NCBI RefSeq assembly: GCF_008087665.1
Contig: NZ_CP042912.1
Location: 5,332,001-5,396,000 of the forward strand
Reading direction: 5' to 3'
DNA: 64,000 nucleotides
Origin: Mariniblastus fucicola
GTDB lineage: Bacteria > Planctomycetota > Planctomycetia > Pirellulales > Pirellulaceae
The notes under the pieces are model-generated. The model ran no database searches. It was not told the origin of the DNA and was given only the letters and a program-made list of their open reading frames with translations. The position numbers were made by a program, and so were the translations under genes. Positions 1 through 64,000 of the stretch are shown piece by piece (position 1 is the first letter of the stretch; the number at the start of each line of letters is the position of its first letter).

Positions 1-771
1 GGCGAGCGTTGTCGAAAACCCAGCGTCGAGGTTCTCCAACAGTTTGATCTTCGTCAGCCAGTCAAAATCGCCCAGCCGATCACCCGGCAGGACCTGCTCC
101 CAAAGGCCGGACTCGACCAACAAACGAAGTGCTCTGGCCTTTCCGCGATGGCCAAGCATGCGTCGAAGCTCTGAACCAATACGTTCCGGGCTGACGGCTT
201 CGATATCCTGGGCACGCATCTGAATCGCCCGCATTGTCGCGGGCTCGATAGCGAATTCATACGTTGCGGCAAATCGAACACCACGCAGCATCCGCAGTCT
301 GTCTTCCTCGATTCGTTGATTTGCGACACCGATCGCGCGGATTATTTTTCGCTGCAGATCTTCCTGCCCTCCAACGTAGTCGATCACCTCTTCGGCAATT
401 GGATCAAAGAACATGCCGTTGATCGTAAAGTCTCTTCGAATAGCGTCTTCTTTTGCGTCAGTGAACTCCACGGAGTCCGGATGGCGTCCATCGCTGTAGC
501 CGCCATCGCGTCGGAAGGTTGCGACTTCGATGTTGCCGGCTGACTTGGGTCCGATGACCGTAATGACACCGAAAGACTTACCAATCGCCAATGTTTTCTT
601 CACACCAAACAGCTGCTGTACCTCGTCTGGATTTGCCGAAGTGGCCACGTCAAAGTCTTTGGGCTCAATTTTCAGCAAATTGTCCCTTACGCATCCGCCT
701 GCCCAAAGCGACTGGAATCCGGCACTTTGCAGCCTTTCTACAACCTGAATTGCCAGTTGGCGAGCTGTCAT
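1..771 (-). CDS. cca: CCA tRNA nucleotidyltransferase (partial, 3' end outside window)
   Basis: This is a class II nucleotidyltransferase that adds or repairs the CCA end of tRNAs in the cytoplasm. Translating the minus strand from the ATG at 771 gives 257 residues that run off the window. An N-terminal GGCVRD motif (about residues 25-30) is followed by the catalytic D39-F-D41 pair, then a RRDFTIN motif and an EEDRLRMLRGVRFA segment, which is the order seen in bacterial CCA-adding enzymes and poly(A) polymerases. The tRNA-Leu nearby does not encode its CCA end, so the cell needs this activity. The gene is divergent from the rhodanese gene, with 178 bases between them. A poly(A) polymerase of the same family is the main alternative; the missing C-terminal part would help decide. 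Confidence 0.9.
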   Translation of the reverse strand, partial: MTARQLAIQVVERLQSAGFQSLWAGGCVRDNLLKIEPKDFDVATSANPDEVQQLFGVKKTLAIGKSFGVITVIGPKSAGNIEVATFRRDGGYSDGRHPDSVEFTDAKEDAIRRDFTINGMFFDPIAEEVIDYVGGQEDLQRKIIRAIGVANQRIEEDRLRMLRGVRFAATYEFAIEPATMRAIQMRAQDIEAVSPERIGSELRRMLGHRGKARALRLLVESGLWEQVLPGDRLGDFDWLTKIKLLENLDAGFSTTLA

Positions 772-949
772 AACTGATCCAAATAGAGGTGATAATTTCA
801 ATGCAATTGAATGTTTTTTTTTGTTACAAAATCTACTTGACTGCGATTCATATCATATAGTTTACGCAACCACTTCCAGACCATTCGCAAGTCAGACGTC
901 AGCACCTTGCCTGGTCGCCCTCATCTCATCAGGAACGGACGAGTAGCGA

Positions 950-1348
950 ATGCCTTCGGAGCGAAAAGATCAAAACGACGAAAGTAAGCCGTCAGAAGGA
1001 GAGGCGCCCGAGTCGACAAAGCTTGCTTCCGAGATCAGTGTTCACGATACCAAAAAACTTCTGGAGTCTGAGACCGCGATGCTTTTGGTGGATTGTCGCG
1101 AGCCTCAAGAGCATGCCATTGCGCGAATTGCAGGTTCGGTTCTGATTCCGATGGATGAGTTGCCGGAACAGGTTTCAAGACTGGAGCCATTTCGAAGTGA
1201 ACGGATTATCATTTACTGCCACCACGGAGGCCGTAGTTTGAGGGTCGTCAACTGGTTGCGAAACCACGGATTCAACACGGCCCAAAACATGACCGGCGGT
1301 ATCGCGTATTGGAGCCAGGAAATCGACCCCGATGTTCCAGTATATTGA
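950..1348 (+). CDS. Single-domain rhodanese-like protein
   Basis: This 132-residue protein is a rhodanese domain with a hydrophilic leader of about 30 residues and no signal peptide, so it is probably cytoplasmic. The segment LLVDCREPQEH (about 45-55) is the conserved start of the fold. The active-site loop CHHGGRS has its nucleophilic Cys at residue 90, so sulfurtransferase chemistry is possible. The family moves sulfane sulfur from thiosulfate or persulfides to acceptors. The neighbours do not reveal the partner. The ATG at 950 is the first in the frame after a clear intergenic gap; no strong ribosome binding site is visible. Confidence 0.9.
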   Translation: MPSERKDQNDESKPSEGEAPESTKLASEISVHDTKKLLESETAMLLVDCREPQEHAIARIAGSVLIPMDELPEQVSRLEPFRSERIIIYCHHGGRSLRVVNWLRNHGFNTAQNMTGGIAYWSQEIDPDVPVY

Positions 1349-1525
1349 CCTGCAAACGGATCGTAGCCGGCCTGATTTGACCATTCGTGTCACCGACAGC
1401 CTGTTTTCTGCTTTTACCCGGCGATTGCAGTCACCTCCGACATTGTAAAAGAGAACGGGTTGCGGATGAGGTTCGTTATTCGTATCATTTCGTCTCGATT
1501 ATGGGCTCTGTGCTCATGACTGCCT

Positions 1526-1609
1526 GCGGATGTGGCGGAATTGGCAGACGCGCTGGCTTCAGGTGCCAGTGGGGGCAACCCCGTGGAGGTTCAAATCCTC
1601 TCATCCGCA
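1526..1609 (+). tRNA. tRNA-Leu (anticodon CAG)
   Basis: A full cloverleaf can be folded. The acceptor stem pairs 1526-1532 (GCGGATG) with 1602-1608 (CATCCGC), with A at 1609 as discriminator. The anticodon stem is CTGGC/GCCAG with loop TTCAGGT, so the anticodon is CAG at 1560-1562. A long variable arm (GGGG/CCCC) marks it as class II, and the T arm contains TTCAAAT. The bases after the discriminator are CTC, so CCA is not encoded. Confidence 0.97.
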
Positions 1610-1946
1610 CTCTCGGCGTGCTGCTGAACTGATCGCCCACGCGAAAGATGCCGTTGATTCTGCGACGGTCTGCTGTGGCTCCTTCGTAGCGACTGCCAAA
1701 CTGCCATATTCTCTCGGCAACCGATAAACGTTCCCCCAAACCGAGACTGCCGAGCGGTGCGCGGTTGACGTTCTTGTCAGCGATGGACAATGTCCGACTC
1801 GTTCGCACGCTTTTAACTACCAACCACCGACAAACGTCGTTCGGACGTGTTAGCACGATTAACAACACCCCAAATACATGTTAAAATAAACCAACAATAT
1901 TAACACGTTTTATTGACGTGTTAAATCTGGCAACATAAACTTGGGG
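1610..1946. other. Intergenic region between tRNA-Leu and the Fic gene
   Basis: These 337 bases hold no convincing gene. The first two thirds look featureless. The last 100 bases become AT-rich and contain the repeated TTAACACG-like half-sites listed separately. I looked for a second copy of the tRNA 3' end that could mark an attachment site and did not see one. Confidence 0.6.
1846..1924. promoter_or_regulatory. Cluster of CGTGTTAA half-sites upstream of fic (putative operator)
   Basis: The sequence shows a perfect inverted repeat, TTAACACG at 1900-1907 and CGTGTTAA at 1917-1924 with a 9-base spacer. Related copies lie upstream: CGTGTTAGCACG at 1846-1857, TTAACAAC at 1859-1866 and CATGTTAA at 1877-1884. 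The last repeat ends 22 bases before the fic start codon. Such arrays usually bind a dimeric helix-turn-helix regulator. The Fic protein has a C-terminal winged-helix-like segment, so autoregulation is possible, but this is inference. Confidence 0.5.
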
Positions 1947-3101
1947 ATGGCCCAAACACCCAAATCGTCGAAAAACAGCGGCAAACCGGACTGGTCTCCG
2001 GACCTCCCGCACAACGGATTGCCCACGTTGCCGCCACCCGTTGAGCTGGAAACACGCACCGTTCTCAAAGCCTGTATCACAGCCAGAGCCGCACTTGCGG
2101 AACTTAAACAGGCGGCTGAGATGATTCCAAATCAATCGATCCTGATCAACACGCTGCCGCTGCTGGAATCCCAGGCCAGTAGCGAAATCGAAAATATCGT
2201 CACCACGACTGACAAACTTTTTCAGCATCAACACGAAAAGGAAAGCGCTGACGCGGCGACCAAAGAAGCGCTGCGATACAGCCAGTCGCTCTATCAGGGT
2301 TTTCGTTCGATCCACGAAAAGCCGCTCAACACTCGAACCGCCGAAGAGATCTGTACCCGGATCAAAGGCATCGAGATGAAAGTCCGTAAAGTCCCCGGTA
2401 CTGCTCTGGGAAAAGAGTCGGGCGAAGTTGTCTACACACCTCCCGTCGGAGAAGATCGACTTAGAAATTTGTTGGGCAACTGGGAGCAGTTCTTACACAA
2501 CGAAACGGAAATTGATCCGCTGGTTCGGATGGCGGTAGGGCACTATCAGTTCGAAGCCATCCACCCGTTCACTGATGGGAACGGAAGAACGGGACGCGTT
2601 CTGAACAGCCTGTTTCTTATCCATGAAGGGCTGCTAACACTTCCGATTCTTTACCTCAGTCGCTACATCATCGAGAACAAAGCCGACTACTATCGTCTGC
2701 TGCTTGGCGTGACGACGACACAGGCATGGGAACCCTGGGTGCTGTTCCTGCTCAAGGGAGTCGAAGAGACTTCGATCTGGACGAAAGCCAAAATCGACGC
2801 CATTCTGAAACTGTTTGACCGCACTGCCGAGTTCGCTCGTGAACATGCGGCCAAAGCTTACTCTCATGAGTTGATCAGCCTGATTTTCGAGCTGCCGTAC
2901 TGCCGAATTCAGAACGTCGTCGACATGGACGGTTCCGTTCGCCAAACAGCGGCCAAAAAACTGAAGAAGCTTGTCGAAGTCGGCATTCTCGAAGAAGTTG
3001 CATCTGGGCGCGAGAAGCTTTTTATCCATCCGAAACTTTTGCGACTGTTGACTCGCAATCCGAATTCATTTTCGCACTACAAAGCTCCGCCTGGATCCTG
3101 A
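1947..3101 (+). CDS. Fic family protein (class II, self-inhibited AMP-transferase) with C-terminal winged helix
   Basis: This 384-residue protein is a Fic-domain enzyme expected to transfer AMP from ATP to a hydroxyl on a target protein. The catalytic motif HPFTDGNGRTGR (about 206-217) is complete, with the His base and the acidic Mg ligand. An SSEIEN segment at about 78-83 matches the (S/T)xxxE(G/N) inhibitory helix; lying N-terminal to the Fic core, it makes this a class II enzyme. The last 90 residues contain a helix-turn-helix-like stretch (about 310-350) as in DNA-binding Fic proteins. The ATG at 1947 is chosen; a TTG two codons upstream is the alternative. No antitoxin gene lies beside it, as expected for self-inhibited class II Fic. 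Target unknown. Confidence 0.92.
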   Translation: MAQTPKSSKNSGKPDWSPDLPHNGLPTLPPPVELETRTVLKACITARAALAELKQAAEMIPNQSILINTLPLLESQASSEIENIVTTTDKLFQHQHEKESADAATKEALRYSQSLYQGFRSIHEKPLNTRTAEEICTRIKGIEMKVRKVPGTALGKESGEVVYTPPVGEDRLRNLLGNWEQFLHNETEIDPLVRMAVGHYQFEAIHPFTDGNGRTGRVLNSLFLIHEGLLTLPILYLSRYIIENKADYYRLLLGVTTTQAWEPWVLFLLKGVEETSIWTKAKIDAILKLFDRTAEFAREHAAKAYSHELISLIFELPYCRIQNVVDMDGSVRQTAAKKLKKLVEVGILEEVASGREKLFIHPKLLRLLTRNPNSFSHYKAPPGS

Positions 3102-3175
3102 ACCGACGTTGCCGAATCGGAACATTCGATCATGGTAGTGCGATCATGCGGCAGCCCAAGCCGCTCTCAGCAAAA

Positions 3176-4720
3176 CTATACCAGCGAGGCCCGGTTTCCG
3201 CCCGACTTTTTGGAGTGATACATCTGACGGTCGGCCTGATCTATCAGCGACTGCATATCAAATTCATCGCCGTGCTTGGGCTGATAGATTACGCCGCCAA
3301 CGCTAAGCGACATCGGAATTGCCCCTGCGTCGGGACAATCGAGATCCGGCAAATCGGCTGCCAACCGACGGGAAACGGTCTCGTAGTACTTCTCCTTGAT
3401 CTGCATGATGACAAGGAACTCGTCACCACCGATGCGGAATACAAAATCCGTGTCTCGCGTGCAGTCAGTCAACCATTTTGCAACATGCTTGATCGCAAGG
3501 TCGCCAGTTCTGTGTCCAAAGGCGTCATTGATCAGTTTGAAATCGTCAACGTCAACGTACAGCATTGCAACCGGCTTGCGTTTACTGACCCATGCATCGA
3601 GATGCGTGCCCATGACTTCGTCAAGGAATCTACGATTGTAGAGTCCGCACAAAAAGTCCCTGTAAATGATCTCGTCGTCGGCTTTCGCTTTTGAGTTCGC
3701 CGACTGTTGCACGGAGATCATCGCCAACTGACTTTCAAGAGCGATCTCCTGGAGCAGTTCTTTCGCGAGTCCGACGACTTGTTCTACCGTATCGCCATTG
3801 GAAATATCAAAGTTAAAGACGACAGAGTATTCCGTGACTCGTTCTTCAATCTCCGAAATGACTTCCCTCGCGTCGAGTGGATTCAGACCGAAGTTTGAAT
3901 TGAGAGATCGCAGCCACTGCGTCACAGCCTCTTCGACAGCGCTCGACGATGCCCTGGTGGCCAAAATCGATGCCCCCAAACTTGCCGACTGCAGAACTGC
4001 AGCGAACCGGGTCGCTTCCGAAGACTCGACCTTTCCGTCGAGCTCATGATGTTGTCTGGTCGCGTCGATGAACGCGTGCCCCATGTTCCATCGTTTGAGA
4101 ATCTCACCCGTGACATCCACGTGCGTAAAACCAAACTGTTCTTTCTCGCGGTCGGCAATGTGAAAGTGACTGCTGGAGTAAAGCACATTGGAGATGTAAT
4201 CTTCGCCCAACTCAGTGACCATGGCGAGAATGCCGATGTCCTGAATCAGACCGCCAGTGAAACAAACCGAAGATTCGAGTTCAGCTTTCTCAGCCAACAA
4301 CTCCGCAATCACGGCTTGAGTTAAACAACTACGCCAAATCGATCGAAATGCATTCTGTGTGTCGGGAGAACTTGCCTTCCAGCTGGACAGATGAAAGCTG
4401 AGCATCAACGTTCGCAAAGTGGAGATCCCGAGCCGCGGAATGGCGTCCTCGATGGATTCGACTTTCGGACGCAACGCGAACAATGCGGAGTTCACCGTTT
4501 TTAGTACTCGCCCACTAATGACAGCGTCCGCACGTATGGCTTCAGAAAGCTCGCGATAGCTGGGCTCGTCCTGTTGCGCAATCTCAAGCATCCGTTGAGC
4601 CACACCTGGCAGTGACGGCAAACGCTTGGTTGCGGCAACGTCCTGGGCGGACATCGACGTCGTTGGGGCTTGCTTGTTTGGTCGGGTTAGGATTCGCCTG
4701 GGCATTTCAGTCGTACGCAT
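3176..4720 (-). CDS. HDOD domain - GGDEF diguanylate cyclase
   Basis: The 514-residue protein joins an HDOD domain (about 30-240) to a GGDEF domain (about 345-510), with no membrane segment. The signature GGDEF is intact at 431-435, so synthesis of cyclic di-GMP from two GTP is likely. An RxxD inhibitory site, R422 to D425, lies exactly five residues upstream, which predicts product feedback. In the HDOD part the usual HD pair reads QD (GLIQDIG), as expected for the HDOD family, which lacks phosphohydrolase activity and acts as a signalling scaffold. It is convergent with fic. The ATG at 4720 is the first start; the motif-bearing part does not depend on it. Confidence 0.93.
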   Translation of the reverse strand: MRTTEMPRRILTRPNKQAPTTSMSAQDVAATKRLPSLPGVAQRMLEIAQQDEPSYRELSEAIRADAVISGRVLKTVNSALFALRPKVESIEDAIPRLGISTLRTLMLSFHLSSWKASSPDTQNAFRSIWRSCLTQAVIAELLAEKAELESSVCFTGGLIQDIGILAMVTELGEDYISNVLYSSSHFHIADREKEQFGFTHVDVTGEILKRWNMGHAFIDATRQHHELDGKVESSEATRFAAVLQSASLGASILATRASSSAVEEAVTQWLRSLNSNFGLNPLDAREVISEIEERVTEYSVVFNFDISNGDTVEQVVGLAKELLQEIALESQLAMISVQQSANSKAKADDEIIYRDFLCGLYNRRFLDEVMGTHLDAWVSKRKPVAMLYVDVDDFKLINDAFGHRTGDLAIKHVAKWLTDCTRDTDFVFRIGGDEFLVIMQIKEKYYETVSRRLAADLPDLDCPDAGAIPMSLSVGGVIYQPKHGDEFDMQSLIDQADRQMYHSKKSGGNRASLV

Positions 4721-5125
4721 CTCGGAGACTATTTGGTTGTGTTGCTGGGACGATCGATCGTTTTGAACTTACGTCGCAGTAAGAGAAAAGCGTGGCTTGC
4801 GTGGGTCACCTACGGAAAACCCTCAATGCAGGCCGATCGCCCTTTTTATGAAACGTTTGCGCGATTCAGCACCCATTCTGTCGCCTTTCACATCCGTTTT
4901 TCGGTAACCCGCCGGATCGGAATCGCCCGTCCCCAGTCCTACCAACCTTCAGTTTGGAATCTCTGTCTGAAGCCTTGGATCGAGCGATCCTGATATCCGC
5001 GGGCCAACGCCTGACCCGCGACCACTCGATTCGCTTTTCGTTTAGAATTTCTGATTCGAGGCGTCCTGAAGTATCTGACGCTTCTTTCAATTTCGTGATC
5101 AACAAATTGCTCCAACGGAAATCCG
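4721..5125. other. Divergent intergenic region, GGDEF gene and sulfatase
   Basis: These 405 bases separate two divergent genes and should hold both promoters. Short open frames here have no recognisable features and are judged non-coding. A small dyad, CTTAC at 4768-4772 and GTAAG at 4779-4783, is the only symmetry I noticed. CGGAA at 5116-5120 may be the sulfatase ribosome binding site. Confidence 0.5.
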
Positions 5126-6565
5126 ATGATCAACTTTCAACCTCACGTTTGGCTTGTTCTGTTTGCTTTGACCGTGCCTTGGGCAACAGCAGAATTGGCA
5201 CATGCTCAGGATGAAGAACCAAAAAAACGTCCGCCAAACGTCATCTTCATCCTTGCAGATGACCTCGGATACGGAGACTTGAGTTGCTACGGCCAGGAAA
5301 AGTTTGAGACGCCACATATCGATTCGCTGGCTCGGCGCGGCATCAAGTTCACGCAGCACTATTCCGGCAGCACCGTTTGCGCTCCCTCCCGATGCTGTTT
5401 GCTGACAGGATTCCATACCGGCCACGCGGTCGTTCGCGGGAATGCAGAAGTGAAGCCGGAAGGCCAGGAACCGATGCCAGCCGACACACTGACGGTCGCT
5501 CACCTGATGAAAGAAGCCGGATACAAAACCGGTGTTTTTGGAAAATGGGGATTGGGCGCACCTGGTTCAGCCAGCGAACCTTTGAAGATGGGGTTTGACC
5601 GTTTCTACGGGTACAACTGCCAACGAATCGCGCACTGCTACTATCCGGCATTCGTGTGGGACAATGGCGAACGCCAGCTGTTGATTGAAAACGCCGCCCA
5701 GAAAAACAATGTTTATGCACCGAAGCTGATTCAGGAACAGGCATTGAACTTCATTCGTGAGAACAAGGAAGAGCCGTTCTTTCTCTACTACGCCGCAGTT
5801 CAGCCTCATGCCGACATGATCGCACCGCCGAGCTACATGAAAAAGCACCGCGGCAAGTATGGCCCGGAAAAACCGCACACGGCAGGGCACTACCATCGTC
5901 AGGAAGATCCTCACGCAGCGTTTGGAGCGATGATTAACGTACTTGATGATTACGTTGGTGAAATCAATGCCGAGCTGAACATGCTGGGTCTTGCGGACGA
6001 AACCCTGATCATTTTCACTTCCGATAACGGTCCGCATGTCGAAGGCGGGCACGATCCGGAGTACTTCAATTCCAACGGAAACCTGCGGGGAACCAAACGC
6101 GACCTCTACGAAGGCGGCACTCGCGTTCCGATGATCGCCTGCTGGCCCGGAAAGATTAAGCCCGATGTCGAGTCCGATCATGTTTCGGCGTTTTGGGACT
6201 TTCTGCCAACGATGGCGGAATTGACAGAGCAGGCGCCGCCAGTAGAAACGGATGGCATTTCGATGTTGCCCACGCTGCTTGGCCAACCGGGACAGGGAGA
6301 GCATGAGTATCTCTACTGGGAGTTCGCAGAGCGGAAAGGTCGCGTCGCGATCCGCAAGGGTGACTGGAAAGGCGTGCGATACAATGCTTCGATCGATCCG
6401 CACTCACCGCTGGAGTTGTACGACCTGTCGACTGATCCCGGCGAAGAGATCAACATTGCAAACAAGCATCCGGAGATTGTCAGCGAACTGCGAAATCTGG
6501 TAGAAAGCGCCCGGACGACTCCGGACAATCCAAGATTTGACTATCTGCGAAAACGAAACAGGTAA
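5126..6565 (+). CDS. Secreted arylsulfatase (formylglycine-dependent)
   Basis: This 479-residue sulfatase starts with a signal peptide (about 1-28, ending near AHAQ). ADD at 44-46 is the first calcium-ligand motif and CAPSR at 85-89 is the formylglycine site, where C85 must be oxidised by a maturation enzyme. TSDNGPH further on supplies later metal ligands. The family hydrolyses sulfate esters, here probably on exported marine polysaccharides. [10 protein letters not shown] after the active site resembles arylsulfatase A-type members. It is followed after only 7 bases by a PhoD-like gene, so the two are probably cotranscribed. No maturation enzyme (FGE or anSME) is in the window. The substrate cannot be read from sequence. 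Confidence 0.95.
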
Positions 6566-6572
6566 CCTGAAG

Positions 6573-8888
6573 ATGAGCCACGCAACTATGCTACACACGA
6601 TCGTTCTGTCTTTGTTTTTCGCTTTCCCGGCCGCTCAGCTGCAGGCTGCTCCTCAGGAAAAGGCGAACGCAAAAACTGTTTCATGGTCGAACACTCACGA
6701 TCGCGTGTTTCTTGGCGGCGACACATGGGCCAATCCGATGGAAGACTGGACGGTCACCGACGGCGCGGCTCAGTGCAATTCCTACGGCGGCAATCGCAAC
6801 GTCCATCTGTTGACGCATCAGCTGACCAACACGGATGGCGACTTCGAAATGTCAGTCAAAATGTCGCTGATCGACGTCAAGAAAAACAGGCTCGGCGCGG
6901 GATTCAAAATTGGCATCCGGAGCGACATCAACGAGTACCGCAGCAACTCATTTGCTCAAAACGGAATCGCCGCAGGCATCGTCGACGGGGAACTGATCCT
7001 GGGGCAAAAGTCAGCTGCCTTTGACGGTTTGGCGACGCCAAAAGACATGACAGTGAAGCTTGTTGGTACTCCCAACGACGAAAAATATGCTCTCACGTTA
7101 TCCGCGATTAATTCAGACGGCGAAGAAATCGGCTCGATCACAAACGCGTTTCCCAAAGACACAGTGTTGGGCAACGTTGCGATCTTTAATAACTTTGCGA
7201 AAGGCGCGAATCGCGGAAGAGGCTGGGCTCAAGGCAGTCGCTATCGGTTCAACGACTGGATCGTCTCTGGCGATGCGTTCACGGTCACCGAGTCCAACAA
7301 GTTTGGACCGATTTTATGGACGATGTATTCGCTTTCGGATTCGCGAAGTGACGAAGGATTCGTGATGAAGCTAAGTGCTCTCACCGGTCCGCTGGGCGAA
7401 AAGGACAGCAAGGACGTCGAGTTGCTGGTCGAGAATGATGACCAATGGAAATCGCTTGGCACTGCGGCGCTTGATACCGATGCATGGACGGCGACGTTTC
7501 GCATCGCCAACTGGGATGAAAAAACTGCCACGCGGTACAAGGTCGTCTATCGCGAACAGCATCGCGATGGATCGACAACGGATTCCGTTTGGGAAGGCAC
7601 CATCAAAGCCAACCCTTCCGGGCGACCGCTGCGACTGGGAGCGCTGACTTGTCAGAAAGACTACGGGTTTCCCTACGCTCCGGTTTGCGAAAACCTGCTG
7701 CGACTCGACCCGGACATGTTGTACTTCTCCGGCGATCAGCTCTACGAAGACCACGGTGGGTTTGGTTTGATCCGCGACCCGGCAGGGCCAGCAATTTTGA
7801 ACTACCTGCGAAAATACTACATGCATGGCTGGGCGTTTCGCGACGCGATGAAGAACGCGCCAACGATTTGCCTGCCCGACGATCACGATGTCTTTCAAGG
7901 CAACATCTGGGGAGAAGCCGGAGCTGCCATGGACCTTGAAAGCAAAGGGGTTTCCAAGGGTGGATATCGCGAACCGGCTCGCATGGTCAACGTGGTGCAC
8001 AAAACCAATTGCGGACACCATCCGGATTACTACGATCCAACTCCCGTCAATCAGGACATCAGCGTTTACTACGGCGACATGGTCTATGGCGACGTCAGCT
8101 TTGCCATCATCGCTGATCGCCAGTGGAAGAGCGGTCCCGAGAAAGTCGACACCGCCAGCGGCCGCGCGGATCATGTGATGGATAAAAATTTCGATACGTC
8201 GGTGCTCGACAAACCGGGCTTGGTGTTGCTCGGCCAGCGTCAGGAAGATTTCCTCCAGCATTGGGCCGACGACTGGCGCGGTCACTCGATGAAAGTCGTG
8301 CTCAGCCAAACCGTGTTCGCGGGCGTAGCCACACACCACGGAATCTACGACGGATACCTGAAAGCCGACCTTGATTCTGGAGCGTGGCCGCAAACTGCGC
8401 GGAATCGTGCGATCAAGATTATTCGCAAAGCCAAGCCGCTGCACATCAACGGCGACCAACATTTGACTTCGCTGGTTCAATACGGCGTCGACAAACAGCG
8501 CGACGGGTTTTGGTCTTTCTGCACGCCTGCGATTTCAGCCGGCTATCCGCGTTGGTGGCATCCGGAACGAGCCGGCATGTCGCATGCGAATCGCCCAGAA
8601 CATGGCTTGCCGCACACGGGCGAGTTTATCGATGGGTTCGGAAATTTTGTCTACGTTTACGCTGTCGGCGATCCGGAAGTTGCTTCAAAAAAGAACCGTT
8701 ACGAGTTGGCGCATCAAAAAGGCAGTGGTTTTGGAATGGTCACGATCGACACCGAAGCAAAAACCTACTTTCTGGAATCGTTTCGCTTTTCAGTTGACGC
8801 AACCGATGGAAAAGAATCAAACCAATTCCCCGGTTGGCCTGTGACGATTCAGCAGAAAGAAAACGGCGGCGATAATGTGCTTAAGTAA
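6573..8888 (+). CDS. Secreted PhoD-like metallophosphatase with N-terminal LamG-like domain
   Basis: This 771-residue protein begins with a short leader and signal peptide (hydrophobic [14 protein letters not shown] from about residue 7). Residues about 35-230 form a beta-rich concanavalin-like region typical of planctomycete DUF1080/LamG domains. The C-terminal half is a PhoD-type calcineurin-like phosphatase, with metal-ligand motifs SGDQLYED (D388) and PDDHDV (D436, D437, H438, D439). The family cleaves phosphate mono- or diesters outside the cytoplasm. It starts 7 bases after the sulfatase stop, with AGG just upstream. A later ATG at 6588 would give a shorter n-region. The sulfatase context suggests action on the same glycan or its phosphate substituents; that is inference. 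Confidence 0.88.
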
Positions 8889-8920
8889 GCTCGTGATCGT
8901 CTGCCGACAGCGATCGCATG

Positions 8921-8950
8921 TTTGCGTCTTTGCGTCTGCGCCGCTGCACG
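8921..8950. repeat. Degenerate TTTGCGTC direct repeat
   Basis: Two perfect adjacent copies of TTTGCGTC (8921-8928 and 8929-8936) are followed by decayed TGCG/CTGC units. It resembles the dispersed GCAAAGACGCAAAG-type repeats I recall from intergenic regions of several bacterial groups. It lies between two exported-enzyme genes. Function unknown. Confidence 0.5.
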
Positions 8951-9107
8951 TTTGGTTGGGCAACCAGGCAAGTGCAGAAGATGACTTATCAGGTCAGCCA
9001 TAAAAATGGGCCTCAGGGAATGTCCATGAAGTCGTTGAAAAAGTTTGATCTCAACGCAGCACAACGATAGACTTGCCGGCTGCCCCACACTTGACCTCAG
9101 GACTTCC

Positions 9108-10649
9108 ATGTTCTTATTCACGCTCGAAACGATCTCAAGACGACAGCTGCTTTTAATTGCTCTTTGCTTCGGCTTGCTGGCTGGGCATGCGCACGCTCAA
9201 GATGAATTTCGTTTCGAGGCCGACTGGGATTCGATTCGAAGTCGGTATGAGTGCCCTGAATGGTTTCGCGACGCCAAGTTCGGAATCTTTGTTTTTTGGG
9301 GTCCCGCATCGGTGCCCCAAGTCGGAAACGACAAGTACGGCAGATGGATGTATGGACAGAAAAGGTATGTGACGAAAGGCGTCGATTGCAGAGCTTATCA
9401 CGAGTCACATTTTGGCCATCAATCCAAGTTCGGCTACAAGGATTTCTTTCCGCATTTCAAGATGGAAAAGTTCGACCCCAAATCGTGGGTTTCGCTTTTC
9501 GAAGATTCGGGCGCCAAATACATCGTGCCCGTTGCCGAGATGCATGATGGCTATGCGATGTATGCGTCCAAACACACGCGTTGGAACGTTGTCGATGTTG
9601 GTCCAAAGCGCGATGTTATGCGACTGTTGGTAGATGAGGCACGTAAGAAAGATCTCAAAGTCGGACTGTCGTCGCACTTCGCATGGAATCGAGAGTTCTA
9701 TCCCAAGTGGGACCCGACGTTCGACACGAACGATCCCGAGTTCCAGGACTTGTACGGAAAACCTGTCGACCCAAAAGATCCTCCGACTCAGGAATTCCTC
9801 GATCATTGGTGGGATCGCACGACAGACATCGTTGACAAGTACCAACCAGACATCCTGTGGTTTGACTTTGGACTCGACAAACCCGGGTTCGAGCCCGTGC
9901 ACAAAAAAATTATGGCGTACTACTACAACAAAGGGCTCGAATGGAACAAGCCCGTCGTTTTCCAGGACAAGAACATGCGGATGGAATCGTTTCCGGAAGA
10001 CTTGATGGTTCTTGATATCGAACGAGGAAGACGTAGTGAAGCCAGCGAACATCCCTGGCAAACCGATACTGCTGTCGGCAAAATCTCGTGGACCTGGATC
10101 ATCAATGAAAACTACAAGTCATCCGATTTCCTGATTGACGAACTTGTTGATATCGTCAGCAAGAACGGCAATCTATTACTGTCTATCGGACCGAAACCTG
10201 ATGGCACAATCGGGGACCGGGAAGCAGCGATTCTGAGAGACTTCGGTGCCTGGCTCAAACTCAATGGAGAGGCAATCTACGGAACTCGGCCATGGAAGAC
10301 CTACGGAGAAGGCCCCGCGAAATTTGCCGAAGGGGAAACCAGATTCAAGAACAAACACCACACTGAATATACAGATGTCGAGTCAGTCACCGCCGACATT
10401 CGTTTTACTGCCAAAGGCGATGTGCTGTATGCGACTTCTCTGGCTTGGCCGGAAGACAACACGTTTCGAATCAAGTCGCTTTGTATTGGCAACCCCTACG
10501 AGTCGCGAGCTGTTGCTTCGGTCGATTTCCTAAGCGGCACCAACAAAATTGAGTGGAAGCAAACGAAAGAAGCGTTAGTCATCGAAACCGAAGGCGAGAA
10601 ACCCTGCGAAGCGGCGTACTCTTTTCGAATTCGGTTTATCGACGAATGA
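9108..10649 (+). CDS. Secreted GH29 alpha-L-fucosidase-like protein
   Basis: This 513-residue protein has a signal peptide (about 1-30, ending AHAQ). The GH29 fold is recognised by FGIFVFWGPASVP (58-70), YGRWMY (77-82), MHDGYAMY (145-152) and PDILWFDFG (247-255), where D253 is at the position of the catalytic nucleophile. The family releases L-fucose by a retaining mechanism. Two fucose-contact positions are unusual: the normal IHWG reads VFWG (F63), and the normal KHHDG reads EMHDG (E144, M145). The substrate may therefore differ from simple fucosides. The ATG at 9108 is chosen because AGGA lies 5 bases upstream and the signal peptide follows; an upstream ATG at 9045 adds 21 residues that spoil it. 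Confidence 0.88.
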   Translation: MFLFTLETISRRQLLLIALCFGLLAGHAHAQDEFRFEADWDSIRSRYECPEWFRDAKFGIFVFWGPASVPQVGNDKYGRWMYGQKRYVTKGVDCRAYHESHFGHQSKFGYKDFFPHFKMEKFDPKSWVSLFEDSGAKYIVPVAEMHDGYAMYASKHTRWNVVDVGPKRDVMRLLVDEARKKDLKVGLSSHFAWNREFYPKWDPTFDTNDPEFQDLYGKPVDPKDPPTQEFLDHWWDRTTDIVDKYQPDILWFDFGLDKPGFEPVHKKIMAYYYNKGLEWNKPVVFQDKNMRMESFPEDLMVLDIERGRRSEASEHPWQTDTAVGKISWTWIINENYKSSDFLIDELVDIVSKNGNLLLSIGPKPDGTIGDREAAILRDFGAWLKLNGEAIYGTRPWKTYGEGPAKFAEGETRFKNKHHTEYTDVESVTADIRFTAKGDVLYATSLAWPEDNTFRIKSLCIGNPYESRAVASVDFLSGTNKIEWKQTKEALVIETEGEKPCEAAYSFRIRFIDE

Positions 10650-10724
10650 TTGCCGACAAATGATTGGCGAATGACCGGGCTCTTCTGCGGAGGTCTCGCG
10701 TTTCGGCAACTCTGCTTGATCCGG

Positions 10725-12197
10725 CTACTTGGCCATCGCCTTCACGGGCTTACCGTCTTCGGTCAGATTTCCTGTCGTCCACAGTAACCCGCGGATGACC
10801 AACTCCATGTAGCGATCGTCTTTCACGGTTTCGTTGTAATGGCCGAGTGAAGTCGTAAAAGTCTTCGTTTTGTTCGGGCCGAATTCGTTGGTCCAGACAA
10901 CTGCTGCGGACCAGGGCTTGCCGTTTTTACGAGTCTGTTTGCCGGAGGCCAGAACGTTCGTGCTGTCAAAAACGCGGACCGAGTTATAGAGCTCTTCGTT
11001 GCCCGTCGTCCAACTCTGCATGCCCACGATCAGCGGATTCTCTTTCTGATCTTTGTCGAATGTGATTTCGATGGGAGCGTGATGGTCGTGGTGGCTGGAC
11101 TGGACGCCCAGCATTTCATACCAGCTCGCGTTGTCGTCGCCGATGTTGACCGGTTTGCGAAAGTTGCCCCACCGGTAGCTGTGCACCGCGCAGTGTAAAT
11201 TCACCGCTGGCGTACCGTTTCTGTGAGCCGCCAGAATACGTTGGACGTAAACGGGATCAGAGACATCGGCACAGCACTCATCGTGCAGGATCACGTCGTA
11301 GCCTTCAGCCCAATCGTCGGATTCGTAGATCTTGAAGCGAGTGTCGGTCCGCCGGTTTGGGTTGTAGATCACGGTAACTTTCGCGTTGATGCGAGACTCG
11401 ATGCCCTGTTTCAGAATCTCGGTTTGATTTTCGTAGTCATGGCAACAACCGCCGGCAATCAACAGTACGTTCAACGGTGCACCTGATTTGTGTGACCAGA
11501 TTTTCAAATCGTCAACGACTGCTTTCTTGTTGACCGCGAGGCGAATGGTGCGTTTGGTCGGATGAGCGATCCCTGGCGACGACAGCGAGCCAACTCGCTT
11601 GCCATCGATGTCGAGTGAAAGCTGCTGACCGTTGACGGTGACAACGGCCGAATACCATTTGCCAGTTTCGAGCGGATGTTTGAAGCGTTGCCGCTTGGTC
11701 TTCAGCATCTCTTGCTGAGCGTCGCTCAATTTATTGGATTGGCGAGCCTTTCGAATCTCCAAATCCATCAAACCTGTCTTCCAATCCGCCAACTCCGTGG
11801 ACTTGGTGCCAATGGTGACCTTGAACAGATGGCCAGCGTGAACCTGTTTGTATTTCAGATCAGCAAAGTTCAGCCCCAGTGTATCTTTTTCATTTTCGAG
11901 CATGAACCTGATTTCGAGTTTCCCGTCTCGAAACGGAGCATCGTGCACGACGGAGACACCATGGTCGGCGACGGGATGGCAGGCGATATACATCGCTCCA
12001 TCTTTGAGATCGACCTGTTTATTCCCGGCAGCCCGGTTTTTGCTATTGGTTTTCCAACCATTGCCTGGCTCGTCTTTGGTTTCTTGCGATTCAGTGCGAT
12101 TGAAGTCGTCCTGAAAGACAAGCGTTGCGTTTTGCGAAAACGCCGACGATGCCAAAAAGGAAACAAGGATAGCGGCAGCAGTTAAAAGTCTGTTCAT
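10725..12197 (-). CDS. Secreted LamG/DUF1080-like plus ThuA-like protein
   Basis: This 490-residue protein has a signal peptide (about 1-22, ending AFSQ). Residues about 25-230 form a beta-sandwich region of the DUF1080/LamG type. From about 245 onward it is a ThuA-like domain: NVLLIAGGCCHDYENQ at its start, HDECCAD, then VNLHCAVHSYRWG and a His-rich SSHHDHHAP segment. The ThuA fold is related to class I glutamine amidotransferases and is linked with sugar utilisation, but its reaction in these proteins is not established. It stands on the opposite strand among sulfatases and GH29, consistent with a carbohydrate role. Its start is divergent from the next sulfatase, with a dispersed repeat between them. 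Confidence 0.85.
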   Translation of the reverse strand: MNRLLTAAAILVSFLASSAFSQNATLVFQDDFNRTESQETKDEPGNGWKTNSKNRAAGNKQVDLKDGAMYIACHPVADHGVSVVHDAPFRDGKLEIRFMLENEKDTLGLNFADLKYKQVHAGHLFKVTIGTKSTELADWKTGLMDLEIRKARQSNKLSDAQQEMLKTKRQRFKHPLETGKWYSAVVTVNGQQLSLDIDGKRVGSLSSPGIAHPTKRTIRLAVNKKAVVDDLKIWSHKSGAPLNVLLIAGGCCHDYENQTEILKQGIESRINAKVTVIYNPNRRTDTRFKIYESDDWAEGYDVILHDECCADVSDPVYVQRILAAHRNGTPAVNLHCAVHSYRWGNFRKPVNIGDDNASWYEMLGVQSSHHDHHAPIEITFDKDQKENPLIVGMQSWTTGNEELYNSVRVFDSTNVLASGKQTRKNGKPWSAAVVWTNEFGPNKTKTFTTSLGHYNETVKDDRYMELVIRGLLWTTGNLTEDGKPVKAMAK

Positions 12198-12237
12198 GAA
12201 ATGATCTTATGTGGCAAAACGGTCAGTCGATCAGCAA

Positions 12238-12317
12238 AGCCACAGATGAAAGCAGAGACACACAGAGGCCAATTAATACCTGTGTTCACCTTTGCGAACC
12301 TGTGGCCAATTTTGGCT
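12238..12317. repeat. Degenerate CACAGATGAA...CCTGTG inverted repeat element
   Basis: The left part AGCCACAGATGAA (12238-12250) and the right part, from CCTGTGTTCACC at 12279 through CCTGTGGCCA to TTTGGCT at 12317, form a rough inverted repeat. A related copy is at 13890-13950. It resembles short intergenic repeats I recall from planctomycetes and other bacteria. Both copies sit just upstream of sulfatase genes. Confidence 0.45.
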
Positions 12318-12342
12318 ACAATGCATTCTACAGGAGACCACC

Positions 12343-13887
12343 ATGAAACGATTCGCCTACTTCGCGATTTTCATCGCGTTCATTTCCGATACCGATTTCA
12401 CGCTTGCATTTGATGACGGCGAGAAACTGCCAAACGTCCTGATCCTCTATGCCGACGACCTGGGCTACGGAGATCTTGGCTGCTACAACGCTGACTCAAA
12501 GATCCCTACGCCGAATCTTGATGCGCTGGCCAAAGTCGGGATGCGTTTCACAGATGGTCACTCGTCGTCCGGCATCTGTTCGCCCAGTCGCTATGCTTTG
12601 CTCACCGGTCGCCACCATTGGCGAGACTTTCATGGGATCGTCAATTCATTTGGAGCGTCGAAGTTCGATCCTGAACGGATCACGCTGCCAGAGATGATGC
12701 AGTCCAAGGGCTATCACACCGCTGCGATCGGCAAGTGGCATCTGGGCTGGGACTGGGAGGCTATCAAGAAACCGGACGCCAGGCCCGAGGAAATCGTGCA
12801 GGGAAACCGAAAACGCAAAGTCTGGGGTCCGGAAGATTTCGACTGGAGCAAACCGATTCCCGACGGCCCACTGGCACATGGATTCGACCATTACTTCGGC
12901 GACACGGTGATCAATTTCCCGCCGTACTGCTGGATCGAGAACGACAAAGTCACGGCAGTTCCCGACCGGTTGATCGATGGTTCAACAATTCGCGTCAAGG
13001 AAGGCAACCTTGAATTCCGCCCCGGCCCGACGGTTGAAGGCTGGGATCCGTATGAGAACATTCCTACGACCACGCAGCGCGGTGTCGAGTACATCAACGC
13101 TCAAGCCAAAAACGACAAACCTTTCTTTCTGTATTTCGCGTTTCCGTCACCGCATGCTCCGATCATTCCCAACGATGAATTTGACGGAACGTCTGGCGCC
13201 GGTCCGTATGGTGATCTGGTTGTCGAAACGGATCGCGCCTGTGGCAAGTTGTTGAAGGCTCTTGAAGATAGCGGGCAGGCAGACAATACGATTGTGATTT
13301 TCTCGGCGGACAACGGGCCTGAACGTTACGCTTACGCTCGCGACGAAAAATTTGGTCACTGGTCGGCTCATCCATTCCGTGGACTCAAGCGAGACATCTA
13401 TGAAGGCGGACATCACGTGCCGCTGATCGTTTCCTGGCCCGGCGTTACGAAAGAAGGCACGGTTTCGGATGCTTTGGTCAGCCAGATCGACATCATGGCG
13501 ACGCTCTCTTCGATTGTTGGATTTGAGCTTCCGAAGGATTGCGCCGAAGATTCGCACGACTTTCTTCCGCTGTTGAAAGGGGATCAAAAAGAGCTGCGAA
13601 GGACGCATATCCACAATACCTATAAAGGCAAGTTCGCGATTCGCGATGGTGACTGGTTGTTGATAAATCACAAGGATGGCTACACTTCCAGCCGCAACAA
13701 GAAGTGGGAAGAGCGTCGTGGCTACGAAGCGGACGATGATTCACCGGTTGAACTTTACAATCTCCGCAACGACATTGGTCAGCGTTACGACATTGCAGAG
13801 AAGGAGCCAGCCAGGGTTGAGGAGTTGAAAGCGTTGCTGTCGAAAATTCGGAAGCAGGGTTTTTCGGCGCCGCGGCTTGCAAACTAA
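12343..13887 (+). CDS. Secreted arylsulfatase
   Basis: This 514-residue formylglycine sulfatase has a short signal peptide (about 1-22). [10 protein letters not shown] supplies the metal ligands D38 and D39, and CSPSR at 79-83 is the activation site with C79 the formylglycine residue. A SADNGPE motif follows in the middle. The C-terminal region, with [17 protein letters not shown], is the usual sulfatase tail subdomain. The ATG at 12343 is preceded by AGGAGA at 12332-12337, which fixes the start. The protein should be exported and remove sulfate from polysaccharides. It is the first of three sulfatases in the same direction, each separated by short spacers, which may form one transcription unit. 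Confidence 0.95.
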
Positions 13888-13889
13888 CC

Positions 13890-13950
13890 TCAGATGAAGC
13901 ACAAAAATTGAGTGTCACCTGCAAAACCTGTGTTCAACTGCGGCTAAAAC
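13890..13950. repeat. Second degenerate copy of the CCTGTGTTCA repeat
   Basis: CTCAGATGAAGCACA (from 13889) followed by CCTGTGTTCAACTGCGGCT (13927-13945) matches the order and much of the sequence of the element at 12238-12317. It fills most of the spacer between two sulfatase genes. Confidence 0.45.
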
Positions 13951-13989
13951 AATACGCAGCTCGCACACGCTTCGAGTTATGATTTCGAA

Positions 13990-15477
13990 ATGACCATGAC
14001 AACGATCTTTAAAACACTCATATTTATTCTGGCTGTCTGCAGCATTGCTTTCGCAGACGAACGCCCCAACCTCGTCCTGATCATCGCGGACGACATGAAC
14101 TGGGATGACTGTGGAGCTTACGGTCACCCTTCGATTCGCACTCCGAACATTGATTCACTGGCGAAAACTGGACTGAAGTTCAACCACGCCTACCTTACGA
14201 TCAGCTCTTGCAGTCCGTCGCGGTCGAGCATCATCACTGGCAAGTACCCACACAATACGGGCGCTGAACAATTGCATTGGCCGCTGCCAGCGGGAAGCAA
14301 AACGTTTGCAGGTGAACTGAAGAAAGCCGGCTACTACACAGCGGCCGCAGGAAAGTGGCATCTTGGCGATGCGGTTCGCGATCACTTCAACAAAATTTAC
14401 GATGCGTCTACCGCTGGCTTCGTTTTGCCATCTGGCAAAGACGGCAAGAAACCGAAGATGATCGCCCAGAAACCCAGCGGTTGTGAAGACTGGGAAATCG
14501 CTCTCGACGAACGCCCAAAAGACAAACCGTTTTTCATGTGGCTGGCAGCACTCGATCCGCACCGAGCCTATAGCGAAGGAGCACTCGATCCGCCACACAA
14601 AGATTCAGAAGTGATCGTACCGCCGCATTTGCCGGACACGCCCGACGTACGAAAAGACTTGCGGATGTACTACGACGAAATCGGTCGACTCGATCAATAC
14701 GTTGGCAAGGTCCTTGCAAAACTGGAAGCGCAGGGCGTTGCTCAAAACACGGTCGTGCTGTTTATCACAGACAATGGACGACCGTTCCCGCGAGACAAAA
14801 CAACTCTTTATGACGGCGGGATCAGGACTCCGTGGCTGGTACGTTGGCCGGCAAAGATCAGGGCAGGGCAGACAAGCGATGCTTTGGTGAGTTCAGTCGA
14901 TATCGCTGCTACGTTTTTGCAGCTGGCAGACGTGAATGCCGAATCGTTTCCCCATGAAGGAGTCAGCTTTGCGGATGTTCTCGACGATCCGACGGCGAAG
15001 CATCGAACTTACGCCTTCGCGGAAGATCACTGGCACGATTACGAAGACCAGTGCCGAGCCGTGATGACTCAGCAACACAAACTGATTCGTAACGACTACG
15101 AAGATCTGGCAGCAACTCCTTCAGCAGACGCCGGACGGGCGCTGACGTGGCAAGACATGTTGAGGCTGGAAAAAGAAAACAAATTGACGGAAGCGCAACG
15201 GGCGTGCTTGATCGCCCCGCGTCCCAAATGGGAACTGTTTGACCTTCAACGCGATCCCGGTGAGATCAATAATCTTGCCGCTGACCCATCCTATTCTGCG
15301 GTAAGGGCAAAGCTGGAAGCCGCGCTCTCGAAATGGTCTGAGAAAACGAATGACTATTTACCAAGCCGTCGTACACCGGATGAGTTTGATCGGGTGACAG
15401 GTGCTCCGGATCACAGTGTTCGCGTTCGACCGCGAAAGTCAAAACTGGAGACGTTTGGGACGAACGGGAAATATTAG
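13990..15477 (+). CDS. Secreted sulfatase, heparan N-sulfatase-like type
   Basis: This 495-residue sulfatase has a signal peptide (about 1-22, ending AFAD). IIADDMNWDD supplies the first metal ligands and CSPSR at 74-78 is the formylglycine site (C74). The sequence after it, SSIITGKYPHNTGAEQLH, resembles the N-sulfoglucosamine sulfohydrolase branch of the family. FITDNGRPFPRDK carries the later ligands. Acting outside the cytoplasm, it should remove sulfate from a glycan; whether it cleaves O- or N-sulfate is not decided by sequence. ATGs at 13990 and 13996 are both possible starts. It lies between two other sulfatases on the same strand. Confidence 0.94.
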   Translation: MTMTTIFKTLIFILAVCSIAFADERPNLVLIIADDMNWDDCGAYGHPSIRTPNIDSLAKTGLKFNHAYLTISSCSPSRSSIITGKYPHNTGAEQLHWPLPAGSKTFAGELKKAGYYTAAAGKWHLGDAVRDHFNKIYDASTAGFVLPSGKDGKKPKMIAQKPSGCEDWEIALDERPKDKPFFMWLAALDPHRAYSEGALDPPHKDSEVIVPPHLPDTPDVRKDLRMYYDEIGRLDQYVGKVLAKLEAQGVAQNTVVLFITDNGRPFPRDKTTLYDGGIRTPWLVRWPAKIRAGQTSDALVSSVDIAATFLQLADVNAESFPHEGVSFADVLDDPTAKHRTYAFAEDHWHDYEDQCRAVMTQQHKLIRNDYEDLAATPSADAGRALTWQDMLRLEKENKLTEAQRACLIAPRPKWELFDLQRDPGEINNLAADPSYSAVRAKLEAALSKWSEKTNDYLPSRRTPDEFDRVTGAPDHSVRVRPRKSKLETFGTNGKY

Positions 15478-15525
15478 CCTCCGATTCACACAAATCACTA
15501 TCGACCACATCGGACAGATTTTGCA

Positions 15526-17115
15526 ATGAACATGATCAAGACACTTACAATCGCCTTCACGTTGCTGATGTGCTGCAGTAGCGCTTTTGCGGAATCGCCG
15601 ATTGATGAACGGCCAAACATTCTTTGGATCACGATTGAAGATTGGTCGCCGGACCTTTCGTGCTACGGCACCAAGGGGATCGCTACGCCGCATGTCGACA
15701 AGCTGGCGTCAGAAGGCGTTCGCTACCAATGGGCGTTTACGACTTCGCCCGTTTGTTCGACTTCCAGATCAGCAATGATGACGGGCTTTCATCAAAACTA
15801 CATCGGGGCCCATCAGCATCGCACGACGAACAAAAAGCCGCTGCCGCACAACATCAAACCGATTCCGCACTTGCTGAAAGAAGCCGGCTATTTCACAGCG
15901 CTGATGTCGTACAAGCTGGATGTGAACTTCTTACCCGACACACGACATGAACTTTTTGAAGGGACGGACTGGAAACAACGAAAAGAAGGCCAGCCGTTTT
16001 TTGCTCGCATCACTTTCCCTGGTACGCATCGCAAATGGGAACGTGACCCGCAACGGCCAATCAAAATCGAAGACGTTGAACTTCCGCCTTACTATGCCGA
16101 CACACCATTTTGTCGACGCGACTGGGCGAACGGCCTGGAGCAAATGCAGATCGTGGATCGAAAGGTCGGCAAGATCCTCAAAAGACTTGAAGACGAAGGC
16201 CTGACGGAAAACACCATCGTGTTCTTCATCGGTGATCACGGCCGTTGCCATATCCGCGGCAAACAGTTCCTTTACGACGGTGGAATTCGCGTGCCGATGA
16301 TCATGCGTTGGCCTGGAAAAGTCGAAGCCGGTTCGGTCAACGAAGACCTGACGAGTTCAATCGACATCTGCTCAACAGTCCTCGAAGCCGCCGGTGTCAC
16401 CGCGCCAGTGCCGCTGCATGGCACCAGCCTGTTAAGCGATGATCTGAAGGACCGAAAGTACATTTTTGCGGCTCGTGACAAGATGGACAACGCACACGAT
16501 TCGATGCGAACGATCCGCAGCAAGGACTACAAACTGATTGTGAACCTGATGCCGGAGCGACCGTGGCTGCAGTTCAGCCGCTACAAAGAGCAGTGTTACC
16601 CGATGCTTGCCGAGATGGGAGCCATGTATCAGCGTGGCGAACTGACTCCGGCCCAGGCTGTCTTTTTCGCTTCCAGCAAACCGGAGATCGAACTGTTCGA
16701 TCTGAAGAAAGATCCCTTTGAGATCAACAACGTTGCCGACGAACCTGCTTACGCCGACACGAAGGCTGAATTGCTCGCGGCGCTCACTGACTGGCGCGAG
16801 AACGTGATCATGGACGAAGGCGTGGATGACGAGTTTCGCGCAGTCGGTCAGTTTGATGAATCGCAGCGCGGTGACCTGAGCATGGATCAGTGGGTTCTGA
16901 AAAACCGCGATCAGTTGGACTTCAATCGCTACGGATGGCCCGGGTGGTACCCGACGCGTTCGCAGCAGCAATGGGAAGAGGCTGTAGAGACCTGGAAGCC
17001 CTATGTATTCCGTGGGCCAACTGAGGACGTTCAGCGCCCTTCGGTCGCGCATGCTCCCAAGCAAAAAGCGAAGCCGGCGAAGAAAAAGAAATCTGGTGCC
17101 AAGAAGGCGGGATAA
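15526..17115 (+). CDS. Secreted sulfatase with unusual CSTSR active-site motif and basic tail
   Basis: This 529-residue sulfatase has a signal peptide (about 1-22, ending AFAE). The activation site reads C77-S-T-S-R81; the usual third position is Pro or Ala, here Thr. The first metal motif reads IEDWSPD, with E38 and D39 instead of the common DD pair. FIGDHGRCHIRGK and YDGGIRVPMI are normal later motifs. The last 20 residues are strongly basic and Lys-rich, unlike the other three sulfatases here. It begins 48 bases after the previous sulfatase. If formylglycine can form at C77 it should desulfate a glycan; otherwise it could be inactive or depend on a Ser/Thr-tolerant maturation enzyme. Confidence 0.9.
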   Translation: MNMIKTLTIAFTLLMCCSSAFAESPIDERPNILWITIEDWSPDLSCYGTKGIATPHVDKLASEGVRYQWAFTTSPVCSTSRSAMMTGFHQNYIGAHQHRTTNKKPLPHNIKPIPHLLKEAGYFTALMSYKLDVNFLPDTRHELFEGTDWKQRKEGQPFFARITFPGTHRKWERDPQRPIKIEDVELPPYYADTPFCRRDWANGLEQMQIVDRKVGKILKRLEDEGLTENTIVFFIGDHGRCHIRGKQFLYDGGIRVPMIMRWPGKVEAGSVNEDLTSSIDICSTVLEAAGVTAPVPLHGTSLLSDDLKDRKYIFAARDKMDNAHDSMRTIRSKDYKLIVNLMPERPWLQFSRYKEQCYPMLAEMGAMYQRGELTPAQAVFFASSKPEIELFDLKKDPFEINNVADEPAYADTKAELLAALTDWRENVIMDEGVDDEFRAVGQFDESQRGDLSMDQWVLKNRDQLDFNRYGWPGWYPTRSQQQWEEAVETWKPYVFRGPTEDVQRPSVAHAPKQKAKPAKKKKSGAKKAG

Positions 17116-17128
17116 AGCAAAACCGTTT

Positions 17129-17157
17129 GGCCGCAGCGGTATCGCACCGCTGCGGCC
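17129..17157. terminator. Bidirectional hairpin terminator between convergent genes
   Basis: A perfect 12-bp stem, GGCCGCAGCGGT at 17129-17140 and ACCGCTGCGGCC at 17146-17157, encloses a 5-base loop. It lies between the stop codons of the convergent sulfatase and ThuA genes. On the minus strand it is followed by AAACGGTTTT, a short U-rich stretch; on the plus strand no U tract follows. Confidence 0.75.
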
Positions 17158-17170
17158 TCACTGGCGATTC

Positions 17171-18175
17171 TTACTTACCGCGAGCTTTTAATCGCTCCAG
17201 GCGTTTTGCTTCAATTGCCTTGGCACGCTCTTCACCCGCCTTCCAATTAGCGGGTGGATAAGCTTTAAACGTGTCGATATCTGGTAGCGGAATGCGCGGA
17301 TTGTCGCGGCCTTCGTAGACATCCAAATTTGCGTTAAGTTCATCTTCGGTCAACGAATTTGACTTCACTCCGGCCTCCGGCACGTCCATTCCAGCAACCC
17401 ACACGACGGCGTTAAGCACCAACTTCCGATAGTTATCGTTGGCCCAGTTGTGGTGATAGTGCCCGCCGACAAAGCCAACTCCTCGCCCACCGTCCTCGCG
17501 TTCTTTACCCCACATCAGCGTTTGGTCCTTGTCGATACCGTTGACGCCGTTGTTGTTCCACATATTGATGATGCGTTTGATCCGTTTCCTCGTCGGCATC
17601 GCCGTCACCAGATCCAACACCTTGCCGCGGTCTTTTTGGAATCGCATCTGGTAATAGAATTCGTCGTAGGATTGGACCACATCGGGTAAGCCATTTGAAA
17701 TCGCGTGGCCCGGCAACGCTCTCAAGTCCGCAACCCAATGTGGGTTAACCGAGTAGTCGTTTTCCATCGCCGCACCAATCCACGGCCGAAAATATTTATC
17801 GCCCATTTCCGGACTTGGGTGAACCGCGTAGTGCATGAACATCAGCCCGACACCAGCTTTGGCAAGCTGGTCGGTTTTCTCCCATCCATTTTGAACGACG
17901 GTCGTTGCATCGGAATAGACAATGACCGCATCCACTTTGTCGAAAACGGATTCGTCTTTTGGCCAGCCCTGGATGACCGTTGCTTCCACATCAAGGCCGC
18001 TCTGCTCGTTGAGTGCTTTGGCCAATAGCAAACAGCCCGCATTGAATTCATGCTCACCCGAAGCATGACTTCGCGCACCGGCGAGGAACAGAATGTGAGT
18101 CGTGTCTTTCGCAAACGCACTGGTCGCGAGAGAAAGCAGCAATGCAATGGAACAGAAACGCAGTAAGTTGTTCAT
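17171..18175 (-). CDS. Secreted ThuA-like protein
   Basis: This 334-residue protein has a signal peptide (about 1-22, ending AFAK) followed by one ThuA-like domain. HILFLAGARSHASGEHEF opens the flavodoxin/amidotransferase-like fold, and DAVIVYSDA, GLMFMHYAVHP and GFVGGHYHHNW are its later conserved blocks. The His residues near the end suggest a metal or sugar site but this is not established. ThuA relatives are tied to trehalose or other sugar utilisation in some bacteria. Unlike the ThuA protein at 10725 it has no LamG-like front domain. It closes the sulfatase island and is convergent with the last sulfatase across a strong hairpin. Confidence 0.87.
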   Translation of the reverse strand: MNNLLRFCSIALLLSLATSAFAKDTTHILFLAGARSHASGEHEFNAGCLLLAKALNEQSGLDVEATVIQGWPKDESVFDKVDAVIVYSDATTVVQNGWEKTDQLAKAGVGLMFMHYAVHPSPEMGDKYFRPWIGAAMENDYSVNPHWVADLRALPGHAISNGLPDVVQSYDEFYYQMRFQKDRGKVLDLVTAMPTRKRIKRIINMWNNNGVNGIDKDQTLMWGKEREDGGRGVGFVGGHYHHNWANDNYRKLVLNAVVWVAGMDVPEAGVKSNSLTEDELNANLDVYEGRDNPRIPLPDIDTFKAYPPANWKAGEERAKAIEAKRLERLKARGK

Positions 18176-18179
18176 AGTT

Positions 18180-18249
18180 CAGGCTCGGTTAGGTTTTCTT
18201 GAAACAACATTTTGATTCACTTGGCGACGACTTACAACCGAGTAGCCTG
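18180..18249. promoter_or_regulatory. Interrupted inverted repeat in the ThuA/DUF1559 divergent spacer
   Basis: CAGGCTCGGTT at 18180-18190 can pair with AACCGAG (18236-18242) and CCTG (18246-18249), leaving a 3-base bulge and a loop of about 45 bases. It lies just upstream of the ThuA start codon. It may be an operator or chance symmetry. Confidence 0.25.
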
Positions 18250-18320
18250 GCATCCGATTATTTGCGTGACGAGGCAAATTGTCATATGGTGAACGCCACG
18301 TTTTCGTTTTGGAGAATGCT

Positions 18321-20675
18321 ATGCGTCAGACAACTTCCATTCTGTGCCTACCGCTGTTCGCTCTGGTGATCGCGGCGTTTTTTATGTCACCGGTAAATGG
18401 ACAGGTTTTCGGGATCCCGACGGCCGAGAAAGGCAATCCTGCGTGGCAGGATATCATCGACCGGATGCCAGAAGACGAACCGATGGCGTGTTTGATCTGG
18501 AACGAACCCGGATCGCTTAACCCGGAAGGCAATGGTAGCGAAAAGTGGCTGGCCGACGTTGAGCTGCAAAAATCGCTTGGCAAACTCAGCAACGCAATCA
18601 CGGCTGCTGCCAAACACAATGGTTCGCCAACGAAAATCGAGTTTCTCGATGGTGCTTTTTGGAAAATGCTCTCCAAATCAGGCTCCGTTGTCATTGAAGA
18701 ATTCAACGACGGCTACGCGAGTGGCGCGGCCGTTTTGCGATTGGGAGACGATCAGAAAACCATCCTTCCCTTTCTGAATGACCTGTTGGTGGAGTTGGAG
18801 TTCGAACCCATCGTTGTCGGCGAACAAACCGTTTACACGCTGCCCGACGCGACCCCGCCCGTGGTCATCGGAGCCAGTTCGGGATACGTGATCGCCGCCT
18901 TTGGCGAGGGACAATGGAATAGAGCGGTCGAACGAGTTACCCAGAAATCAGGAACTCCGGACTGGCTGAGCAAACGTTTCGATTCGGTTTCGATCTCGCG
19001 CCGCAGTCACTTCGCGTTTTGCAATATCGAGCGATTCATGAAGCTGATTCCTGCAGAAACCATGGAAGATCCGGAGTTCAAACGAATCAGCGAAATCCTT
19101 GCTCTGGAAGACCTGAAGTCGGTTTCGCTATGCTCAGGTGCTGACGCCAACAGTAATCTTTCCATGATGCATCTTGAGTGCAGCAAAGAAGGCGTCGGCT
19201 CAGTGCTCGACGTGCCAGCCATCGACACGAAGAAACTCAAGGAGCTGCCGGCGGATGCAATCTCGGCGATGGCAATTCGATTCTCGCCGCAGACAATCAT
19301 GGACCTGGTCAAGCAAACGGTTCCTCCGGCGCCACTCGAAGAAGCCCTCGAAGCGATGACCATGGAGACTGGACTGGATCTTCAGGATGACATCATTGAG
19401 CACCTCGAAGGAACAATTCGCTACTACAACATCGGAATGGTTATCAACCCAAAGCAGATTTTGATCGTCAAAATCAAGAACCAACAGTTGTTTCAGGCGT
19501 CCTTCGAAAAGATCAACGAGTTTGCGAAAACGATCGCCGCAGACCAGAACCTTGAGTTCTACGAACAGGACAAGAACGGGATGCGGATCTACGGCATCAA
19601 GAACTATGGCATCTCTGGCTATTGGGCGATTCATCAAGGCGAGCTCTATGTTTCGACGAACTCTCGTGCGATTGGCTCACACATCCGAAAGTCTGCCAAA
19701 GTTGGCAAGTCGTCTTTGATTGACAACGAGCTGGCCTCACAGATTCTTGCAGATTCAAAATCGATGGGACTGGAGGGACCGATTGGGCTACAGCACTACG
19801 ACCTGGACCAAATTTTCGAAGTCGTTGTGCCGCTGCTTCAAGGAGCGATGGCTTTCATTCCTCCGGACGCCCAAGCTCAGCTTCAATTCGGTGCCGAAGA
19901 TTTTCCACCGATTGAATCTTTTCTTGGTCTCCGTCCGACCAGCAGCATGCTATTTAAAGCGACTGATGGTTATACGGCGATGATGCGATACGACACACCA
20001 ATGGCGATCGAGGCAACTTCCTTCGTCGCCGTCGGCATGTTGTTGCCTGCTGTGCAGCAAGCACGCGAGGCCGCAAGACGAACTCAGTCGATGAACAATC
20101 AACGGCAACTTGTTTTGGCGCTGCTGAACTACGAAAGTGCCAACGGTGAGTTTCCTCCGCTGTACACCGTCGACGCAGACGGCAATCCGCTGTTGAGCTG
20201 GCGCGTCGCAATCCTGCCTTACCTCGAACAACAGGAGCTTTACGACAGGTTCAAGCTCGACGAACCCTGGGACAGCGACCACAACTTTCAGCTGGTTGAA
20301 GAAATGCCGCTGCTGTTTCGCAACCCTTCGGTCGCAGGTGTGCCAGGATTCACGGACTACGTCGCGCCGTTGACTGCTGGCAGCGTTCTCTCGTCTGGAG
20401 GCGGCACGAAAATCGCATCGATCACAGATGGAATGTCGAACACGATTCTATTGATGGAAGTCGGCGAGTCACAGCAAGTTCCATGGAGCTCTCCTCAAGA
20501 CATTGAGATCGATTCCCTTGAATCTTTGGAACTGCTGGACAATGGACACGTCGGCGTCGTCGTCTGTTCTCTCTGCGACGGATCGACACACTCAATCTCC
20601 ATGATGGCATCGATCGAGGGGTTCATCCGCGCGTGCTGTAAGAACGATGGTGGCGTTTTTAACGAGCTCGAATAG
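18321..20675 (+). CDS. Secreted protein with C-terminal DUF1559 domain
   Basis: This 784-residue protein has a signal peptide (about 1-28, ending NGQ). About 570 residues of unrecognised alpha/beta sequence follow, somewhat like planctomycete proteins of the DUF3352 type. The last 200 residues are DUF1559: LLPAVQQAREAARR, then ALLNYESANGEFPP, LSWRVAILPYLEQQELYDRF and SITDGMSNTILLMEVGES. In most DUF1559 proteins this domain directly follows an N-terminal type IV pilin-like helix; here the pilin leader is absent and a weakly hydrophobic segment (FVAVGMLLPAV) precedes the domain. GGAG at 18311-18314 supports the ATG at 18321. Function unknown; probably periplasmic or surface located. Confidence 0.85.
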   Translation: MRQTTSILCLPLFALVIAAFFMSPVNGQVFGIPTAEKGNPAWQDIIDRMPEDEPMACLIWNEPGSLNPEGNGSEKWLADVELQKSLGKLSNAITAAAKHNGSPTKIEFLDGAFWKMLSKSGSVVIEEFNDGYASGAAVLRLGDDQKTILPFLNDLLVELEFEPIVVGEQTVYTLPDATPPVVIGASSGYVIAAFGEGQWNRAVERVTQKSGTPDWLSKRFDSVSISRRSHFAFCNIERFMKLIPAETMEDPEFKRISEILALEDLKSVSLCSGADANSNLSMMHLECSKEGVGSVLDVPAIDTKKLKELPADAISAMAIRFSPQTIMDLVKQTVPPAPLEEALEAMTMETGLDLQDDIIEHLEGTIRYYNIGMVINPKQILIVKIKNQQLFQASFEKINEFAKTIAADQNLEFYEQDKNGMRIYGIKNYGISGYWAIHQGELYVSTNSRAIGSHIRKSAKVGKSSLIDNELASQILADSKSMGLEGPIGLQHYDLDQIFEVVVPLLQGAMAFIPPDAQAQLQFGAEDFPPIESFLGLRPTSSMLFKATDGYTAMMRYDTPMAIEATSFVAVGMLLPAVQQAREAARRTQSMNNQRQLVLALLNYESANGEFPPLYTVDADGNPLLSWRVAILPYLEQQELYDRFKLDEPWDSDHNFQLVEEMPLLFRNPSVAGVPGFTDYVAPLTAGSVLSSGGGTKIASITDGMSNTILLMEVGESQQVPWSSPQDIEIDSLESLELLDNGHVGVVVCSLCDGSTHSISMMASIEGFIRACCKNDGGVFNELE

Positions 20676-20838
20676 AGGCAGTCAGCTGTATTTACAGATC
20701 CGTTTGCCCGTCTTTCGGCTTTTGGCGATTTAACGCAATTAAAACGCACGCGAAACCATCCCAATGGATGTACGTTTAACCAGACGTATGTTCGTATGCG
20801 CGAAAAGAATCCACCGACTCATTGCCGATCTGAATTTC

Positions 20839-23253
20839 ATGACAGGAACTTTTTCCAAAATCCTGCTCGCAGCCACCGCGTTTCTTCTGGCTTCAGAACA
20901 TCAATCGTTTGGCCAGGATGCAGACGTTATGGCGCCAGCGCCTGAGAGCGTTCGTACTTTCTTGGAAGAGAATTGTCTGGATTGCCATCAGGGAAGTTCC
21001 GCAGAAGCGGGTTTCGACATCGATGCATTGTCAGACCAGCTTGACCACAAGAACTCGCATAAATGGAGTCGCGTATTTGATCGAGTTCGTGATCGGGAAA
21101 TGCCACCGGTCGACTACAACGAGCTTGATGCGTCGGATCGAAAGGAGTTTCTCAAAGCGACTGGTGGCTGGATCAGCAACGTTCAGACCCGTCGCGCCAA
21201 AGCCGTCGGTCGTGTCGGAGCCAGGCGATTGACAAATTTGCAGCTTGAAAGAACGTTGCACGATTTGCTCGGCATCAACATTCCGCTTGAGAATCGGATG
21301 CCGGACGAGCCGCGAACCGGAGGCTTTACGACCGTCGCTTCCGGCCAGTCGATGTCGCATTTTCAGCTTGAGCAACACGTCAACACGGTTGATCTGGCAT
21401 TGGACAACGCCTTCAAGCGTGCTTTCACGCGAAAAGAGGGTCGTGAAAAAACCATCCCCGCCAAAAAAGTTGCTCGACCAGAAAAACGAAAACGCTGTCG
21501 CGAACCCGAACTGATCGACGGTCATGCAGTCACCTGGTGTTCGACGATGCCTTACTACGGTCGCATTCCCGCATCAGAAGTGGAAGAGGATGGTTGGTAT
21601 CGATTTACCATTCGCGCCAAGGGACTTAACTTGCCAAAAGAGGGCGGTGTTTGGTGCACAATTCGATCGGGACGTTGCATTTCGAGTGCGCCATTGCTCA
21701 GTTGGATCGGTGCTTTCGAAGCCGGAAGTGAAATCAGGGAAGTCGTTGTCGAAGCGTGGATGACGGAAGGGCAGATGCTTGAGATTCGACCGGGCGACGC
21801 CACATTAAAGAAAGCGTGGTTCGATGGCGGCCAGGTGCAGACCGGAAAGGGCGAGCCACAAAACGCTCCGGGGGTCGCGATCAAGTCCATGGACATGCAA
21901 CGGATTGAACCCGGACCGGACAACGATGCGATCCGCAAATTGTTGTTTGCAAAACATCGAGTCACCTACGGCAAAAAATTCACCGGTTCGGTCAAACCGG
22001 AGGATCCGGACAAGGCTCTCAAACAGCTGCTCTATCGGTTCGCCAAAAAAGCGTTTCGACGCCCCATCAAGAACGATGACATTGCTCCCTACCTGAAAAT
22101 TTCGTTGGAACGGCTTGAGAGTTCCGGAAATTTTGTCAGCGCTCTACGCGTCGGCTACCGCGCGATTCTCTGCTCGCCCCGATTCATGTACTTCTATGAA
22201 CGGCCTGGTAAGCTGGACGATTTTTCGATCGCCGCGAGGATGAGCTATATGCTGTGGAACCGTATGCTGGACGAGGAATTGTGGTTGCTGGCTTCCAAAG
22301 GCCAACTTTCCGATCCCAAAGTGGTCAAACAACAGGTCGCCAGGATGCTTCGTGACCCGCGAGGCAAAAACTTCGTTGTGGACTTCGCAGACCAGTGGCT
22401 GGACATGAACCAGATCGATTTTACGGAGCCCGATCGCAGATTCTATCCCGGTTTCGATCCAATTGTCGAGCGTTCGATGCTCGACGAAACACATCGTTAT
22501 CTGCAACAGATGATCGATGAAGATCTCAGCGTGACACACCTGATCGATTCGGACTTCACATTCCTCAACAGCCGTCTTGCGAAGTACTACGGTGTTGGCG
22601 GTAGCGGCATTGGGGCAGTTGATGGCGACCAGATTCAAAAAGTCAGCTTGCGAAAAACGGATCACCGCGGCGGTTTAATCACACATGGATCGGTACTGAA
22701 AGTCACGTCCAACGGCAACAACACATCGCCTGTTGTTCGTGGCGTCTGGGTATCGGAACGACTGCTTGGCGAGCACATTCCGCCGCCGCCTGAAAATGTC
22801 CCCGCAATCGAACCGGACATACGCGGCGCCAAATCGATTCGTGATCAACTGGCAAAGCACAAAAACAACAGCGATTGTGCTTCCTGCCATCGCAAGATCG
22901 ATCCTCCAGGATTTGCCCTTGAGAATTTCGATCCCTCCGGACGCTGGAGAACTCATTACGGCGTTGGCAAAAAGAAGAAGAAAAACCGGCGGGTGATCGA
23001 CGCGAGCTTTGAAATGGCCAGTGGCAAGAAGTTCAAGAATCTGAATCAGTTCAAAGCGTTGGTCCTCAAAGACAAACAGAAACTGGCGCAGAACGTTGCT
23101 GAAAAACTAATGACGTACGGAACCGGCGAGACGATTCAGTTCGCCGATCGTGACGACATCAAAGCCTGCGTTTCCAGAACAGCAAAGTCGGACTATGGTT
23201 TTGAAAGCCTGATCAAGGAAGTCGTTGCCAGCGAACTTTTCATGTCCAAGTAA
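20839..23253 (+). CDS. Exported cytochrome-like DUF1587/DUF1592/DUF1588/DUF1585 protein
   Basis: This 804-residue protein has a signal peptide (about 1-25, ending SFGQ). A planctomycete cytochrome-type domain follows with the heme-binding motif CLDCH (C46, C49, H50). The middle contains the DUF1587 and DUF1592 blocks, including SPRFMYFYERPG and LLDEELWLLAS-like segments. The C-terminal DUF1588/DUF1585 part has a second CxxCH, CASCH at 680-684, followed by KIDPPGFALENFDPSGRWR. Such proteins are abundant in planctomycetes and are almost always paired with a DUF1552 protein, as here with 33 bases between them. An electron-transfer role in the periplasm is likely; the substrate is unknown. An in-frame ATG at 20764 would add 25 residues before the signal peptide. 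Confidence 0.9.
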   Translation: MTGTFSKILLAATAFLLASEHQSFGQDADVMAPAPESVRTFLEENCLDCHQGSSAEAGFDIDALSDQLDHKNSHKWSRVFDRVRDREMPPVDYNELDASDRKEFLKATGGWISNVQTRRAKAVGRVGARRLTNLQLERTLHDLLGINIPLENRMPDEPRTGGFTTVASGQSMSHFQLEQHVNTVDLALDNAFKRAFTRKEGREKTIPAKKVARPEKRKRCREPELIDGHAVTWCSTMPYYGRIPASEVEEDGWYRFTIRAKGLNLPKEGGVWCTIRSGRCISSAPLLSWIGAFEAGSEIREVVVEAWMTEGQMLEIRPGDATLKKAWFDGGQVQTGKGEPQNAPGVAIKSMDMQRIEPGPDNDAIRKLLFAKHRVTYGKKFTGSVKPEDPDKALKQLLYRFAKKAFRRPIKNDDIAPYLKISLERLESSGNFVSALRVGYRAILCSPRFMYFYERPGKLDDFSIAARMSYMLWNRMLDEELWLLASKGQLSDPKVVKQQVARMLRDPRGKNFVVDFADQWLDMNQIDFTEPDRRFYPGFDPIVERSMLDETHRYLQQMIDEDLSVTHLIDSDFTFLNSRLAKYYGVGGSGIGAVDGDQIQKVSLRKTDHRGGLITHGSVLKVTSNGNNTSPVVRGVWVSERLLGEHIPPPPENVPAIEPDIRGAKSIRDQLAKHKNNSDCASCHRKIDPPGFALENFDPSGRWRTHYGVGKKKKKNRRVIDASFEMASGKKFKNLNQFKALVLKDKQKLAQNVAEKLMTYGTGETIQFADRDDIKACVSRTAKSDYGFESLIKEVVASELFMSK

Positions 23254-23276
23254 AACAACACGACACACTTAACTTT

Positions 23277-23281
23277 AGAGG
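23277..23281 (+). promoter_or_regulatory. Ribosome binding site deciding a GTG start
   Basis: AGAGG lies 5 bases before the GTG at 23287 and supports use of this non-ATG start codon. Confidence 0.6.
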
Positions 23282-23286
23282 CCATT

Positions 23287-24576
23287 GTGAAGAAGATCGA
23301 CTTCAGTTTTCAAAAGCGTCTTGATCGCCGATCCATCCTACGAGGAACCGGCGTGACACTTGCTCTGCCGTTGCTTGGAGCGATGCGTCCTGCCTACGCA
23401 AAGGGCGCCGACGCAGAGAATGCCCCCAAGCGTTTTGTGGCCATGACCTTGGGACTGGGTTTGCACGCACCGAACCTCAACCCGACTGAAACTGGCGCGA
23501 ACTACAAACCCAGTCGCTACCTGAAGCCGCTCAACGACATTCGAGACAAATTCACAATCATCTCCGGGTCGTCTCATCCTGGCGTCGGCGGAGGCCATCG
23601 CGCCGAAGCAAGTATCCTGACCGCGAATCCGGTCGGCAGTTCAGGACGGGCGAGCAATTCTGTGTCCATCGATCAACTGTTGGCCAAGCATCTTGGCGGA
23701 GAAACCCGATTCCCGTCGCTGGTGCTCAGTAGCGAGGGCTCGAACAGCCCTTCCTACACCGAGAACGGCGCCATGATTCCCGCCGAAGATTCACCTTCTG
23801 CGTTGTTCAAGCGACTCTTCGTAAATGATTCCAAACGTCAGCGAGAACGTCAGGCCAAACTGGTCCGGGAAGGTCGCAGCATCATGGATCTGGTCCAGGA
23901 AGATGCCAAGCGACTCGAGCGGGAACTCGGCAAGGGCGATCAACAGCGACTCGACGCGTACTACTCGAGCGTTCGCGATCTGGAGAAACGCCTGGCTGCA
24001 TCGGAAGACTGGGCTCATGAACCCAAGCCAAAAGTTGATGCCAAGAAACCAGTCGATATCGGAAACCGTAGCGACTTTGTCGGACGGCAAAAGCTGATGT
24101 CGGACATGATTCGCCTCGCGCTGCAAACGGACTCAAGTCGATTCATCGTCTACCACCTGGGCAGTTCTGGCGGCGTACTACCGTTGAAGGGCGTTCGCGA
24201 AGCCTATCACTCGCTGAGCCATCACGGTCGGGACGAAACCAAACTGGAACAACTGGCGATTATCGAGCAGGAAATCATTTCCTCCTGGGGCAACTTCCTG
24301 CGTTCGCTCGACGGGATCGATGAAAACGGCGAAAGCCTGCTTGATCAAACTTCGGTTTTGCTAACCAGCAACCTTGGCAACGCTTCCAATCACAGCAACA
24401 AAAACATGCCAGTTTTGTTCGCCGGCGGTGGCTTCAAACATGGGCAACATCTGGCCTTCGATCAAAAGAAAAACTATCCGTTGCCGAACCTGTTCGTCAG
24501 CCTGATGCAAAGCATGGGGCTGGAATCCGACAGCTTCGCCAGCAGCACCGGTACAATGCGTGGGCTGCAAGGTTAG
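23287..24576 (+). CDS. DUF1552 family exported protein
   Basis: This 429-residue protein begins at a GTG and has a Tat-like signal: [21 protein letters not shown] at about 13-33 has a twin Arg and a hydrophobic core. The rest is DUF1552, recognised by [31 protein letters not shown] and [24 protein letters not shown]. The fold is thought to be related to the alkaline phosphatase-like DUF1501 group, but its activity is unknown. It follows the cytochrome-like gene directly, the usual planctomycete pair, so the two products probably work together in the periplasm. A Tat leader would imply export after folding, perhaps with a cofactor. Confidence 0.92.
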
Positions 24577-24606
24577 CGTGCCTCGCCGCGAGTCACCGCG
24601 AGCGTG

Positions 24607-26019
24607 CTACAGCGATTTGAAGGCTTCAAGGGCTCGTTCGCGACCCGCTTTGTAGTCAACAACGAACGCCGGGTAGTCGACATCGTGCTTTTCCAGCGCA
24701 GCGGCAAGCTTCTTCTGATCGTGAAGAGCAGAGGAAGGCACTGCTTCGAGTTCGGGGCAAAGCTTTTTAATGAAAGTGCCATCCACGTCAAACCGCTTGC
24801 TTTGGCTGAACGGATTGAAGATACGAAAGTAGGGCACCGAGTCGGTTCCCGTTGATGCCGACCATTGCCAGCCTCCATTGTTCGCTGCCAGATCACCGTC
24901 GACGAGTTTCTGCATAAAGTACTTTTCGCCCCAACGCCAATCGATCAACAGATTCTTGGTCAGGAACATAGCCGTCACCATCCGCAAACGGTTGTGCATC
25001 CAACCGGTCTGATTTAGCTGCCGCATGCCGGCGTCAACGATCGGATAGCCTGTTCGCCCCTCGCACCAGGCTTGAAAATCATCTTCGGCGTATCGCCACG
25101 GGATGCCTTCGGTTTTCTTTTTAAACGGATGATGACGCGACACGCGGGGGAAGCCCACCATCACGTGCGTGTAAAAGTCACGCCACGTCAATTCGGAGAT
25201 CCACGTTGTTGCGCCCTCGGAACCCGTGATATTCCCGTCGTTATGTTTTAACGCTGCGGCCAGACATTGACGCGGAGAGATGACGCCGGCGTTGAGGTAG
25301 GGCGACAACAAACTCGTTCCAGTTTGCGAAGGAACGTCACGGGCTTCGTCATAGTCGTCGATTCGATCAACGAACTTCTTCAATCGCTTTTTGGCTTCTG
25401 CTTCACCCGGTTTCCACAAGTCAGCCCGATCGTTCGAAAAATCAAAACCGGCGATCGAGTCGGGAACGGAGTCTGCTTTGACATCGATCGAGTTGCGGGC
25501 TGTTGGTTTGCGCAACACCTTCGCAAAGTCGAGTGCTTTGGTATCCCAAACTTTGCGATAGGGCGTGAACACGCTGTAGAATTTGCCTTCCTTGGTCTCG
25601 ATTTCGCGAGGCGGAACGATAATCCGGTCGTGGTAGCTGGTGACTTCGATGTCAGACGCTTGAGCCGATTCAATGACGACGGCGTCGCGATGATGCTCGT
25701 TGACTTCGTATTCGCGATTGAAAAAGAGCTTTGAGCAATTGTGTTCTTCGGCCGTTTCAACCACCAGTTTCGGTGTTTCTGCGAACGAATCGCAACTGCG
25801 GATAATCAGCGGAATGTTCAAGTCGTCCAACTCGTCGGAAAGACAGCGGAGGTTTTCGATCCAGAAACTGATCTTCGCGTCCGCGTCGTCGTGCTGTTTC
25901 CACTGTTCGGGAGTGAACACGAATAGTCCGACAACTTCGTCGGATTCTTTGCAGGCGTGATACAGAGCGGAGTTGTCGTGGACGCGCAGATCGCGACGAA
26001 ACCAAACGAGAGATGACAT
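24607..26019 (-). CDS. phrB: Class I deoxyribodipyrimidine (CPD) photolyase
   Basis: This 470-residue cytoplasmic enzyme repairs cyclobutane pyrimidine dimers using FADH- and blue light. The N-terminal antenna domain begins [14 protein letters not shown]. The FAD domain has [36 protein letters not shown] and [20 protein letters not shown], nearly the E. coli PhrB sequence, including the Trp residues of the electron-transfer path near NNGGWQW. The length matches the family (about 470). It is divergent from a second photolyase-like gene with 119 bases between the starts, and ends 30 bases from the DUF1552 stop, tail to tail. Together the two genes suggest strong exposure to sunlight. Confidence 0.97.
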
Positions 26020-26138
26020 AATATTTGGCAGGCAAGGTGAAAGTTACGGCACAGAATTTTAACCGGTTTTTCTCGTTGGCGTTCACCGGCAACCCAATCA
26101 GCAGTCCAAGCAAATAGCGTTTTAATCCAAAATCCCTC

Positions 26139-27635
26139 ATGTTTTTGCTCATTTTCCCAAACCAACTGTTCGCAAATCATCCCGGGCTCAAGAAAGATCC
26201 CCGTCGGATCGTGTTGATCGAGGACAGCCTGTTTTTTGGCGACGCAAACTATTCGGCAGCGTTTCACAAGCAGAAACTTTGGCTGCATCGGGCCAGCTTG
26301 AAACGCTACGAGGCAATGTTGGTTGAGAAAGGATTCAAAACGATCTATCTGGAGCATGACGAATCTGCAGACTCGCTGAAAACCCATCTCGAAAGTCTGC
26401 TTCAGGCGAGAACGCTCAAACCGAAGCGATTCGAAACGCTCGATCCCGTCGACTTCATGCTCAGCAAACGGCTCAATCGGTTTTGCGACCAACTGGGCAT
26501 CAAAGTCAACTATCTGGACAATCCCGGGTTTCTGAATTCGCCGGAACAGAACGCCGAATACCGCAGCGGCAAAAAGCGATGGTTCATGGCAGACTTTTAC
26601 AAGTCCCAACGGCGACGTCTGAACGTTCTGGTCGACGATCAAGGTGAACCGTTTGGCGGCAAGTGGTCTTTCGATGAAGACAATCGTAAGAAAGTGCCAA
26701 AGAAAATGCTGGCTGAGATTCCCGCGATTCCGAAAGTCAAGTTTGACGCAATCGACGAAAACGCCAGGGATCATGTGGAGGAAAAATACGCGGACAACCC
26801 CGGAAACCTGGAGTCGCTGTTCTATCCGACCAGCCATCGGGCTGCGACTTCGTGGTTGAAGAATTTCCTGAAGCATCGCTTTGACAACTTCGGCCCCTAC
26901 GAGGACGCGATCGTCGAAAACGAAAGCTGGCTCTGGCATTCGGTGCTGACTCCCATGCTCAACGTGGGCTTGCTGACACCAAAGCAAATCGTAAAGGCCA
27001 CTTTGAAACATGCGGAATCAAATGACGTTCCGCTCAACTCGTTGGAGGGCTTTCTGCGACAGATTATTGGCTGGCGAGAGTTCATCCGCGCGACCTATGA
27101 TGATCTTGGCGTAACGATGCGGAACTCCAATCGCTGGAATCACACACGCGACATACCCAAAAGCTTTTACGATGGCACGACAGGGATCCTGCCAATCGAC
27201 GACACGATCAAGCGTATTCTGAACACCGGATACTGCCATCACATCGAACGTTTGATGGTACTCGGCGGATTCATGTTTCTGTGCGAGTTCGAGCCAAAGC
27301 AAATTTATCGGTGGTTCATGGAAATGTTCGTCGACAGCTACGACTGGGTGATGGTTCCCAACGTCTATGCGATGAGCCAGCATGCCGATGGAGGTCTGAT
27401 CACGACCAAACCCTATTTTTCCGGTTCGTCCTACGTTCGCAAAATGAGCCATCACAAAAAGGCGCCGTGGTGCGATGTCTGGGACGGTCTCTACTGGCGC
27501 TGGATCTGGAACCACGCTGACGAACTGGCGAAGAATCCGCGTTGGGCAATGATGTGCAGCATGGCCAGAAAGATGGACTCACAAAAGCGTGATGCCCATC
27601 TGAAAAATGCCCAAGCATGGTTGGATCAGCTTTGA
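26139..27635 (+). CDS. Photolyase-related protein of the FeS-BCP group lacking most cluster cysteines
   Basis: This 498-residue protein belongs to the prokaryotic (6-4) photolyase/cryptochrome group (COG3046-like). It opens with FLLIFPNQLF, and the FAD domain has ENESWLWHSVLTPMLNVGLLTP, FLRQIIGWREFIRA, GYCHHIERLMVLGGF and MSQHADGGLITTKPYFSGSSYVRKM. In characterised members four Cys hold a [4Fe-4S] cluster. Here the first (in the TDMxCL context) reads PIDD, the CxxC after the SYxxKM block is deleted, and only the last, C445 in WCDVWDGLYW, is kept; C366 and one other Cys lie elsewhere. It therefore probably has no cluster. The (6-4) repair role is inferred from the family and from the divergent phrB. 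Confidence 0.88.
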   Translation: MFLLIFPNQLFANHPGLKKDPRRIVLIEDSLFFGDANYSAAFHKQKLWLHRASLKRYEAMLVEKGFKTIYLEHDESADSLKTHLESLLQARTLKPKRFETLDPVDFMLSKRLNRFCDQLGIKVNYLDNPGFLNSPEQNAEYRSGKKRWFMADFYKSQRRRLNVLVDDQGEPFGGKWSFDEDNRKKVPKKMLAEIPAIPKVKFDAIDENARDHVEEKYADNPGNLESLFYPTSHRAATSWLKNFLKHRFDNFGPYEDAIVENESWLWHSVLTPMLNVGLLTPKQIVKATLKHAESNDVPLNSLEGFLRQIIGWREFIRATYDDLGVTMRNSNRWNHTRDIPKSFYDGTTGILPIDDTIKRILNTGYCHHIERLMVLGGFMFLCEFEPKQIYRWFMEMFVDSYDWVMVPNVYAMSQHADGGLITTKPYFSGSSYVRKMSHHKKAPWCDVWDGLYWRWIWNHADELAKNPRWAMMCSMARKMDSQKRDAHLKNAQAWLDQL

Positions 27636-27655
27636 CGAATTGATTTACGCAACGG

Positions 27656-27714
27656 CATCGAAAGGCCTCGATGGGGCGAAGATGCGACAACCGATCGCAC
27701 AACGCCCTTCTTTT
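27656..27714. terminator. Weak hairpins between convergent genes
   Basis: CATCGA/TCGATG (27656-27661, 27668-27673) and TGCGA/TCGCA (27683-27687, 27695-27699) can each form a short stem; CTTCTTTT follows at 27707-27714. They lie between the photolyase and the giant gene and could end either transcript, but the stems are short. Confidence 0.25.
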
Positions 27715-27749
27715 ATCAATGCACTCTGTCGAGGAATCCCAACAGTTTG

Positions 27750-30700
27750 CTAATCAGAACTGGACCGCATCCAACCCGTAAAGCGTTGTAAAAACGTTGG
27801 CAAGTTGGGAACAACTGTCGGAGCGGCTTCATCGATTCGCGCTGCCGGAGAATCCGTTTCGGAGTTCGCGTCAGCCGAAAGCTCAATCGTTTCTGTCTCT
27901 TCTTCGACGAACTCTTCAAGCTCAACGACCTCCTCCAATTCGGCTTCGGATTCCGCCTCAAGGATTTCGATCGCCTGCGGAACCTCCACTTCGCCAACGG
28001 CTTCTCCCAATCCAATCGGTGTCGGTGGAGCAACATATTCAACCGGAGTCGTCGGACGCACGAGTTCCTGGCCGCAGGCGTCAACCACGACTGGTTCTTC
28101 GCAAACGCTGCACGGATCGACAACAATTTCACAGCAACACGCATCGAGAAGCTGATTCTCAATCGAGTAGCCACCCGTCACCGGCCGTCCACTGTCAAGG
28201 CTTAGCACGCCTCCGTTGCTGAAAATTGGAATGCCAGGATAGATCGGCCCGGGCCCCGGAAGACCTGGATCGATTCGACTCGAGCGAGTGATTGGAGGGA
28301 ACGTTCGGAACACAGGCGGATTGCCGCTGGTGGTGCTATTGTCCAACTCGCCAAAGTTATAGCTGAAGGTATTGTCGCCCCAAATCAAGGAAAGACCACC
28401 AAAGTTGTCATTGGAAACAATGACCGGTACGCTTCCGTTTTGCTCCTGACCGTCCTCGAATTGAGTCGGCTGAATTTCGTTCAAATCGTAGGTACCTGCG
28501 TACAGCGAGGTGAACTCATAGAAGCCGTTCGCGTCCGTCGTCGTCGTCCGAAGAACCGGAGTGCCGAAAACATCAACGCCGGAGAGCGTCACGGGGACTT
28601 CCGGAATGCCTCGCTCGCCAGGATCGAACACACCGTTATCGTTGGCGTCAACAAACACGTATCCATCAGTGCGTGCTTCCGGGATCTCGCTGAAGTCATA
28701 GTCCGTTCCGTGCTCGTCAACGCCCAGCAAGATGGCGGAATGCTGGTCGGCGATGAGCGAATTTGACGCCGCGGCACCGCCCAGCGAACCAATCGTGTCG
28801 AGGCCATCGACGTAGTTCGGCGAGCTTGCTGTCAACGGCGAAGACGTCGGTTGCGTCTCGATGATCGTGTAAGTTCCCGGCGGCAGGTCAAGGAAGCGAT
28901 AGTCTCCCGCCGAATCCGTTGTGGTCGTTTTGGTAAATGGAATCCCGGAATCGGTAACGCCCTGAAGCGTGATCGTCACGTTCGGAATTCCCGGCTCGCC
29001 TGTGTCCTGAACGCCATCAATGAAGAACGGCTCGTCGGCATCGTCGACTCCGTCTTCGTGTACAGTTCCGGCAAGCGAACTGATTCCGGTCAGACCAAAG
29101 TCTACGTCGCGGCGATCCTGATTCGGATCGAGCGTTCCATCGAAGATGTCGGTCGCTCCGCCATCGGCGCTGAAAGTTCCCCGGTATCCCGCTGGAGGAT
29201 TGACCATCGTGACAGTAACGGTACCCGGCGGAAGAGCAGGGAACAGGTACTCGCCATCACCACTGGTGGTTGTGGTTTCGGTGTAGTCGCTTGTTCCGTC
29301 ACCATCTATGTCGACTTCGATCTGAATGTCGATCCCGTTGAGTCCAGCTTCATCAGCGTCCTGGACTCCGTCCGCGTCAACGTCAAACCAGACTCGATCG
29401 CCCAGCGAAGCCAATGGCAGCAACCCCGCGTCCACGTTCGGATTCGTTTCTCCCGGAGCGATGCTGTAGACAGCGTCCGTGATTCCAGTTGTTCGATTGG
29501 CATTGCTGTCGACAGCAAGATCACTTCCGACGTTGGCGATCGTAAATGTATGGCCCGCAGGAAGCTCGAACTCAACTCGGTAGTCGCCTTCCGGAAGCCC
29601 CGGGAACTCGTAGAGCCCGCTGGCATCCGTCACGGTGACAACATCGTTTCCATTCGCATCCGTAAGTCGGTTCCCGGCAGCGTCCAACAGGTAGACGTTG
29701 ACTCCCGGAGCACCGGTTTCGCCCGCGTCCTGCAGCCCGTTGCCTGTCGTTCCGGCTCCGGTATCGAAGAACACGCGATCTCCGATGGCACCAAGGACAT
29801 AGTCTTCGACTTCGCCTCGACCACCCAGGCCTGAAGTGCTTCTGGCAGTTCCCATGGCGTCGGCAGAGAGACGGAATCGAGCCGCCATGGTTCCTGTCGC
29901 GTCAGCGGGCACCTCGATCGTCAAAACATGGGTGCCGCCGATCGACAAATCGCTGATTGATGAAGGCGTCGCCAAAGGAACGCCATCGATCGCAGTGACA
30001 GTGACTTCGTCGAGTACGCCGTCGCTGTTGAAATCGATCCACGCGTTGAGGAAACCAGCCCCGGTCACCTGGATGTTCGCAGCAGTTCCCGGTACCAGCG
30101 GACTGAGGAACAGAACGCCGTCTTCATCGTCTGTGCCAAAATCATTGTCGTCGAACAGGGCATCGTCCGAATGCGTTCCGGTAGTCTCAACTCCAACGGC
30201 TGATCCAAGTCGGACAAGGGAATCGAAAATGTGTCGGGCTCCGTCATCCTCCAGCGTCGTTTCCCCGTAGAGGCTCGGCAGGTCACCAAAGTCAAACAAC
30301 CCAAGGCCGACATCGAGAGTATCATTGAGCTCACCTCCAGACACCGAGACAACGTCGGAGATGCCCGTGATCGGATCTAAATCGCTATCGCTCGCATCGT
30401 CTCCGCCAACGTTCTGGTCGACGATGCTGTAAGGGCTTGAACCAATTTCGATTCGATAGTCGCCATCCGGCAATCCGGCGAACTCGTACCGACCGTTGCT
30501 GTCGGTTACAGTGTAGATGTAATTTCCAGCGGCGTCCTGAATGCGAACTCCGTTTTCATCGAGCAAGTACAACCCGATTCCCGTGATTCTGACATCACCG
30601 CCACTCTGCACGGAATCGCCATTGTCTTGCCAGACATAGTCGCCGATCGCGTTGAGAACGTAGTCCTCGACTTCTCCGTTCCCCCAGTGCCCGTTAGGAC

Positions 30701-33700
30701 CAATCGCTCCGGCCGTGTCGTCGGACGTAAAACGGAAGCGGGCTCCCATGACGCCCGTTGCATCCGCTGGCACGTTGACGGTGATCGTGTTGACTCCCAG
30801 CTGCAACAGCAAGTCCGTTGCAATCTGGTCCGCAGCATCAAACGTCGTGTCGCCGTTGAAGTCGATCCACGCATTGAGGTAGCCAACCGTTGATGCGGTA
30901 ACTTCGATGGTCGCAGTCGAACCGGCCGTCAATGGCGTCAGGAAGACAACTCCATCTTCATCGTCCGTTCCGTCATTGTCATCGCTGATCGCACCGGCAG
31001 AGTTGACACCATCCGCCTCTGCGTCAACCGTTGCTCCCAAATACGTGCTGCCATCAAGCGTATGGCTTGCGCCGTTGATGTTCTGCGCGACATGATAACC
31101 GGTAGGCAAGTCACCGAAATCTCGAGTCGTCAAACCGGCATCGACTGAGTCATCGTAGACTCCTGGCAATACCGTGATCGGAGGCGTCTGGCTTTGAATT
31201 TGAGGCTGAACACCGACGTCCGGATCCGGATCTGAGTCCACATCATCGTCGCCGCCTTGATTCGGTGGCGAAAGGAACGTGCCCGGAGGTGGCTGGAACT
31301 CGACATGATAGGTTCCCGGTGGAAGCCCGGCGAATTCATAACAACCGACTGCATCTGTCGTGGTAAAGATCTGACGGTTTTCAGCGTCTATCATTCGTCG
31401 GCCAAGCGAATTCAACAAGTAAACCCGAACGCCAGGAACGGTTGCTTCGCCGCTGTTGTAGACTCCGTCTCCATTCGCGTCGGCGAAAACTTTGTCTCCG
31501 ATTGCTCCCAGAACGTAGTCTTCGACTTCTCCGGTTGGTGCAGAGCCAACAGGACTTCGCGCGGCTCCCATGGCCTCAGCTGTATAGCGGAATCGAGCCG
31601 CCATCGTGCCGGTTGCGTTCGCTGGGACATCAAACTGGAGTTCAGTAGTCCCCGCAGCCAGTGCGAGATCATCGATATTGGTCGGTGTCGACAGAGCCGT
31701 GCCGTCGACATGTGCGACAAGGACTTCGTCGAGCACGCCGTCTGAGTCAAAGTCGATCCATGCGTTGAGGAATCCAGCCGCAGAAGTCGTAATTTCCACC
31801 GACGCGGTGAATCCTGCGACCAATGGAGACGTGAAGACAACTCCGTCTTCGTCGGCTCCATCGCCTGTCGCATCGAAGGTAGGTTGGCCGTCGGCTTCGT
31901 TGTCAACGGTTGAACCGAGATAAGTGGTTCCGTCGATCTGGTGGTTGGCGCCGTTGTTGGCGTCGAGTGTTCCATAGCCATCTGGCAGATCACCGTAGTC
32001 GTAAGTGATCGCCGGCTCGGGTACGAATCCGGCATCCAGCGTGCGGTTGATGCCGCCGGCTCCGAGGGTAATGGGAGCCGTGATCGCACCGTCGCTGTCA
32101 ATCGACTCATCGCCGCCAACGTCCGTCGTCGTGAAGTCCAAGCCTGTTGGCTCCACGAACTCAACGGAGTAACTTTGAGCCGGAAGACCAGCGAACTCGT
32201 ACATCCCAGCCGCATCGGTGACCGTGCTGATGGCGTTGCCGTTGGCGTCAAGGATTGGGTTTCCGCTACCATCGAGCAAGTTCACCACCACTCCAGCCAG
32301 AGCTGTATCGCCGGCATCCTGCAATCCGTCTGCATTCACATCGGTAAACGTGTAGTTACCGATCATGCCGAGGATGTAATCTTCGACTTCACCCGTGGAC
32401 GCGGTTCCGCCTGATCCAAGCGAGCCCGCTGGATCGTCAGCAGTGAAGCGGAAACGGGCTCCCATCACACCGGTTGCGTTCGTTGGAACGCCGACCGTTA
32501 GCGTGTTCACGCCAGCGCTCAACAGTTGATCCGAAGCAATCTGCTCACCCGAATCAAACGTGCCATTGCCGTTGAAGTCGATCCACGCATTGAGGTATCC
32601 GGCAACTGAAGCCGTGACTTCGATGGTGGCGTCGGTTCCAGCCACCAACGGTGTCACAAACACGACGCCGTCTTCATCCCCAACATCACCCGTGGCAGCG
32701 GAAGAAGGTTGACCGTCCGTTTCATTGTCAACGGATGACCCCAGGAACGTTACGCCGTCAAGCTGATGTCGCGCACCGTTGTTGGCATCGAGCGTCTCAT
32801 AGGAATCCGGCAAATCGCCGTAGTCATAGTCCGGATTGGGTTGCGGCACGAACCCGGCATCGAGCGTGCGGTTGATGCCGCCGGCTCCGAGAGCAATTGG
32901 AGCCGTGATCGCACCGTCGCTGTCAATCGACTCATCGCCACCAACGTCCGTCGTCGTGAAGTCCAAGCCTGTTGGCTCTACGAACTCGACGGAGTAACTT
33001 TGTGCAGGAAGTCCCGCGAATTCGTACATCCCAGCCGCATCAGTCACCGTGCTGATGGCGTTGCCGTTGGCGTCAAGGATTGGATTGCCGCTACCATCGA
33101 GCAAGTTCACCACGACTCCAGCCAGAGCTGTATCGCCGGCATCCTGCAATCCGTCTGCATTCACATCAGTAAACGTGTAATTGCCGATCATGCCGAGGAT
33201 GTAATCTTCAACCTCACCGGACGAAGCAGTTCCGCCTGATCCAAGTGAGCCCGCTGGATCGTCGGCGGTGAAGCGGAAACGGGCTCCCATCACACCGGTT
33301 GCGTTCGTTGGAACGCTAACCGTTAGCGTGTTCACGCCCGCAGTTAGAGCCTGATCCGTCGCAATCTGCTCGCCGCCTTCAAAGGTACCATTGCCGTTGA
33401 AGTCGATCCACGCATTGAGGTATCCGGCAACCGAGGCCGTGACTTCGATGGTGGCGTCGGTTCCAGCCACCAACGGTGTGACAAACACAACGCCGTCTTC
33501 GTCCCCAACATCACCCGTGGCAGCGGAAGAAGGTTGACCGTCGGATTCATTGTCAACGCCCGCACCAAGGAACGTTACGCCGTCGATTAAGTGATTGGCG
33601 CCGTTGTTGGCGTCGAGTGTTTCGTAGCTGTCTGGCAGATCGCCGTAGTCGTAAGTGATCGCCGGCTCGGGCACGAATCCGGCGTCGAGCGTGCGGTTGA

Positions 33701-36700
33701 TGCCGCCGGCTCCGAGGGTAATGGGAGCCGTGATCGCACCGTCGCTGTCAATCGACTCATCGCCGCCAACGTCCGTCGTCGTGAAGTCCAAGCCTACTGG
33801 TTCCACGAACTCGACGGAGTAACTTTGCGCCGGAAGACCTGCGAACTCGTACATCCCAACCGCATCAGTCACCGTACTGATCGCGTTACCGTTGGCGTCA
33901 AGGATTGGGTTCCCGCTACCGTCGAGCAAGTTCACAACCACTCCAGCAAGCGGCGTGTCGCCGGCATCCTGCAATCCGTCTGCATTCACATCGGTAAACG
34001 TGTAGTTACCGATCATGCCGAGGATGTAATCTTCGACTTCACCCGTGGACGCGGTTCCGCCTGATCCAAGCGAGCCCGCTGGATCGTCAGCGGTGAAGCG
34101 GAAACGGGCTCCCATCACACCGGTTGCGTTCGCTGGAACGCTGACCGTCAGCGTGTTCACGCCCGCAGTTAGAGCCTGATCCGTCGCAATCTGCTCGCCG
34201 CCTTCAAAGGTACCGTTGCCGTTGAAGTCGATCCACGCATTGAGGTATCCGGCAACTGAAGCCGTGACTTCAACGGTGGCATCCGTCCCAGCCACCAATG
34301 GCGTGACGAATACAACACCGTCTTCGTCCCCAACATCACCCGTGGCACCAGAAGAAGGTTGACCGTCGGCTTCGTGATCCACACTACTGCCAAGGAACGT
34401 CACGCCGTCAAGCTGATGTCGCGCACCGTTGCTGGCATCGAGCGTCTCATAGGAATCCGGCAAATCGCCGTAGTCATAGTCCGGATTGGGTTGCGGCACG
34501 AACCCGGCATCGAGCGTGCGGTTGATGCCGCCGGCTCCAAGAGCAATTGGAGCCGTGATCGCACCGTCGCTGTCAATCGACTCATCGCCACCAACATCCG
34601 TCGTCGTGAAGTCCAAGCCTGTTGGCTCCACGAACTCGACGGAGTAACTTTGCGCCGGAAGACCTGCGAACTCGTACATTCCAGCCGCATCAGTCACCGT
34701 GCTGATGGCGTTGCCATTGGCGTCAAGGATTGAGTTTCCGCTGCCATCGAGCAAGTTCACAACCACTCCAGCCAATGCCGTGTCGCCGGCATCCTGCAAT
34801 CCGTCTGCATTCACATCGGTAAACGTGTAGTTGCCAATCATGCCGAGGATGTAGTCTTCAACCTCACCTGAGTCCACGTAATCGTCGTAGCTAAGCCCAC
34901 CGCCCTGGTGGTCAGCCGTGAATCGGAAGCGGGCTCCCATCACACCCGTCGCGTTCGCTGGAACGCTGACCGTCAGCGTGTTCAAGCCCGCAGTCAGAGC
35001 CTGATCCGTCGCAATTTGCTCGCCGCCTTCAAAGGTACCGTTGCCGTTGAAGTCAATCCACGCGTTGAGAAAACCATCGACCGACGCGGTGATTTCGATG
35101 GTTGCGTCGGTCCCGGCAACCAGTGGCGTCGCAAACACAACACCGTCTTCGTCGTCGCCATCGCCACTGGCATCGGCCGTCGGCTGGCCATCCAACTCAT
35201 CGTCGACACTCGACCCAAGAAACGTCACGCCGTCGATCAGATGGTTGGCTCCAATCGAAGAATCAAGCGTCACGTACGAATCTGGCAAGTCTCCGTAGTC
35301 GTACACGGGAGGAGGTTCAGTGACGAAACCGGCATCCAGCGTCGTATTGGTCTCGCCGGCAACGATCGTGACGGGAGCTGTAACCAAGCCATCGCTGTCG
35401 ATCGAATCGTCGGCTCCAACGTTTGAAGTCGTGATATCCAGACCAGCCAGCTCGGTAAACTGAACTGAATATCTCTCTGCAGGAAGGCCTGCAAACTCGT
35501 ACAGACCATTGAAATCGGTGGTCGTTGTGATCGCGTTGCCGTTGGCGTCAAGCATCGGATTGCCGGCTCCGTCTAGCAGCGCCACGACCACACCAGACAG
35601 TGGCGTGTCGCCAGCGTCCTGCAAACCGTCCTCGTTGTTGTCGTTAAACGTATAGTCACCGATCGAGCCGAGGATGTAGTCTTCGACTTCACCGTTGTCC
35701 CATTGCCCATCCGGACCAAGACTTCCATTCGGATCGTCTGAAGTAAACCTGAACCGCGCGCCCATAATTCCCGTTGCAGTTGCGGGAACGCTAACGGTGA
35801 TCGTGTTCGTCCCTGCCGTCACCGGAAGGTCTGTTGCGATTCTCTCTCCGGCGTCGAATGTGCCGTTGCTATTGAAGTCGATCCAGGCGTTGAGGAAACC
35901 GTCCACGCTGGCCACGACTTCTATGTCGGCATCGGTCTCGGCAACCAGAGCGTTGACGAACGTTACGCCGTCTTCGTCCAAACCGTCTCCGTTGGCGTTA
36001 GCTGAAGGTTGTCCTTCCACTTCATTGTCGACACTCGAACCCAGGAACGTCACGCCGTCGATTTTGTGATTGGCTCCACCGCTGGCGTCCAAGGTGCTAT
36101 AGGAGTCAGGCAAATCACCATAGTCGTAAAGCTCCGGCACGAAGCCTGCGTCAAGCGTTGTATTGCTTACGCCGGCACCGATGATCACTACGGAAGTCGT
36201 GGCACCATCGCTGTCGATCGTGTCGTCTGCTCCTACATTTGACGAAGTGAAATCCAAGCCCGTTGGCTCAACAAACTCAACGGAGTACGATTCTGGCGGA
36301 AGGCCAGCGAACTCGTAGGCGCCGCTCGCATCTGTGGTCGTTGTGATCGCATTCCCATTGGCATCGAGCACCGGGTTGCCGCTGCCGTCGAGCAGATTTA
36401 CGATCACGCCGGCGAGTGGCGTGTCTCCGCCATCTTGCAGACCATTCCCGTTGACGTCATTGAAAGTATAGTCTCCGATCGAACCGAGGATGTAGTCCTC
36501 AACTTCTCCCGAAGCAGCGGCTCCGCCAGAACCAAGCGTTCCAGCCGGGTCATCGGCAGTGAATCGAAAACGGGCTCCCATGATTCCCGTTGCGGTCGCG
36601 GGAACGCTGACCGTCAGCGTGTTGACTCCGGACGTCAGCATCTCATCGATAGCGATTTGCTCGGCTGCGTCAAACGTGCCGTCGCCATTGAAGTCGATCC

Positions 36701-39700
36701 ACGCGTTGAGGAAACCGTCCACCGAAGCGGTAACTTCGATGGTCGCGTCGGCGCCCGCCACCAACGGTGTCACGAACACAACGCCGTTTTCGTCGGAGCC
36801 ATCTCCGTTGGCGCCCACTGACGGTTGCCCATCGGCTTCGTTGTCGACTCCTGCACCGAGGAAGGTAACTCCATCGATCAGATGATTGGCACCGTTGTTC
36901 GCGTCGAGCGTTTCGTAGGAATCTGGCAGATCTCCGTAGTCGTACGTGATCGCCGGTTCAGGCACAAATCCGGCATCGAGCGTCGTGTTGCTTTCCCCGG
37001 CGCCAATGGCGACCGGAGCCGTGATTTCGCCATCGCTGTCGGCCATGTCGTCTGCGCCAACGTTGGAAGTCGTGATGTCCAAACCGACCGGTGTGACAAA
37101 CTCAACCGAGTACGATCCTGCTGAGAGTCCCGCGAACTCATAGAGTCCGCTGGCATCGGTGGTCGTCGAGATCGCGTTGCCGTTGGCGTCGAGCACAGGG
37201 TTGCCGCTGCCGTCGAGCAAGTTGACAACGACTCCGGCAAGCGGTGTATCGCCCGCATTTTGAAGTCCGTCGGCATTGTTATCGTTGAAAGTAAGGTCGC
37301 CGATCGAACCGAGGATGTAATCTTCGACTTCTCCGTTGTCCCACTGACCGTCGGCTCCGAGAGCTCCTGCCGGGTCGTCTGATGTGAAGCGAAAACGGGC
37401 TCCCATGATGCCCGTCGCAGTCGCGGGCACGCTGACATTGATCGTGTTGGTGCCAGCCGTTACCGCGAAGTCAGCAGCAATCTGCTCGGCAGCTTCGAAG
37501 GTTCCGTTTCCGTTGAAATCGATCCACGCGTTGAGGAAACCGTCGACAGAAGCAGTGACTTCGATCGTCGCATCTGTTCCGGCAACCAGTGGCGTTGCGA
37601 ACACCACGCCATCTTCGTCGCCAATATCACCGCTGGCGTCTGCCGTTGGTTGTCCATCAGCTTCATCGTCAACCGTCGAACCAAGGAATGTTACGCCGTC
37701 GATCTGATGGTTGGCTCCACCGCTGGCGTCCAGCGTCGAATACGTGTCAGGCAAGTCGCCGTAGTCATAAGTCAGAATTGGCTCGGTTACGAATCCGGCG
37801 TCGAGCGTCGTGTTGCTTTCGCCAGCCCCCAACGAAACAGGAGTCGTGACTGGACCGTCGCTGTCAATCGAATCATCAGCGCCCACATTGGCAGTCGTGG
37901 CATCAAGACCGACAGGCTCGATGAACTCAACTGAATAGGAACCTGGCGGTAGCCCGGCGAACTCGTACCAGCCCGCAGCATCCGTCGTGGTGGTGATGGC
38001 GTTGCTATTGGCATCAAGAACCGGATTGCCGGCTCCATCAAGCAAATTCACGACCACGCCAGATAGCGGAGTGTCCCCTGCGTCTTGCAATCCGTCGCCA
38101 TTGACGTCGGTGAAAACGAAGTTTCCGATCGAGCCCAACAGATAGTCTTCGACTTCTCCCGTCGTCGCTGCGCCACCCGTCCCCAAGGTCCCGGCTGGAT
38201 CATCCGCGGTAAACCGGAATCGTGCTCCGATAAGCCCGGTTGCCGTTGGCGGAACCGAGATCGTGAACTCATTGAGCCCTCCGGTCAAAAACATGTCGGT
38301 TGCGATCTGCTCGCCAGCACCAAACATTCCGTCGCCATTGAAATCAATCCAGGCGTTGAGGTAACCGTCGACAGAAGCTTCAACTTCGATCCGGGCATCG
38401 GTTCCGGCCACTAATGGATCCAGGAATTCGACTCCGTCTTCATCGCTACCGTCTCCGGTCGCATTGGCGTTGGACTGACCGTCGGCTTCGTTGTCCACGC
38501 CCGAGCCAAGGAACGTGACGCCATCGATCAAGTGGTTCGGCCCGCCGTCGGCGTCAAGCGTACCGTAGGAATCCGGCAAGTCACCATAGTCGTACGTGAA
38601 GGTTGGTTCGGGAACGAATCCGGCGTCGAGCGTCGTGTTCGTTTCGCCAGCCCCAATGAAGACTGGATCGGAAATAGCGCCGTCACTGTCGATCGCATCA
38701 TTCGCGCCAACATTGGCGGTGGCCACATCAAGCCCGGCGGGCTCAATAAATTCGACCGTGTAAGTTCCCGCTGGCAAACCGGCGAACTCATAGGCACCTG
38801 ATGCGTCGGACGTGGTCGTCACCTGATTGCCGTTAGCATCAAGGATCGGATTCCCCGAACCGTCGAGCAAATTCACGACGACGCCAGCAAGCGCCGTGTC
38901 TCCACCGTCCTGCAATCCGTCGAGATTGTTATCACTAAACGTGTAGTCGCCAATCGAACCAAGGATATAGTCTTCAACTTCACCGTTGTCCCACTCCCCG
39001 TCCGGACCAAGGGCTCCAGCCGAACTATCCGAAGTGAATCGGAATCGCGCTGCCATAACTCCCGTCGCACTGGCCGGGACGCTGATGGTCAGCGTGTTGG
39101 TCCCCGCAACCAACGGTTCGTCGACAGCGATCTGCTCACCAGAATCGAAGGAGTTGTTGCCGTTGAAGTCAATCCACGCGTTGAGGAAACCGTCTACCGA
39201 AGCCGTGACTTCGATCTGGGCATCCGTCCCAGCAGCCAGCGGATTCAAAAAGATGACTCCGTCCTCATCATCACCATCACCGGAAGCATCTGCGGTGTTA
39301 GTCGCGTCAACTTCGCCATCGACGCTGGCTCCAAGGAACGTCACGCCGTCAAGCTTGTGGGCTGGACCGCCGTCAGCACTGGTAACATTGAAGCCCGTCG
39401 GCAAGTCACCGCGGTCGAGCAACACAAGGCCAGCATCAACTGTATCGATCGTGGTGTTGGCAGCAATCGTGTAAGTCTGCGACGTAATTCCGGTGACTTC
39501 GTCCGCGTCCGAATCGTTCGCATCGTCGGCTCCCTGATTGGCTGTCGTAAACAACAGACCCGTCGGTGCCACAAACTCAACGCGATAGTCACCCGCCGGA
39601 AGCCCCGCGAATTCATAGTCGCCGTTGGCGTCGGTAACCGTCGAAATATCGACTCCATCGGCATCCTGGATACGTGCACCGGTACCGTCGAGCAGATACA

Positions 39701-42700
39701 CGGTGACGTTCTCGACTCCCGGTTCGCCCGTCTGCAAACCATCACTGTTGGAATCCGAGAACACGCGATCGCCAATCGATCCAAGCACGTAGTCTTCGAC
39801 TTCACCAGCCAGCGGAACACCAAACTCATCAATCGCGATGCCGTTGGGACTTCGTGTGGTTCCCATCAAATCATCTGTGAAGCGGAATCGAGCCGCCATG
39901 TTGCCGGTCGCGTTCGCAGGAACATTGAAACGGATTTCTGTCGTTCCAGCCACAATCGGCCAGTCGCTAAGCGGAAACGGAAACGGCAGCGGGTTGCCGT
40001 CTTCGTGCGTGATCATGATTTCATCCAACACTCCGTCGGAATCAAAATCAATCCACGCATTGAGGATACCGTCCACCGAAGCGGTGATCTCAAATGACGC
40101 GTTCGAACCGGCTGTCAACGGCGAAGTAAATACCACGCCGTCTTCATCAGTACCGTCTCCGGTCGCGTCGACAGCAGGTTGCCCATCCTGTTCCGAATCA
40201 ACGGTCGCACCGAGGTACGTCGCTCCATCGAGCAGATGTACGGCGCCAGGATTGGCTGCACCATCAGTCGTGCCATAGCTATCGTCGAGGTCACCGTAGT
40301 CAAACCGCGCGACTCCCGCGTCAATCGTCTCGTTGACTTCGCCCGGCGTCAGGCTGACCGTATCCGTAACCCCGGAAGTCACGTCCGCATCGCTGTCGAT
40401 GGTATCGTCTGACCCAGCATCCTGTCGCGTAAACTGATACTCGGGGCCCGGAGCAAATTCAATCTGGTAGTCACCTGCTGGAAGCCCGGCGAATTCGTAA
40501 CGTCCCGATGCATCGGTCGTGGTTGAAATATCGTTGCCGTCGGCGTCCTGGATTCGATTCCCGGAACCGTCTAGCAGATAGACCGTGACTCCGGCAACCG
40601 GTGGCTCACTTGCGTCCTGCTCGCCATCAAGCGGAACGCCGCCGAGAATTCCATTGTCTTCCCAAACATAGTCACCGATCGCGCCAAGCATGTAGTCTTC
40701 GACTTCACCGTTATCCCAGTGACCGTCGGGGCCAAGCGCGCCTGCCGGATCGTCGGAGGTGAAGCGGAATCGAACGCCCATCGCTCCTGTTGCCGTGGCT
40801 GGAACTGCAACCGTAATTATGTTTGAACCTGCCGTCAGTGGCTCGTCAGAGACAATCTGTTCGCCCGAATCAAAGGTGCCGTTGCTGTTAAAATCGACCC
40901 ACGCGTTGAGGAAACCATCGCTGTTGGCAACCACTTCGACACGAGCGTTGGTGCCTGCGACTAACGGGTCAAGGAAGGTAACACCGTCTTCATCGGCTTC
41001 GTCGCCGGATGCATCCGCAGTGTTGGCAGCATCAGCTTCTCCGTCAATGCTGGCTCCGAGATAGGTCGAAGCGTCAAGCGTGTGGCTTGGTCCGCCATCG
41101 GCGATCGAGACATTGAATCCGGATCTCAAGTCACCACGATCGCGATTGGTCAGGCCGGCATCGACGCTGTCTTCGGTTGTGTTGGCAGCGATTGTGTAAG
41201 TTTGCGTTGTGATTCCTGTCGCTTCATCCGCATCAGAATCAATCGCATCATCGGCTCCCTGGTTCGTTTTCGCAATGTAATAGCCGACAGGAGCAACGAA
41301 CTCAACGCGATAGTCGCCCGCTGGCAAACCAGCAAACTCATAGTCGCCATTGACGTCGGTGACGGTCGAAATGTCTACTCCGGCAGCGTCCTGAATTCGC
41401 GAACCGGTAGCGTCAAGCAGGAAGACAGTGACTGTTGAGAATCCAGCTTCGCCCGTTTGCAAACCATCGTTGTTGGAATCGAGGAAGACTTGATCGCCGA
41501 TCGAACCCAGCACGTAGTCTTCGACTTCACCTGACAGCTCCGTTCCGTTCGGGCTGCGTCCAGCACCCATTGCAGTCGCGGTATAGCGGAACCGCGCAGC
41601 CATATTACCGGTTGCGTTGGCGGGCACGTCAAAGCGAAGTTCCGTCGTGCCGCCTGGTAGCGCGAGGTCATCGATATTGACTGGCGTCCCCAGTGCAGCG
41701 CCGTCCACATGTGTGATCAACACTTCATCCAGCACGCCGTCGGAGTCAAAATCAATCCAGGCGTTAAGGAAACCAACAGCCGAAGTCGTCACGTTGATCG
41801 TTGCGGAAGCCCCGGCGGTCAACGGACCGCTGAAGACAACGCCGTCTTCGTCTGTGCCGTCTCCGGTCGCGTCTGCCGTTGGTTGTCCGTCCGTTTCAGA
41901 ATCGACGCCACCTCCCAAATAAGTCACACCGTCGACAACGTGTCTGGCTGATCCATCGGTGGAGCCATTGGTCGTCCCATATCCGTCCGGCAAATCGCCG
42001 TAGTCCAGTCGCACAAATCCGGCGTCGAGTGTATCGTCAACTTCGCCAGGCAACAGATTCGTCGACGCGGTCACACCCGTCAACTCATTGGCGTCGCTGT
42101 CCGTCGCATCGTCAGCAACATTCGCCGCAGTGAACGTGTAGCCGCCAGGTGCAACGAATTCAACGCTGTAGTCTCCCGACGGAAGACCAGCAAACTCATA
42201 GGCTCCACTGGCATCAGTCGTCGTAGATATCTCGTTGCCATTGGCATCCTGGATTCGATTGCCCGAACCATCGAGAAGGAACACAGTCGCGCCCGAAACC
42301 GCGGGCTCGCCGCCGTCCTGAACTCCGTCGAAAGCAACGCCTCCGCCAGCGCCATTGTCTTCCCACGCATAATCGCCGATCGCGCCGAGGATATAGTCTT
42401 CGACTTCACCGTTGTCCCATGCTCCGTCGGGACCAAGCGAAGCGCCAGTGTTGTCCGACGTGAATCGGAAACGGGCTCCCATCACACCCGTCGCGGTCGC
42501 GGGAACGCTGACGGTGATCACATTCGTGCCGGCGGTCAGCGGATAATCCGTAGCGATTTGCTCGCCTGCGTCGAACGTGCCATTGCCATTGAAATCGACC
42601 CACGCATTGAGAAAACCATCGCTATTGGCAACGACTTCGATTCGCGCGTCCGTGCCGGCGACCATCGGATCAAGGAACGTGACTCCGTCTTCGTCATCGG

Positions 42701-45700
42701 TATTGGCGTCATCTCCAGTCGCCGTACCGGAGGGTTGCCCGTCGAGCTCTGCGTCGACGCTGGAACCAAGGTACGTATTCCCATCGATTCCGTGAACTGC
42801 TCCACCAGAACCGGTGAGCGTACTGTAGCTGTCTGGCAAGTCGCCAAAATCTTGCTCCAGCAGACCCGCGTCCACGGTCGCGTTGGTCACTCCGGCGGTG
42901 ATCGTGTATGTCTGATCAGTCAAACCGGTTGACTCGTTGGCATCGCTGTCGGTCGAGTCGTCACCAAGGTCCGTGTCCGTAAACTGGAAACCGGTCGGCA
43001 GGTCGAATTGGACTCGGTAGTCTCCGTCCGGCAAGCCCGGAAATTCGTAGCTTCCATCAGCGGCAGTCACCGTTGTGATCGCCACGCCGTCAGCGTCGAC
43101 AATCGGATTTCCAGCCGAATCCATCAGCCGTACCGTGACGCCAGCGAGCGCCGGTTCGGTTCCGTTCTGTTGACCGTCGTTGCCAGTGCCTCCGCCGAGT
43201 CCGTTGTCAATCCAGACGTAGTCGCCGATCGCGCCAAGCACGTAGTCTTCGACTTCACCGTTTCGCCACAGCCCTGTGGTGCTACGGAGGGATCCCATTG
43301 CGTCCTGAGAAAATCGGAATCGCGCCGCCATCGTCCCCGTGGCTGTTGCGGGGACATCGAAAGTCAGATCGTGACTTCCGGCCGTCAGGTTCAAGTCATC
43401 GATATTCACCGGTGTACCAAGCAGCACGCCATCGACGTGTGTAACAAGGACTTCATCCAGCGTTCCATCGCTGTCGAAATCGATCCACGCATTCAGATAG
43501 CCGTCGACGTTGGGTGAAACTTCGATTGTCGCCGGGCGTCCGGGCACCAGTGGTGTCACAAACAGGACGCCATCCTCATCGTCAGTGTCGTCCAGATCGT
43601 CTCCGGTCGCCGAAGCGTTTGGCTGACCATCAATTTCGTTGTCGACGCCCGAACCAAGATAGACTCCGGTTTCGATCGCATGGCGAGCACCATCGACGCC
43701 TCCGGTCGTTCCGTAGCCGTCCGGCAAATCGCCAAAGTCGACTTCCAGGATACCCGCGTCAACGGAGGTCTCAGTCGTATTCGCAGAGATCGTGTAAGTC
43801 TGCCCCGTGATCCCGGTTGTGAAATCGGCATCGCTGTCGAGCGCGTCATCGCCGCCTTGATCAGCATCAGTCAGCACAATTCCCGGCTGGCCAAAATGAA
43901 CCTTGTAGTCACCGGCAGGAAGGCCGACAAATCGGTAGCTGCCGTCCGCCGCTGTGGTCGTAGTGACACTGTTTCCATCAGCATCGGTGACCGGATTTTC
44001 GGACGCGTCGAGCAGCGTTACAAGAACGCCGCCAACGCCAGATTCAGTTCCGTTCTGGATCCCGTCTTTGGCTCCGCCGCCGCCATCGCCGTTGTCGACC
44101 CAAACGTAGTCGCCCAGCGAACCGAGAACATAGTCTTCGACTTCGCCGTTAGACCAATCGCCATTGGGACTACGCATGGCGCCCATTTGGTCGGACGTAA
44201 AACGGAATCGCGCCGCCATGTTTCCGTCGGCGTTTGCAGGAACATCAAAAGTGATCGTGTTCGCGCCGGAGTTAAGCGCGATATCAGCAAGGTTCGCAGG
44301 AGTCCCCAACGGAACTCCGTTGACAGCGGTGACGACAACTTCATCCAGCACGCCATCGGAATCGAAATCAATCCAGCCGTTAAGGAATCCGGCCGTCGAA
44401 GCGTTGACTTCGATTTCCGCCGACACGCCCGGCATCAACGGAGACAGGAACGTTACGCCATCTTCGTCATCGGAACCATCATTGTCGTCACCGTCTGCGG
44501 CTGCCGTCGGCGCGCCATCGGCTTCGGCATCGACGCCAGCTCCAAGGAAAGTCACATCGTCAACGACGTGCTTTGCGGCCCCCAAACCGGAAGCGTTGGT
44601 TGTTCCGTATCCATCAGTGAGGTCGCCGTAATCGTATTCCACCAATCCCGCATCAACCGTGTTGTTGACTTCGCCCGGCGTGAGTGTTGTGGTGGCCGTG
44701 ACGCCCGTCGTTTGATCCGCATCGCTGTCAGTTGCATCGTTGCCGATGTTGGCTTGCGTAAATTCAAATCCAACCGGTGCTACGAATTGGACCCGATAGT
44801 TACCTGCCGGAAGACCGGCGAACTCGTAGGCTCCATTGACGTCGGTCGTTGTCGAGACATCGATTCCATCAGCGTCCTGAATCCGGGCTCCTGTTCCATC
44901 GAGCAGGAACACGGTCACGCCGGAGACCGGAGGTTCTGTGCCATTTTGAATGCCGTCATTCGGGACGCCGCCACCGTTGCCGTTATCTTCCCAAACGTAA
45001 TCGCCGATCGCGCCGAGCACGTAGTCTTCGACTTCACCGTTGTCCCAATGTCCGTCAGGCCCGAGAGCTCCGAACGGATCGTCAGAGGTAAATCGGAATC
45101 GGGCTGCCATAACGCCTGTTGCATTCGCCGGAACAGCAACCGTGATCGTGTTCGCTCCGGTTGTCAGCGGACGATCAAGAGCGATTTGCTCGCCTGAGTC
45201 AAACGTGCCATTCCCGTTGAAGTCGATCCACGCGTTGAGAAAACCGTCGGCGCTGGCAACAACTTCGATACGGGCATTTGTTCCGGCGATCATTGGATCA
45301 AGGAACGTGACTCCGTCTTCATCGTCGGCGCCAGTATCGTCGCCCAATGCGTCCGGGGTGTTGGCTGCATCAAGTTCGCCATCGACGCTGGCTCCCAAAT
45401 AGGTCGCTCCGTCCAAAGTATGGCTGGGGCCGCCGTCAGCGTTGGAAACGTTGAAGCCCGCCGGCAAGTCACCGCGGTCCTGTTCGACCAATCCCGCATC
45501 AACGCTGTCTTCTGTGGTGTTCGCCGCGATCGCGTAGACCTGAGACGTAACACCCGTCGCCAGATCAGCATCGGAATCGATTGCGTCATCACCGCCAACG
45601 TCCTGGCTTGTGAACGACAGGCCGACCGGCGCCTCGAATTCGACGCGATAGTTACCAGCTGGAAGCCCTGCGAATTCATAGTCGCCGTTCCCGTCAGTCG

Positions 45701-48700
45701 TTGTCGAGATCTCGTTGCCAGCCGCATCGAGCAAGCGGTTCTCCAGCTCGTCCAGCAGATAGACGGTCACGCCAGAAACGCCAGATTCGCCAGCGGTTTG
45801 AAGCCCGTCGATATTGTCGTCGAGGAACACGCGATCCCCCAGCGAGCCGAGAACATAGTCTTCAACTTCGCCCGATCCAGCGGTGTTGTTGGGACTGCGG
45901 GAAGCTCCCATCGCGGCCGAAGTGTATCGGAATCTGGCCGCCATATTTCCAGTGGCTGATGCCGGAACGTCGAATCGAAGCTCCGTCGTGCCAGTGGTCA
46001 AGGCAAGGTCGCTGATCGTAGTCGGCGTGCCCAGGGCGACGCCATCGACATGCGTCACGGTGACTTCATCGAGCACACCGTTTGAGTCAAAATCGATCCA
46101 CGCGTTGAGGAAACCGTCCGCGGCGCCCGTCACCTCGATCGTTGCCGATGTTCCCGCGACCACGGGAGACGTAAACGAAACTCCATCTTCGTCCGCACCA
46201 TCGCCGGTTGCATCTGCAGTTGGTTGTCCATCGAGATCAACATCGACGGAACTTCCAAGATACGTGACGCCATCAAGGACGTGCCGAGCCGGACCTGCGG
46301 CTGAACCGTCTGTCGTTCCGTACCCATCCGGCAGATCGCCGTAGTCGAAACTTACGATCCCCGCATCGATCGAGTCGTTGACTTCTCCAGCAACAATCGA
46401 CGTGGTGCCGGTAACGCCCGATCCGTTGGCATCGCTATCCAATGCATCGTTGCCAACGTCCTGCTGAGTGAAAGAAAAACCTGTCGGCGCCACAAACTCG
46501 ACTTGATATCCACCCGGTGGAAGCCCGGCAAATTGATAGAAGCCATTAACGTCAGTGGTGGTCGAAATTTCGTTGCCCGCAGCATCCTGAATCCGGTTGC
46601 CAGAACCATCGAGCAGGAACACAGAGACTCCGCCGACTCCCGGTTCCGTGCCGTTCTGAATCCCGTCATAGCCCGTCCCGCCACCGGCTCCGTTGTCTTC
46701 CCAAACGAAGTTTCCGATCGCGCCGAGCACATAGTCTTCGACTTCACCAGTCGGTGCAAGGCTGTTGGTGCTGCGCGTGCCGCCCATCGCGTCGGCAGTG
46801 AAGCGGAAGCGCGCGGCCATCGTTCCGTTGGCAGTTGCCGGGACGTCAAAACGGAGCTCAGTCGTGCCAGCCAACAGAGCCAGGTCGTCAATGTTCGTTG
46901 GCGTTCCGAGTACCACACCATCAACGTGAGTCACAAGGACTTCGTCCAGCGTGCCACTGGTATCGAAATCAATCCACGCATTGAGGAAGCCCGCCGTCGA
47001 AGCGGTGACTTCCAGAGTAGCCGAAGATCCGGCCGTCAGCGGAGAAGTGAACTCAATTCCGTCTTCATCACTGCCGTCTCCAGTCGCATCGGCGCTGGGT
47101 TGTCCGTCGGTTTCCGAATCAACGCTCGCTCCAAGAAACTTGACTCCGTCGAGCACATGAGAGGCTGCGCCGGAAGCTGACCCAAACGTCGTTCCATAGC
47201 TGTCCGGGAGATCGCCAAGGTCCAGACGAACCAAACCGGCATCGATCGAGTCATCGGTTTCTCCTGCCACGATGCTGGTCGTCGCCGTAATCCCGGTAGA
47301 CTGGTTCGCGTCGCTATCGGTCGCGTCATCGCCAAGGTTCGCTTGCGTGAACAGATAACCTGCCGGAGCAACGAACTCAACCTGATAGTCTCCCGCGGGA
47401 AGCCCTGAAAACTGGTAGAAGCCAGCAGCATCAGTCGTTACCGAGACATCATTTCCGTCAGCATCCTGAATTCGAGAACCGGTGCCGTCGAGCAGGAATA
47501 CCGTGACGCCGGCGACTCCAGATTCGGTGCCATCCTGAACCCCATTGAGCGCCGTCGCGGCCCCCGGACCGTTGTCCTCCCAAACGTAGTTGCCGATCGC
47601 CCCAAGGACATAGTCTTCGACTTCACCGTTGTTCCAGATTCCATCCGGGCCCAGCGTTCCAGCCGGATCGTCAGAAGTAAACCGGAAACGGGCTGGCGTA
47701 TCGCCGGCGGCATTGACTGGAACCGAAACGACGATCGAATGCGTGCCACCGGTCAAAGCAAGATCGTTCAGCGTCGTCCCGCCAGCAACCGGAACTCCGT
47801 CGACAGAGACCACGTCGACGACATCGAGAGTCCCGTCGCCGTCGAAATCGATCCATGCGTTGAGGAAACCATCGACCGAAGCGACAACTTGAATCTCAGC
47901 GTTGGTGCCGGCGACCATTGGGCTGAGGAAAGTCACGCCATCTTCGTCATCGCTGGCTTTAGAATCGTCTCCAAGTGCATTGGCGGTGTTCGTCGCATCC
48001 ATTTCCGCGTCAGCACTTGCCCCCAAGAACGTAACTCCATCGAGCATATGCGTCGCACCGTCGTCAGCAGCAGTAACGTTGTAGCCGGTGGGAAGGTCGC
48101 CACGATCCGTTTGGACCAGGCCCATATCAAAGCTGTGATCGGACTCGCCGGTCGCTCCGGTGGTGAGCGCGACAATCGGAATCCCGCCCTGATTGACGGC
48201 GTCAGAATCGATGGAGTCATCGACCGCATTGGCAGTGGTCGCAACGTAGTCCTGCAGCAGTCCGCCGCTTTGGAAGTCGCTCGCGACGAGCCTGATTTCA
48301 TAGTCGGTGAACGGACGCAAACCGACTGCCGTCCCACCGTCGGAGTAGGCTACGTTCGAGTCATTGAACAGGTATTGCCCGTTTGATGTGGTAGCGGTCC
48401 CGACGAGAACCGGATTCAATGGATCCGTCATGTCGTACAGTTCAACCGTGACTCCGTCAGGAACGTTACCTTCTCCCGCGTCCTGTTCCCCATCGCGATC
48501 GGTATCGAGCCAGATACGATCTCCGATTTCCATCTCGCCAGGAGCCGACAGGAACTCGACGTCTCCGATTCCGTTTCCTTTCCCGAAAGATTCCGATGGC
48601 GCGGTCCCGGAGGTGTACAGGCTGATCCCCATCGTACGCCCGCCGGATGTGCTTTCGGCGCCCGTCGAGTTATCAAGAAAGATCAATCCGCCAGAGAAGA

Positions 48701-51098
48701 ACACGTCATCAATCGGATCCATCGCAGACGTAAAGACTTCGCTGTATCCCGGAACCAATCCAAGTGAACCTTGTGCGATCTCATTATGAATCGTGGGCCC
48801 AAATCCGTTCGTTTCTGCGTAAACATCGGCGTCGTAGAATTCAATCGAAGTATCAGCCGAATCCGGACTTGGCAGCGCAGGATAAACAAGATCACCCTCA
48901 ATCGTCCACGAGTCGGTTCCTGCAACGTAGTCGGCGCGTAAGATATCGCCGGCCGAATCAACTGAGTAGTCGGTGCCTGAACCGTCGGGACGGTCCTGTC
49001 GATAGCCGCCCATGTCTCCAAATCGATCGCGGAAACCGAGGATCATCGATCCGTCGTTGTCGAATTCGATATCGGACAAAATCGGCATCGCGTATCCGAC
49101 TTCCGAATTGTCAGCTGTCGGGACCGCGGTTCCATCAATGTAGGTTGTGGGGAAAGTACTGAGCCACGGATTCCAGGCACCCGGCGTGTATGGAGCAAAC
49201 GTTGCGTCAATGATCGCCTGGCGTTGATAGTCCAGCCCGAACTCGAGGACTTTCTCGGGCGCCGAAGTCGGACTCGTTGGGTCGAAGCGAAAAACGTAGG
49301 CTTCCAAATCTTCATTGGTCAGCACGCCTTCAACGCCGCTGGCATCGTATTGAGCTGAATTGACGATTCCGATGTAGACCATTCCGTCGTGAAATGCCAA
49401 CCCGTTGGGGCGGGCATTCTGCAACGGATTGACACCAAGCGCGTTGGCGTCCTCATTGAGAATCGCCGTGATGATGTCGTGAGCAACGATGTTGCTGTCG
49501 CTATGCTGTGACAGATCCAATGGCGCATCGGTGCTTCCGATCGGGATCTCGTAAAGCTGATTGTCGAACAGATTCATGGCCCAAACGGTGGTGCCGTCCT
49601 CTGACAGATCGACGTCGCCAAGCCCAGACTTTCCGACCAAGTCATACGTCGCGAGGTCTGCATCCCAATCGTCGCGATAGGTCGCATCGCCAATCGTGGA
49701 CGTTGGATGAGGGTCAGCAATGTTTGGCAAAGTCGCGAACACAACGGGCGTACCGCCAGCAGTGATCGAGTAGATCGCACCTGAACCTCCCGAACCATAG
49801 CCCGAGTGCCGTTTGGTGTGAGCACCGGCAAAGAACGTATCGATTTCGTTTTGGTATGCCAGGCCTGTCACCGAACCGACTTCACCGATCGTGGCTACGA
49901 CGACATAGGGCGTGGCCGGATCGGGTGCATTGCCACGGACCTGTCCCGCGTAATCGCCTTCATTCGCGTAGTCCCAGCGGATGATCGCCGGTTCATTTCC
50001 TGTCAGTCCATCCCCAAAAAAGTAACAGGTCGCGACAATCTGCAAGTCACCTGAATCACTGATGTCACTGGGGCGATGAAGCGCCAGATTCATTACCGAA
50101 TTGGTGACTCCGGCCGTGAAGGCGACCGAAGCAACGGCGTCCGGATCAGCCGTCGCAGGATCCAGCAGACTTTCGGTAAAGCCCGTCGGCGCATTGGTGA
50201 ACTCAACACGGACCGGAATGTTTCCTACGTTGTTGATCGTGTAAGTACCATCGGCAGCCGTCGTTGTGGCATCGACAACGTTGCCGTCCGAATCGTAGGC
50301 CGTGACGGCGAGACCCGGAATCCCGACTTCCGATGCAGAGGCGGCCAGATCCTGGGAACCGTCATTGTTGTAGTCGATGTAGGCCGTTCCGCTCACCGTC
50401 GACAGGACGCCAAACCACTGGCTGTGGCGAAGCACATACTCATGGTCGATCTGTCCAGTATTGAATTCCAAATCCCAGTCACCACCAAGTTGTTCGGCTC
50501 CAGTCAAGTCATCCGAAGCCGCGACGTCAGCTCCCGTAAGCGAAGCCATCTTTTCAACAAACGATTCGCCCGCATCGGAACTGGCAAGATTACACCCGTA
50601 GATCAGCAAGTCAGCGTCTTCGGTGAGTGCATCGGCCCACTGAGCGATTTCTTCGGCCCGCGCACTCAATGCCGCACTATCAAGCGTCGACGACCCCAGT
50701 TGTATCAGACCGTCGTCGCCGTGCGACACCAGATGAACGGCCGCAAAATCGATTTCGGATTTCGAAAGTATCTCCGAGATCTGACTGACGCCGTCGGTGG
50801 CTGAATCGAGAACCCTGATTTCGAAGGAGCGATCGGGAGCGGATTCCAAGATCGAACGAATCAACTGGTCACTGCCGGCAACTGCGCCGTCCACAATCAG
50901 TAACTCAACAGGCGTCTGCTGATTTGCTTCCTGCACAAACTGCGAATCCACAGATTCTGGAAGCGCATGATCTACCAGATGTTCTGGCAGGACAAAGGTC
51001 GCGTCAGGAACACCGTCGAATAACACTCGATCTTCGAGCTGCTCGACAATGGAAATAAAATCAAGCTTGGATCGTTTGCCAATTCGTCGATTAGCCAT
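27750..51098 (-). CDS. Giant surface or secreted protein: LEPR-like motif, DUF4347, 22 GEVED + SdrD-B modules (7782 aa)
   Basis: One uninterrupted frame of 7782 residues encodes a very acidic modular protein. Order: LEPR-XLL-like QLEDRVLFDG (20-29); DUF4347 (about 62-222) with HG and GC motifs (H126, C169); an SdrD-B-like domain (about 233-330); a region of about 430 residues resembling a beta-propeller; a further SdrD-B domain; 22 GEVED modules, each followed by an SdrD-B module (GEVEDY motifs from about 1158 to 7095, mean spacing about 283 residues); three more B-type domains; a Pro-rich stretch; a six-Cys cluster (7654-7675); an acidic Glu-rich segment; and an amphipathic end. Most modules hold DxNxDGxxD-like calcium loops. 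There is no classical signal peptide. AGGA (51105-51108 complement) precedes the ATG. Probable adhesin or cell-surface stalk; the divergent operon is the likely exporter. Confidence 0.93.
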   Translation of the reverse strand: MANRRIGKRSKLDFISIVEQLEDRVLFDGVPDATFVLPEHLVDHALPESVDSQFVQEANQQTPVELLIVDGAVAGSDQLIRSILESAPDRSFEIRVLDSATDGVSQISEILSKSEIDFAAVHLVSHGDDGLIQLGSSTLDSAALSARAEEIAQWADALTEDADLLIYGCNLASSDAGESFVEKMASLTGADVAASDDLTGAEQLGGDWDLEFNTGQIDHEYVLRHSQWFGVLSTVSGTAYIDYNNDGSQDLAASASEVGIPGLAVTAYDSDGNVVDATTTAADGTYTINNVGNIPVRVEFTNAPTGFTESLLDPATADPDAVASVAFTAGVTNSVMNLALHRPSDISDSGDLQIVATCYFFGDGLTGNEPAIIRWDYANEGDYAGQVRGNAPDPATPYVVVATIGEVGSVTGLAYQNEIDTFFAGAHTKRHSGYGSGGSGAIYSITAGGTPVVFATLPNIADPHPTSTIGDATYRDDWDADLATYDLVGKSGLGDVDLSEDGTTVWAMNLFDNQLYEIPIGSTDAPLDLSQHSDSNIVAHDIITAILNEDANALGVNPLQNARPNGLAFHDGMVYIGIVNSAQYDASGVEGVLTNEDLEAYVFRFDPTSPTSAPEKVLEFGLDYQRQAIIDATFAPYTPGAWNPWLSTFPTTYIDGTAVPTADNSEVGYAMPILSDIEFDNDGSMILGFRDRFGDMGGYRQDRPDGSGTDYSVDSAGDILRADYVAGTDSWTIEGDLVYPALPSPDSADTSIEFYDADVYAETNGFGPTIHNEIAQGSLGLVPGYSEVFTSAMDPIDDVFFSGGLIFLDNSTGAESTSGGRTMGISLYTSGTAPSESFGKGNGIGDVEFLSAPGEMEIGDRIWLDTDRDGEQDAGEGNVPDGVTVELYDMTDPLNPVLVGTATTSNGQYLFNDSNVAYSDGGTAVGLRPFTDYEIRLVASDFQSGGLLQDYVATTANAVDDSIDSDAVNQGGIPIVALTTGATGESDHSFDMGLVQTDRGDLPTGYNVTAADDGATHMLDGVTFLGASADAEMDATNTANALGDDSKASDDEDGVTFLSPMVAGTNAEIQVVASVDGFLNAWIDFDGDGTLDVVDVVSVDGVPVAGGTTLNDLALTGGTHSIVVSVPVNAAGDTPARFRFTSDDPAGTLGPDGIWNNGEVEDYVLGAIGNYVWEDNGPGAATALNGVQDGTESGVAGVTVFLLDGTGSRIQDADGNDVSVTTDAAGFYQFSGLPAGDYQVEFVAPAGYLFTQANLGDDATDSDANQSTGITATTSIVAGETDDSIDAGLVRLDLGDLPDSYGTTFGSASGAASHVLDGVKFLGASVDSETDGQPSADATGDGSDEDGIEFTSPLTAGSSATLEVTASTAGFLNAWIDFDTSGTLDEVLVTHVDGVVLGTPTNIDDLALLAGTTELRFDVPATANGTMAARFRFTADAMGGTRSTNSLAPTGEVEDYVLGAIGNFVWEDNGAGGGTGYDGIQNGTEPGVGGVSVFLLDGSGNRIQDAAGNEISTTTDVNGFYQFAGLPPGGYQVEFVAPTGFSFTQQDVGNDALDSDANGSGVTGTTSIVAGEVNDSIDAGIVSFDYGDLPDGYGTTDGSAAGPARHVLDGVTYLGSSVDVDLDGQPTADATGDGADEDGVSFTSPVVAGTSATIEVTGAADGFLNAWIDFDSNGVLDEVTVTHVDGVALGTPTTISDLALTTGTTELRFDVPASATGNMAARFRYTSAAMGASRSPNNTAGSGEVEDYVLGSLGDRVFLDDNIDGLQTAGESGVSGVTVYLLDELENRLLDAAGNEISTTTDGNGDYEFAGLPAGNYRVEFEAPVGLSFTSQDVGGDDAIDSDADLATGVTSQVYAIAANTTEDSVDAGLVEQDRGDLPAGFNVSNADGGPSHTLDGATYLGASVDGELDAANTPDALGDDTGADDEDGVTFLDPMIAGTNARIEVVASADGFLNAWIDFNGNGTFDSGEQIALDRPLTTGANTITVAVPANATGVMAARFRFTSDDPFGALGPDGHWDNGEVEDYVLGAIGDYVWEDNGNGGGVPNDGIQNGTEPPVSGVTVFLLDGTGARIQDADGIDVSTTTDVNGAYEFAGLPAGNYRVQFVAPVGFEFTQANIGNDATDSDADQTTGVTATTTLTPGEVNNTVDAGLVEYDYGDLTDGYGTTNASGLGAAKHVVDDVTFLGAGVDAEADGAPTAAADGDDNDGSDDEDGVTFLSPLMPGVSAEIEVNASTAGFLNGWIDFDSDGVLDEVVVTAVNGVPLGTPANLADIALNSGANTITFDVPANADGNMAARFRFTSDQMGAMRSPNGDWSNGEVEDYVLGSLGDYVWVDNGDGGGGAKDGIQNGTESGVGGVLVTLLDASENPVTDADGNSVTTTTAADGSYRFVGLPAGDYKVHFGQPGIVLTDADQGGDDALDSDADFTTGITGQTYTISANTTETSVDAGILEVDFGDLPDGYGTTGGVDGARHAIETGVYLGSGVDNEIDGQPNASATGDDLDDTDDEDGVLFVTPLVPGRPATIEVSPNVDGYLNAWIDFDSDGTLDEVLVTHVDGVLLGTPVNIDDLNLTAGSHDLTFDVPATATGTMAARFRFSQDAMGSLRSTTGLWRNGEVEDYVLGAIGDYVWIDNGLGGGTGNDGQQNGTEPALAGVTVRLMDSAGNPIVDADGVAITTVTAADGSYEFPGLPDGDYRVQFDLPTGFQFTDTDLGDDSTDSDANESTGLTDQTYTITAGVTNATVDAGLLEQDFGDLPDSYSTLTGSGGAVHGIDGNTYLGSSVDAELDGQPSGTATGDDANTDDEDGVTFLDPMVAGTDARIEVVANSDGFLNAWVDFNGNGTFDAGEQIATDYPLTAGTNVITVSVPATATGVMGARFRFTSDNTGASLGPDGAWDNGEVEDYILGAIGDYAWEDNGAGGGVAFDGVQDGGEPAVSGATVFLLDGSGNRIQDANGNEISTTTDASGAYEFAGLPSGDYSVEFVAPGGYTFTAANVADDATDSDANELTGVTASTNLLPGEVDDTLDAGFVRLDYGDLPDGYGTTNGSTDGSARHVVDGVTYLGGGVDSETDGQPTADATGDGTDEDGVVFSGPLTAGASATINVTTSAVGFLNAWIDFDSDGVLDEVLITHVDGAALGTPVNIDDLALPGGTTELRFDVPANATGNMAARFRYTATAMGAGRSPNGTELSGEVEDYVLGSIGDQVFLDSNNDGLQTGEAGFSTVTVFLLDATGSRIQDAAGVDISTVTDVNGDYEFAGLPAGDYRVEFVAPVGYYIAKTNQGADDAIDSDADEATGITTQTYTIAANTTEDSVDAGLTNRDRGDLRSGFNVSIADGGPSHTLDASTYLGASIDGEADAANTADASGDEADEDGVTFLDPLVAGTNARVEVVANSDGFLNAWVDFNSNGTFDSGEQIVSDEPLTAGSNIITVAVPATATGAMGVRFRFTSDDPAGALGPDGHWDNGEVEDYMLGAIGDYVWEDNGILGGVPLDGEQDASEPPVAGVTVYLLDGSGNRIQDADGNDISTTTDASGRYEFAGLPAGDYQIEFAPGPEYQFTRQDAGSDDTIDSDADVTSGVTDTVSLTPGEVNETIDAGVARFDYGDLDDSYGTTDGAANPGAVHLLDGATYLGATVDSEQDGQPAVDATGDGTDEDGVVFTSPLTAGSNASFEITASVDGILNAWIDFDSDGVLDEIMITHEDGNPLPFPFPLSDWPIVAGTTEIRFNVPANATGNMAARFRFTDDLMGTTRSPNGIAIDEFGVPLAGEVEDYVLGSIGDRVFSDSNSDGLQTGEPGVENVTVYLLDGTGARIQDADGVDISTVTDANGDYEFAGLPAGDYRVEFVAPTGLLFTTANQGADDANDSDADEVTGITSQTYTIAANTTIDTVDAGLVLLDRGDLPTGFNVTSADGGPAHKLDGVTFLGASVDGEVDATNTADASGDGDDEDGVIFLNPLAAGTDAQIEVTASVDGFLNAWIDFNGNNSFDSGEQIAVDEPLVAGTNTLTISVPASATGVMAARFRFTSDSSAGALGPDGEWDNGEVEDYILGSIGDYTFSDNNLDGLQDGGDTALAGVVVNLLDGSGNPILDANGNQVTTTSDASGAYEFAGLPAGTYTVEFIEPAGLDVATANVGANDAIDSDGAISDPVFIGAGETNTTLDAGFVPEPTFTYDYGDLPDSYGTLDADGGPNHLIDGVTFLGSGVDNEADGQSNANATGDGSDEDGVEFLDPLVAGTDARIEVEASVDGYLNAWIDFNGDGMFGAGEQIATDMFLTGGLNEFTISVPPTATGLIGARFRFTADDPAGTLGTGGAATTGEVEDYLLGSIGNFVFTDVNGDGLQDAGDTPLSGVVVNLLDGAGNPVLDANSNAITTTTDAAGWYEFAGLPPGSYSVEFIEPVGLDATTANVGADDSIDSDGPVTTPVSLGAGESNTTLDAGFVTEPILTYDYGDLPDTYSTLDASGGANHQIDGVTFLGSTVDDEADGQPTADASGDIGDEDGVVFATPLVAGTDATIEVTASVDGFLNAWIDFNGNGTFEAAEQIAADFAVTAGTNTINVSVPATATGIMGARFRFTSDDPAGALGADGQWDNGEVEDYILGSIGDLTFNDNNADGLQNAGDTPLAGVVVNLLDGSGNPVLDANGNAISTTTDASGLYEFAGLSAGSYSVEFVTPVGLDITTSNVGADDMADSDGEITAPVAIGAGESNTTLDAGFVPEPAITYDYGDLPDSYETLDANNGANHLIDGVTFLGAGVDNEADGQPSVGANGDGSDENGVVFVTPLVAGADATIEVTASVDGFLNAWIDFNGDGTFDAAEQIAIDEMLTSGVNTLTVSVPATATGIMGARFRFTADDPAGTLGSGGAAASGEVEDYILGSIGDYTFNDVNGNGLQDGGDTPLAGVIVNLLDGSGNPVLDANGNAITTTTDASGAYEFAGLPPESYSVEFVEPTGLDFTSSNVGADDTIDSDGATTSVVIIGAGVSNTTLDAGFVPELYDYGDLPDSYSTLDASGGANHKIDGVTFLGSSVDNEVEGQPSANANGDGLDEDGVTFVNALVAETDADIEVVASVDGFLNAWIDFNSNGTFDAGERIATDLPVTAGTNTITVSVPATATGIMGARFRFTSDDPNGSLGPDGQWDNGEVEDYILGSIGDYTFNDNNEDGLQDAGDTPLSGVVVALLDGAGNPMLDANGNAITTTTDFNGLYEFAGLPAERYSVQFTELAGLDITTSNVGADDSIDSDGLVTAPVTIVAGETNTTLDAGFVTEPPPVYDYGDLPDSYVTLDSSIGANHLIDGVTFLGSSVDDELDGQPTADASGDGDDEDGVVFATPLVAGTDATIEITASVDGFLNAWIDFNGNGTFEGGEQIATDQALTAGLNTLTVSVPANATGVMGARFRFTADHQGGGLSYDDYVDSGEVEDYILGMIGNYTFTDVNADGLQDAGDTALAGVVVNLLDGSGNSILDANGNAISTVTDAAGMYEFAGLPAQSYSVEFVEPTGLDFTTTDVGGDESIDSDGAITAPIALGAGGINRTLDAGFVPQPNPDYDYGDLPDSYETLDASNGARHQLDGVTFLGSSVDHEADGQPSSGATGDVGDEDGVVFVTPLVAGTDATVEVTASVAGYLNAWIDFNGNGTFEGGEQIATDQALTAGVNTLTVSVPANATGVMGARFRFTADDPAGSLGSGGTASTGEVEDYILGMIGNYTFTDVNADGLQDAGDTPLAGVVVNLLDGSGNPILDANGNAISTVTDAVGMYEFAGLPAQSYSVEFVEPVGLDFTTTDVGGDESIDSDGAITAPITLGAGGINRTLDAGFVPEPAITYDYGDLPDSYETLDANNGANHLIDGVTFLGAGVDNESDGQPSSAATGDVGDEDGVVFVTPLVAGTDATIEVTASVAGYLNAWIDFNGNGTFEGGEQIATDQALTAGVNTLTVSVPTNATGVMGARFRFTADDPAGSLGSGGTASSGEVEDYILGMIGNYTFTDVNADGLQDAGDTALAGVVVNLLDGSGNPILDANGNAISTVTDAAGMYEFAGLPAQSYSVEFVEPTGLDFTTTDVGGDESIDSDGAITAPIALGAGGINRTLDAGFVPQPNPDYDYGDLPDSYETLDANNGARHQLDGVTFLGSSVDNETDGQPSSAATGDVGDEDGVVFVTPLVAGTDATIEVTASVAGYLNAWIDFNGNGTFDSGEQIASDQLLSAGVNTLTVGVPTNATGVMGARFRFTADDPAGSLGSGGTASTGEVEDYILGMIGNYTFTDVNADGLQDAGDTALAGVVVNLLDGSGNPILDANGNAISTVTDAAGMYEFAGLPAQSYSVEFVEPTGLDFTTTDVGGDESIDSDGAITAPITLGAGGINRTLDAGFVPEPAITYDYGDLPDGYGTLDANNGANHQIDGTTYLGSTVDNEADGQPTFDATGDGADEDGVVFTSPLVAGFTASVEITTSAAGFLNAWIDFDSDGVLDEVLVAHVDGTALSTPTNIDDLALAAGTTELQFDVPANATGTMAARFRYTAEAMGAARSPVGSAPTGEVEDYVLGAIGDKVFADANGDGVYNSGEATVPGVRVYLLNSLGRRMIDAENRQIFTTTDAVGCYEFAGLPPGTYHVEFQPPPGTFLSPPNQGGDDDVDSDPDPDVGVQPQIQSQTPPITVLPGVYDDSVDAGLTTRDFGDLPTGYHVAQNINGASHTLDGSTYLGATVDAEADGVNSAGAISDDNDGTDDEDGVVFLTPLTAGSTATIEVTASTVGYLNAWIDFNGDTTFDAADQIATDLLLQLGVNTITVNVPADATGVMGARFRFTSDDTAGAIGPNGHWGNGEVEDYVLNAIGDYVWQDNGDSVQSGGDVRITGIGLYLLDENGVRIQDAAGNYIYTVTDSNGRYEFAGLPDGDYRIEIGSSPYSIVDQNVGGDDASDSDLDPITGISDVVSVSGGELNDTLDVGLGLFDFGDLPSLYGETTLEDDGARHIFDSLVRLGSAVGVETTGTHSDDALFDDNDFGTDDEDGVLFLSPLVPGTAANIQVTGAGFLNAWIDFNSDGVLDEVTVTAIDGVPLATPSSISDLSIGGTHVLTIEVPADATGTMAARFRLSADAMGTARSTSGLGGRGEVEDYVLGAIGDRVFFDTGAGTTGNGLQDAGETGAPGVNVYLLDAAGNRLTDANGNDVVTVTDASGLYEFPGLPEGDYRVEFELPAGHTFTIANVGSDLAVDSNANRTTGITDAVYSIAPGETNPNVDAGLLPLASLGDRVWFDVDADGVQDADEAGLNGIDIQIEVDIDGDGTSDYTETTTTSGDGEYLFPALPPGTVTVTMVNPPAGYRGTFSADGGATDIFDGTLDPNQDRRDVDFGLTGISSLAGTVHEDGVDDADEPFFIDGVQDTGEPGIPNVTITLQGVTDSGIPFTKTTTTDSAGDYRFLDLPPGTYTIIETQPTSSPLTASSPNYVDGLDTIGSLGGAAASNSLIADQHSAILLGVDEHGTDYDFSEIPEARTDGYVFVDANDNGVFDPGERGIPEVPVTLSGVDVFGTPVLRTTTTDANGFYEFTSLYAGTYDLNEIQPTQFEDGQEQNGSVPVIVSNDNFGGLSLIWGDNTFSYNFGELDNSTTSGNPPVFRTFPPITRSSRIDPGLPGPGPIYPGIPIFSNGGVLSLDSGRPVTGGYSIENQLLDACCCEIVVDPCSVCEEPVVVDACGQELVRPTTPVEYVAPPTPIGLGEAVGEVEVPQAIEILEAESEAELEEVVELEEFVEEETETIELSADANSETDSPAARIDEAAPTVVPNLPTFLQRFTGWMRSSSD
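28074..28139 (-). other. Six-cysteine cluster near the C-terminus of the giant protein
   Basis: Residues 7654-7675 contain six Cys (ACCCE, DPCSVCEE, DACG), while the remaining 7700 residues have only about three. The cluster lies after all repeat modules and before a Glu-rich tail. It could form disulfides, bind metal or join the protein to the cell wall. Confidence 0.7.
29440..48115 (-). repeat. 22 tandem GEVED + SdrD-B modules within the giant gene
   Basis: Each module starts with YDYGDLPDSY-like sequence, continues through FLNAWIDFNGNGTFD and ends its GEVED half with GEVEDYVLG. It then has an SdrD-B half (GDYVWEDN, LLDGSGN, TTDASGxYEFAGLPAGxYxVEF, DAG). I counted 22 GEVEDY motifs. Two GEVED flavours alternate irregularly: one with NGNGTFDxGEQI and TSDDPAG, one with SDGVLDEVxVTHVDG and MGAxRS. 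The nucleotide period is about 825 bases in the most regular part. Confidence 0.92.
31940..34900 (-). repeat. Near-identical 825-bp units in an ABAB higher-order (1650-bp) arrangement
   Basis: The string AGGATGTARTCTTC recurs at 32371, 33196, 34021 and 34846, exactly 825 bases apart, and the units between are close to identical at base level. The linker before YDYGDL alternates: PEPAIT near 32000, PQPNPD near 32840, PEPAIT near 33670 and PQPNPD near 34490. Thus a two-unit block of 1650 bases was itself duplicated, a sign of recent recombination. Confidence 0.85.
50433..50915 (-). other. DUF4347 domain with caspase-like His/Cys motifs
   Basis: Residues about 62-222 of the giant protein match DUF4347, a domain found at the N-terminus of very large surface proteins. 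AAVHLVSHG (H126) and DLLIYGC (C169) fit the clan CD cysteine peptidase pattern of hydrophobic strand then HG, and hydrophobic strand then xC. Self-cleavage is possible but not shown. Confidence 0.7.
51012..51041 (-). other. LEPR-XLL-like N-terminal motif
   Basis: Residues 20-29, QLEDRVLFDG, resemble the LEPRxLLSG motif found near the N-terminus of many large planctomycete surface proteins that lack a Sec signal peptide. A basic stretch (RRIGKRSK) precedes it. It may be the export signal. Confidence 0.65.
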
Positions 51099-51244
51099 CC
51101 GATTTCCTGTGGGGCAGGCAGTATTTTAAGGGCGAGACCGGGCCGCAGATGCGCGCAGACCGGACCAAAATGCACATTGGTAGACTTCGCTTTCATCGAA
51201 ATAAACAGTGCAGCCATATGACGAAGGCACCCCAAGTTCAGTTT

Positions 51245-51286
51245 GTAACGATTATGCGGGCGGCATTGGCGTCGCATGATCGTTGC
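51245..51286. promoter_or_regulatory. Imperfect 14-bp inverted repeat in the divergent control region
   Basis: GTAACGATTATGCG at 51245-51258 and CGCATGATCGTTGC at 51273-51286 are complementary at 12 of 14 positions, with a 14-base spacer. It lies in the 283 bases between the giant gene and the export operon, 147 bases before the giant gene's start and 96 bases before the first tolC-like start. It may be an operator coordinating both, or a leader hairpin of one transcript. No other gene or clear promoter is seen in 51099-51381. Confidence 0.5.
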
Positions 51287-51381
51287 AGCCGATTTAACTG
51301 GAACAGGGATTTCCTTTTGACGATGGAACAATCGGAGCAACCCTCCAAATCGAATCCGCGGTCCTGCCCTAACAGACAACT

Positions 51382-53451
51382 ATGCCTGATCACCCAACCA
51401 TCCGCACAAAGCCTGCCCAACCGATTGAGTTGACGCAATCGATACAGCTTTACTCGCTGCAGCCCTACACCATGCCAGCAATCTTCGTTGGCTTGATTCT
51501 GTTCGTGGTGATTTTTAACGAAGCCAAACTTCGCGGACAGGATGCGTTCAAGGATTTCAACGCGACTCAGGTTTTTCGCGACATGAATGCTGAAGCTGTT
51601 GCCGCGGCGCAAAAGCCACTGGTGAATTCGTGGTGGGATCGCCACGTTCAGAACTCGCTCAGAGAAGTCCAACCGCTACCGACTGACCTGCATACGATCC
51701 TGTACCTGGCCGTTCATCACTCCAACCAAATCAAGATCGCGAAAGCAGATCCACTGATCCGGGAGACGGCGATTCAGGAAGCCGATTCGGCATTTGATTG
51801 GGTCCGCTATTTGAACACGGCGTGGAACGATACCAGTGAACCCGTCAGCAATTCGTTGACTGTCGGCGGAAACCAGAACCGTTTTAACGACACGGTTTTT
51901 CAGGGCACCGGTGGCGCAAGGAGAACAACTCGCAGTGGTGGACAACTGGACATTTCGCAACGATTCGGATGGCAAGACAACAACTCGCAGTTCTTCATCC
52001 CCAACGACCAGGCGACGGGCCGGCTGACCATGTCGTACACGCATCCGCTAATGCGAGGCCGCGGTGCTGCATACAACAATGCGATCGTGTTTCTCGCACA
52101 AGTCGACACCGAAGTTGCCAACAACGAGTTTCTTGCAACGTTGCAGGACGAATTGCTGGAGATCACGCGAGCTTACTGGAATCTGCATCTTGAACGAGCC
52201 GTTCTGGCTCATCAACTTCGGCTCTATCTTCGCACGAAGGAGATCTACCAGACGCTTTCGGCGCGGCAAACTGTCGACACGCAAGGCACGCAACTTATTC
52301 TGGCAGCAAGTGCTTTGGAAAACCGCCGAGCTGACTTGATCCGGGCACAAACGGCAGTCACCAATTCGGAGACGCGACTGCGTGGCATGATCAACGCACA
52401 GGAACTTGGAAACTCCGATCAGATGGAACTGATCCCTGTCGAGCCGTTGCCGACTTTCCAATATCACACGGATTTGCAGAACGAAATACAAATCGCGATC
52501 CAGAATCGCCCCGAAGTTCGCGCCGCGGTCCAGCAAGTCAAAGCGGGCTCACTAAGACTCGGCGTGGCTCAGCACGAATTGATGCCAGTTTTGAATCTGG
52601 TAACTCAGGGCTATCTGTCCGGACTGCAGGGCGACAGCGATTTTGGCGAAGCGTTCACGGATCAGTTTTCGGTTGGCCGCCCCAGCTACTCGGTTGGGCT
52701 GCAATACGAACTGCCGGTCGGAAACCGATTGGCGAAAGCTCGAGTCTGCCGCCGTCAACACGAATTGGAACGATTGCAAAGTGAATATGCGAGAGCTTTG
52801 CAGGCGGTGCAAACGGAAGTCGACATCGCGGTTCGTGAGCTCAACACTTCTCGCCGGGAGATTACGGCGAAGAGCCGTGCATTGGCAGCAGCCGAAGCAG
52901 AGGTGACAACGATCGAACAGCGTTGGCAGCGAATGATTGACGGAAGCGGAACTTCTTCGCTGAACCTGGAGTCGTTGTTGCGTGCTCAGGAACGAGTCAC
53001 CGCGGCGGAGCGCGAATACGTGACCGCTCGACTGACTTACAGTTTGGCGATGGTGAACATGAAGCGAGCCAACGGCACTCTGCTACAGTCAGAAGCCATC
53101 TCAGTATCACCAAGCTGTAACGGACAAGGTTGCAACGACATTGTGATCGACAAAGCCCAGTCGGTGCCGATGGAAACATTCCAGATGGTCCCTCAGGCGG
53201 GCGAGTCAATGAACATTTTCACCGGGCAGGCTCCGGCGCCTAACCTGAACGTGACACCGACTCCTGCTTCGAAACAATGGGATTCAGTCGTCGTCAATTC
53301 GGATAGCGATGAAGGTGTTCGTGTCGCAGATGGTTCTTTCAATGCTGACGCTGGACCACGTTCTCCGTGGCGCGGCTCGTCGGCAGGTTCCTCCGACACG
53401 GTCAAAACGGAGCCTGACGGTCCAGTCTTCTCCGATCTTCCCAGATACTAG
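51382..53451 (+). CDS. TolC family outer-membrane efflux protein
   Basis: This 689-residue protein (from ATG 51382) has one hydrophobic segment, FVGLILFVVIF at about 34-44, that may be a signal peptide; an in-frame ATG at 51472 (residue 31) would start right before it. The rest shows the duplicated TolC pattern: beta-rich parts (SYTHPLMRGRGAAYNN, SVGLQYELPVGNRLAKARV) alternating with long helices rich in Glu, Gln, Arg and Ala (about 240-350 and 445-570). A Ser/Pro-rich tail of about 110 residues follows. TolC proteins form outer-membrane exit ducts that dock with HlyD-type adaptors, two or three of which are encoded downstream. First gene of the five-gene operon and divergent from the giant gene. 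Confidence 0.9.
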   Translation: MPDHPTIRTKPAQPIELTQSIQLYSLQPYTMPAIFVGLILFVVIFNEAKLRGQDAFKDFNATQVFRDMNAEAVAAAQKPLVNSWWDRHVQNSLREVQPLPTDLHTILYLAVHHSNQIKIAKADPLIRETAIQEADSAFDWVRYLNTAWNDTSEPVSNSLTVGGNQNRFNDTVFQGTGGARRTTRSGGQLDISQRFGWQDNNSQFFIPNDQATGRLTMSYTHPLMRGRGAAYNNAIVFLAQVDTEVANNEFLATLQDELLEITRAYWNLHLERAVLAHQLRLYLRTKEIYQTLSARQTVDTQGTQLILAASALENRRADLIRAQTAVTNSETRLRGMINAQELGNSDQMELIPVEPLPTFQYHTDLQNEIQIAIQNRPEVRAAVQQVKAGSLRLGVAQHELMPVLNLVTQGYLSGLQGDSDFGEAFTDQFSVGRPSYSVGLQYELPVGNRLAKARVCRRQHELERLQSEYARALQAVQTEVDIAVRELNTSRREITAKSRALAAAEAEVTTIEQRWQRMIDGSGTSSLNLESLLRAQERVTAAEREYVTARLTYSLAMVNMKRANGTLLQSEAISVSPSCNGQGCNDIVIDKAQSVPMETFQMVPQAGESMNIFTGQAPAPNLNVTPTPASKQWDSVVVNSDSDEGVRVADGSFNADAGPRSPWRGSSAGSSDTVKTEPDGPVFSDLPRY

Positions 53452-53463
53452 TCGGGAGTCGTC

Positions 53464-55380
53464 ATGCCTAATTCGATCTCGGCGTCCAAAAGTCGCTCGC
53501 CATTTTCGTGGCTGCGTCGTCAGGCGTTTCGAAAACACCACTGGGTTTCGGATGTCCGCCAGGCAGAATCCAGCTTTGCGTCGCTGAGCGATGCAGCGCT
53601 GAAGCTGCAGTCCGACTCAATTCAGGAACGCTATTCCGCTTCGACCCGCGGCGAGCGCGACCGGGTTCGAGTCGAGTTCGCGGGCCTGATTGCCGAGTGC
53701 GTTTTCCGTTCGCTGGGCTTTCGTCTGTTCGACGTCCAGGTCCAGGCGATCGGCGCGGCCAGCACGGGAGCCATCATCGAAATGCAAACCGGTGAAGGAA
53801 AAACGGTCGTCACTGGCTGCATTGCGGCTTTGCGAGCGCTGGACGTTCCGTCAGTCCATGTCAGCACCACCAACAGCTACCTCGCTGACCGCGACTGTGA
53901 CGAACTGGCTCCAATTTTTGATCGGCTGGGGCTGACGCATGGCAAGCTACCGCAACAGAGCGATGAAGCAGCGTCCAGGTTGGCATATCGAAAGCAAATT
54001 GTTTATGGGCCGGGCTATCAGTTTGGATTTGATTTCCTGCACGACCAGATGAAACTGCGACAACAAAAGAAACGGCGACTTGGTCGGGAAGTCATCAATC
54101 GAATACGGGGTGCGGAGCGCGGCAACAAGCTGATCCAACCGGCCGACCATCATGTCGCGATTATCGACGAAGCCGACAGTGTGATGATTGATGAGGCGAT
54201 GACTCCTTTGATCATCAGCTTGCCTGGAAAACAGACACAGGACCCTGTGCCGTATCAGTTGGCAAAGAAGATTGCCGCCGAACTGGTAGAGGGAACCGAC
54301 TACACGATCGAGCTTCCCGAAAAATCGATCGAGGTCACCGAAAGCGCCAACCTGGCCGCGCACGAGAAGATCGCCCACCACCGCGACCTGTTGTTGGCTC
54401 GCCCCTGGAAGTCCTATATTTCCAATGCGATCCGGGCACAAATAATATTGCAGCGCGATGTGGACTATGTCGTGCTGGACGACAAAATCCAACTGGTGGA
54501 TCAGTACACCGGCAGGATTCTGCCAGACCGAACCTGGCAATCCGGTTTGCACCAAGCCGTGGAAGTCAAAGAAAACCTGACGATGCAACCGGCGCGTGAA
54601 TCAACGACCACGATCACCCGGCAGCGCTATCTGCAAATGTACGACTCAATCGCCGGACTGACCGGAACGGCACAGTCAGTCGCGGATGAGTTCAAGGACA
54701 TCTACCAATGTCCAATCGTCGTCATTCCGACAAATCGAAAATCTCAGCGACACATCGAGAGAACCCGTTTCTTCACTGATGCGGCATCGAAAGCAAAAGC
54801 GATCGCTGACGATGTTTGGCATCGGCATCAAAAAGACCAACCGATTCTGATCGGAACCAGGACCATTCGGGAAAGCCTGGAAATCGATCAGGCACTTCGA
54901 TCCCGCAACATCAACGCGGTGTTGCTGAACGGAGTTCAGGACGGCGACGAAGCCGAAATTGTGTCTCAAGCCGGCCGAGCAGGCGCCATCACGATCGCCA
55001 CCAACATGGCGGGCCGAGGCACCGACATCAAACCGGACGACCGTGCCCTTGCCGCTGGCGGACTGCACGTTGTCGCCGTTAGCCCGAACGAGTCGCCACG
55101 AATTGACCGTCAACTAATCGGACGCGGGGCGCGACAGGGCCAACCAGGATCGGCTCAATTCTTCGTCGCCGCAGACGATTCCCTGCTGACGGACTTTCAG
55201 TCGTCGCTTCCCAATCAGATCAAACGTGACGCCGGTGCTGACGGAGAATCGAGAGATTTTTCGCGTGAGCTACGGGCGTTGCAACAATCGATCGAACAAA
55301 GAAACTTCGACCGTCGACAGCAGATGATCCTCCGGGATCGTTGGATGGATTCGGTAAGAGAATCGATCGAGAAAGACTAA
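53464..55380 (+). CDS. Short SecA-like ATPase lacking the helical wing and two-helix finger
   Basis: This 638-residue protein is a SecA relative. NBD1 has Walker A MQTGEGKT (107-114) and DEAD-type IIDEADSV (D235, E236). A cross-linking-domain region follows (about 245-390). NBD2 has LIGTRTIRESL, NMAGRGTDI (GRG 517-519) and RQLIGRGARQGQPGSA. It ends soon after QRNFDRRQQMI, the start of the helical scaffold in normal SecA (about 800-950 residues). The helical wing, the two-helix finger that pushes substrate into SecY, and the zinc tail are therefore missing. It is a paralogue, not the housekeeping SecA. GGGAG at 53454-53458 marks the start, 12 bases after tolC. It probably powers or feeds export of the giant protein. 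Confidence 0.92.
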   Translation: MPNSISASKSRSPFSWLRRQAFRKHHWVSDVRQAESSFASLSDAALKLQSDSIQERYSASTRGERDRVRVEFAGLIAECVFRSLGFRLFDVQVQAIGAASTGAIIEMQTGEGKTVVTGCIAALRALDVPSVHVSTTNSYLADRDCDELAPIFDRLGLTHGKLPQQSDEAASRLAYRKQIVYGPGYQFGFDFLHDQMKLRQQKKRRLGREVINRIRGAERGNKLIQPADHHVAIIDEADSVMIDEAMTPLIISLPGKQTQDPVPYQLAKKIAAELVEGTDYTIELPEKSIEVTESANLAAHEKIAHHRDLLLARPWKSYISNAIRAQIILQRDVDYVVLDDKIQLVDQYTGRILPDRTWQSGLHQAVEVKENLTMQPARESTTTITRQRYLQMYDSIAGLTGTAQSVADEFKDIYQCPIVVIPTNRKSQRHIERTRFFTDAASKAKAIADDVWHRHQKDQPILIGTRTIRESLEIDQALRSRNINAVLLNGVQDGDEAEIVSQAGRAGAITIATNMAGRGTDIKPDDRALAAGGLHVVAVSPNESPRIDRQLIGRGARQGQPGSAQFFVAADDSLLTDFQSSLPNQIKRDAGADGESRDFSRELRALQQSIEQRNFDRRQQMILRDRWMDSVRESIEKD

Positions 55381-55411
55381 ACCGGGTTTTCAACTGAACT
55401 CAGGAAGAACC

Positions 55412-56263
55412 ATGAAACCAGTTTTCACCATCCCATTCATCATCGTTGTCGCGGCAGCCGCGTCCTGCGCCAACGCGCAGATGCACGAGGGCCGAATCAC
55501 GCGATCTTTCACCGAACCGATCGAGAAATGCGTCGCGGCGAGCGCGGAATCCGGCATCGTGGCGGGCGCACATGTTCGCGAAGGGGATCGTGTTCGCATC
55601 GGCGACGCGTTGGCTTCCATCAACCACAACGTGCTCAAAGAGTCGTTGGCAATTGCTGTCGCCAAAGCGGAATCGACGGCACGCCTGGACGCTGCGAAAT
55701 CGCAACTGAGTCTCATCGAGTCACAGCTCGACGCGGTCACGTCGCTCGTTTCGGGTGGACACACGAACAAATACGAAGTGCAGCAAAAGACAGCCGAACA
55801 GCAGCAGGCCGTTGCGGAACTTCGTGCGGCCGAGGACGAGTTGAATCTGGCGGCACTGGAAGTCAATCGTATCAAGGCACAAATCGAAGACCGGATCATC
55901 AAAAGCCCGATCAATGGTTTCGTGACCGAGATCCACAAGCAACCTGGCGAAAACGTTTCTCACAACGAACCGCAGTTTGCCACGATCGTTCGCGTCGACC
56001 AACTCAAAGTTCGCTTTTACCTCGATGCGGCGACTCTCAGGAATTCCAAAGTAGGCGATCGGGTGCCGTTGGAAGTGGGAACCAACGGAAAATCGACACA
56101 AGGCATCATCAGCTTTGTCTCGCCCGTCATCGACCCGGACAGCGGACTGGGGCGGTTGGACGTAGTCCTGGAAAACAGCGATCTTTCTATCCAAAGCGGC
56201 ATCGCATGCTACTGGAAATCCGAAACCGCGTCGGTCGCTGACCGTTCCGCAAAACTTCGATAG
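55412..56263 (+). CDS. Periplasmic HlyD/RND-type adaptor protein
   Basis: This 283-residue protein has a signal peptide (about 1-23, ending ANAQ). It has the membrane-fusion-protein order: a first lipoyl-like half (ESGIVAGAHVREGDRVRIGDALASI), a coiled-coil hairpin (about 75-160, rich in Ala, Glu and Gln), a second half (IIKSPINGFVTEIHKQPGENVS) and a beta-barrel (about 195-265). There is no membrane anchor, so it should be soluble in the periplasm and bridge inner-membrane components to TolC. AGGAAG at 55402-55407 precedes the ATG; 31 bases separate it from the SecA-like gene. It is shorter than most HlyD proteins. Confidence 0.9.
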   Translation: MKPVFTIPFIIVVAAAASCANAQMHEGRITRSFTEPIEKCVAASAESGIVAGAHVREGDRVRIGDALASINHNVLKESLAIAVAKAESTARLDAAKSQLSLIESQLDAVTSLVSGGHTNKYEVQQKTAEQQQAVAELRAAEDELNLAALEVNRIKAQIEDRIIKSPINGFVTEIHKQPGENVSHNEPQFATIVRVDQLKVRFYLDAATLRNSKVGDRVPLEVGTNGKSTQGIISFVSPVIDPDSGLGRLDVVLENSDLSIQSGIACYWKSETASVADRSAKLR

Positions 56264-56284
56264 CCCTCCAACGAACGCGAATCC

Positions 56285-58183
56285 ATGACAACATTCCCTA
56301 CCGACAATTCGACTTCGCATTCGACGCAAGTTCCGCTGCACAAAAAGTTCAGCCGGCAGGTTTCGAAGTCAAAGCATAAGCAGAAACCTCAACCTAACCT
56401 GGAACAACAGGCTCTGGCGATCATCTCTGCCGGAACCAGCGAGTTTCAGGTTCTGTCAGGCCTATTGCAGTTGGCGATCGGATCTGTGGGAGGCATCGGC
56501 GGCTTCGTCGCGGCGCAATCTCAGGAACATTGGTACCTCTCCAAACAGAAACCAACCATCGGGAAGATTCCATCGGCTTCGTTTTTCGATGAGGGATTTT
56601 CTCAGCAGTGTGAGACGTTTTTGCGCTCGGGAGAAATCCAGACGTGGGCTTGCGAGACGCTCGAAGGCGTCCTGATGTTTTCGATTCCCCTGAATCGGGA
56701 CGAAGATGCTGCGGAGCTGATGCTGATTCTGTCAACAACGGAAGCTTCAATCGTCGAGTCAACCCAGCGGCTGACTCGAATCGCTTCGGCCATGCGATTG
56801 TGGATTAACGCGAATGCAGCCCAGGATGCGAACTGGCAAGTCCACTCGTTGGCTTCGATCATCGCCATGGTTTCGCAAATCGAAACACGAGAAACGCTAA
56901 ATCTGGCGGCTGAGGAAACTGCGAACCTGATGGCGAATCACCTACCGGTCGCCAGCGCGGCGATTGGTATGCTGGACAGGCACCTGATGACCTTGAAGGC
57001 TATTTCCGGCGTCAGCAAGATGGATCCGGGATCGGAAATCAGCCGAAGCTGGCTGCAGGCGATGGTGGAAAGTCAGACTCGAAAACAACCGGGGTTGTTT
57101 CCTGCTGTGGATCAGGAGAACAATTTTCTGCTTCAGTCGCACCGTCGACTGGCTTCGAACTTGCAAGCAGAAGCGGCATTCAGCCAACCGCTGGTCGCGG
57201 AAGACGGAGAGGAAATCGGCTCGATCGTTTTCGTCGGCGAGCAAAGTCAGCTGCAGTCGGAATCGTTTCAACGATTTGTCGCCACGTCGGCGCCCGCGCT
57301 CGCAGCAGCACTCCGTTCAGCCAAACAGCGACAAAAAGGAAAGCTCTCGCGAGCCAAATCGTGGGTGCTGGAGAAAATGCACTCGATGCCCGGCGCTATC
57401 GCCTTGGCTGCCGTGTTCGGTTTTGTGCTGCTGATGATGCTGCCGGTCACGTATCGAGTTCGCTGCTCTGCGATTACCGAACCGGTGTCGCGTCGCTTCG
57501 CAGTGGCTCCTTTTGCTGGCCAAATTATCGAAGGCCATGTCGAAGCAGGGGACTTTGTCACCAAGGGCCAACTGCTCGCAGAGCTGGACGGTCGCTCGAT
57601 CCGCTGGGAGCTGTTTGGTGTTTCGGCCGAGCGTGAACAGTCAATCACGTCACGGCAGATGGAGTTGTCCGAGCGTAACATCGCCAAGGTAAAGCTTGCC
57701 GAACTGGAGCATGACCGGTTGCAATCGAAAGAAGAAGTCTTGAAGTACAAGCAGGAACATTTGCAGGTTTGTAGTCCGATCGACGGAATCGTCCTGAGCG
57801 GTTCACTGGAACGTGCCGAAGCCGCTTCGGTCGAGACTGGCCAGACGCTTTTCGAAATCGGCCCGATGAAGCCAATGCGAATCGAAATCGAAATTCCGGC
57901 GAACGAAGTGGCTCAAACGAAGCCCGGATTTCCGGTCAGCATCTGGATCAATGGGCAGGAAAATGAAGTCATCGAAGGCAGCATTCTCAAGATTCACCCA
58001 AGAAGCACGACTCGAAACGCCAAAAACGTTTTCGTTGCCGAAGTGGAGTTTCCCAACGAGGACGAACGGCTTCGGCCAGGCATGAAAGGGACCGTTCGCA
58101 TCGATTGTGAGAAACGCAGTCTCGGGTGGTCGTTGTTTCACAAACCAATCAACTGGCTAAAAGCAAACTTCTCCTATTTTTAG
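56285..58183 (+). CDS. GAF domain - transmembrane - HlyD-like adaptor
   Basis: This 632-residue protein joins a cytoplasmic N-terminal part to a periplasmic adaptor. Residues about 40-350 contain GAF-like sensor sequence (EETANLMANHLPVASAAIG... GEEIGSIVFVGE). One membrane helix lies at about 370-390 (ALAAVFGFVLLMMLP). Then come lipoyl-like halves (GQIIEGHVEAGDFVTKGQLLAEL and VCSPIDGIVLSGSLE) around a coiled coil, and a barrel with EIEIPANEVAQTKPGFPV. The topology would let a cytoplasmic signal, or the ATPase, act on the export duct. It starts 21 bases after the previous gene. The GAF ligand is unknown. Most export adaptors have no such sensor domain. Confidence 0.87.
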   Translation: MTTFPTDNSTSHSTQVPLHKKFSRQVSKSKHKQKPQPNLEQQALAIISAGTSEFQVLSGLLQLAIGSVGGIGGFVAAQSQEHWYLSKQKPTIGKIPSASFFDEGFSQQCETFLRSGEIQTWACETLEGVLMFSIPLNRDEDAAELMLILSTTEASIVESTQRLTRIASAMRLWINANAAQDANWQVHSLASIIAMVSQIETRETLNLAAEETANLMANHLPVASAAIGMLDRHLMTLKAISGVSKMDPGSEISRSWLQAMVESQTRKQPGLFPAVDQENNFLLQSHRRLASNLQAEAAFSQPLVAEDGEEIGSIVFVGEQSQLQSESFQRFVATSAPALAAALRSAKQRQKGKLSRAKSWVLEKMHSMPGAIALAAVFGFVLLMMLPVTYRVRCSAITEPVSRRFAVAPFAGQIIEGHVEAGDFVTKGQLLAELDGRSIRWELFGVSAEREQSITSRQMELSERNIAKVKLAELEHDRLQSKEEVLKYKQEHLQVCSPIDGIVLSGSLERAEAASVETGQTLFEIGPMKPMRIEIEIPANEVAQTKPGFPVSIWINGQENEVIEGSILKIHPRSTTRNAKNVFVAEVEFPNEDERLRPGMKGTVRIDCEKRSLGWSLFHKPINWLKANFSYF

Positions 58184-58236
58184 ATCGCCTCTACCAAGTT
58201 AGACGAAGGTCATTCCAACAAACCAACGAATCAAAC

Positions 58237-60417
58237 ATGCTTCAAGATTCCACACTCGAATTCGGTCAGGCACGACTCAAACTGAAAGAGTCGCTGCGTT
58301 TTGACATGCGCCAGTCCGGCAACAGCGTGTCATGGATCTGCGAAGATGAAGTCACCGGAAGATTCTTTCAACTCGGATTGCCACAATATACTTTTCTTAC
58401 AATGCTCGACGGACAGCGTACCGTCAGCACGGCTTTGATGAAAACGGCGACGCTGCTGCGAGAGCATGCGATCGAGGAATCAGAGGCGGCGAACGTTTGC
58501 AAATGGGCGATCGAATCGGGATTGGTCGAAACCGAATCCGGCAACTCAGCCGCGCGACGAAAAGAACAGCATCAACAGATTCAGAAACAGCAACTTGTTT
58601 CGTGGCTGAATCCGATGATGATTCGTATTCCGCTGTTCGATCCCGATCAAATGATCGAAAAAGCTGCCAAACTCTTCGGCTTTCTCGTCAGCCCAATGGG
58701 TTTTCTGTTGTGGCTGGTCGTGGTGATCGCCGGCTTTTTTCAACTGTTGATGAACTGGGATCAGTTCTTCGTCAATCGCGTCAGCTCGTTCTCGGCCAGC
58801 GACCTGCTGTGGATCGCGTTGACGTCGTTGGTGCTCAAACTGATTCACGAAGTCGCTCATGGAGTCGTCTGTAAGAAGTTCGGTGGACGAGTCAAATCGT
58901 GCGGGATTCTTGTTCTTCTGTTGATTCCAATGCCTTTCGTCGACGTCACCAGTTCGTGGCGTTTTCCGAGCAAGTGGCAGCGGATTTTGACTTCAGCCGC
59001 GGGAATGATCAGCGAAATTTTCATCGCGGCGATCGCCTGTCTGGTTTGGGCTTCCAGTTCGCCTGGACCGCTGCAGTACCATGCAGGCAACGTCATCATT
59101 ACGGCGACGCTGTTGACGCTGCTGTTCAACGTCAATCCGCTGATGCGATTCGACGGTTACTACATGTTGTCCGACTGGTTGGAGATTCCGAATCTGTCAA
59201 CGCACGGACGCCAATGGCTCAAAGGCGCCTTCAAGCGGTTGTTCTTCGGCAGCCAAAAACCGACGGTCAAGGAGACTGGGTTCCGGGGATTCTTCGTGAA
59301 AACTTACGGAGTACTGGCCATGATGTGGTTCTTCTCCATCGCTGTTGGGCTTTCACTCGGGGCGTCGAGTTTGTTGGAAGGATTCGGGTTAATCATCGCG
59401 ATCATCGGACTGCTGCTCTGGATCGGAGTCCCGGTTTGGAAGCTTGCCAAATACGTGATTCACGGCACGGAAACGGAAAATCCGAATCGCGTCTGGTTCG
59501 CGACAGCTTCTGCAATCACGGCCGCATGTCTGGTCGGTTTTTTGATGCTCTGTCCGGCGCCGTCGGTTGTGTCGGCACCGATTGTTATCGACTACGATCC
59601 GCTGACTGTGGTGCGAGCGAAGGCATCCGGTTTTGCGAACACGATCCACGTCACTGACGGTCAATGGGTTGAAGCAGGTGACTTGTTGATGACACTCGAG
59701 AATCCGGAGCTACAGCTGGATTTGACATCGCTTCTGATCGACCTTCGCATCTCCACGATCCGTGCACAAGCTTTGCTGACCCGAGAACAGCTCGGGGAGC
59801 TGAAGTTGGAAAATGAAGCCATCGAGTCGATGCATAAACGTCGCCGAGAACTGGAAGAGCAGATCGCGAACCTCAACGTGGTGGCAACGCAGAGCGGCAC
59901 AGTTCTGGCAGCGGACTTGCACGCGGACACGGGAAAGTACTTTCGTCCCGGTGACGAAATCCTCTCAATTGGCAACGATGAAAAAATTCACGCGATTGCA
60001 CTTACGCGGCAGCAGGACATCGAATGGATTGAACAGCGCGATGCTGTCGAAGTGGAACTCCGCATTTGGGGACGCAGTGAAGATGAACTGATCGCCGGAC
60101 AGATCAAACATGTTCACCCTCGGGCTCGGGACGATTTGCCTCACGAAGCTTTCGCCGCAACGGCGGGTGGTCCGCTGGCCGTGGTGCCGAGGGAACAGGT
60201 GGAAGATTCGTCCGAATCCAACAACGGCGAGATGAAGCTGACCGAACCTCGCGTGCCGCTGGAGATTGAATTGGCGCGTTCAGATCGCCAAACGCTACTT
60301 CCTGGGCAGGCGGGGCAGATTTTGGTTCGTGCCCGAGAACAAAACATGGGAACCTATCTGGCCCAGAACTTTGTCCGTTTTGTGAAGCGTAACAACTTGC
60401 GAACTCACGGGCTGTAG
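58237..60417 (+). CDS. PqqD-like domain - M50 (site-2) protease - HlyD-like adaptor fusion
   Basis: This 726-residue protein starts with a PqqD-like winged-helix domain (about 15-100; FFQLGLPQYTFLTMLDGQRTV), a fold that binds peptide leaders in other systems. An M50 membrane metalloprotease follows, with zinc motif HEVAH (204-208) and the third ligand in NPLMRFDG (300-307, D306), on several membrane helices (about 150-172, 188-205, 222-236, 255-275, 285-300, 370-440, 460-480). The C-terminal part is a HlyD-type adaptor with two lipoyl-like halves around a coiled coil (about 540-610). All catalytic ligands are present. It is the last gene of the operon and ends 3 bases from the glnE stop. It is likely the inner-membrane channel or leader-processing unit for the giant protein. 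Confidence 0.9.
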   Translation: MLQDSTLEFGQARLKLKESLRFDMRQSGNSVSWICEDEVTGRFFQLGLPQYTFLTMLDGQRTVSTALMKTATLLREHAIEESEAANVCKWAIESGLVETESGNSAARRKEQHQQIQKQQLVSWLNPMMIRIPLFDPDQMIEKAAKLFGFLVSPMGFLLWLVVVIAGFFQLLMNWDQFFVNRVSSFSASDLLWIALTSLVLKLIHEVAHGVVCKKFGGRVKSCGILVLLLIPMPFVDVTSSWRFPSKWQRILTSAAGMISEIFIAAIACLVWASSSPGPLQYHAGNVIITATLLTLLFNVNPLMRFDGYYMLSDWLEIPNLSTHGRQWLKGAFKRLFFGSQKPTVKETGFRGFFVKTYGVLAMMWFFSIAVGLSLGASSLLEGFGLIIAIIGLLLWIGVPVWKLAKYVIHGTETENPNRVWFATASAITAACLVGFLMLCPAPSVVSAPIVIDYDPLTVVRAKASGFANTIHVTDGQWVEAGDLLMTLENPELQLDLTSLLIDLRISTIRAQALLTREQLGELKLENEAIESMHKRRRELEEQIANLNVVATQSGTVLAADLHADTGKYFRPGDEILSIGNDEKIHAIALTRQQDIEWIEQRDAVEVELRIWGRSEDELIAGQIKHVHPRARDDLPHEAFAATAGGPLAVVPREQVEDSSESNNGEMKLTEPRVPLEIELARSDRQTLLPGQAGQILVRAREQNMGTYLAQNFVRFVKRNNLRTHGL

Positions 60418-60420
60418 TGG

Positions 60421-63400
60421 CTAAGTGATCCTGAACAAAGATTCGGCTCGCTGCCGAACGGCCTCGCGGCATTCACTGACTTTCGATGAAAGCTTGCCAC
60501 CATTGGAAAAGTTCAGCAGTAGCGCAAGTCGCTCAAGCTGACTTTCATTTTCCGGAAGATCATGCCTGGCCGTCGTATTCATCAAACGCAATCCGGACTC
60601 AACGCTTCTCAAAAACTGATACTGCTCACGAAAGAACTCTGCATCGTCCGGCTTCATCAGCCCCGCGACGCTTAGCGATTCGATCGCGTTGAGCGTTCCA
60701 GGGGTCAGGACTTCCGGATTTGCATCAGCATGAGCAAGCTGCAGCATCTGCACAACGAACTCGATGTCGACCGTACCTCCGTGACCACGCTTGAGGTTTC
60801 CGGGTTGAGAGTCCCGTTGCATCGCCAGTCGCATTTTCCAAATGTCATCGCGCAGTGAATCGGGGCAGGGCAGGGTCAAATTTTTTCTCACCTCGGCCAT
60901 TATCTTCCGACCCAATTCTGGATTCCCGGCAACAGGCCTGGATTTGCAAAGTGCCTGACGCTCCCAAAGCTGCCCCGGACCGGAATCAAAGTACCGCGCG
61001 AACTCTTCGACGTGCACTGCCAGAGAACCGCTTTTGCCGGAAGGACGAAGACGACTGTCGATCTCGTAGAGCCGTCGGTGGGTCACCTGTTTGCCAATCG
61101 CTTTGACGATTTCCGCAGCCAGTTGACTGAAGAACGACTGCGGCGACGTGCCTTTGGGTAAAAGAGATTCAAACTCCGGATCAGAGTCGTAAAAGAAGAT
61201 AACGTCCAGATCACTGTGATAGTTTGGCTCCCGTCCGCCCAACTTTCCCAACCCCAAAACGGCGAATGGCACCGCATGCGATGCTGGCGTTTCCCAGTCG
61301 ATCGAAAATTTCTTCAACTGCCGTTCGGTTTGCTGCGAAGTCACTTTTTGAAGACAAATATCAGCGACGTCCGAGAGAGCCCGATGCGTATCGGCAATCT
61401 CGTCCTGATTCAAAATATCGCGAACGCCAATTCGCATATGTTGCGTGCTCTTGAAACTCGAAAGGATCAGGTCAATCTCGACGGCGCCCCGCGACAGTTC
61501 ATCCATATCCTGCTGCAACCATTCGCGGGAAGGCAGCGAATCAAGCTGCAACGCATCCATCAGCTCGTCGACCATTCCGGGACTGGTTTTCAAAATTGTC
61601 GCCAGATAATCGCTTGAGGCGCAGAGCCGGACGTACAGATTGAGCGTCGGTGGGCTTTCACTGAACAGCTCCCAAAGAACGCCGCGTGCCCCCAGGGAAT
61701 CGCTTACCGAGGCCAGTGAAATCAGCGTTCGATCAGGCTCCGGCGTCCTGGCAACTTCGGAGAGCAACGAGTGAGCAATGGAAGCGAAGAAGTGTTTGCA
61801 CCGGCGTGACGAAATGAATTGAGACTTTTCCTCGGCCAGTTCCATCAAGATTCTCCAAACCGTCTGCGGATCGGAAAACTGGTACGGCTCAAGCACTTCG
61901 GCAACGAATTCGGGCGACGGATCCGGATCAAGGATCAGGTCAACGACTGCCGAAACCGGTGCTTCGGCGTCCTGAAAAACTCTTGATGTGCCGAACGCGC
62001 CGTGCAGCAGATGATCAAGAATGACGCGGTTCAGCCGAGTGACTTCGTCGAGTTTTTCGCGAAACGCGTGCAGCGTCCCGGAAGTGGAGCTTTTGCGGAT
62101 CCCCATTCGTTTTGCAAACGCATCAAGCGACGCATCGTCTGTCGGGAGCGAGTGAGTTTGTTGGTTGTGCATGATTTGCAAACGATGTTCGAGCTTCCGC
62201 AGCCAGCGATAGTTGCCGGCCAAAAGCTCAGCTTCTTCGTGAGTCAAACATTGCGCCCGCTCCAGCCGTCCGATCGCTCGCAGCGTATTTGCGGTTCGCA
62301 GGCTGGCAAGATTCCAACCGTTTAGCAGTTGCATGAACTGGATCACAAACTCAACATCCCGGATGCCGCCATAACCAGTTTTGATGTCGACTCGGTCCTC
62401 TCCCTGTTGCTGAGTCCGCCGTTCCATTTGCCGTTTAAGAGATTTGATTCCGGCGATGTCGGTGCGACTGAGGCTGGGGCGAAAGATCCAGGGCTGCAAT
62501 CGATCGAGCAGGACGTTTCCCAGCGAACGATCTCCTGCCAGTGGACGCGCTTTGATCATCGCCTGACGCTCCCACGTTCGGCCCTGCAAGTCGTAGTACT
62601 GCAACGTTGAGTCAATGCTTTTGCAGATCGGACCTCGCGATCCTGATGGCCGCAATCGCATGTCGACTCGATAGGCGGACCCAAGTTCTGTCGGTTCGCC
62701 GACCATGCGAACAAAGTCCCGTGTCAGTTGTGCGAAGTATTCCTGATTCGAAGAAACTGCTTTGTCGTGAATCTTTCCTTCGATCTCGTAGACTGCGATC
62801 AAGTCGATGTCGCTGGAATAGTTGAGCTCGTTGCCGCCAAGTTTTCCGAGCGCGAGAATCACGTAGCGGCAGGTGTCGGCATTTTGGGAATATGGCGATC
62901 CAAACTTTTCGACCAGGCGTCGCCGGCACCAGAACAACGCTGCTTCGCAAACCGCAGCGGCTACCGCCGAAATCTGTTCGGTGACTTGTTCAATCCGATA
63001 GTTCAACACCAGATCGCACCACGCCGTACGTAGCGTTTCCCTTTGCCGAAACTTCCTCAGACGCCGCATCGCTTCGGCGGCGTCCTTGGCATCGTCCACC
63101 ATCGCGACGGCAGTGCTAACTATCAGCTTTCGCGACAGCGGCTGAAATCTGCCGACAGCGACAACATCAAAGTTCTCTTCGTCTCGCAGCAGGTCCGACA
63201 GATACTGGCTGTCGGACACCAAGGTCAACAGCCCTCGAAAAGGAGTGGCCAGCGAAGAAAGCGTGCAGACTTTCTGGGCCAGCGAATCAGAAACGGAAAT
63301 CAACCGCTCAAGATTGTTGAGCGCTTGGTCAGGATCAGAAAGCTCCGGCAGCACCTTTGCCAAAACCGACACAAAGCGGGAAATCTCCGCGTCGGACCAG

Positions 63401-63534
63401 TCAAGTCCGGCGATCGTTTGAAGATTCGCGACGCCACGTTCGACGTTTCGCAGCCCGCAACCACGCAGCCAACGCCCCAGAGTTTCGGGCGAAGAAATCG
63501 ATTGGCGAATGTCGGGAATCAAGTGACGGGCCAA
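60421..63534 (-). CDS. glnE: Bifunctional glutamine synthetase adenylyltransferase / deadenylase
   Basis: This 1037-residue cytoplasmic enzyme adds AMP to, and removes it from, a Tyr of glutamine synthetase in response to nitrogen status. Two nucleotidyltransferase domains are intact: GKLGGNELNYSSDIDLI with D242 and D244 in the N-terminal deadenylase half, and GKLGGREPNYHSDLDVIFF with D775 and D777 in the C-terminal adenylylase half. The RDVEFVIQFMQL and VDIEFVVQMLQL repeats are the second metal-ligand blocks. The length fits the family (about 950-1050). It starts 47 bases after the helicase stop on the same strand, so the two may be cotranscribed. No PII or glutamine synthetase gene is in the window. 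Confidence 0.97.
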   Translation of the reverse strand: MARHLIPDIRQSISSPETLGRWLRGCGLRNVERGVANLQTIAGLDWSDAEISRFVSVLAKVLPELSDPDQALNNLERLISVSDSLAQKVCTLSSLATPFRGLLTLVSDSQYLSDLLRDEENFDVVAVGRFQPLSRKLIVSTAVAMVDDAKDAAEAMRRLRKFRQRETLRTAWCDLVLNYRIEQVTEQISAVAAAVCEAALFWCRRRLVEKFGSPYSQNADTCRYVILALGKLGGNELNYSSDIDLIAVYEIEGKIHDKAVSSNQEYFAQLTRDFVRMVGEPTELGSAYRVDMRLRPSGSRGPICKSIDSTLQYYDLQGRTWERQAMIKARPLAGDRSLGNVLLDRLQPWIFRPSLSRTDIAGIKSLKRQMERRTQQQGEDRVDIKTGYGGIRDVEFVIQFMQLLNGWNLASLRTANTLRAIGRLERAQCLTHEEAELLAGNYRWLRKLEHRLQIMHNQQTHSLPTDDASLDAFAKRMGIRKSSTSGTLHAFREKLDEVTRLNRVILDHLLHGAFGTSRVFQDAEAPVSAVVDLILDPDPSPEFVAEVLEPYQFSDPQTVWRILMELAEEKSQFISSRRCKHFFASIAHSLLSEVARTPEPDRTLISLASVSDSLGARGVLWELFSESPPTLNLYVRLCASSDYLATILKTSPGMVDELMDALQLDSLPSREWLQQDMDELSRGAVEIDLILSSFKSTQHMRIGVRDILNQDEIADTHRALSDVADICLQKVTSQQTERQLKKFSIDWETPASHAVPFAVLGLGKLGGREPNYHSDLDVIFFYDSDPEFESLLPKGTSPQSFFSQLAAEIVKAIGKQVTHRRLYEIDSRLRPSGKSGSLAVHVEEFARYFDSGPGQLWERQALCKSRPVAGNPELGRKIMAEVRKNLTLPCPDSLRDDIWKMRLAMQRDSQPGNLKRGHGGTVDIEFVVQMLQLAHADANPEVLTPGTLNAIESLSVAGLMKPDDAEFFREQYQFLRSVESGLRLMNTTARHDLPENESQLERLALLLNFSNGGKLSSKVSECREAVRQRAESLFRIT

Positions 63535-63581
63535 TGCAAACCAACTGGAGTTTTGTTCAACGAACCATACTCAGAAAGATG

Positions 63582-64000
63582 CTACAGACCGCGCCGGTAT
63601 TTGGATTTCGACTTCTTACGCTTTTCAGCGGCCACCTGATGCGGATACAAAATCGCTCGCCGTTCATCGACAAACTCCTGCATCGGATCGCTTTCGAGCT
63701 GTTTGTTGATCGTACGCTCGATCGCGTTGAGCTCACTTCCCTGATCGGGGCACACGAACGAAAACGCAACGCCCGTCTTACCCATTCGTCCCGTCCGGCC
63801 AACACGGTGCACGTAGTCTTCACTGAGTGTTGGAATGTCGAAGTTCACAATGTGTGAAACGTTGGTGATATCGATACCGCGACCCACAACGTCTGTCGCC
63901 ACGAGGTAGCGAACTTTTCCGGACCGGAATCCTTTCATCATTCGATCACGAGCCGACTGGTTCATGTCACCATGAATCGTTCCGACATCCTGAAAGTCCG
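63582..64000 (-). CDS. DEAD-box RNA helicase, C-terminal part (5' end outside window)
   Basis: The last 139 residues or so of an ATP-dependent RNA helicase are present; the frame runs off the window. [14 protein letters not shown], then [12 protein letters not shown] (motif V) and [12 protein letters not shown] (motif VI), are the RecA-like domain 2 signatures. A short Lys/Arg-rich tail ([12 protein letters not shown]) follows and may bind RNA. The motif [10 protein letters not shown] is common in the bacterial RhlE/CsdA group, but the part seen is not enough to name it. Its stop lies 47 bases before glnE. Confidence 0.93.

Follow-up and report, generated by a model that had tools for sequence, protein, structure and literature searches.

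A five-gene operon without ABC transporter and a divergent giant protein in Mariniblastus fucicola: a candidate export machine for proteins with LEPR-XLL-type leaders

The stretch of 64,000 nucleotides of Mariniblastus fucicola DNA analysed here (contig NZ_CP042912.1, positions 5,332,001 to 5,396,000; hereafter the window) carries a five-gene operon on the plus strand (51382-60417), divergent from the gene of a giant protein. Every ORF of the operon was found where an initial annotation, made from the letters alone, had placed it, and the gaps between them were likewise 12, 31, 21 and 53 bases. The features are the following:

27750-51098, minus strand: candidate giant cargo of 7782 aa, with DUF4347, SdrD-B/GEVED repeats, an acidic tail and a Cys-rich patch near the C-terminus
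51051-51098, minus strand: basic N-terminal stretch of the giant protein (aa 1-16), without hydrophobic core
51009-51050, minus strand: LEPR-XLL-like leader core of the giant protein (aa 17-30), around LEDRVLFDG; NF012209 match below cut-off
50421-50903, minus strand: DUF4347 domain of the giant protein (aa 66-226), with His126 and Cys169
51099-51381, no strand: intergenic region of 283 bp between the giant gene and the operon
51382-53451, plus strand: gene 1, TolC-type outer-membrane factor of 689 aa (OEP/TolC domain)
53464-55380, plus strand: gene 2, short SecA-like ATPase of 638 aa (DEAD, preprotein cross-linking and P-loop domains)
55412-56263, plus strand: gene 3, HlyD-type periplasmic adaptor of 283 aa with an N-terminal hydrophobic segment (HlyD_3/HlyD_D23)
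56285-58183, plus strand: gene 4, HlyD-type adaptor whose N-terminal part is long, with one hydrophobic segment and HlyD at the C-terminus
57509-58084, plus strand: HlyD_D23 region of gene 4 (aa 409-600; domain match)
58237-60417, plus strand: gene 5 from its ATG, PqqD-like, M50 and HlyD fusion of 726 aa (domain and profile matches)
58276-58536, plus strand: PqqD-like N-terminal domain of gene 5 (about aa 14-100; profile positions)
58828-59334, plus strand: M50 region of gene 5, spanning aa 198-366; HExxH lies at aa 204-208, and the Asp of FDGY is residue 306
59578-60126, plus strand: HlyD-type periplasmic region of gene 5 (aa 448-630)

The longest ORF of gene 5 starts with a GTG at 58126 and overlaps gene 4. 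The initial annotation had counted two HlyD-type adaptors; such adaptors are indeed present, but the HlyD-type modules number three (genes 3, 4 and 5). A role in anti-phage defence was dropped, since the three proteins queried gave zero PADLOC matches.

Coordinates and hydropathy agreed with the earlier description of the giant as a divergent 7782-residue protein devoid of an ordinary Sec signal: no strongly hydrophobic stretch was observed at its N-terminus (best 19-residue hydropathy mean of 0.74 over the first 60 windows). Its SdrD-B/GEVED repeats were seen in the pieces scanned, i.e. the first 800 and last 999 residues. The only NCBIfam match within its first 80 aa was NF012209 (LEPR-8K / LEPR-XLL), a family defined by the N-terminal leader of very long proteins. 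The giant shares this arrangement, whereas its own copy of the leader (LEDRVLF, aa 17-29) scored 13.8 bits, under the cut-off of 17. DUF4347 (PF14252), on the other hand, was matched with 168.9 bits against a gathering score of 24.6. His126 was conserved in 15/15 sequences and Cys169 in 14/15. The DUF4347 model appears to resemble caspase-like folds; by fold, the domain is perhaps protease-like.

Gene 5 barely exceeded the Pfam cut-off for Peptidase_M50 (27.6 bits versus 27.2). Yet the HExxH motif and the distal Asp were invariant in two sets of proteins (19/19 and 47/47), both including the protein of the window. The PqqD-like part that the initial annotation had read in gene 5 was recovered with a profile of 47 proteins, the window's gene 5 first, which matched PqqD structure 3g2b_A (E 2.3e-5). 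Pfam called PqqD in 7/19 relatives and not in the window's own gene 5. In fold searches, matches came mostly from the HlyD part, and the membrane part was hardly covered.

The initial annotation had put forward, as a check of its idea, the co-occurrence of the SecA-like subfamily, PqqD-M50-HlyD proteins and LEPR-XLL or DUF4347 proteins. A conserved neighbourhood was found in Planctomycetes, in Alpha-, Beta-, Gamma- and Deltaproteobacteria and in one Nitrospiraceae bacterium. The 80 loci examined were the best-scoring of 568 and are skewed to relatives of a Methylosinus protein; in 43 of 79 of them (the 80 without L073), a leader-bearing ORF was contiguous with the M50 gene, and the remaining 36 were not shown contiguous. 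The 43 comprise 21 loci read within the fetched sequence and 22 recognised by an exact match of stop coordinates, 20 of the latter on a contig of equal size in both fetches; two of the 43 leader matches lay under the family cut-off. Adjacency by coordinates alone, which gave 61/79 loci, was abandoned in favour of this contiguity test since separate contigs may share coordinates. Outside the 43, L095, L112 and L138 look positive by coordinates only (for L138, this would mean crossing a plasmid record's start), and L125, L139 and L144 look positive by leader pattern and DUF4347.

This association was also observed among 229 evenly sampled genomes, where the centre genome was chosen for having M50, at most four candidates were scored per genome and related genomes are not independent: LEPR-8K occurred in 17/31 genomes with M50 versus 3/198 without (Fisher 1.2e-14), and LEPR-8K or DUF4347 in 22/31 versus 10/198 (3e-16), seven of the 198 having DUF4347. 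In 10 of the 31 M50 genomes, the cargo lay at most 6 kb from M50 on the same contig. Likewise, LEPR-8K exceeded its cut-off in 66 of 76 M50 genomes (35/39 and 33/39, two genomes being in both sets) versus 1 of 14 controls. Closer to the window, a second operon of the M. fucicola genome was also divergent from a DUF4347 giant. A DUF4347 ORF adjoined the operon in 12 of 15 informative relatives and was not beside it in three (G016, G004 and G012). A set of regions from relatives, mostly chosen for a DUF4347 match on the contig, was used to read gene order and not rates.

The leader itself is a block of about 13 residues, (F/L)E-x-LEPR-x-LLSAD, located behind a basic stretch. It was delineated on 40 cargo N-termini, all of which the 24-position LEPR-8K profile had picked out before a pattern placed them, so that its conservation is partly a matter of choice; L158 (one of 20 fetched loci, no pattern match) and L128 and L140 (two of 22 outside loci) were left out. 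The pattern was also present in cargos chosen by adjacency or DUF4347 independently of the profile: it lay within the first 150 aa from the called start in 22 of 23; in the last one, it lay just ahead of the annotated start, in the open frame. Among the other ORFs, which served as control (at least 300 aa, n=763), 26 displayed the pattern; 25 of these were ORFs of cargo type from M50 or SecA-like loci, and the 26th adjoined M50 in L038. Leader-bearing open frames reached 14,414 residues. The leader is common to cargos with different downstream domains, which strengthens the hypothesis that it is recognised and cut by the PqqD-M50 protein.

Co-location by itself does not prove transport. Cassette and giants might merely travel together on islands or plasmids, the operon exporting small molecules or a modified peptide. 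Plasmid copies of the cassette do exist, and gene 5 bears a resemblance to the daptide metalloproteases of NF041824 (170.4 bits), although it scores under that family's cut-off of 300. We nevertheless regard this explanation as highly improbable: cargos lie upstream, downstream or divergent depending on the lineage and yet keep the leader, cassette and cargo co-occur in the even genome sample, and a small precursor gene would not fit into the operon gaps of 12-53 bases.

Gene 2 displayed SecA_DEAD, SecA_PP_bind and P-loop_SecA domains, SecA_SW being absent, and the nucleotide motifs of the SecA-like proteins were invariant in 12/12. It resembles accessory Sec SecA2 systems in that an additional ATPase of SecA type lies next to large proteins of surface type, but differs from them by its missing C-terminal part, its coupling to HlyD/TolC and scores far below the curated cut-offs of all four SecA2 models (TIGR03714, 385.9 of 930 bits; TIGR04221, 380.5 of 725; TIGR04397, 455.3 of 1085; NF012136, 362.9 of 1100), and on these scores an accessory SecA2 system was rejected. 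The SecA-like protein is an optional part of the cassette. Present in 70 of the best 80 of 568 loci, it was not found in the other 10, two of which stop at a contig edge, nor in the corresponding operons of L048-L050, which are three members of the same genus, or in cassettes on plasmids from Thalassospira, Burkholderia, Azospirillum and E. coli. When plasmids were searched with the SecA-like protein, many ordinary SecA records came up, and no counts were drawn from that search. Among complete E. coli genomes, the SecA-less form was seen in 24 of 5426. As a general rule, the earlier proposal of a SecA-like motor finds no support here.

These observations bear on a two-step route, in which the giant would reach the periplasm through the housekeeping Sec channel, together with either SecA or the SecA-like protein, while HlyD, TolC and M50 would serve only outer-membrane passage or trimming. 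Such a route would suit the SecA-less cassettes, which are found on E. coli replicons and in genomes having full-length SecA only and no short SecA (6/8 tested), as well as the preprotein cross-linking domain kept in the SecA-like protein. It is opposed by the scarcity of ordinary Sec signals (a 15-residue stretch with mean hydropathy above 1.8 in only 2/40 cargo N-termini) and by the fact that gene 2 aligned only to residues 14-611 of a 778-residue solved SecA chain, the following part of full-length SecA, with the wing and two-helix finger, being missing. We consider this route unlikely, though it is the most serious competitor to direct export.

The cassette might also control the processing or release of the giant instead of its export, with a purpose comparable to the control of LapA by LapG/LapD. 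M50 and, by fold, perhaps DUF4347 look protease-like, and GAF domains were present in 7/13 scanned members of the gene 4 family (none was detected in the window's gene 4 by domain search). However, three HlyD modules, TolC at this locus and the frequent ATPase fit transport, and no other exporter was observed beside the cargo, which makes this reading quite improbable. Domain searches found no ABC transporter among the five genes of the operon, as already stated in the initial annotation, and an ABC motif pattern matched in 5 of the best 80 of 568 loci, never within 4.5 kb of M50. The label of a normal type I system was rejected on the same grounds. HlyD adaptors, a TolC duct and giant repetitive cargos are indeed shared with HlyB-HlyD-TolC systems; the absence of an ABC transporter from the operon, a shared signal at the N-terminus and a membrane protease fusion are not.

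Loci with a secondary SecA, HlyD, M50 and GAF were already described by Kamneva, Poudel and Ward in 2015 (PMC4452313). As excerpts of that paper present it, the locus occurs in Planctomycetes, Verrucomicrobia, Proteobacteria, Nitrospirae and Chlorobi and consists of a short SecA without SecA_SW, M50-HlyD, GAF-HlyD, HlyD and sometimes OEP, an ABC transporter being absent; SecA is suggested as ATPase and M50 as membrane part, and the broader role is called "completely unknown". In Methylobacterium extorquens AM1, the genes META1p2399-2402 are named for it. The operon of the window agrees with this locus in its SecA_DEAD protein without SecA_SW, its M50-HlyD and HlyD/biotin_lipoyl neighbours and its lack of an ABC transporter. 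Cargo, leader, PqqD domain and SecA-less version are not named in these excerpts. PMC9430717, in its excerpts, deals with an ordinary HlyB type I locus. No report linking cassette and cargo was found among open-licence papers, preprints excluded, nor was any experiment on export, cutting or energy source. The gene cluster is therefore known, and its link to cargos with LEPR-XLL-type leaders is added here.

Taken together, our results make it likely that the operon encodes a type I-like machine without ABC transporter, which exports proteins with LEPR-XLL-type leaders, mostly giant and surface-type, here the divergent 7782-aa protein; further leader-bearing giants of the same genome are probably cargo too. 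We infer export, its direction and the following steps from gene content and conservation. The PqqD-like domain of gene 5 would bind the leader at the inner membrane, and the M50 domain, with its conserved catalytic residues, would cut or gate it. The SecA-like ATPase, where present, would feed the unfolded chain, full-length SecA or another energy source acting elsewhere. The periplasm would be crossed through a conduit built from the three HlyD modules (genes 3, 4 and 5), with TolC as the exit. DUF4347, which in one cargo group directly follows the leader, may process these cargos after export. The core idea of the initial annotation is supported in this way, its motor step only in part.

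This touches the question of how proteins of thousands of residues are exported without an ordinary Sec signal or an adjoining ABC transporter, and a defined leader together with a defined cassette makes the export idea directly testable. We would give an even chance to the broader view of a separate, widespread type of secretion, in which a leader-reading PqqD-protease-adaptor replaces the ABC transporter, very large proteins leave via HlyD/TolC, the SecA-type motor is interchangeable and a caspase-like domain processes one cargo group outside. If export is true, it would provide a cargo for the gene cluster described in 2015, a function for the NCBI LEPR-XLL domain and a setting for DUF4347.

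ORF coordinates placed five genes on the + strand, separated by gaps of 12, 31, 21 and 53 bases and divergent from a 7782-residue protein, as the initial annotation had described. The start of that protein lies 283 bases ahead of gene 1.

Features of the window (domains from Pfam)
51382-60417, + strand: five-gene operon (cassette)
gene 1, + strand: OEP (TolC)
gene 2, + strand: SecA_DEAD, SecA_PP_bind and P-loop_SecA (short SecA-like ATPase)
gene 3, + strand: HlyD module
gene 4, + strand: HlyD module (second HlyD protein)
gene 5, + strand: Peptidase_M50 and HlyD (M50 gene)
27750-51098, - strand: giant ORF, 7782 aa

Past the operon, the next gene was glnE on the opposite strand (Pfam). The giant displayed a DUF4347 domain (aa 66-226), SdrD-B repeats within the scanned pieces and only 18 Lys among its 7782 residues, and no strongly hydrophobic stretch was present at its N-terminus. 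Six of its 9 Cys cluster at aa 7654-7675, near the C-terminus and ahead of an acidic tail. It is adjoined by two photolyase-type genes (photolyase and DPRP, 24607-27635), and positions 18279-24576 hold a row of planctomycete-type DUF1559, PSD/PSCyt and DUF1552 genes.

The cassette itself is already known, since its type was described by Kamneva et al. 2015 (PMC4452313). In the consulted sections of that paper, SecA was proposed as the ATPase and M50 as the membrane part, the broader role of the locus was called unknown and no cargo was named. No paper linking cassette and giant was found in the open-licence literature searched. A mutant in the secA2-named gene SPO2713 of Ruegeria pomeroyi is listed with altered co-culture fitness (PMC10041152, Table 3).

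The 6.57-Mb host genome contained a second operon of identical gene order (M50 63% identical), also divergent from a DUF4347 giant (leader LEERVLF); five DUF4347 ORFs were recorded in all. A more distant M50/short-SecA class in the same genome (L035, L037) also adjoined leader-like proteins, M50 and HlyD lying next to a 1959-aa LEPRQLL protein and an 817-aa LEARNLL protein being followed by a short SecA. Among 22 relatives, each represented by its first-listed close M50 gene, a DUF4347 ORF adjoined the operon on the same contig in 12 and was absent in three (G016, G004 and G012); in the remaining seven the operon lay too close to a contig end to show either. Inspection of G004 and G012 revealed no cargo there.

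Further loci came from scanning genomes for matches to the M50 alignment, and the best 80 of 568 relatives underwent a six-frame profile search. Many being truncated by contig ends, these 80 displayed SecA-like (70), second HlyD (77), HlyD (57), TolC (13) and DUF4347 (14) matches; an ABC motif occurred in five, in none less than 4.5 kb from M50. A small DUF3467 gene was seen between cargo and HlyD genes (L051, L053-L056, and in 19/80 loci). Cassette and giant lay side by side on plasmid records, with SecA in Methylosinus, Alisedimentitalea, Pseudosulfitobacter, Mesorhizobium and Pontibrevibacter, and without it in Thalassospira, Burkholderia anthina, Azospirillum brasilense and E. coli (L059 and L170, with a DUF4347 giant). 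The Pontibrevibacter and Thalassospira giants are LEPR-XLL proteins in NCBI annotation. Of the 5426 E. coli genomes available as complete sequences, 24 matched the E. coli cassette, four places being chromosomal.

Linkage between cargo and cassette was well supported. Leader ORF and M50 were contiguous in 43 of 79 loci (from the best 80 of 568), and LEPR-8K, the NCBIfam leader profile NF012209, scored above cut-off in 66 of the 76 distinct genomes behind the 79 (35/39 and 33/39, with two genomes in both) versus 1 of 14 controls. An even sample of 229 genomes was drawn from the class of Seongchinamella (Gammaproteobacteria); M50 (E <= 1e-30) was called in 31. LEPR-8K occurred in 17/31 genomes with M50 versus 3/198 without, and LEPR-8K or DUF4347 in 22/31 versus 10/198; the Fisher values (1.2e-14 and 3e-16) are too strong, because the centre genome was selected for having M50, at most four candidates were scored per genome and related genomes are not independent. 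In 10 of the 31, cargo lay within 6 kb of M50 on the same contig.

The leader was likewise well supported. Forty cargo N-termini shared the block (F/L/V/M)-E-x-L-E-P-R-x-L-L-S-A-D, in which position -2 was Glu in 38 of the 40, position +7 Ser in 35 and position +9 Asp in 32. Within it the relative entropy was mostly 2-3.8 bits and beyond it mostly at or below 1, and Lys+Arg made up 21% ahead of the block versus 2% behind; this conservation is partly by choice, since all 40 were found with LEPR-8K. Among 23 cargos chosen by adjacency or DUF4347 only, 22 displayed the pattern within their first 150 aa, and the last (Alisedimentitalea) had LEPRLLLAA before its annotated start, where the frame is still open. 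As a control, the same loci offered 763 other ORFs with a length of 300 aa or more, of which 26 carried it: 23 were M50-adjacent cargos found by other means (two of them repeating the Burkholderia and Azospirillum cargos with different ends), two were the leader-like proteins seen in L035 and L037, and one was the L038 ORF of G016. The window's own leader, LEDRVLFDG, is a weak family match. The cassette would recognise and cut such leaders.

The SecA-like gene is an optional part of the cassette. It was not found in 10 of the best 80 of 568 loci, eight of which have DUF4347 cargo; the other two (L067, L126) stop at contig edges. Of the eight genomes concerned, all metagenome assemblies except Cellvibrio mixtus (L131), six held full-length SecA only (frames of 881-942 aa) and two a short SecA elsewhere. 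Three members of the host's genus (L048-L050) also had a giant-side operon without SecA and with nothing replacing it. Short SecA frames, some fragmentary, were listed in 39 of 40 planctomycete genomes, G034 being the exception. The earlier proposal of a SecA-like motor thus does not hold as a general rule, unless full-length SecA substitutes; both energy source and conduit of export are ones we infer.

These giants are likely the cassette's cargo. In G016, the closest relative by M50 (79%), the giant is missing and the photolyase genes that flank it in the window are kept, adjoining TolC. Directly behind M50 lies a 702-aa trypsin-like ORF (L038, 450-2558, - strand) with a basic stretch and LEDRKLMAA close to its start; judging from this leader-like sequence, cargos may include ordinary-sized enzymes.
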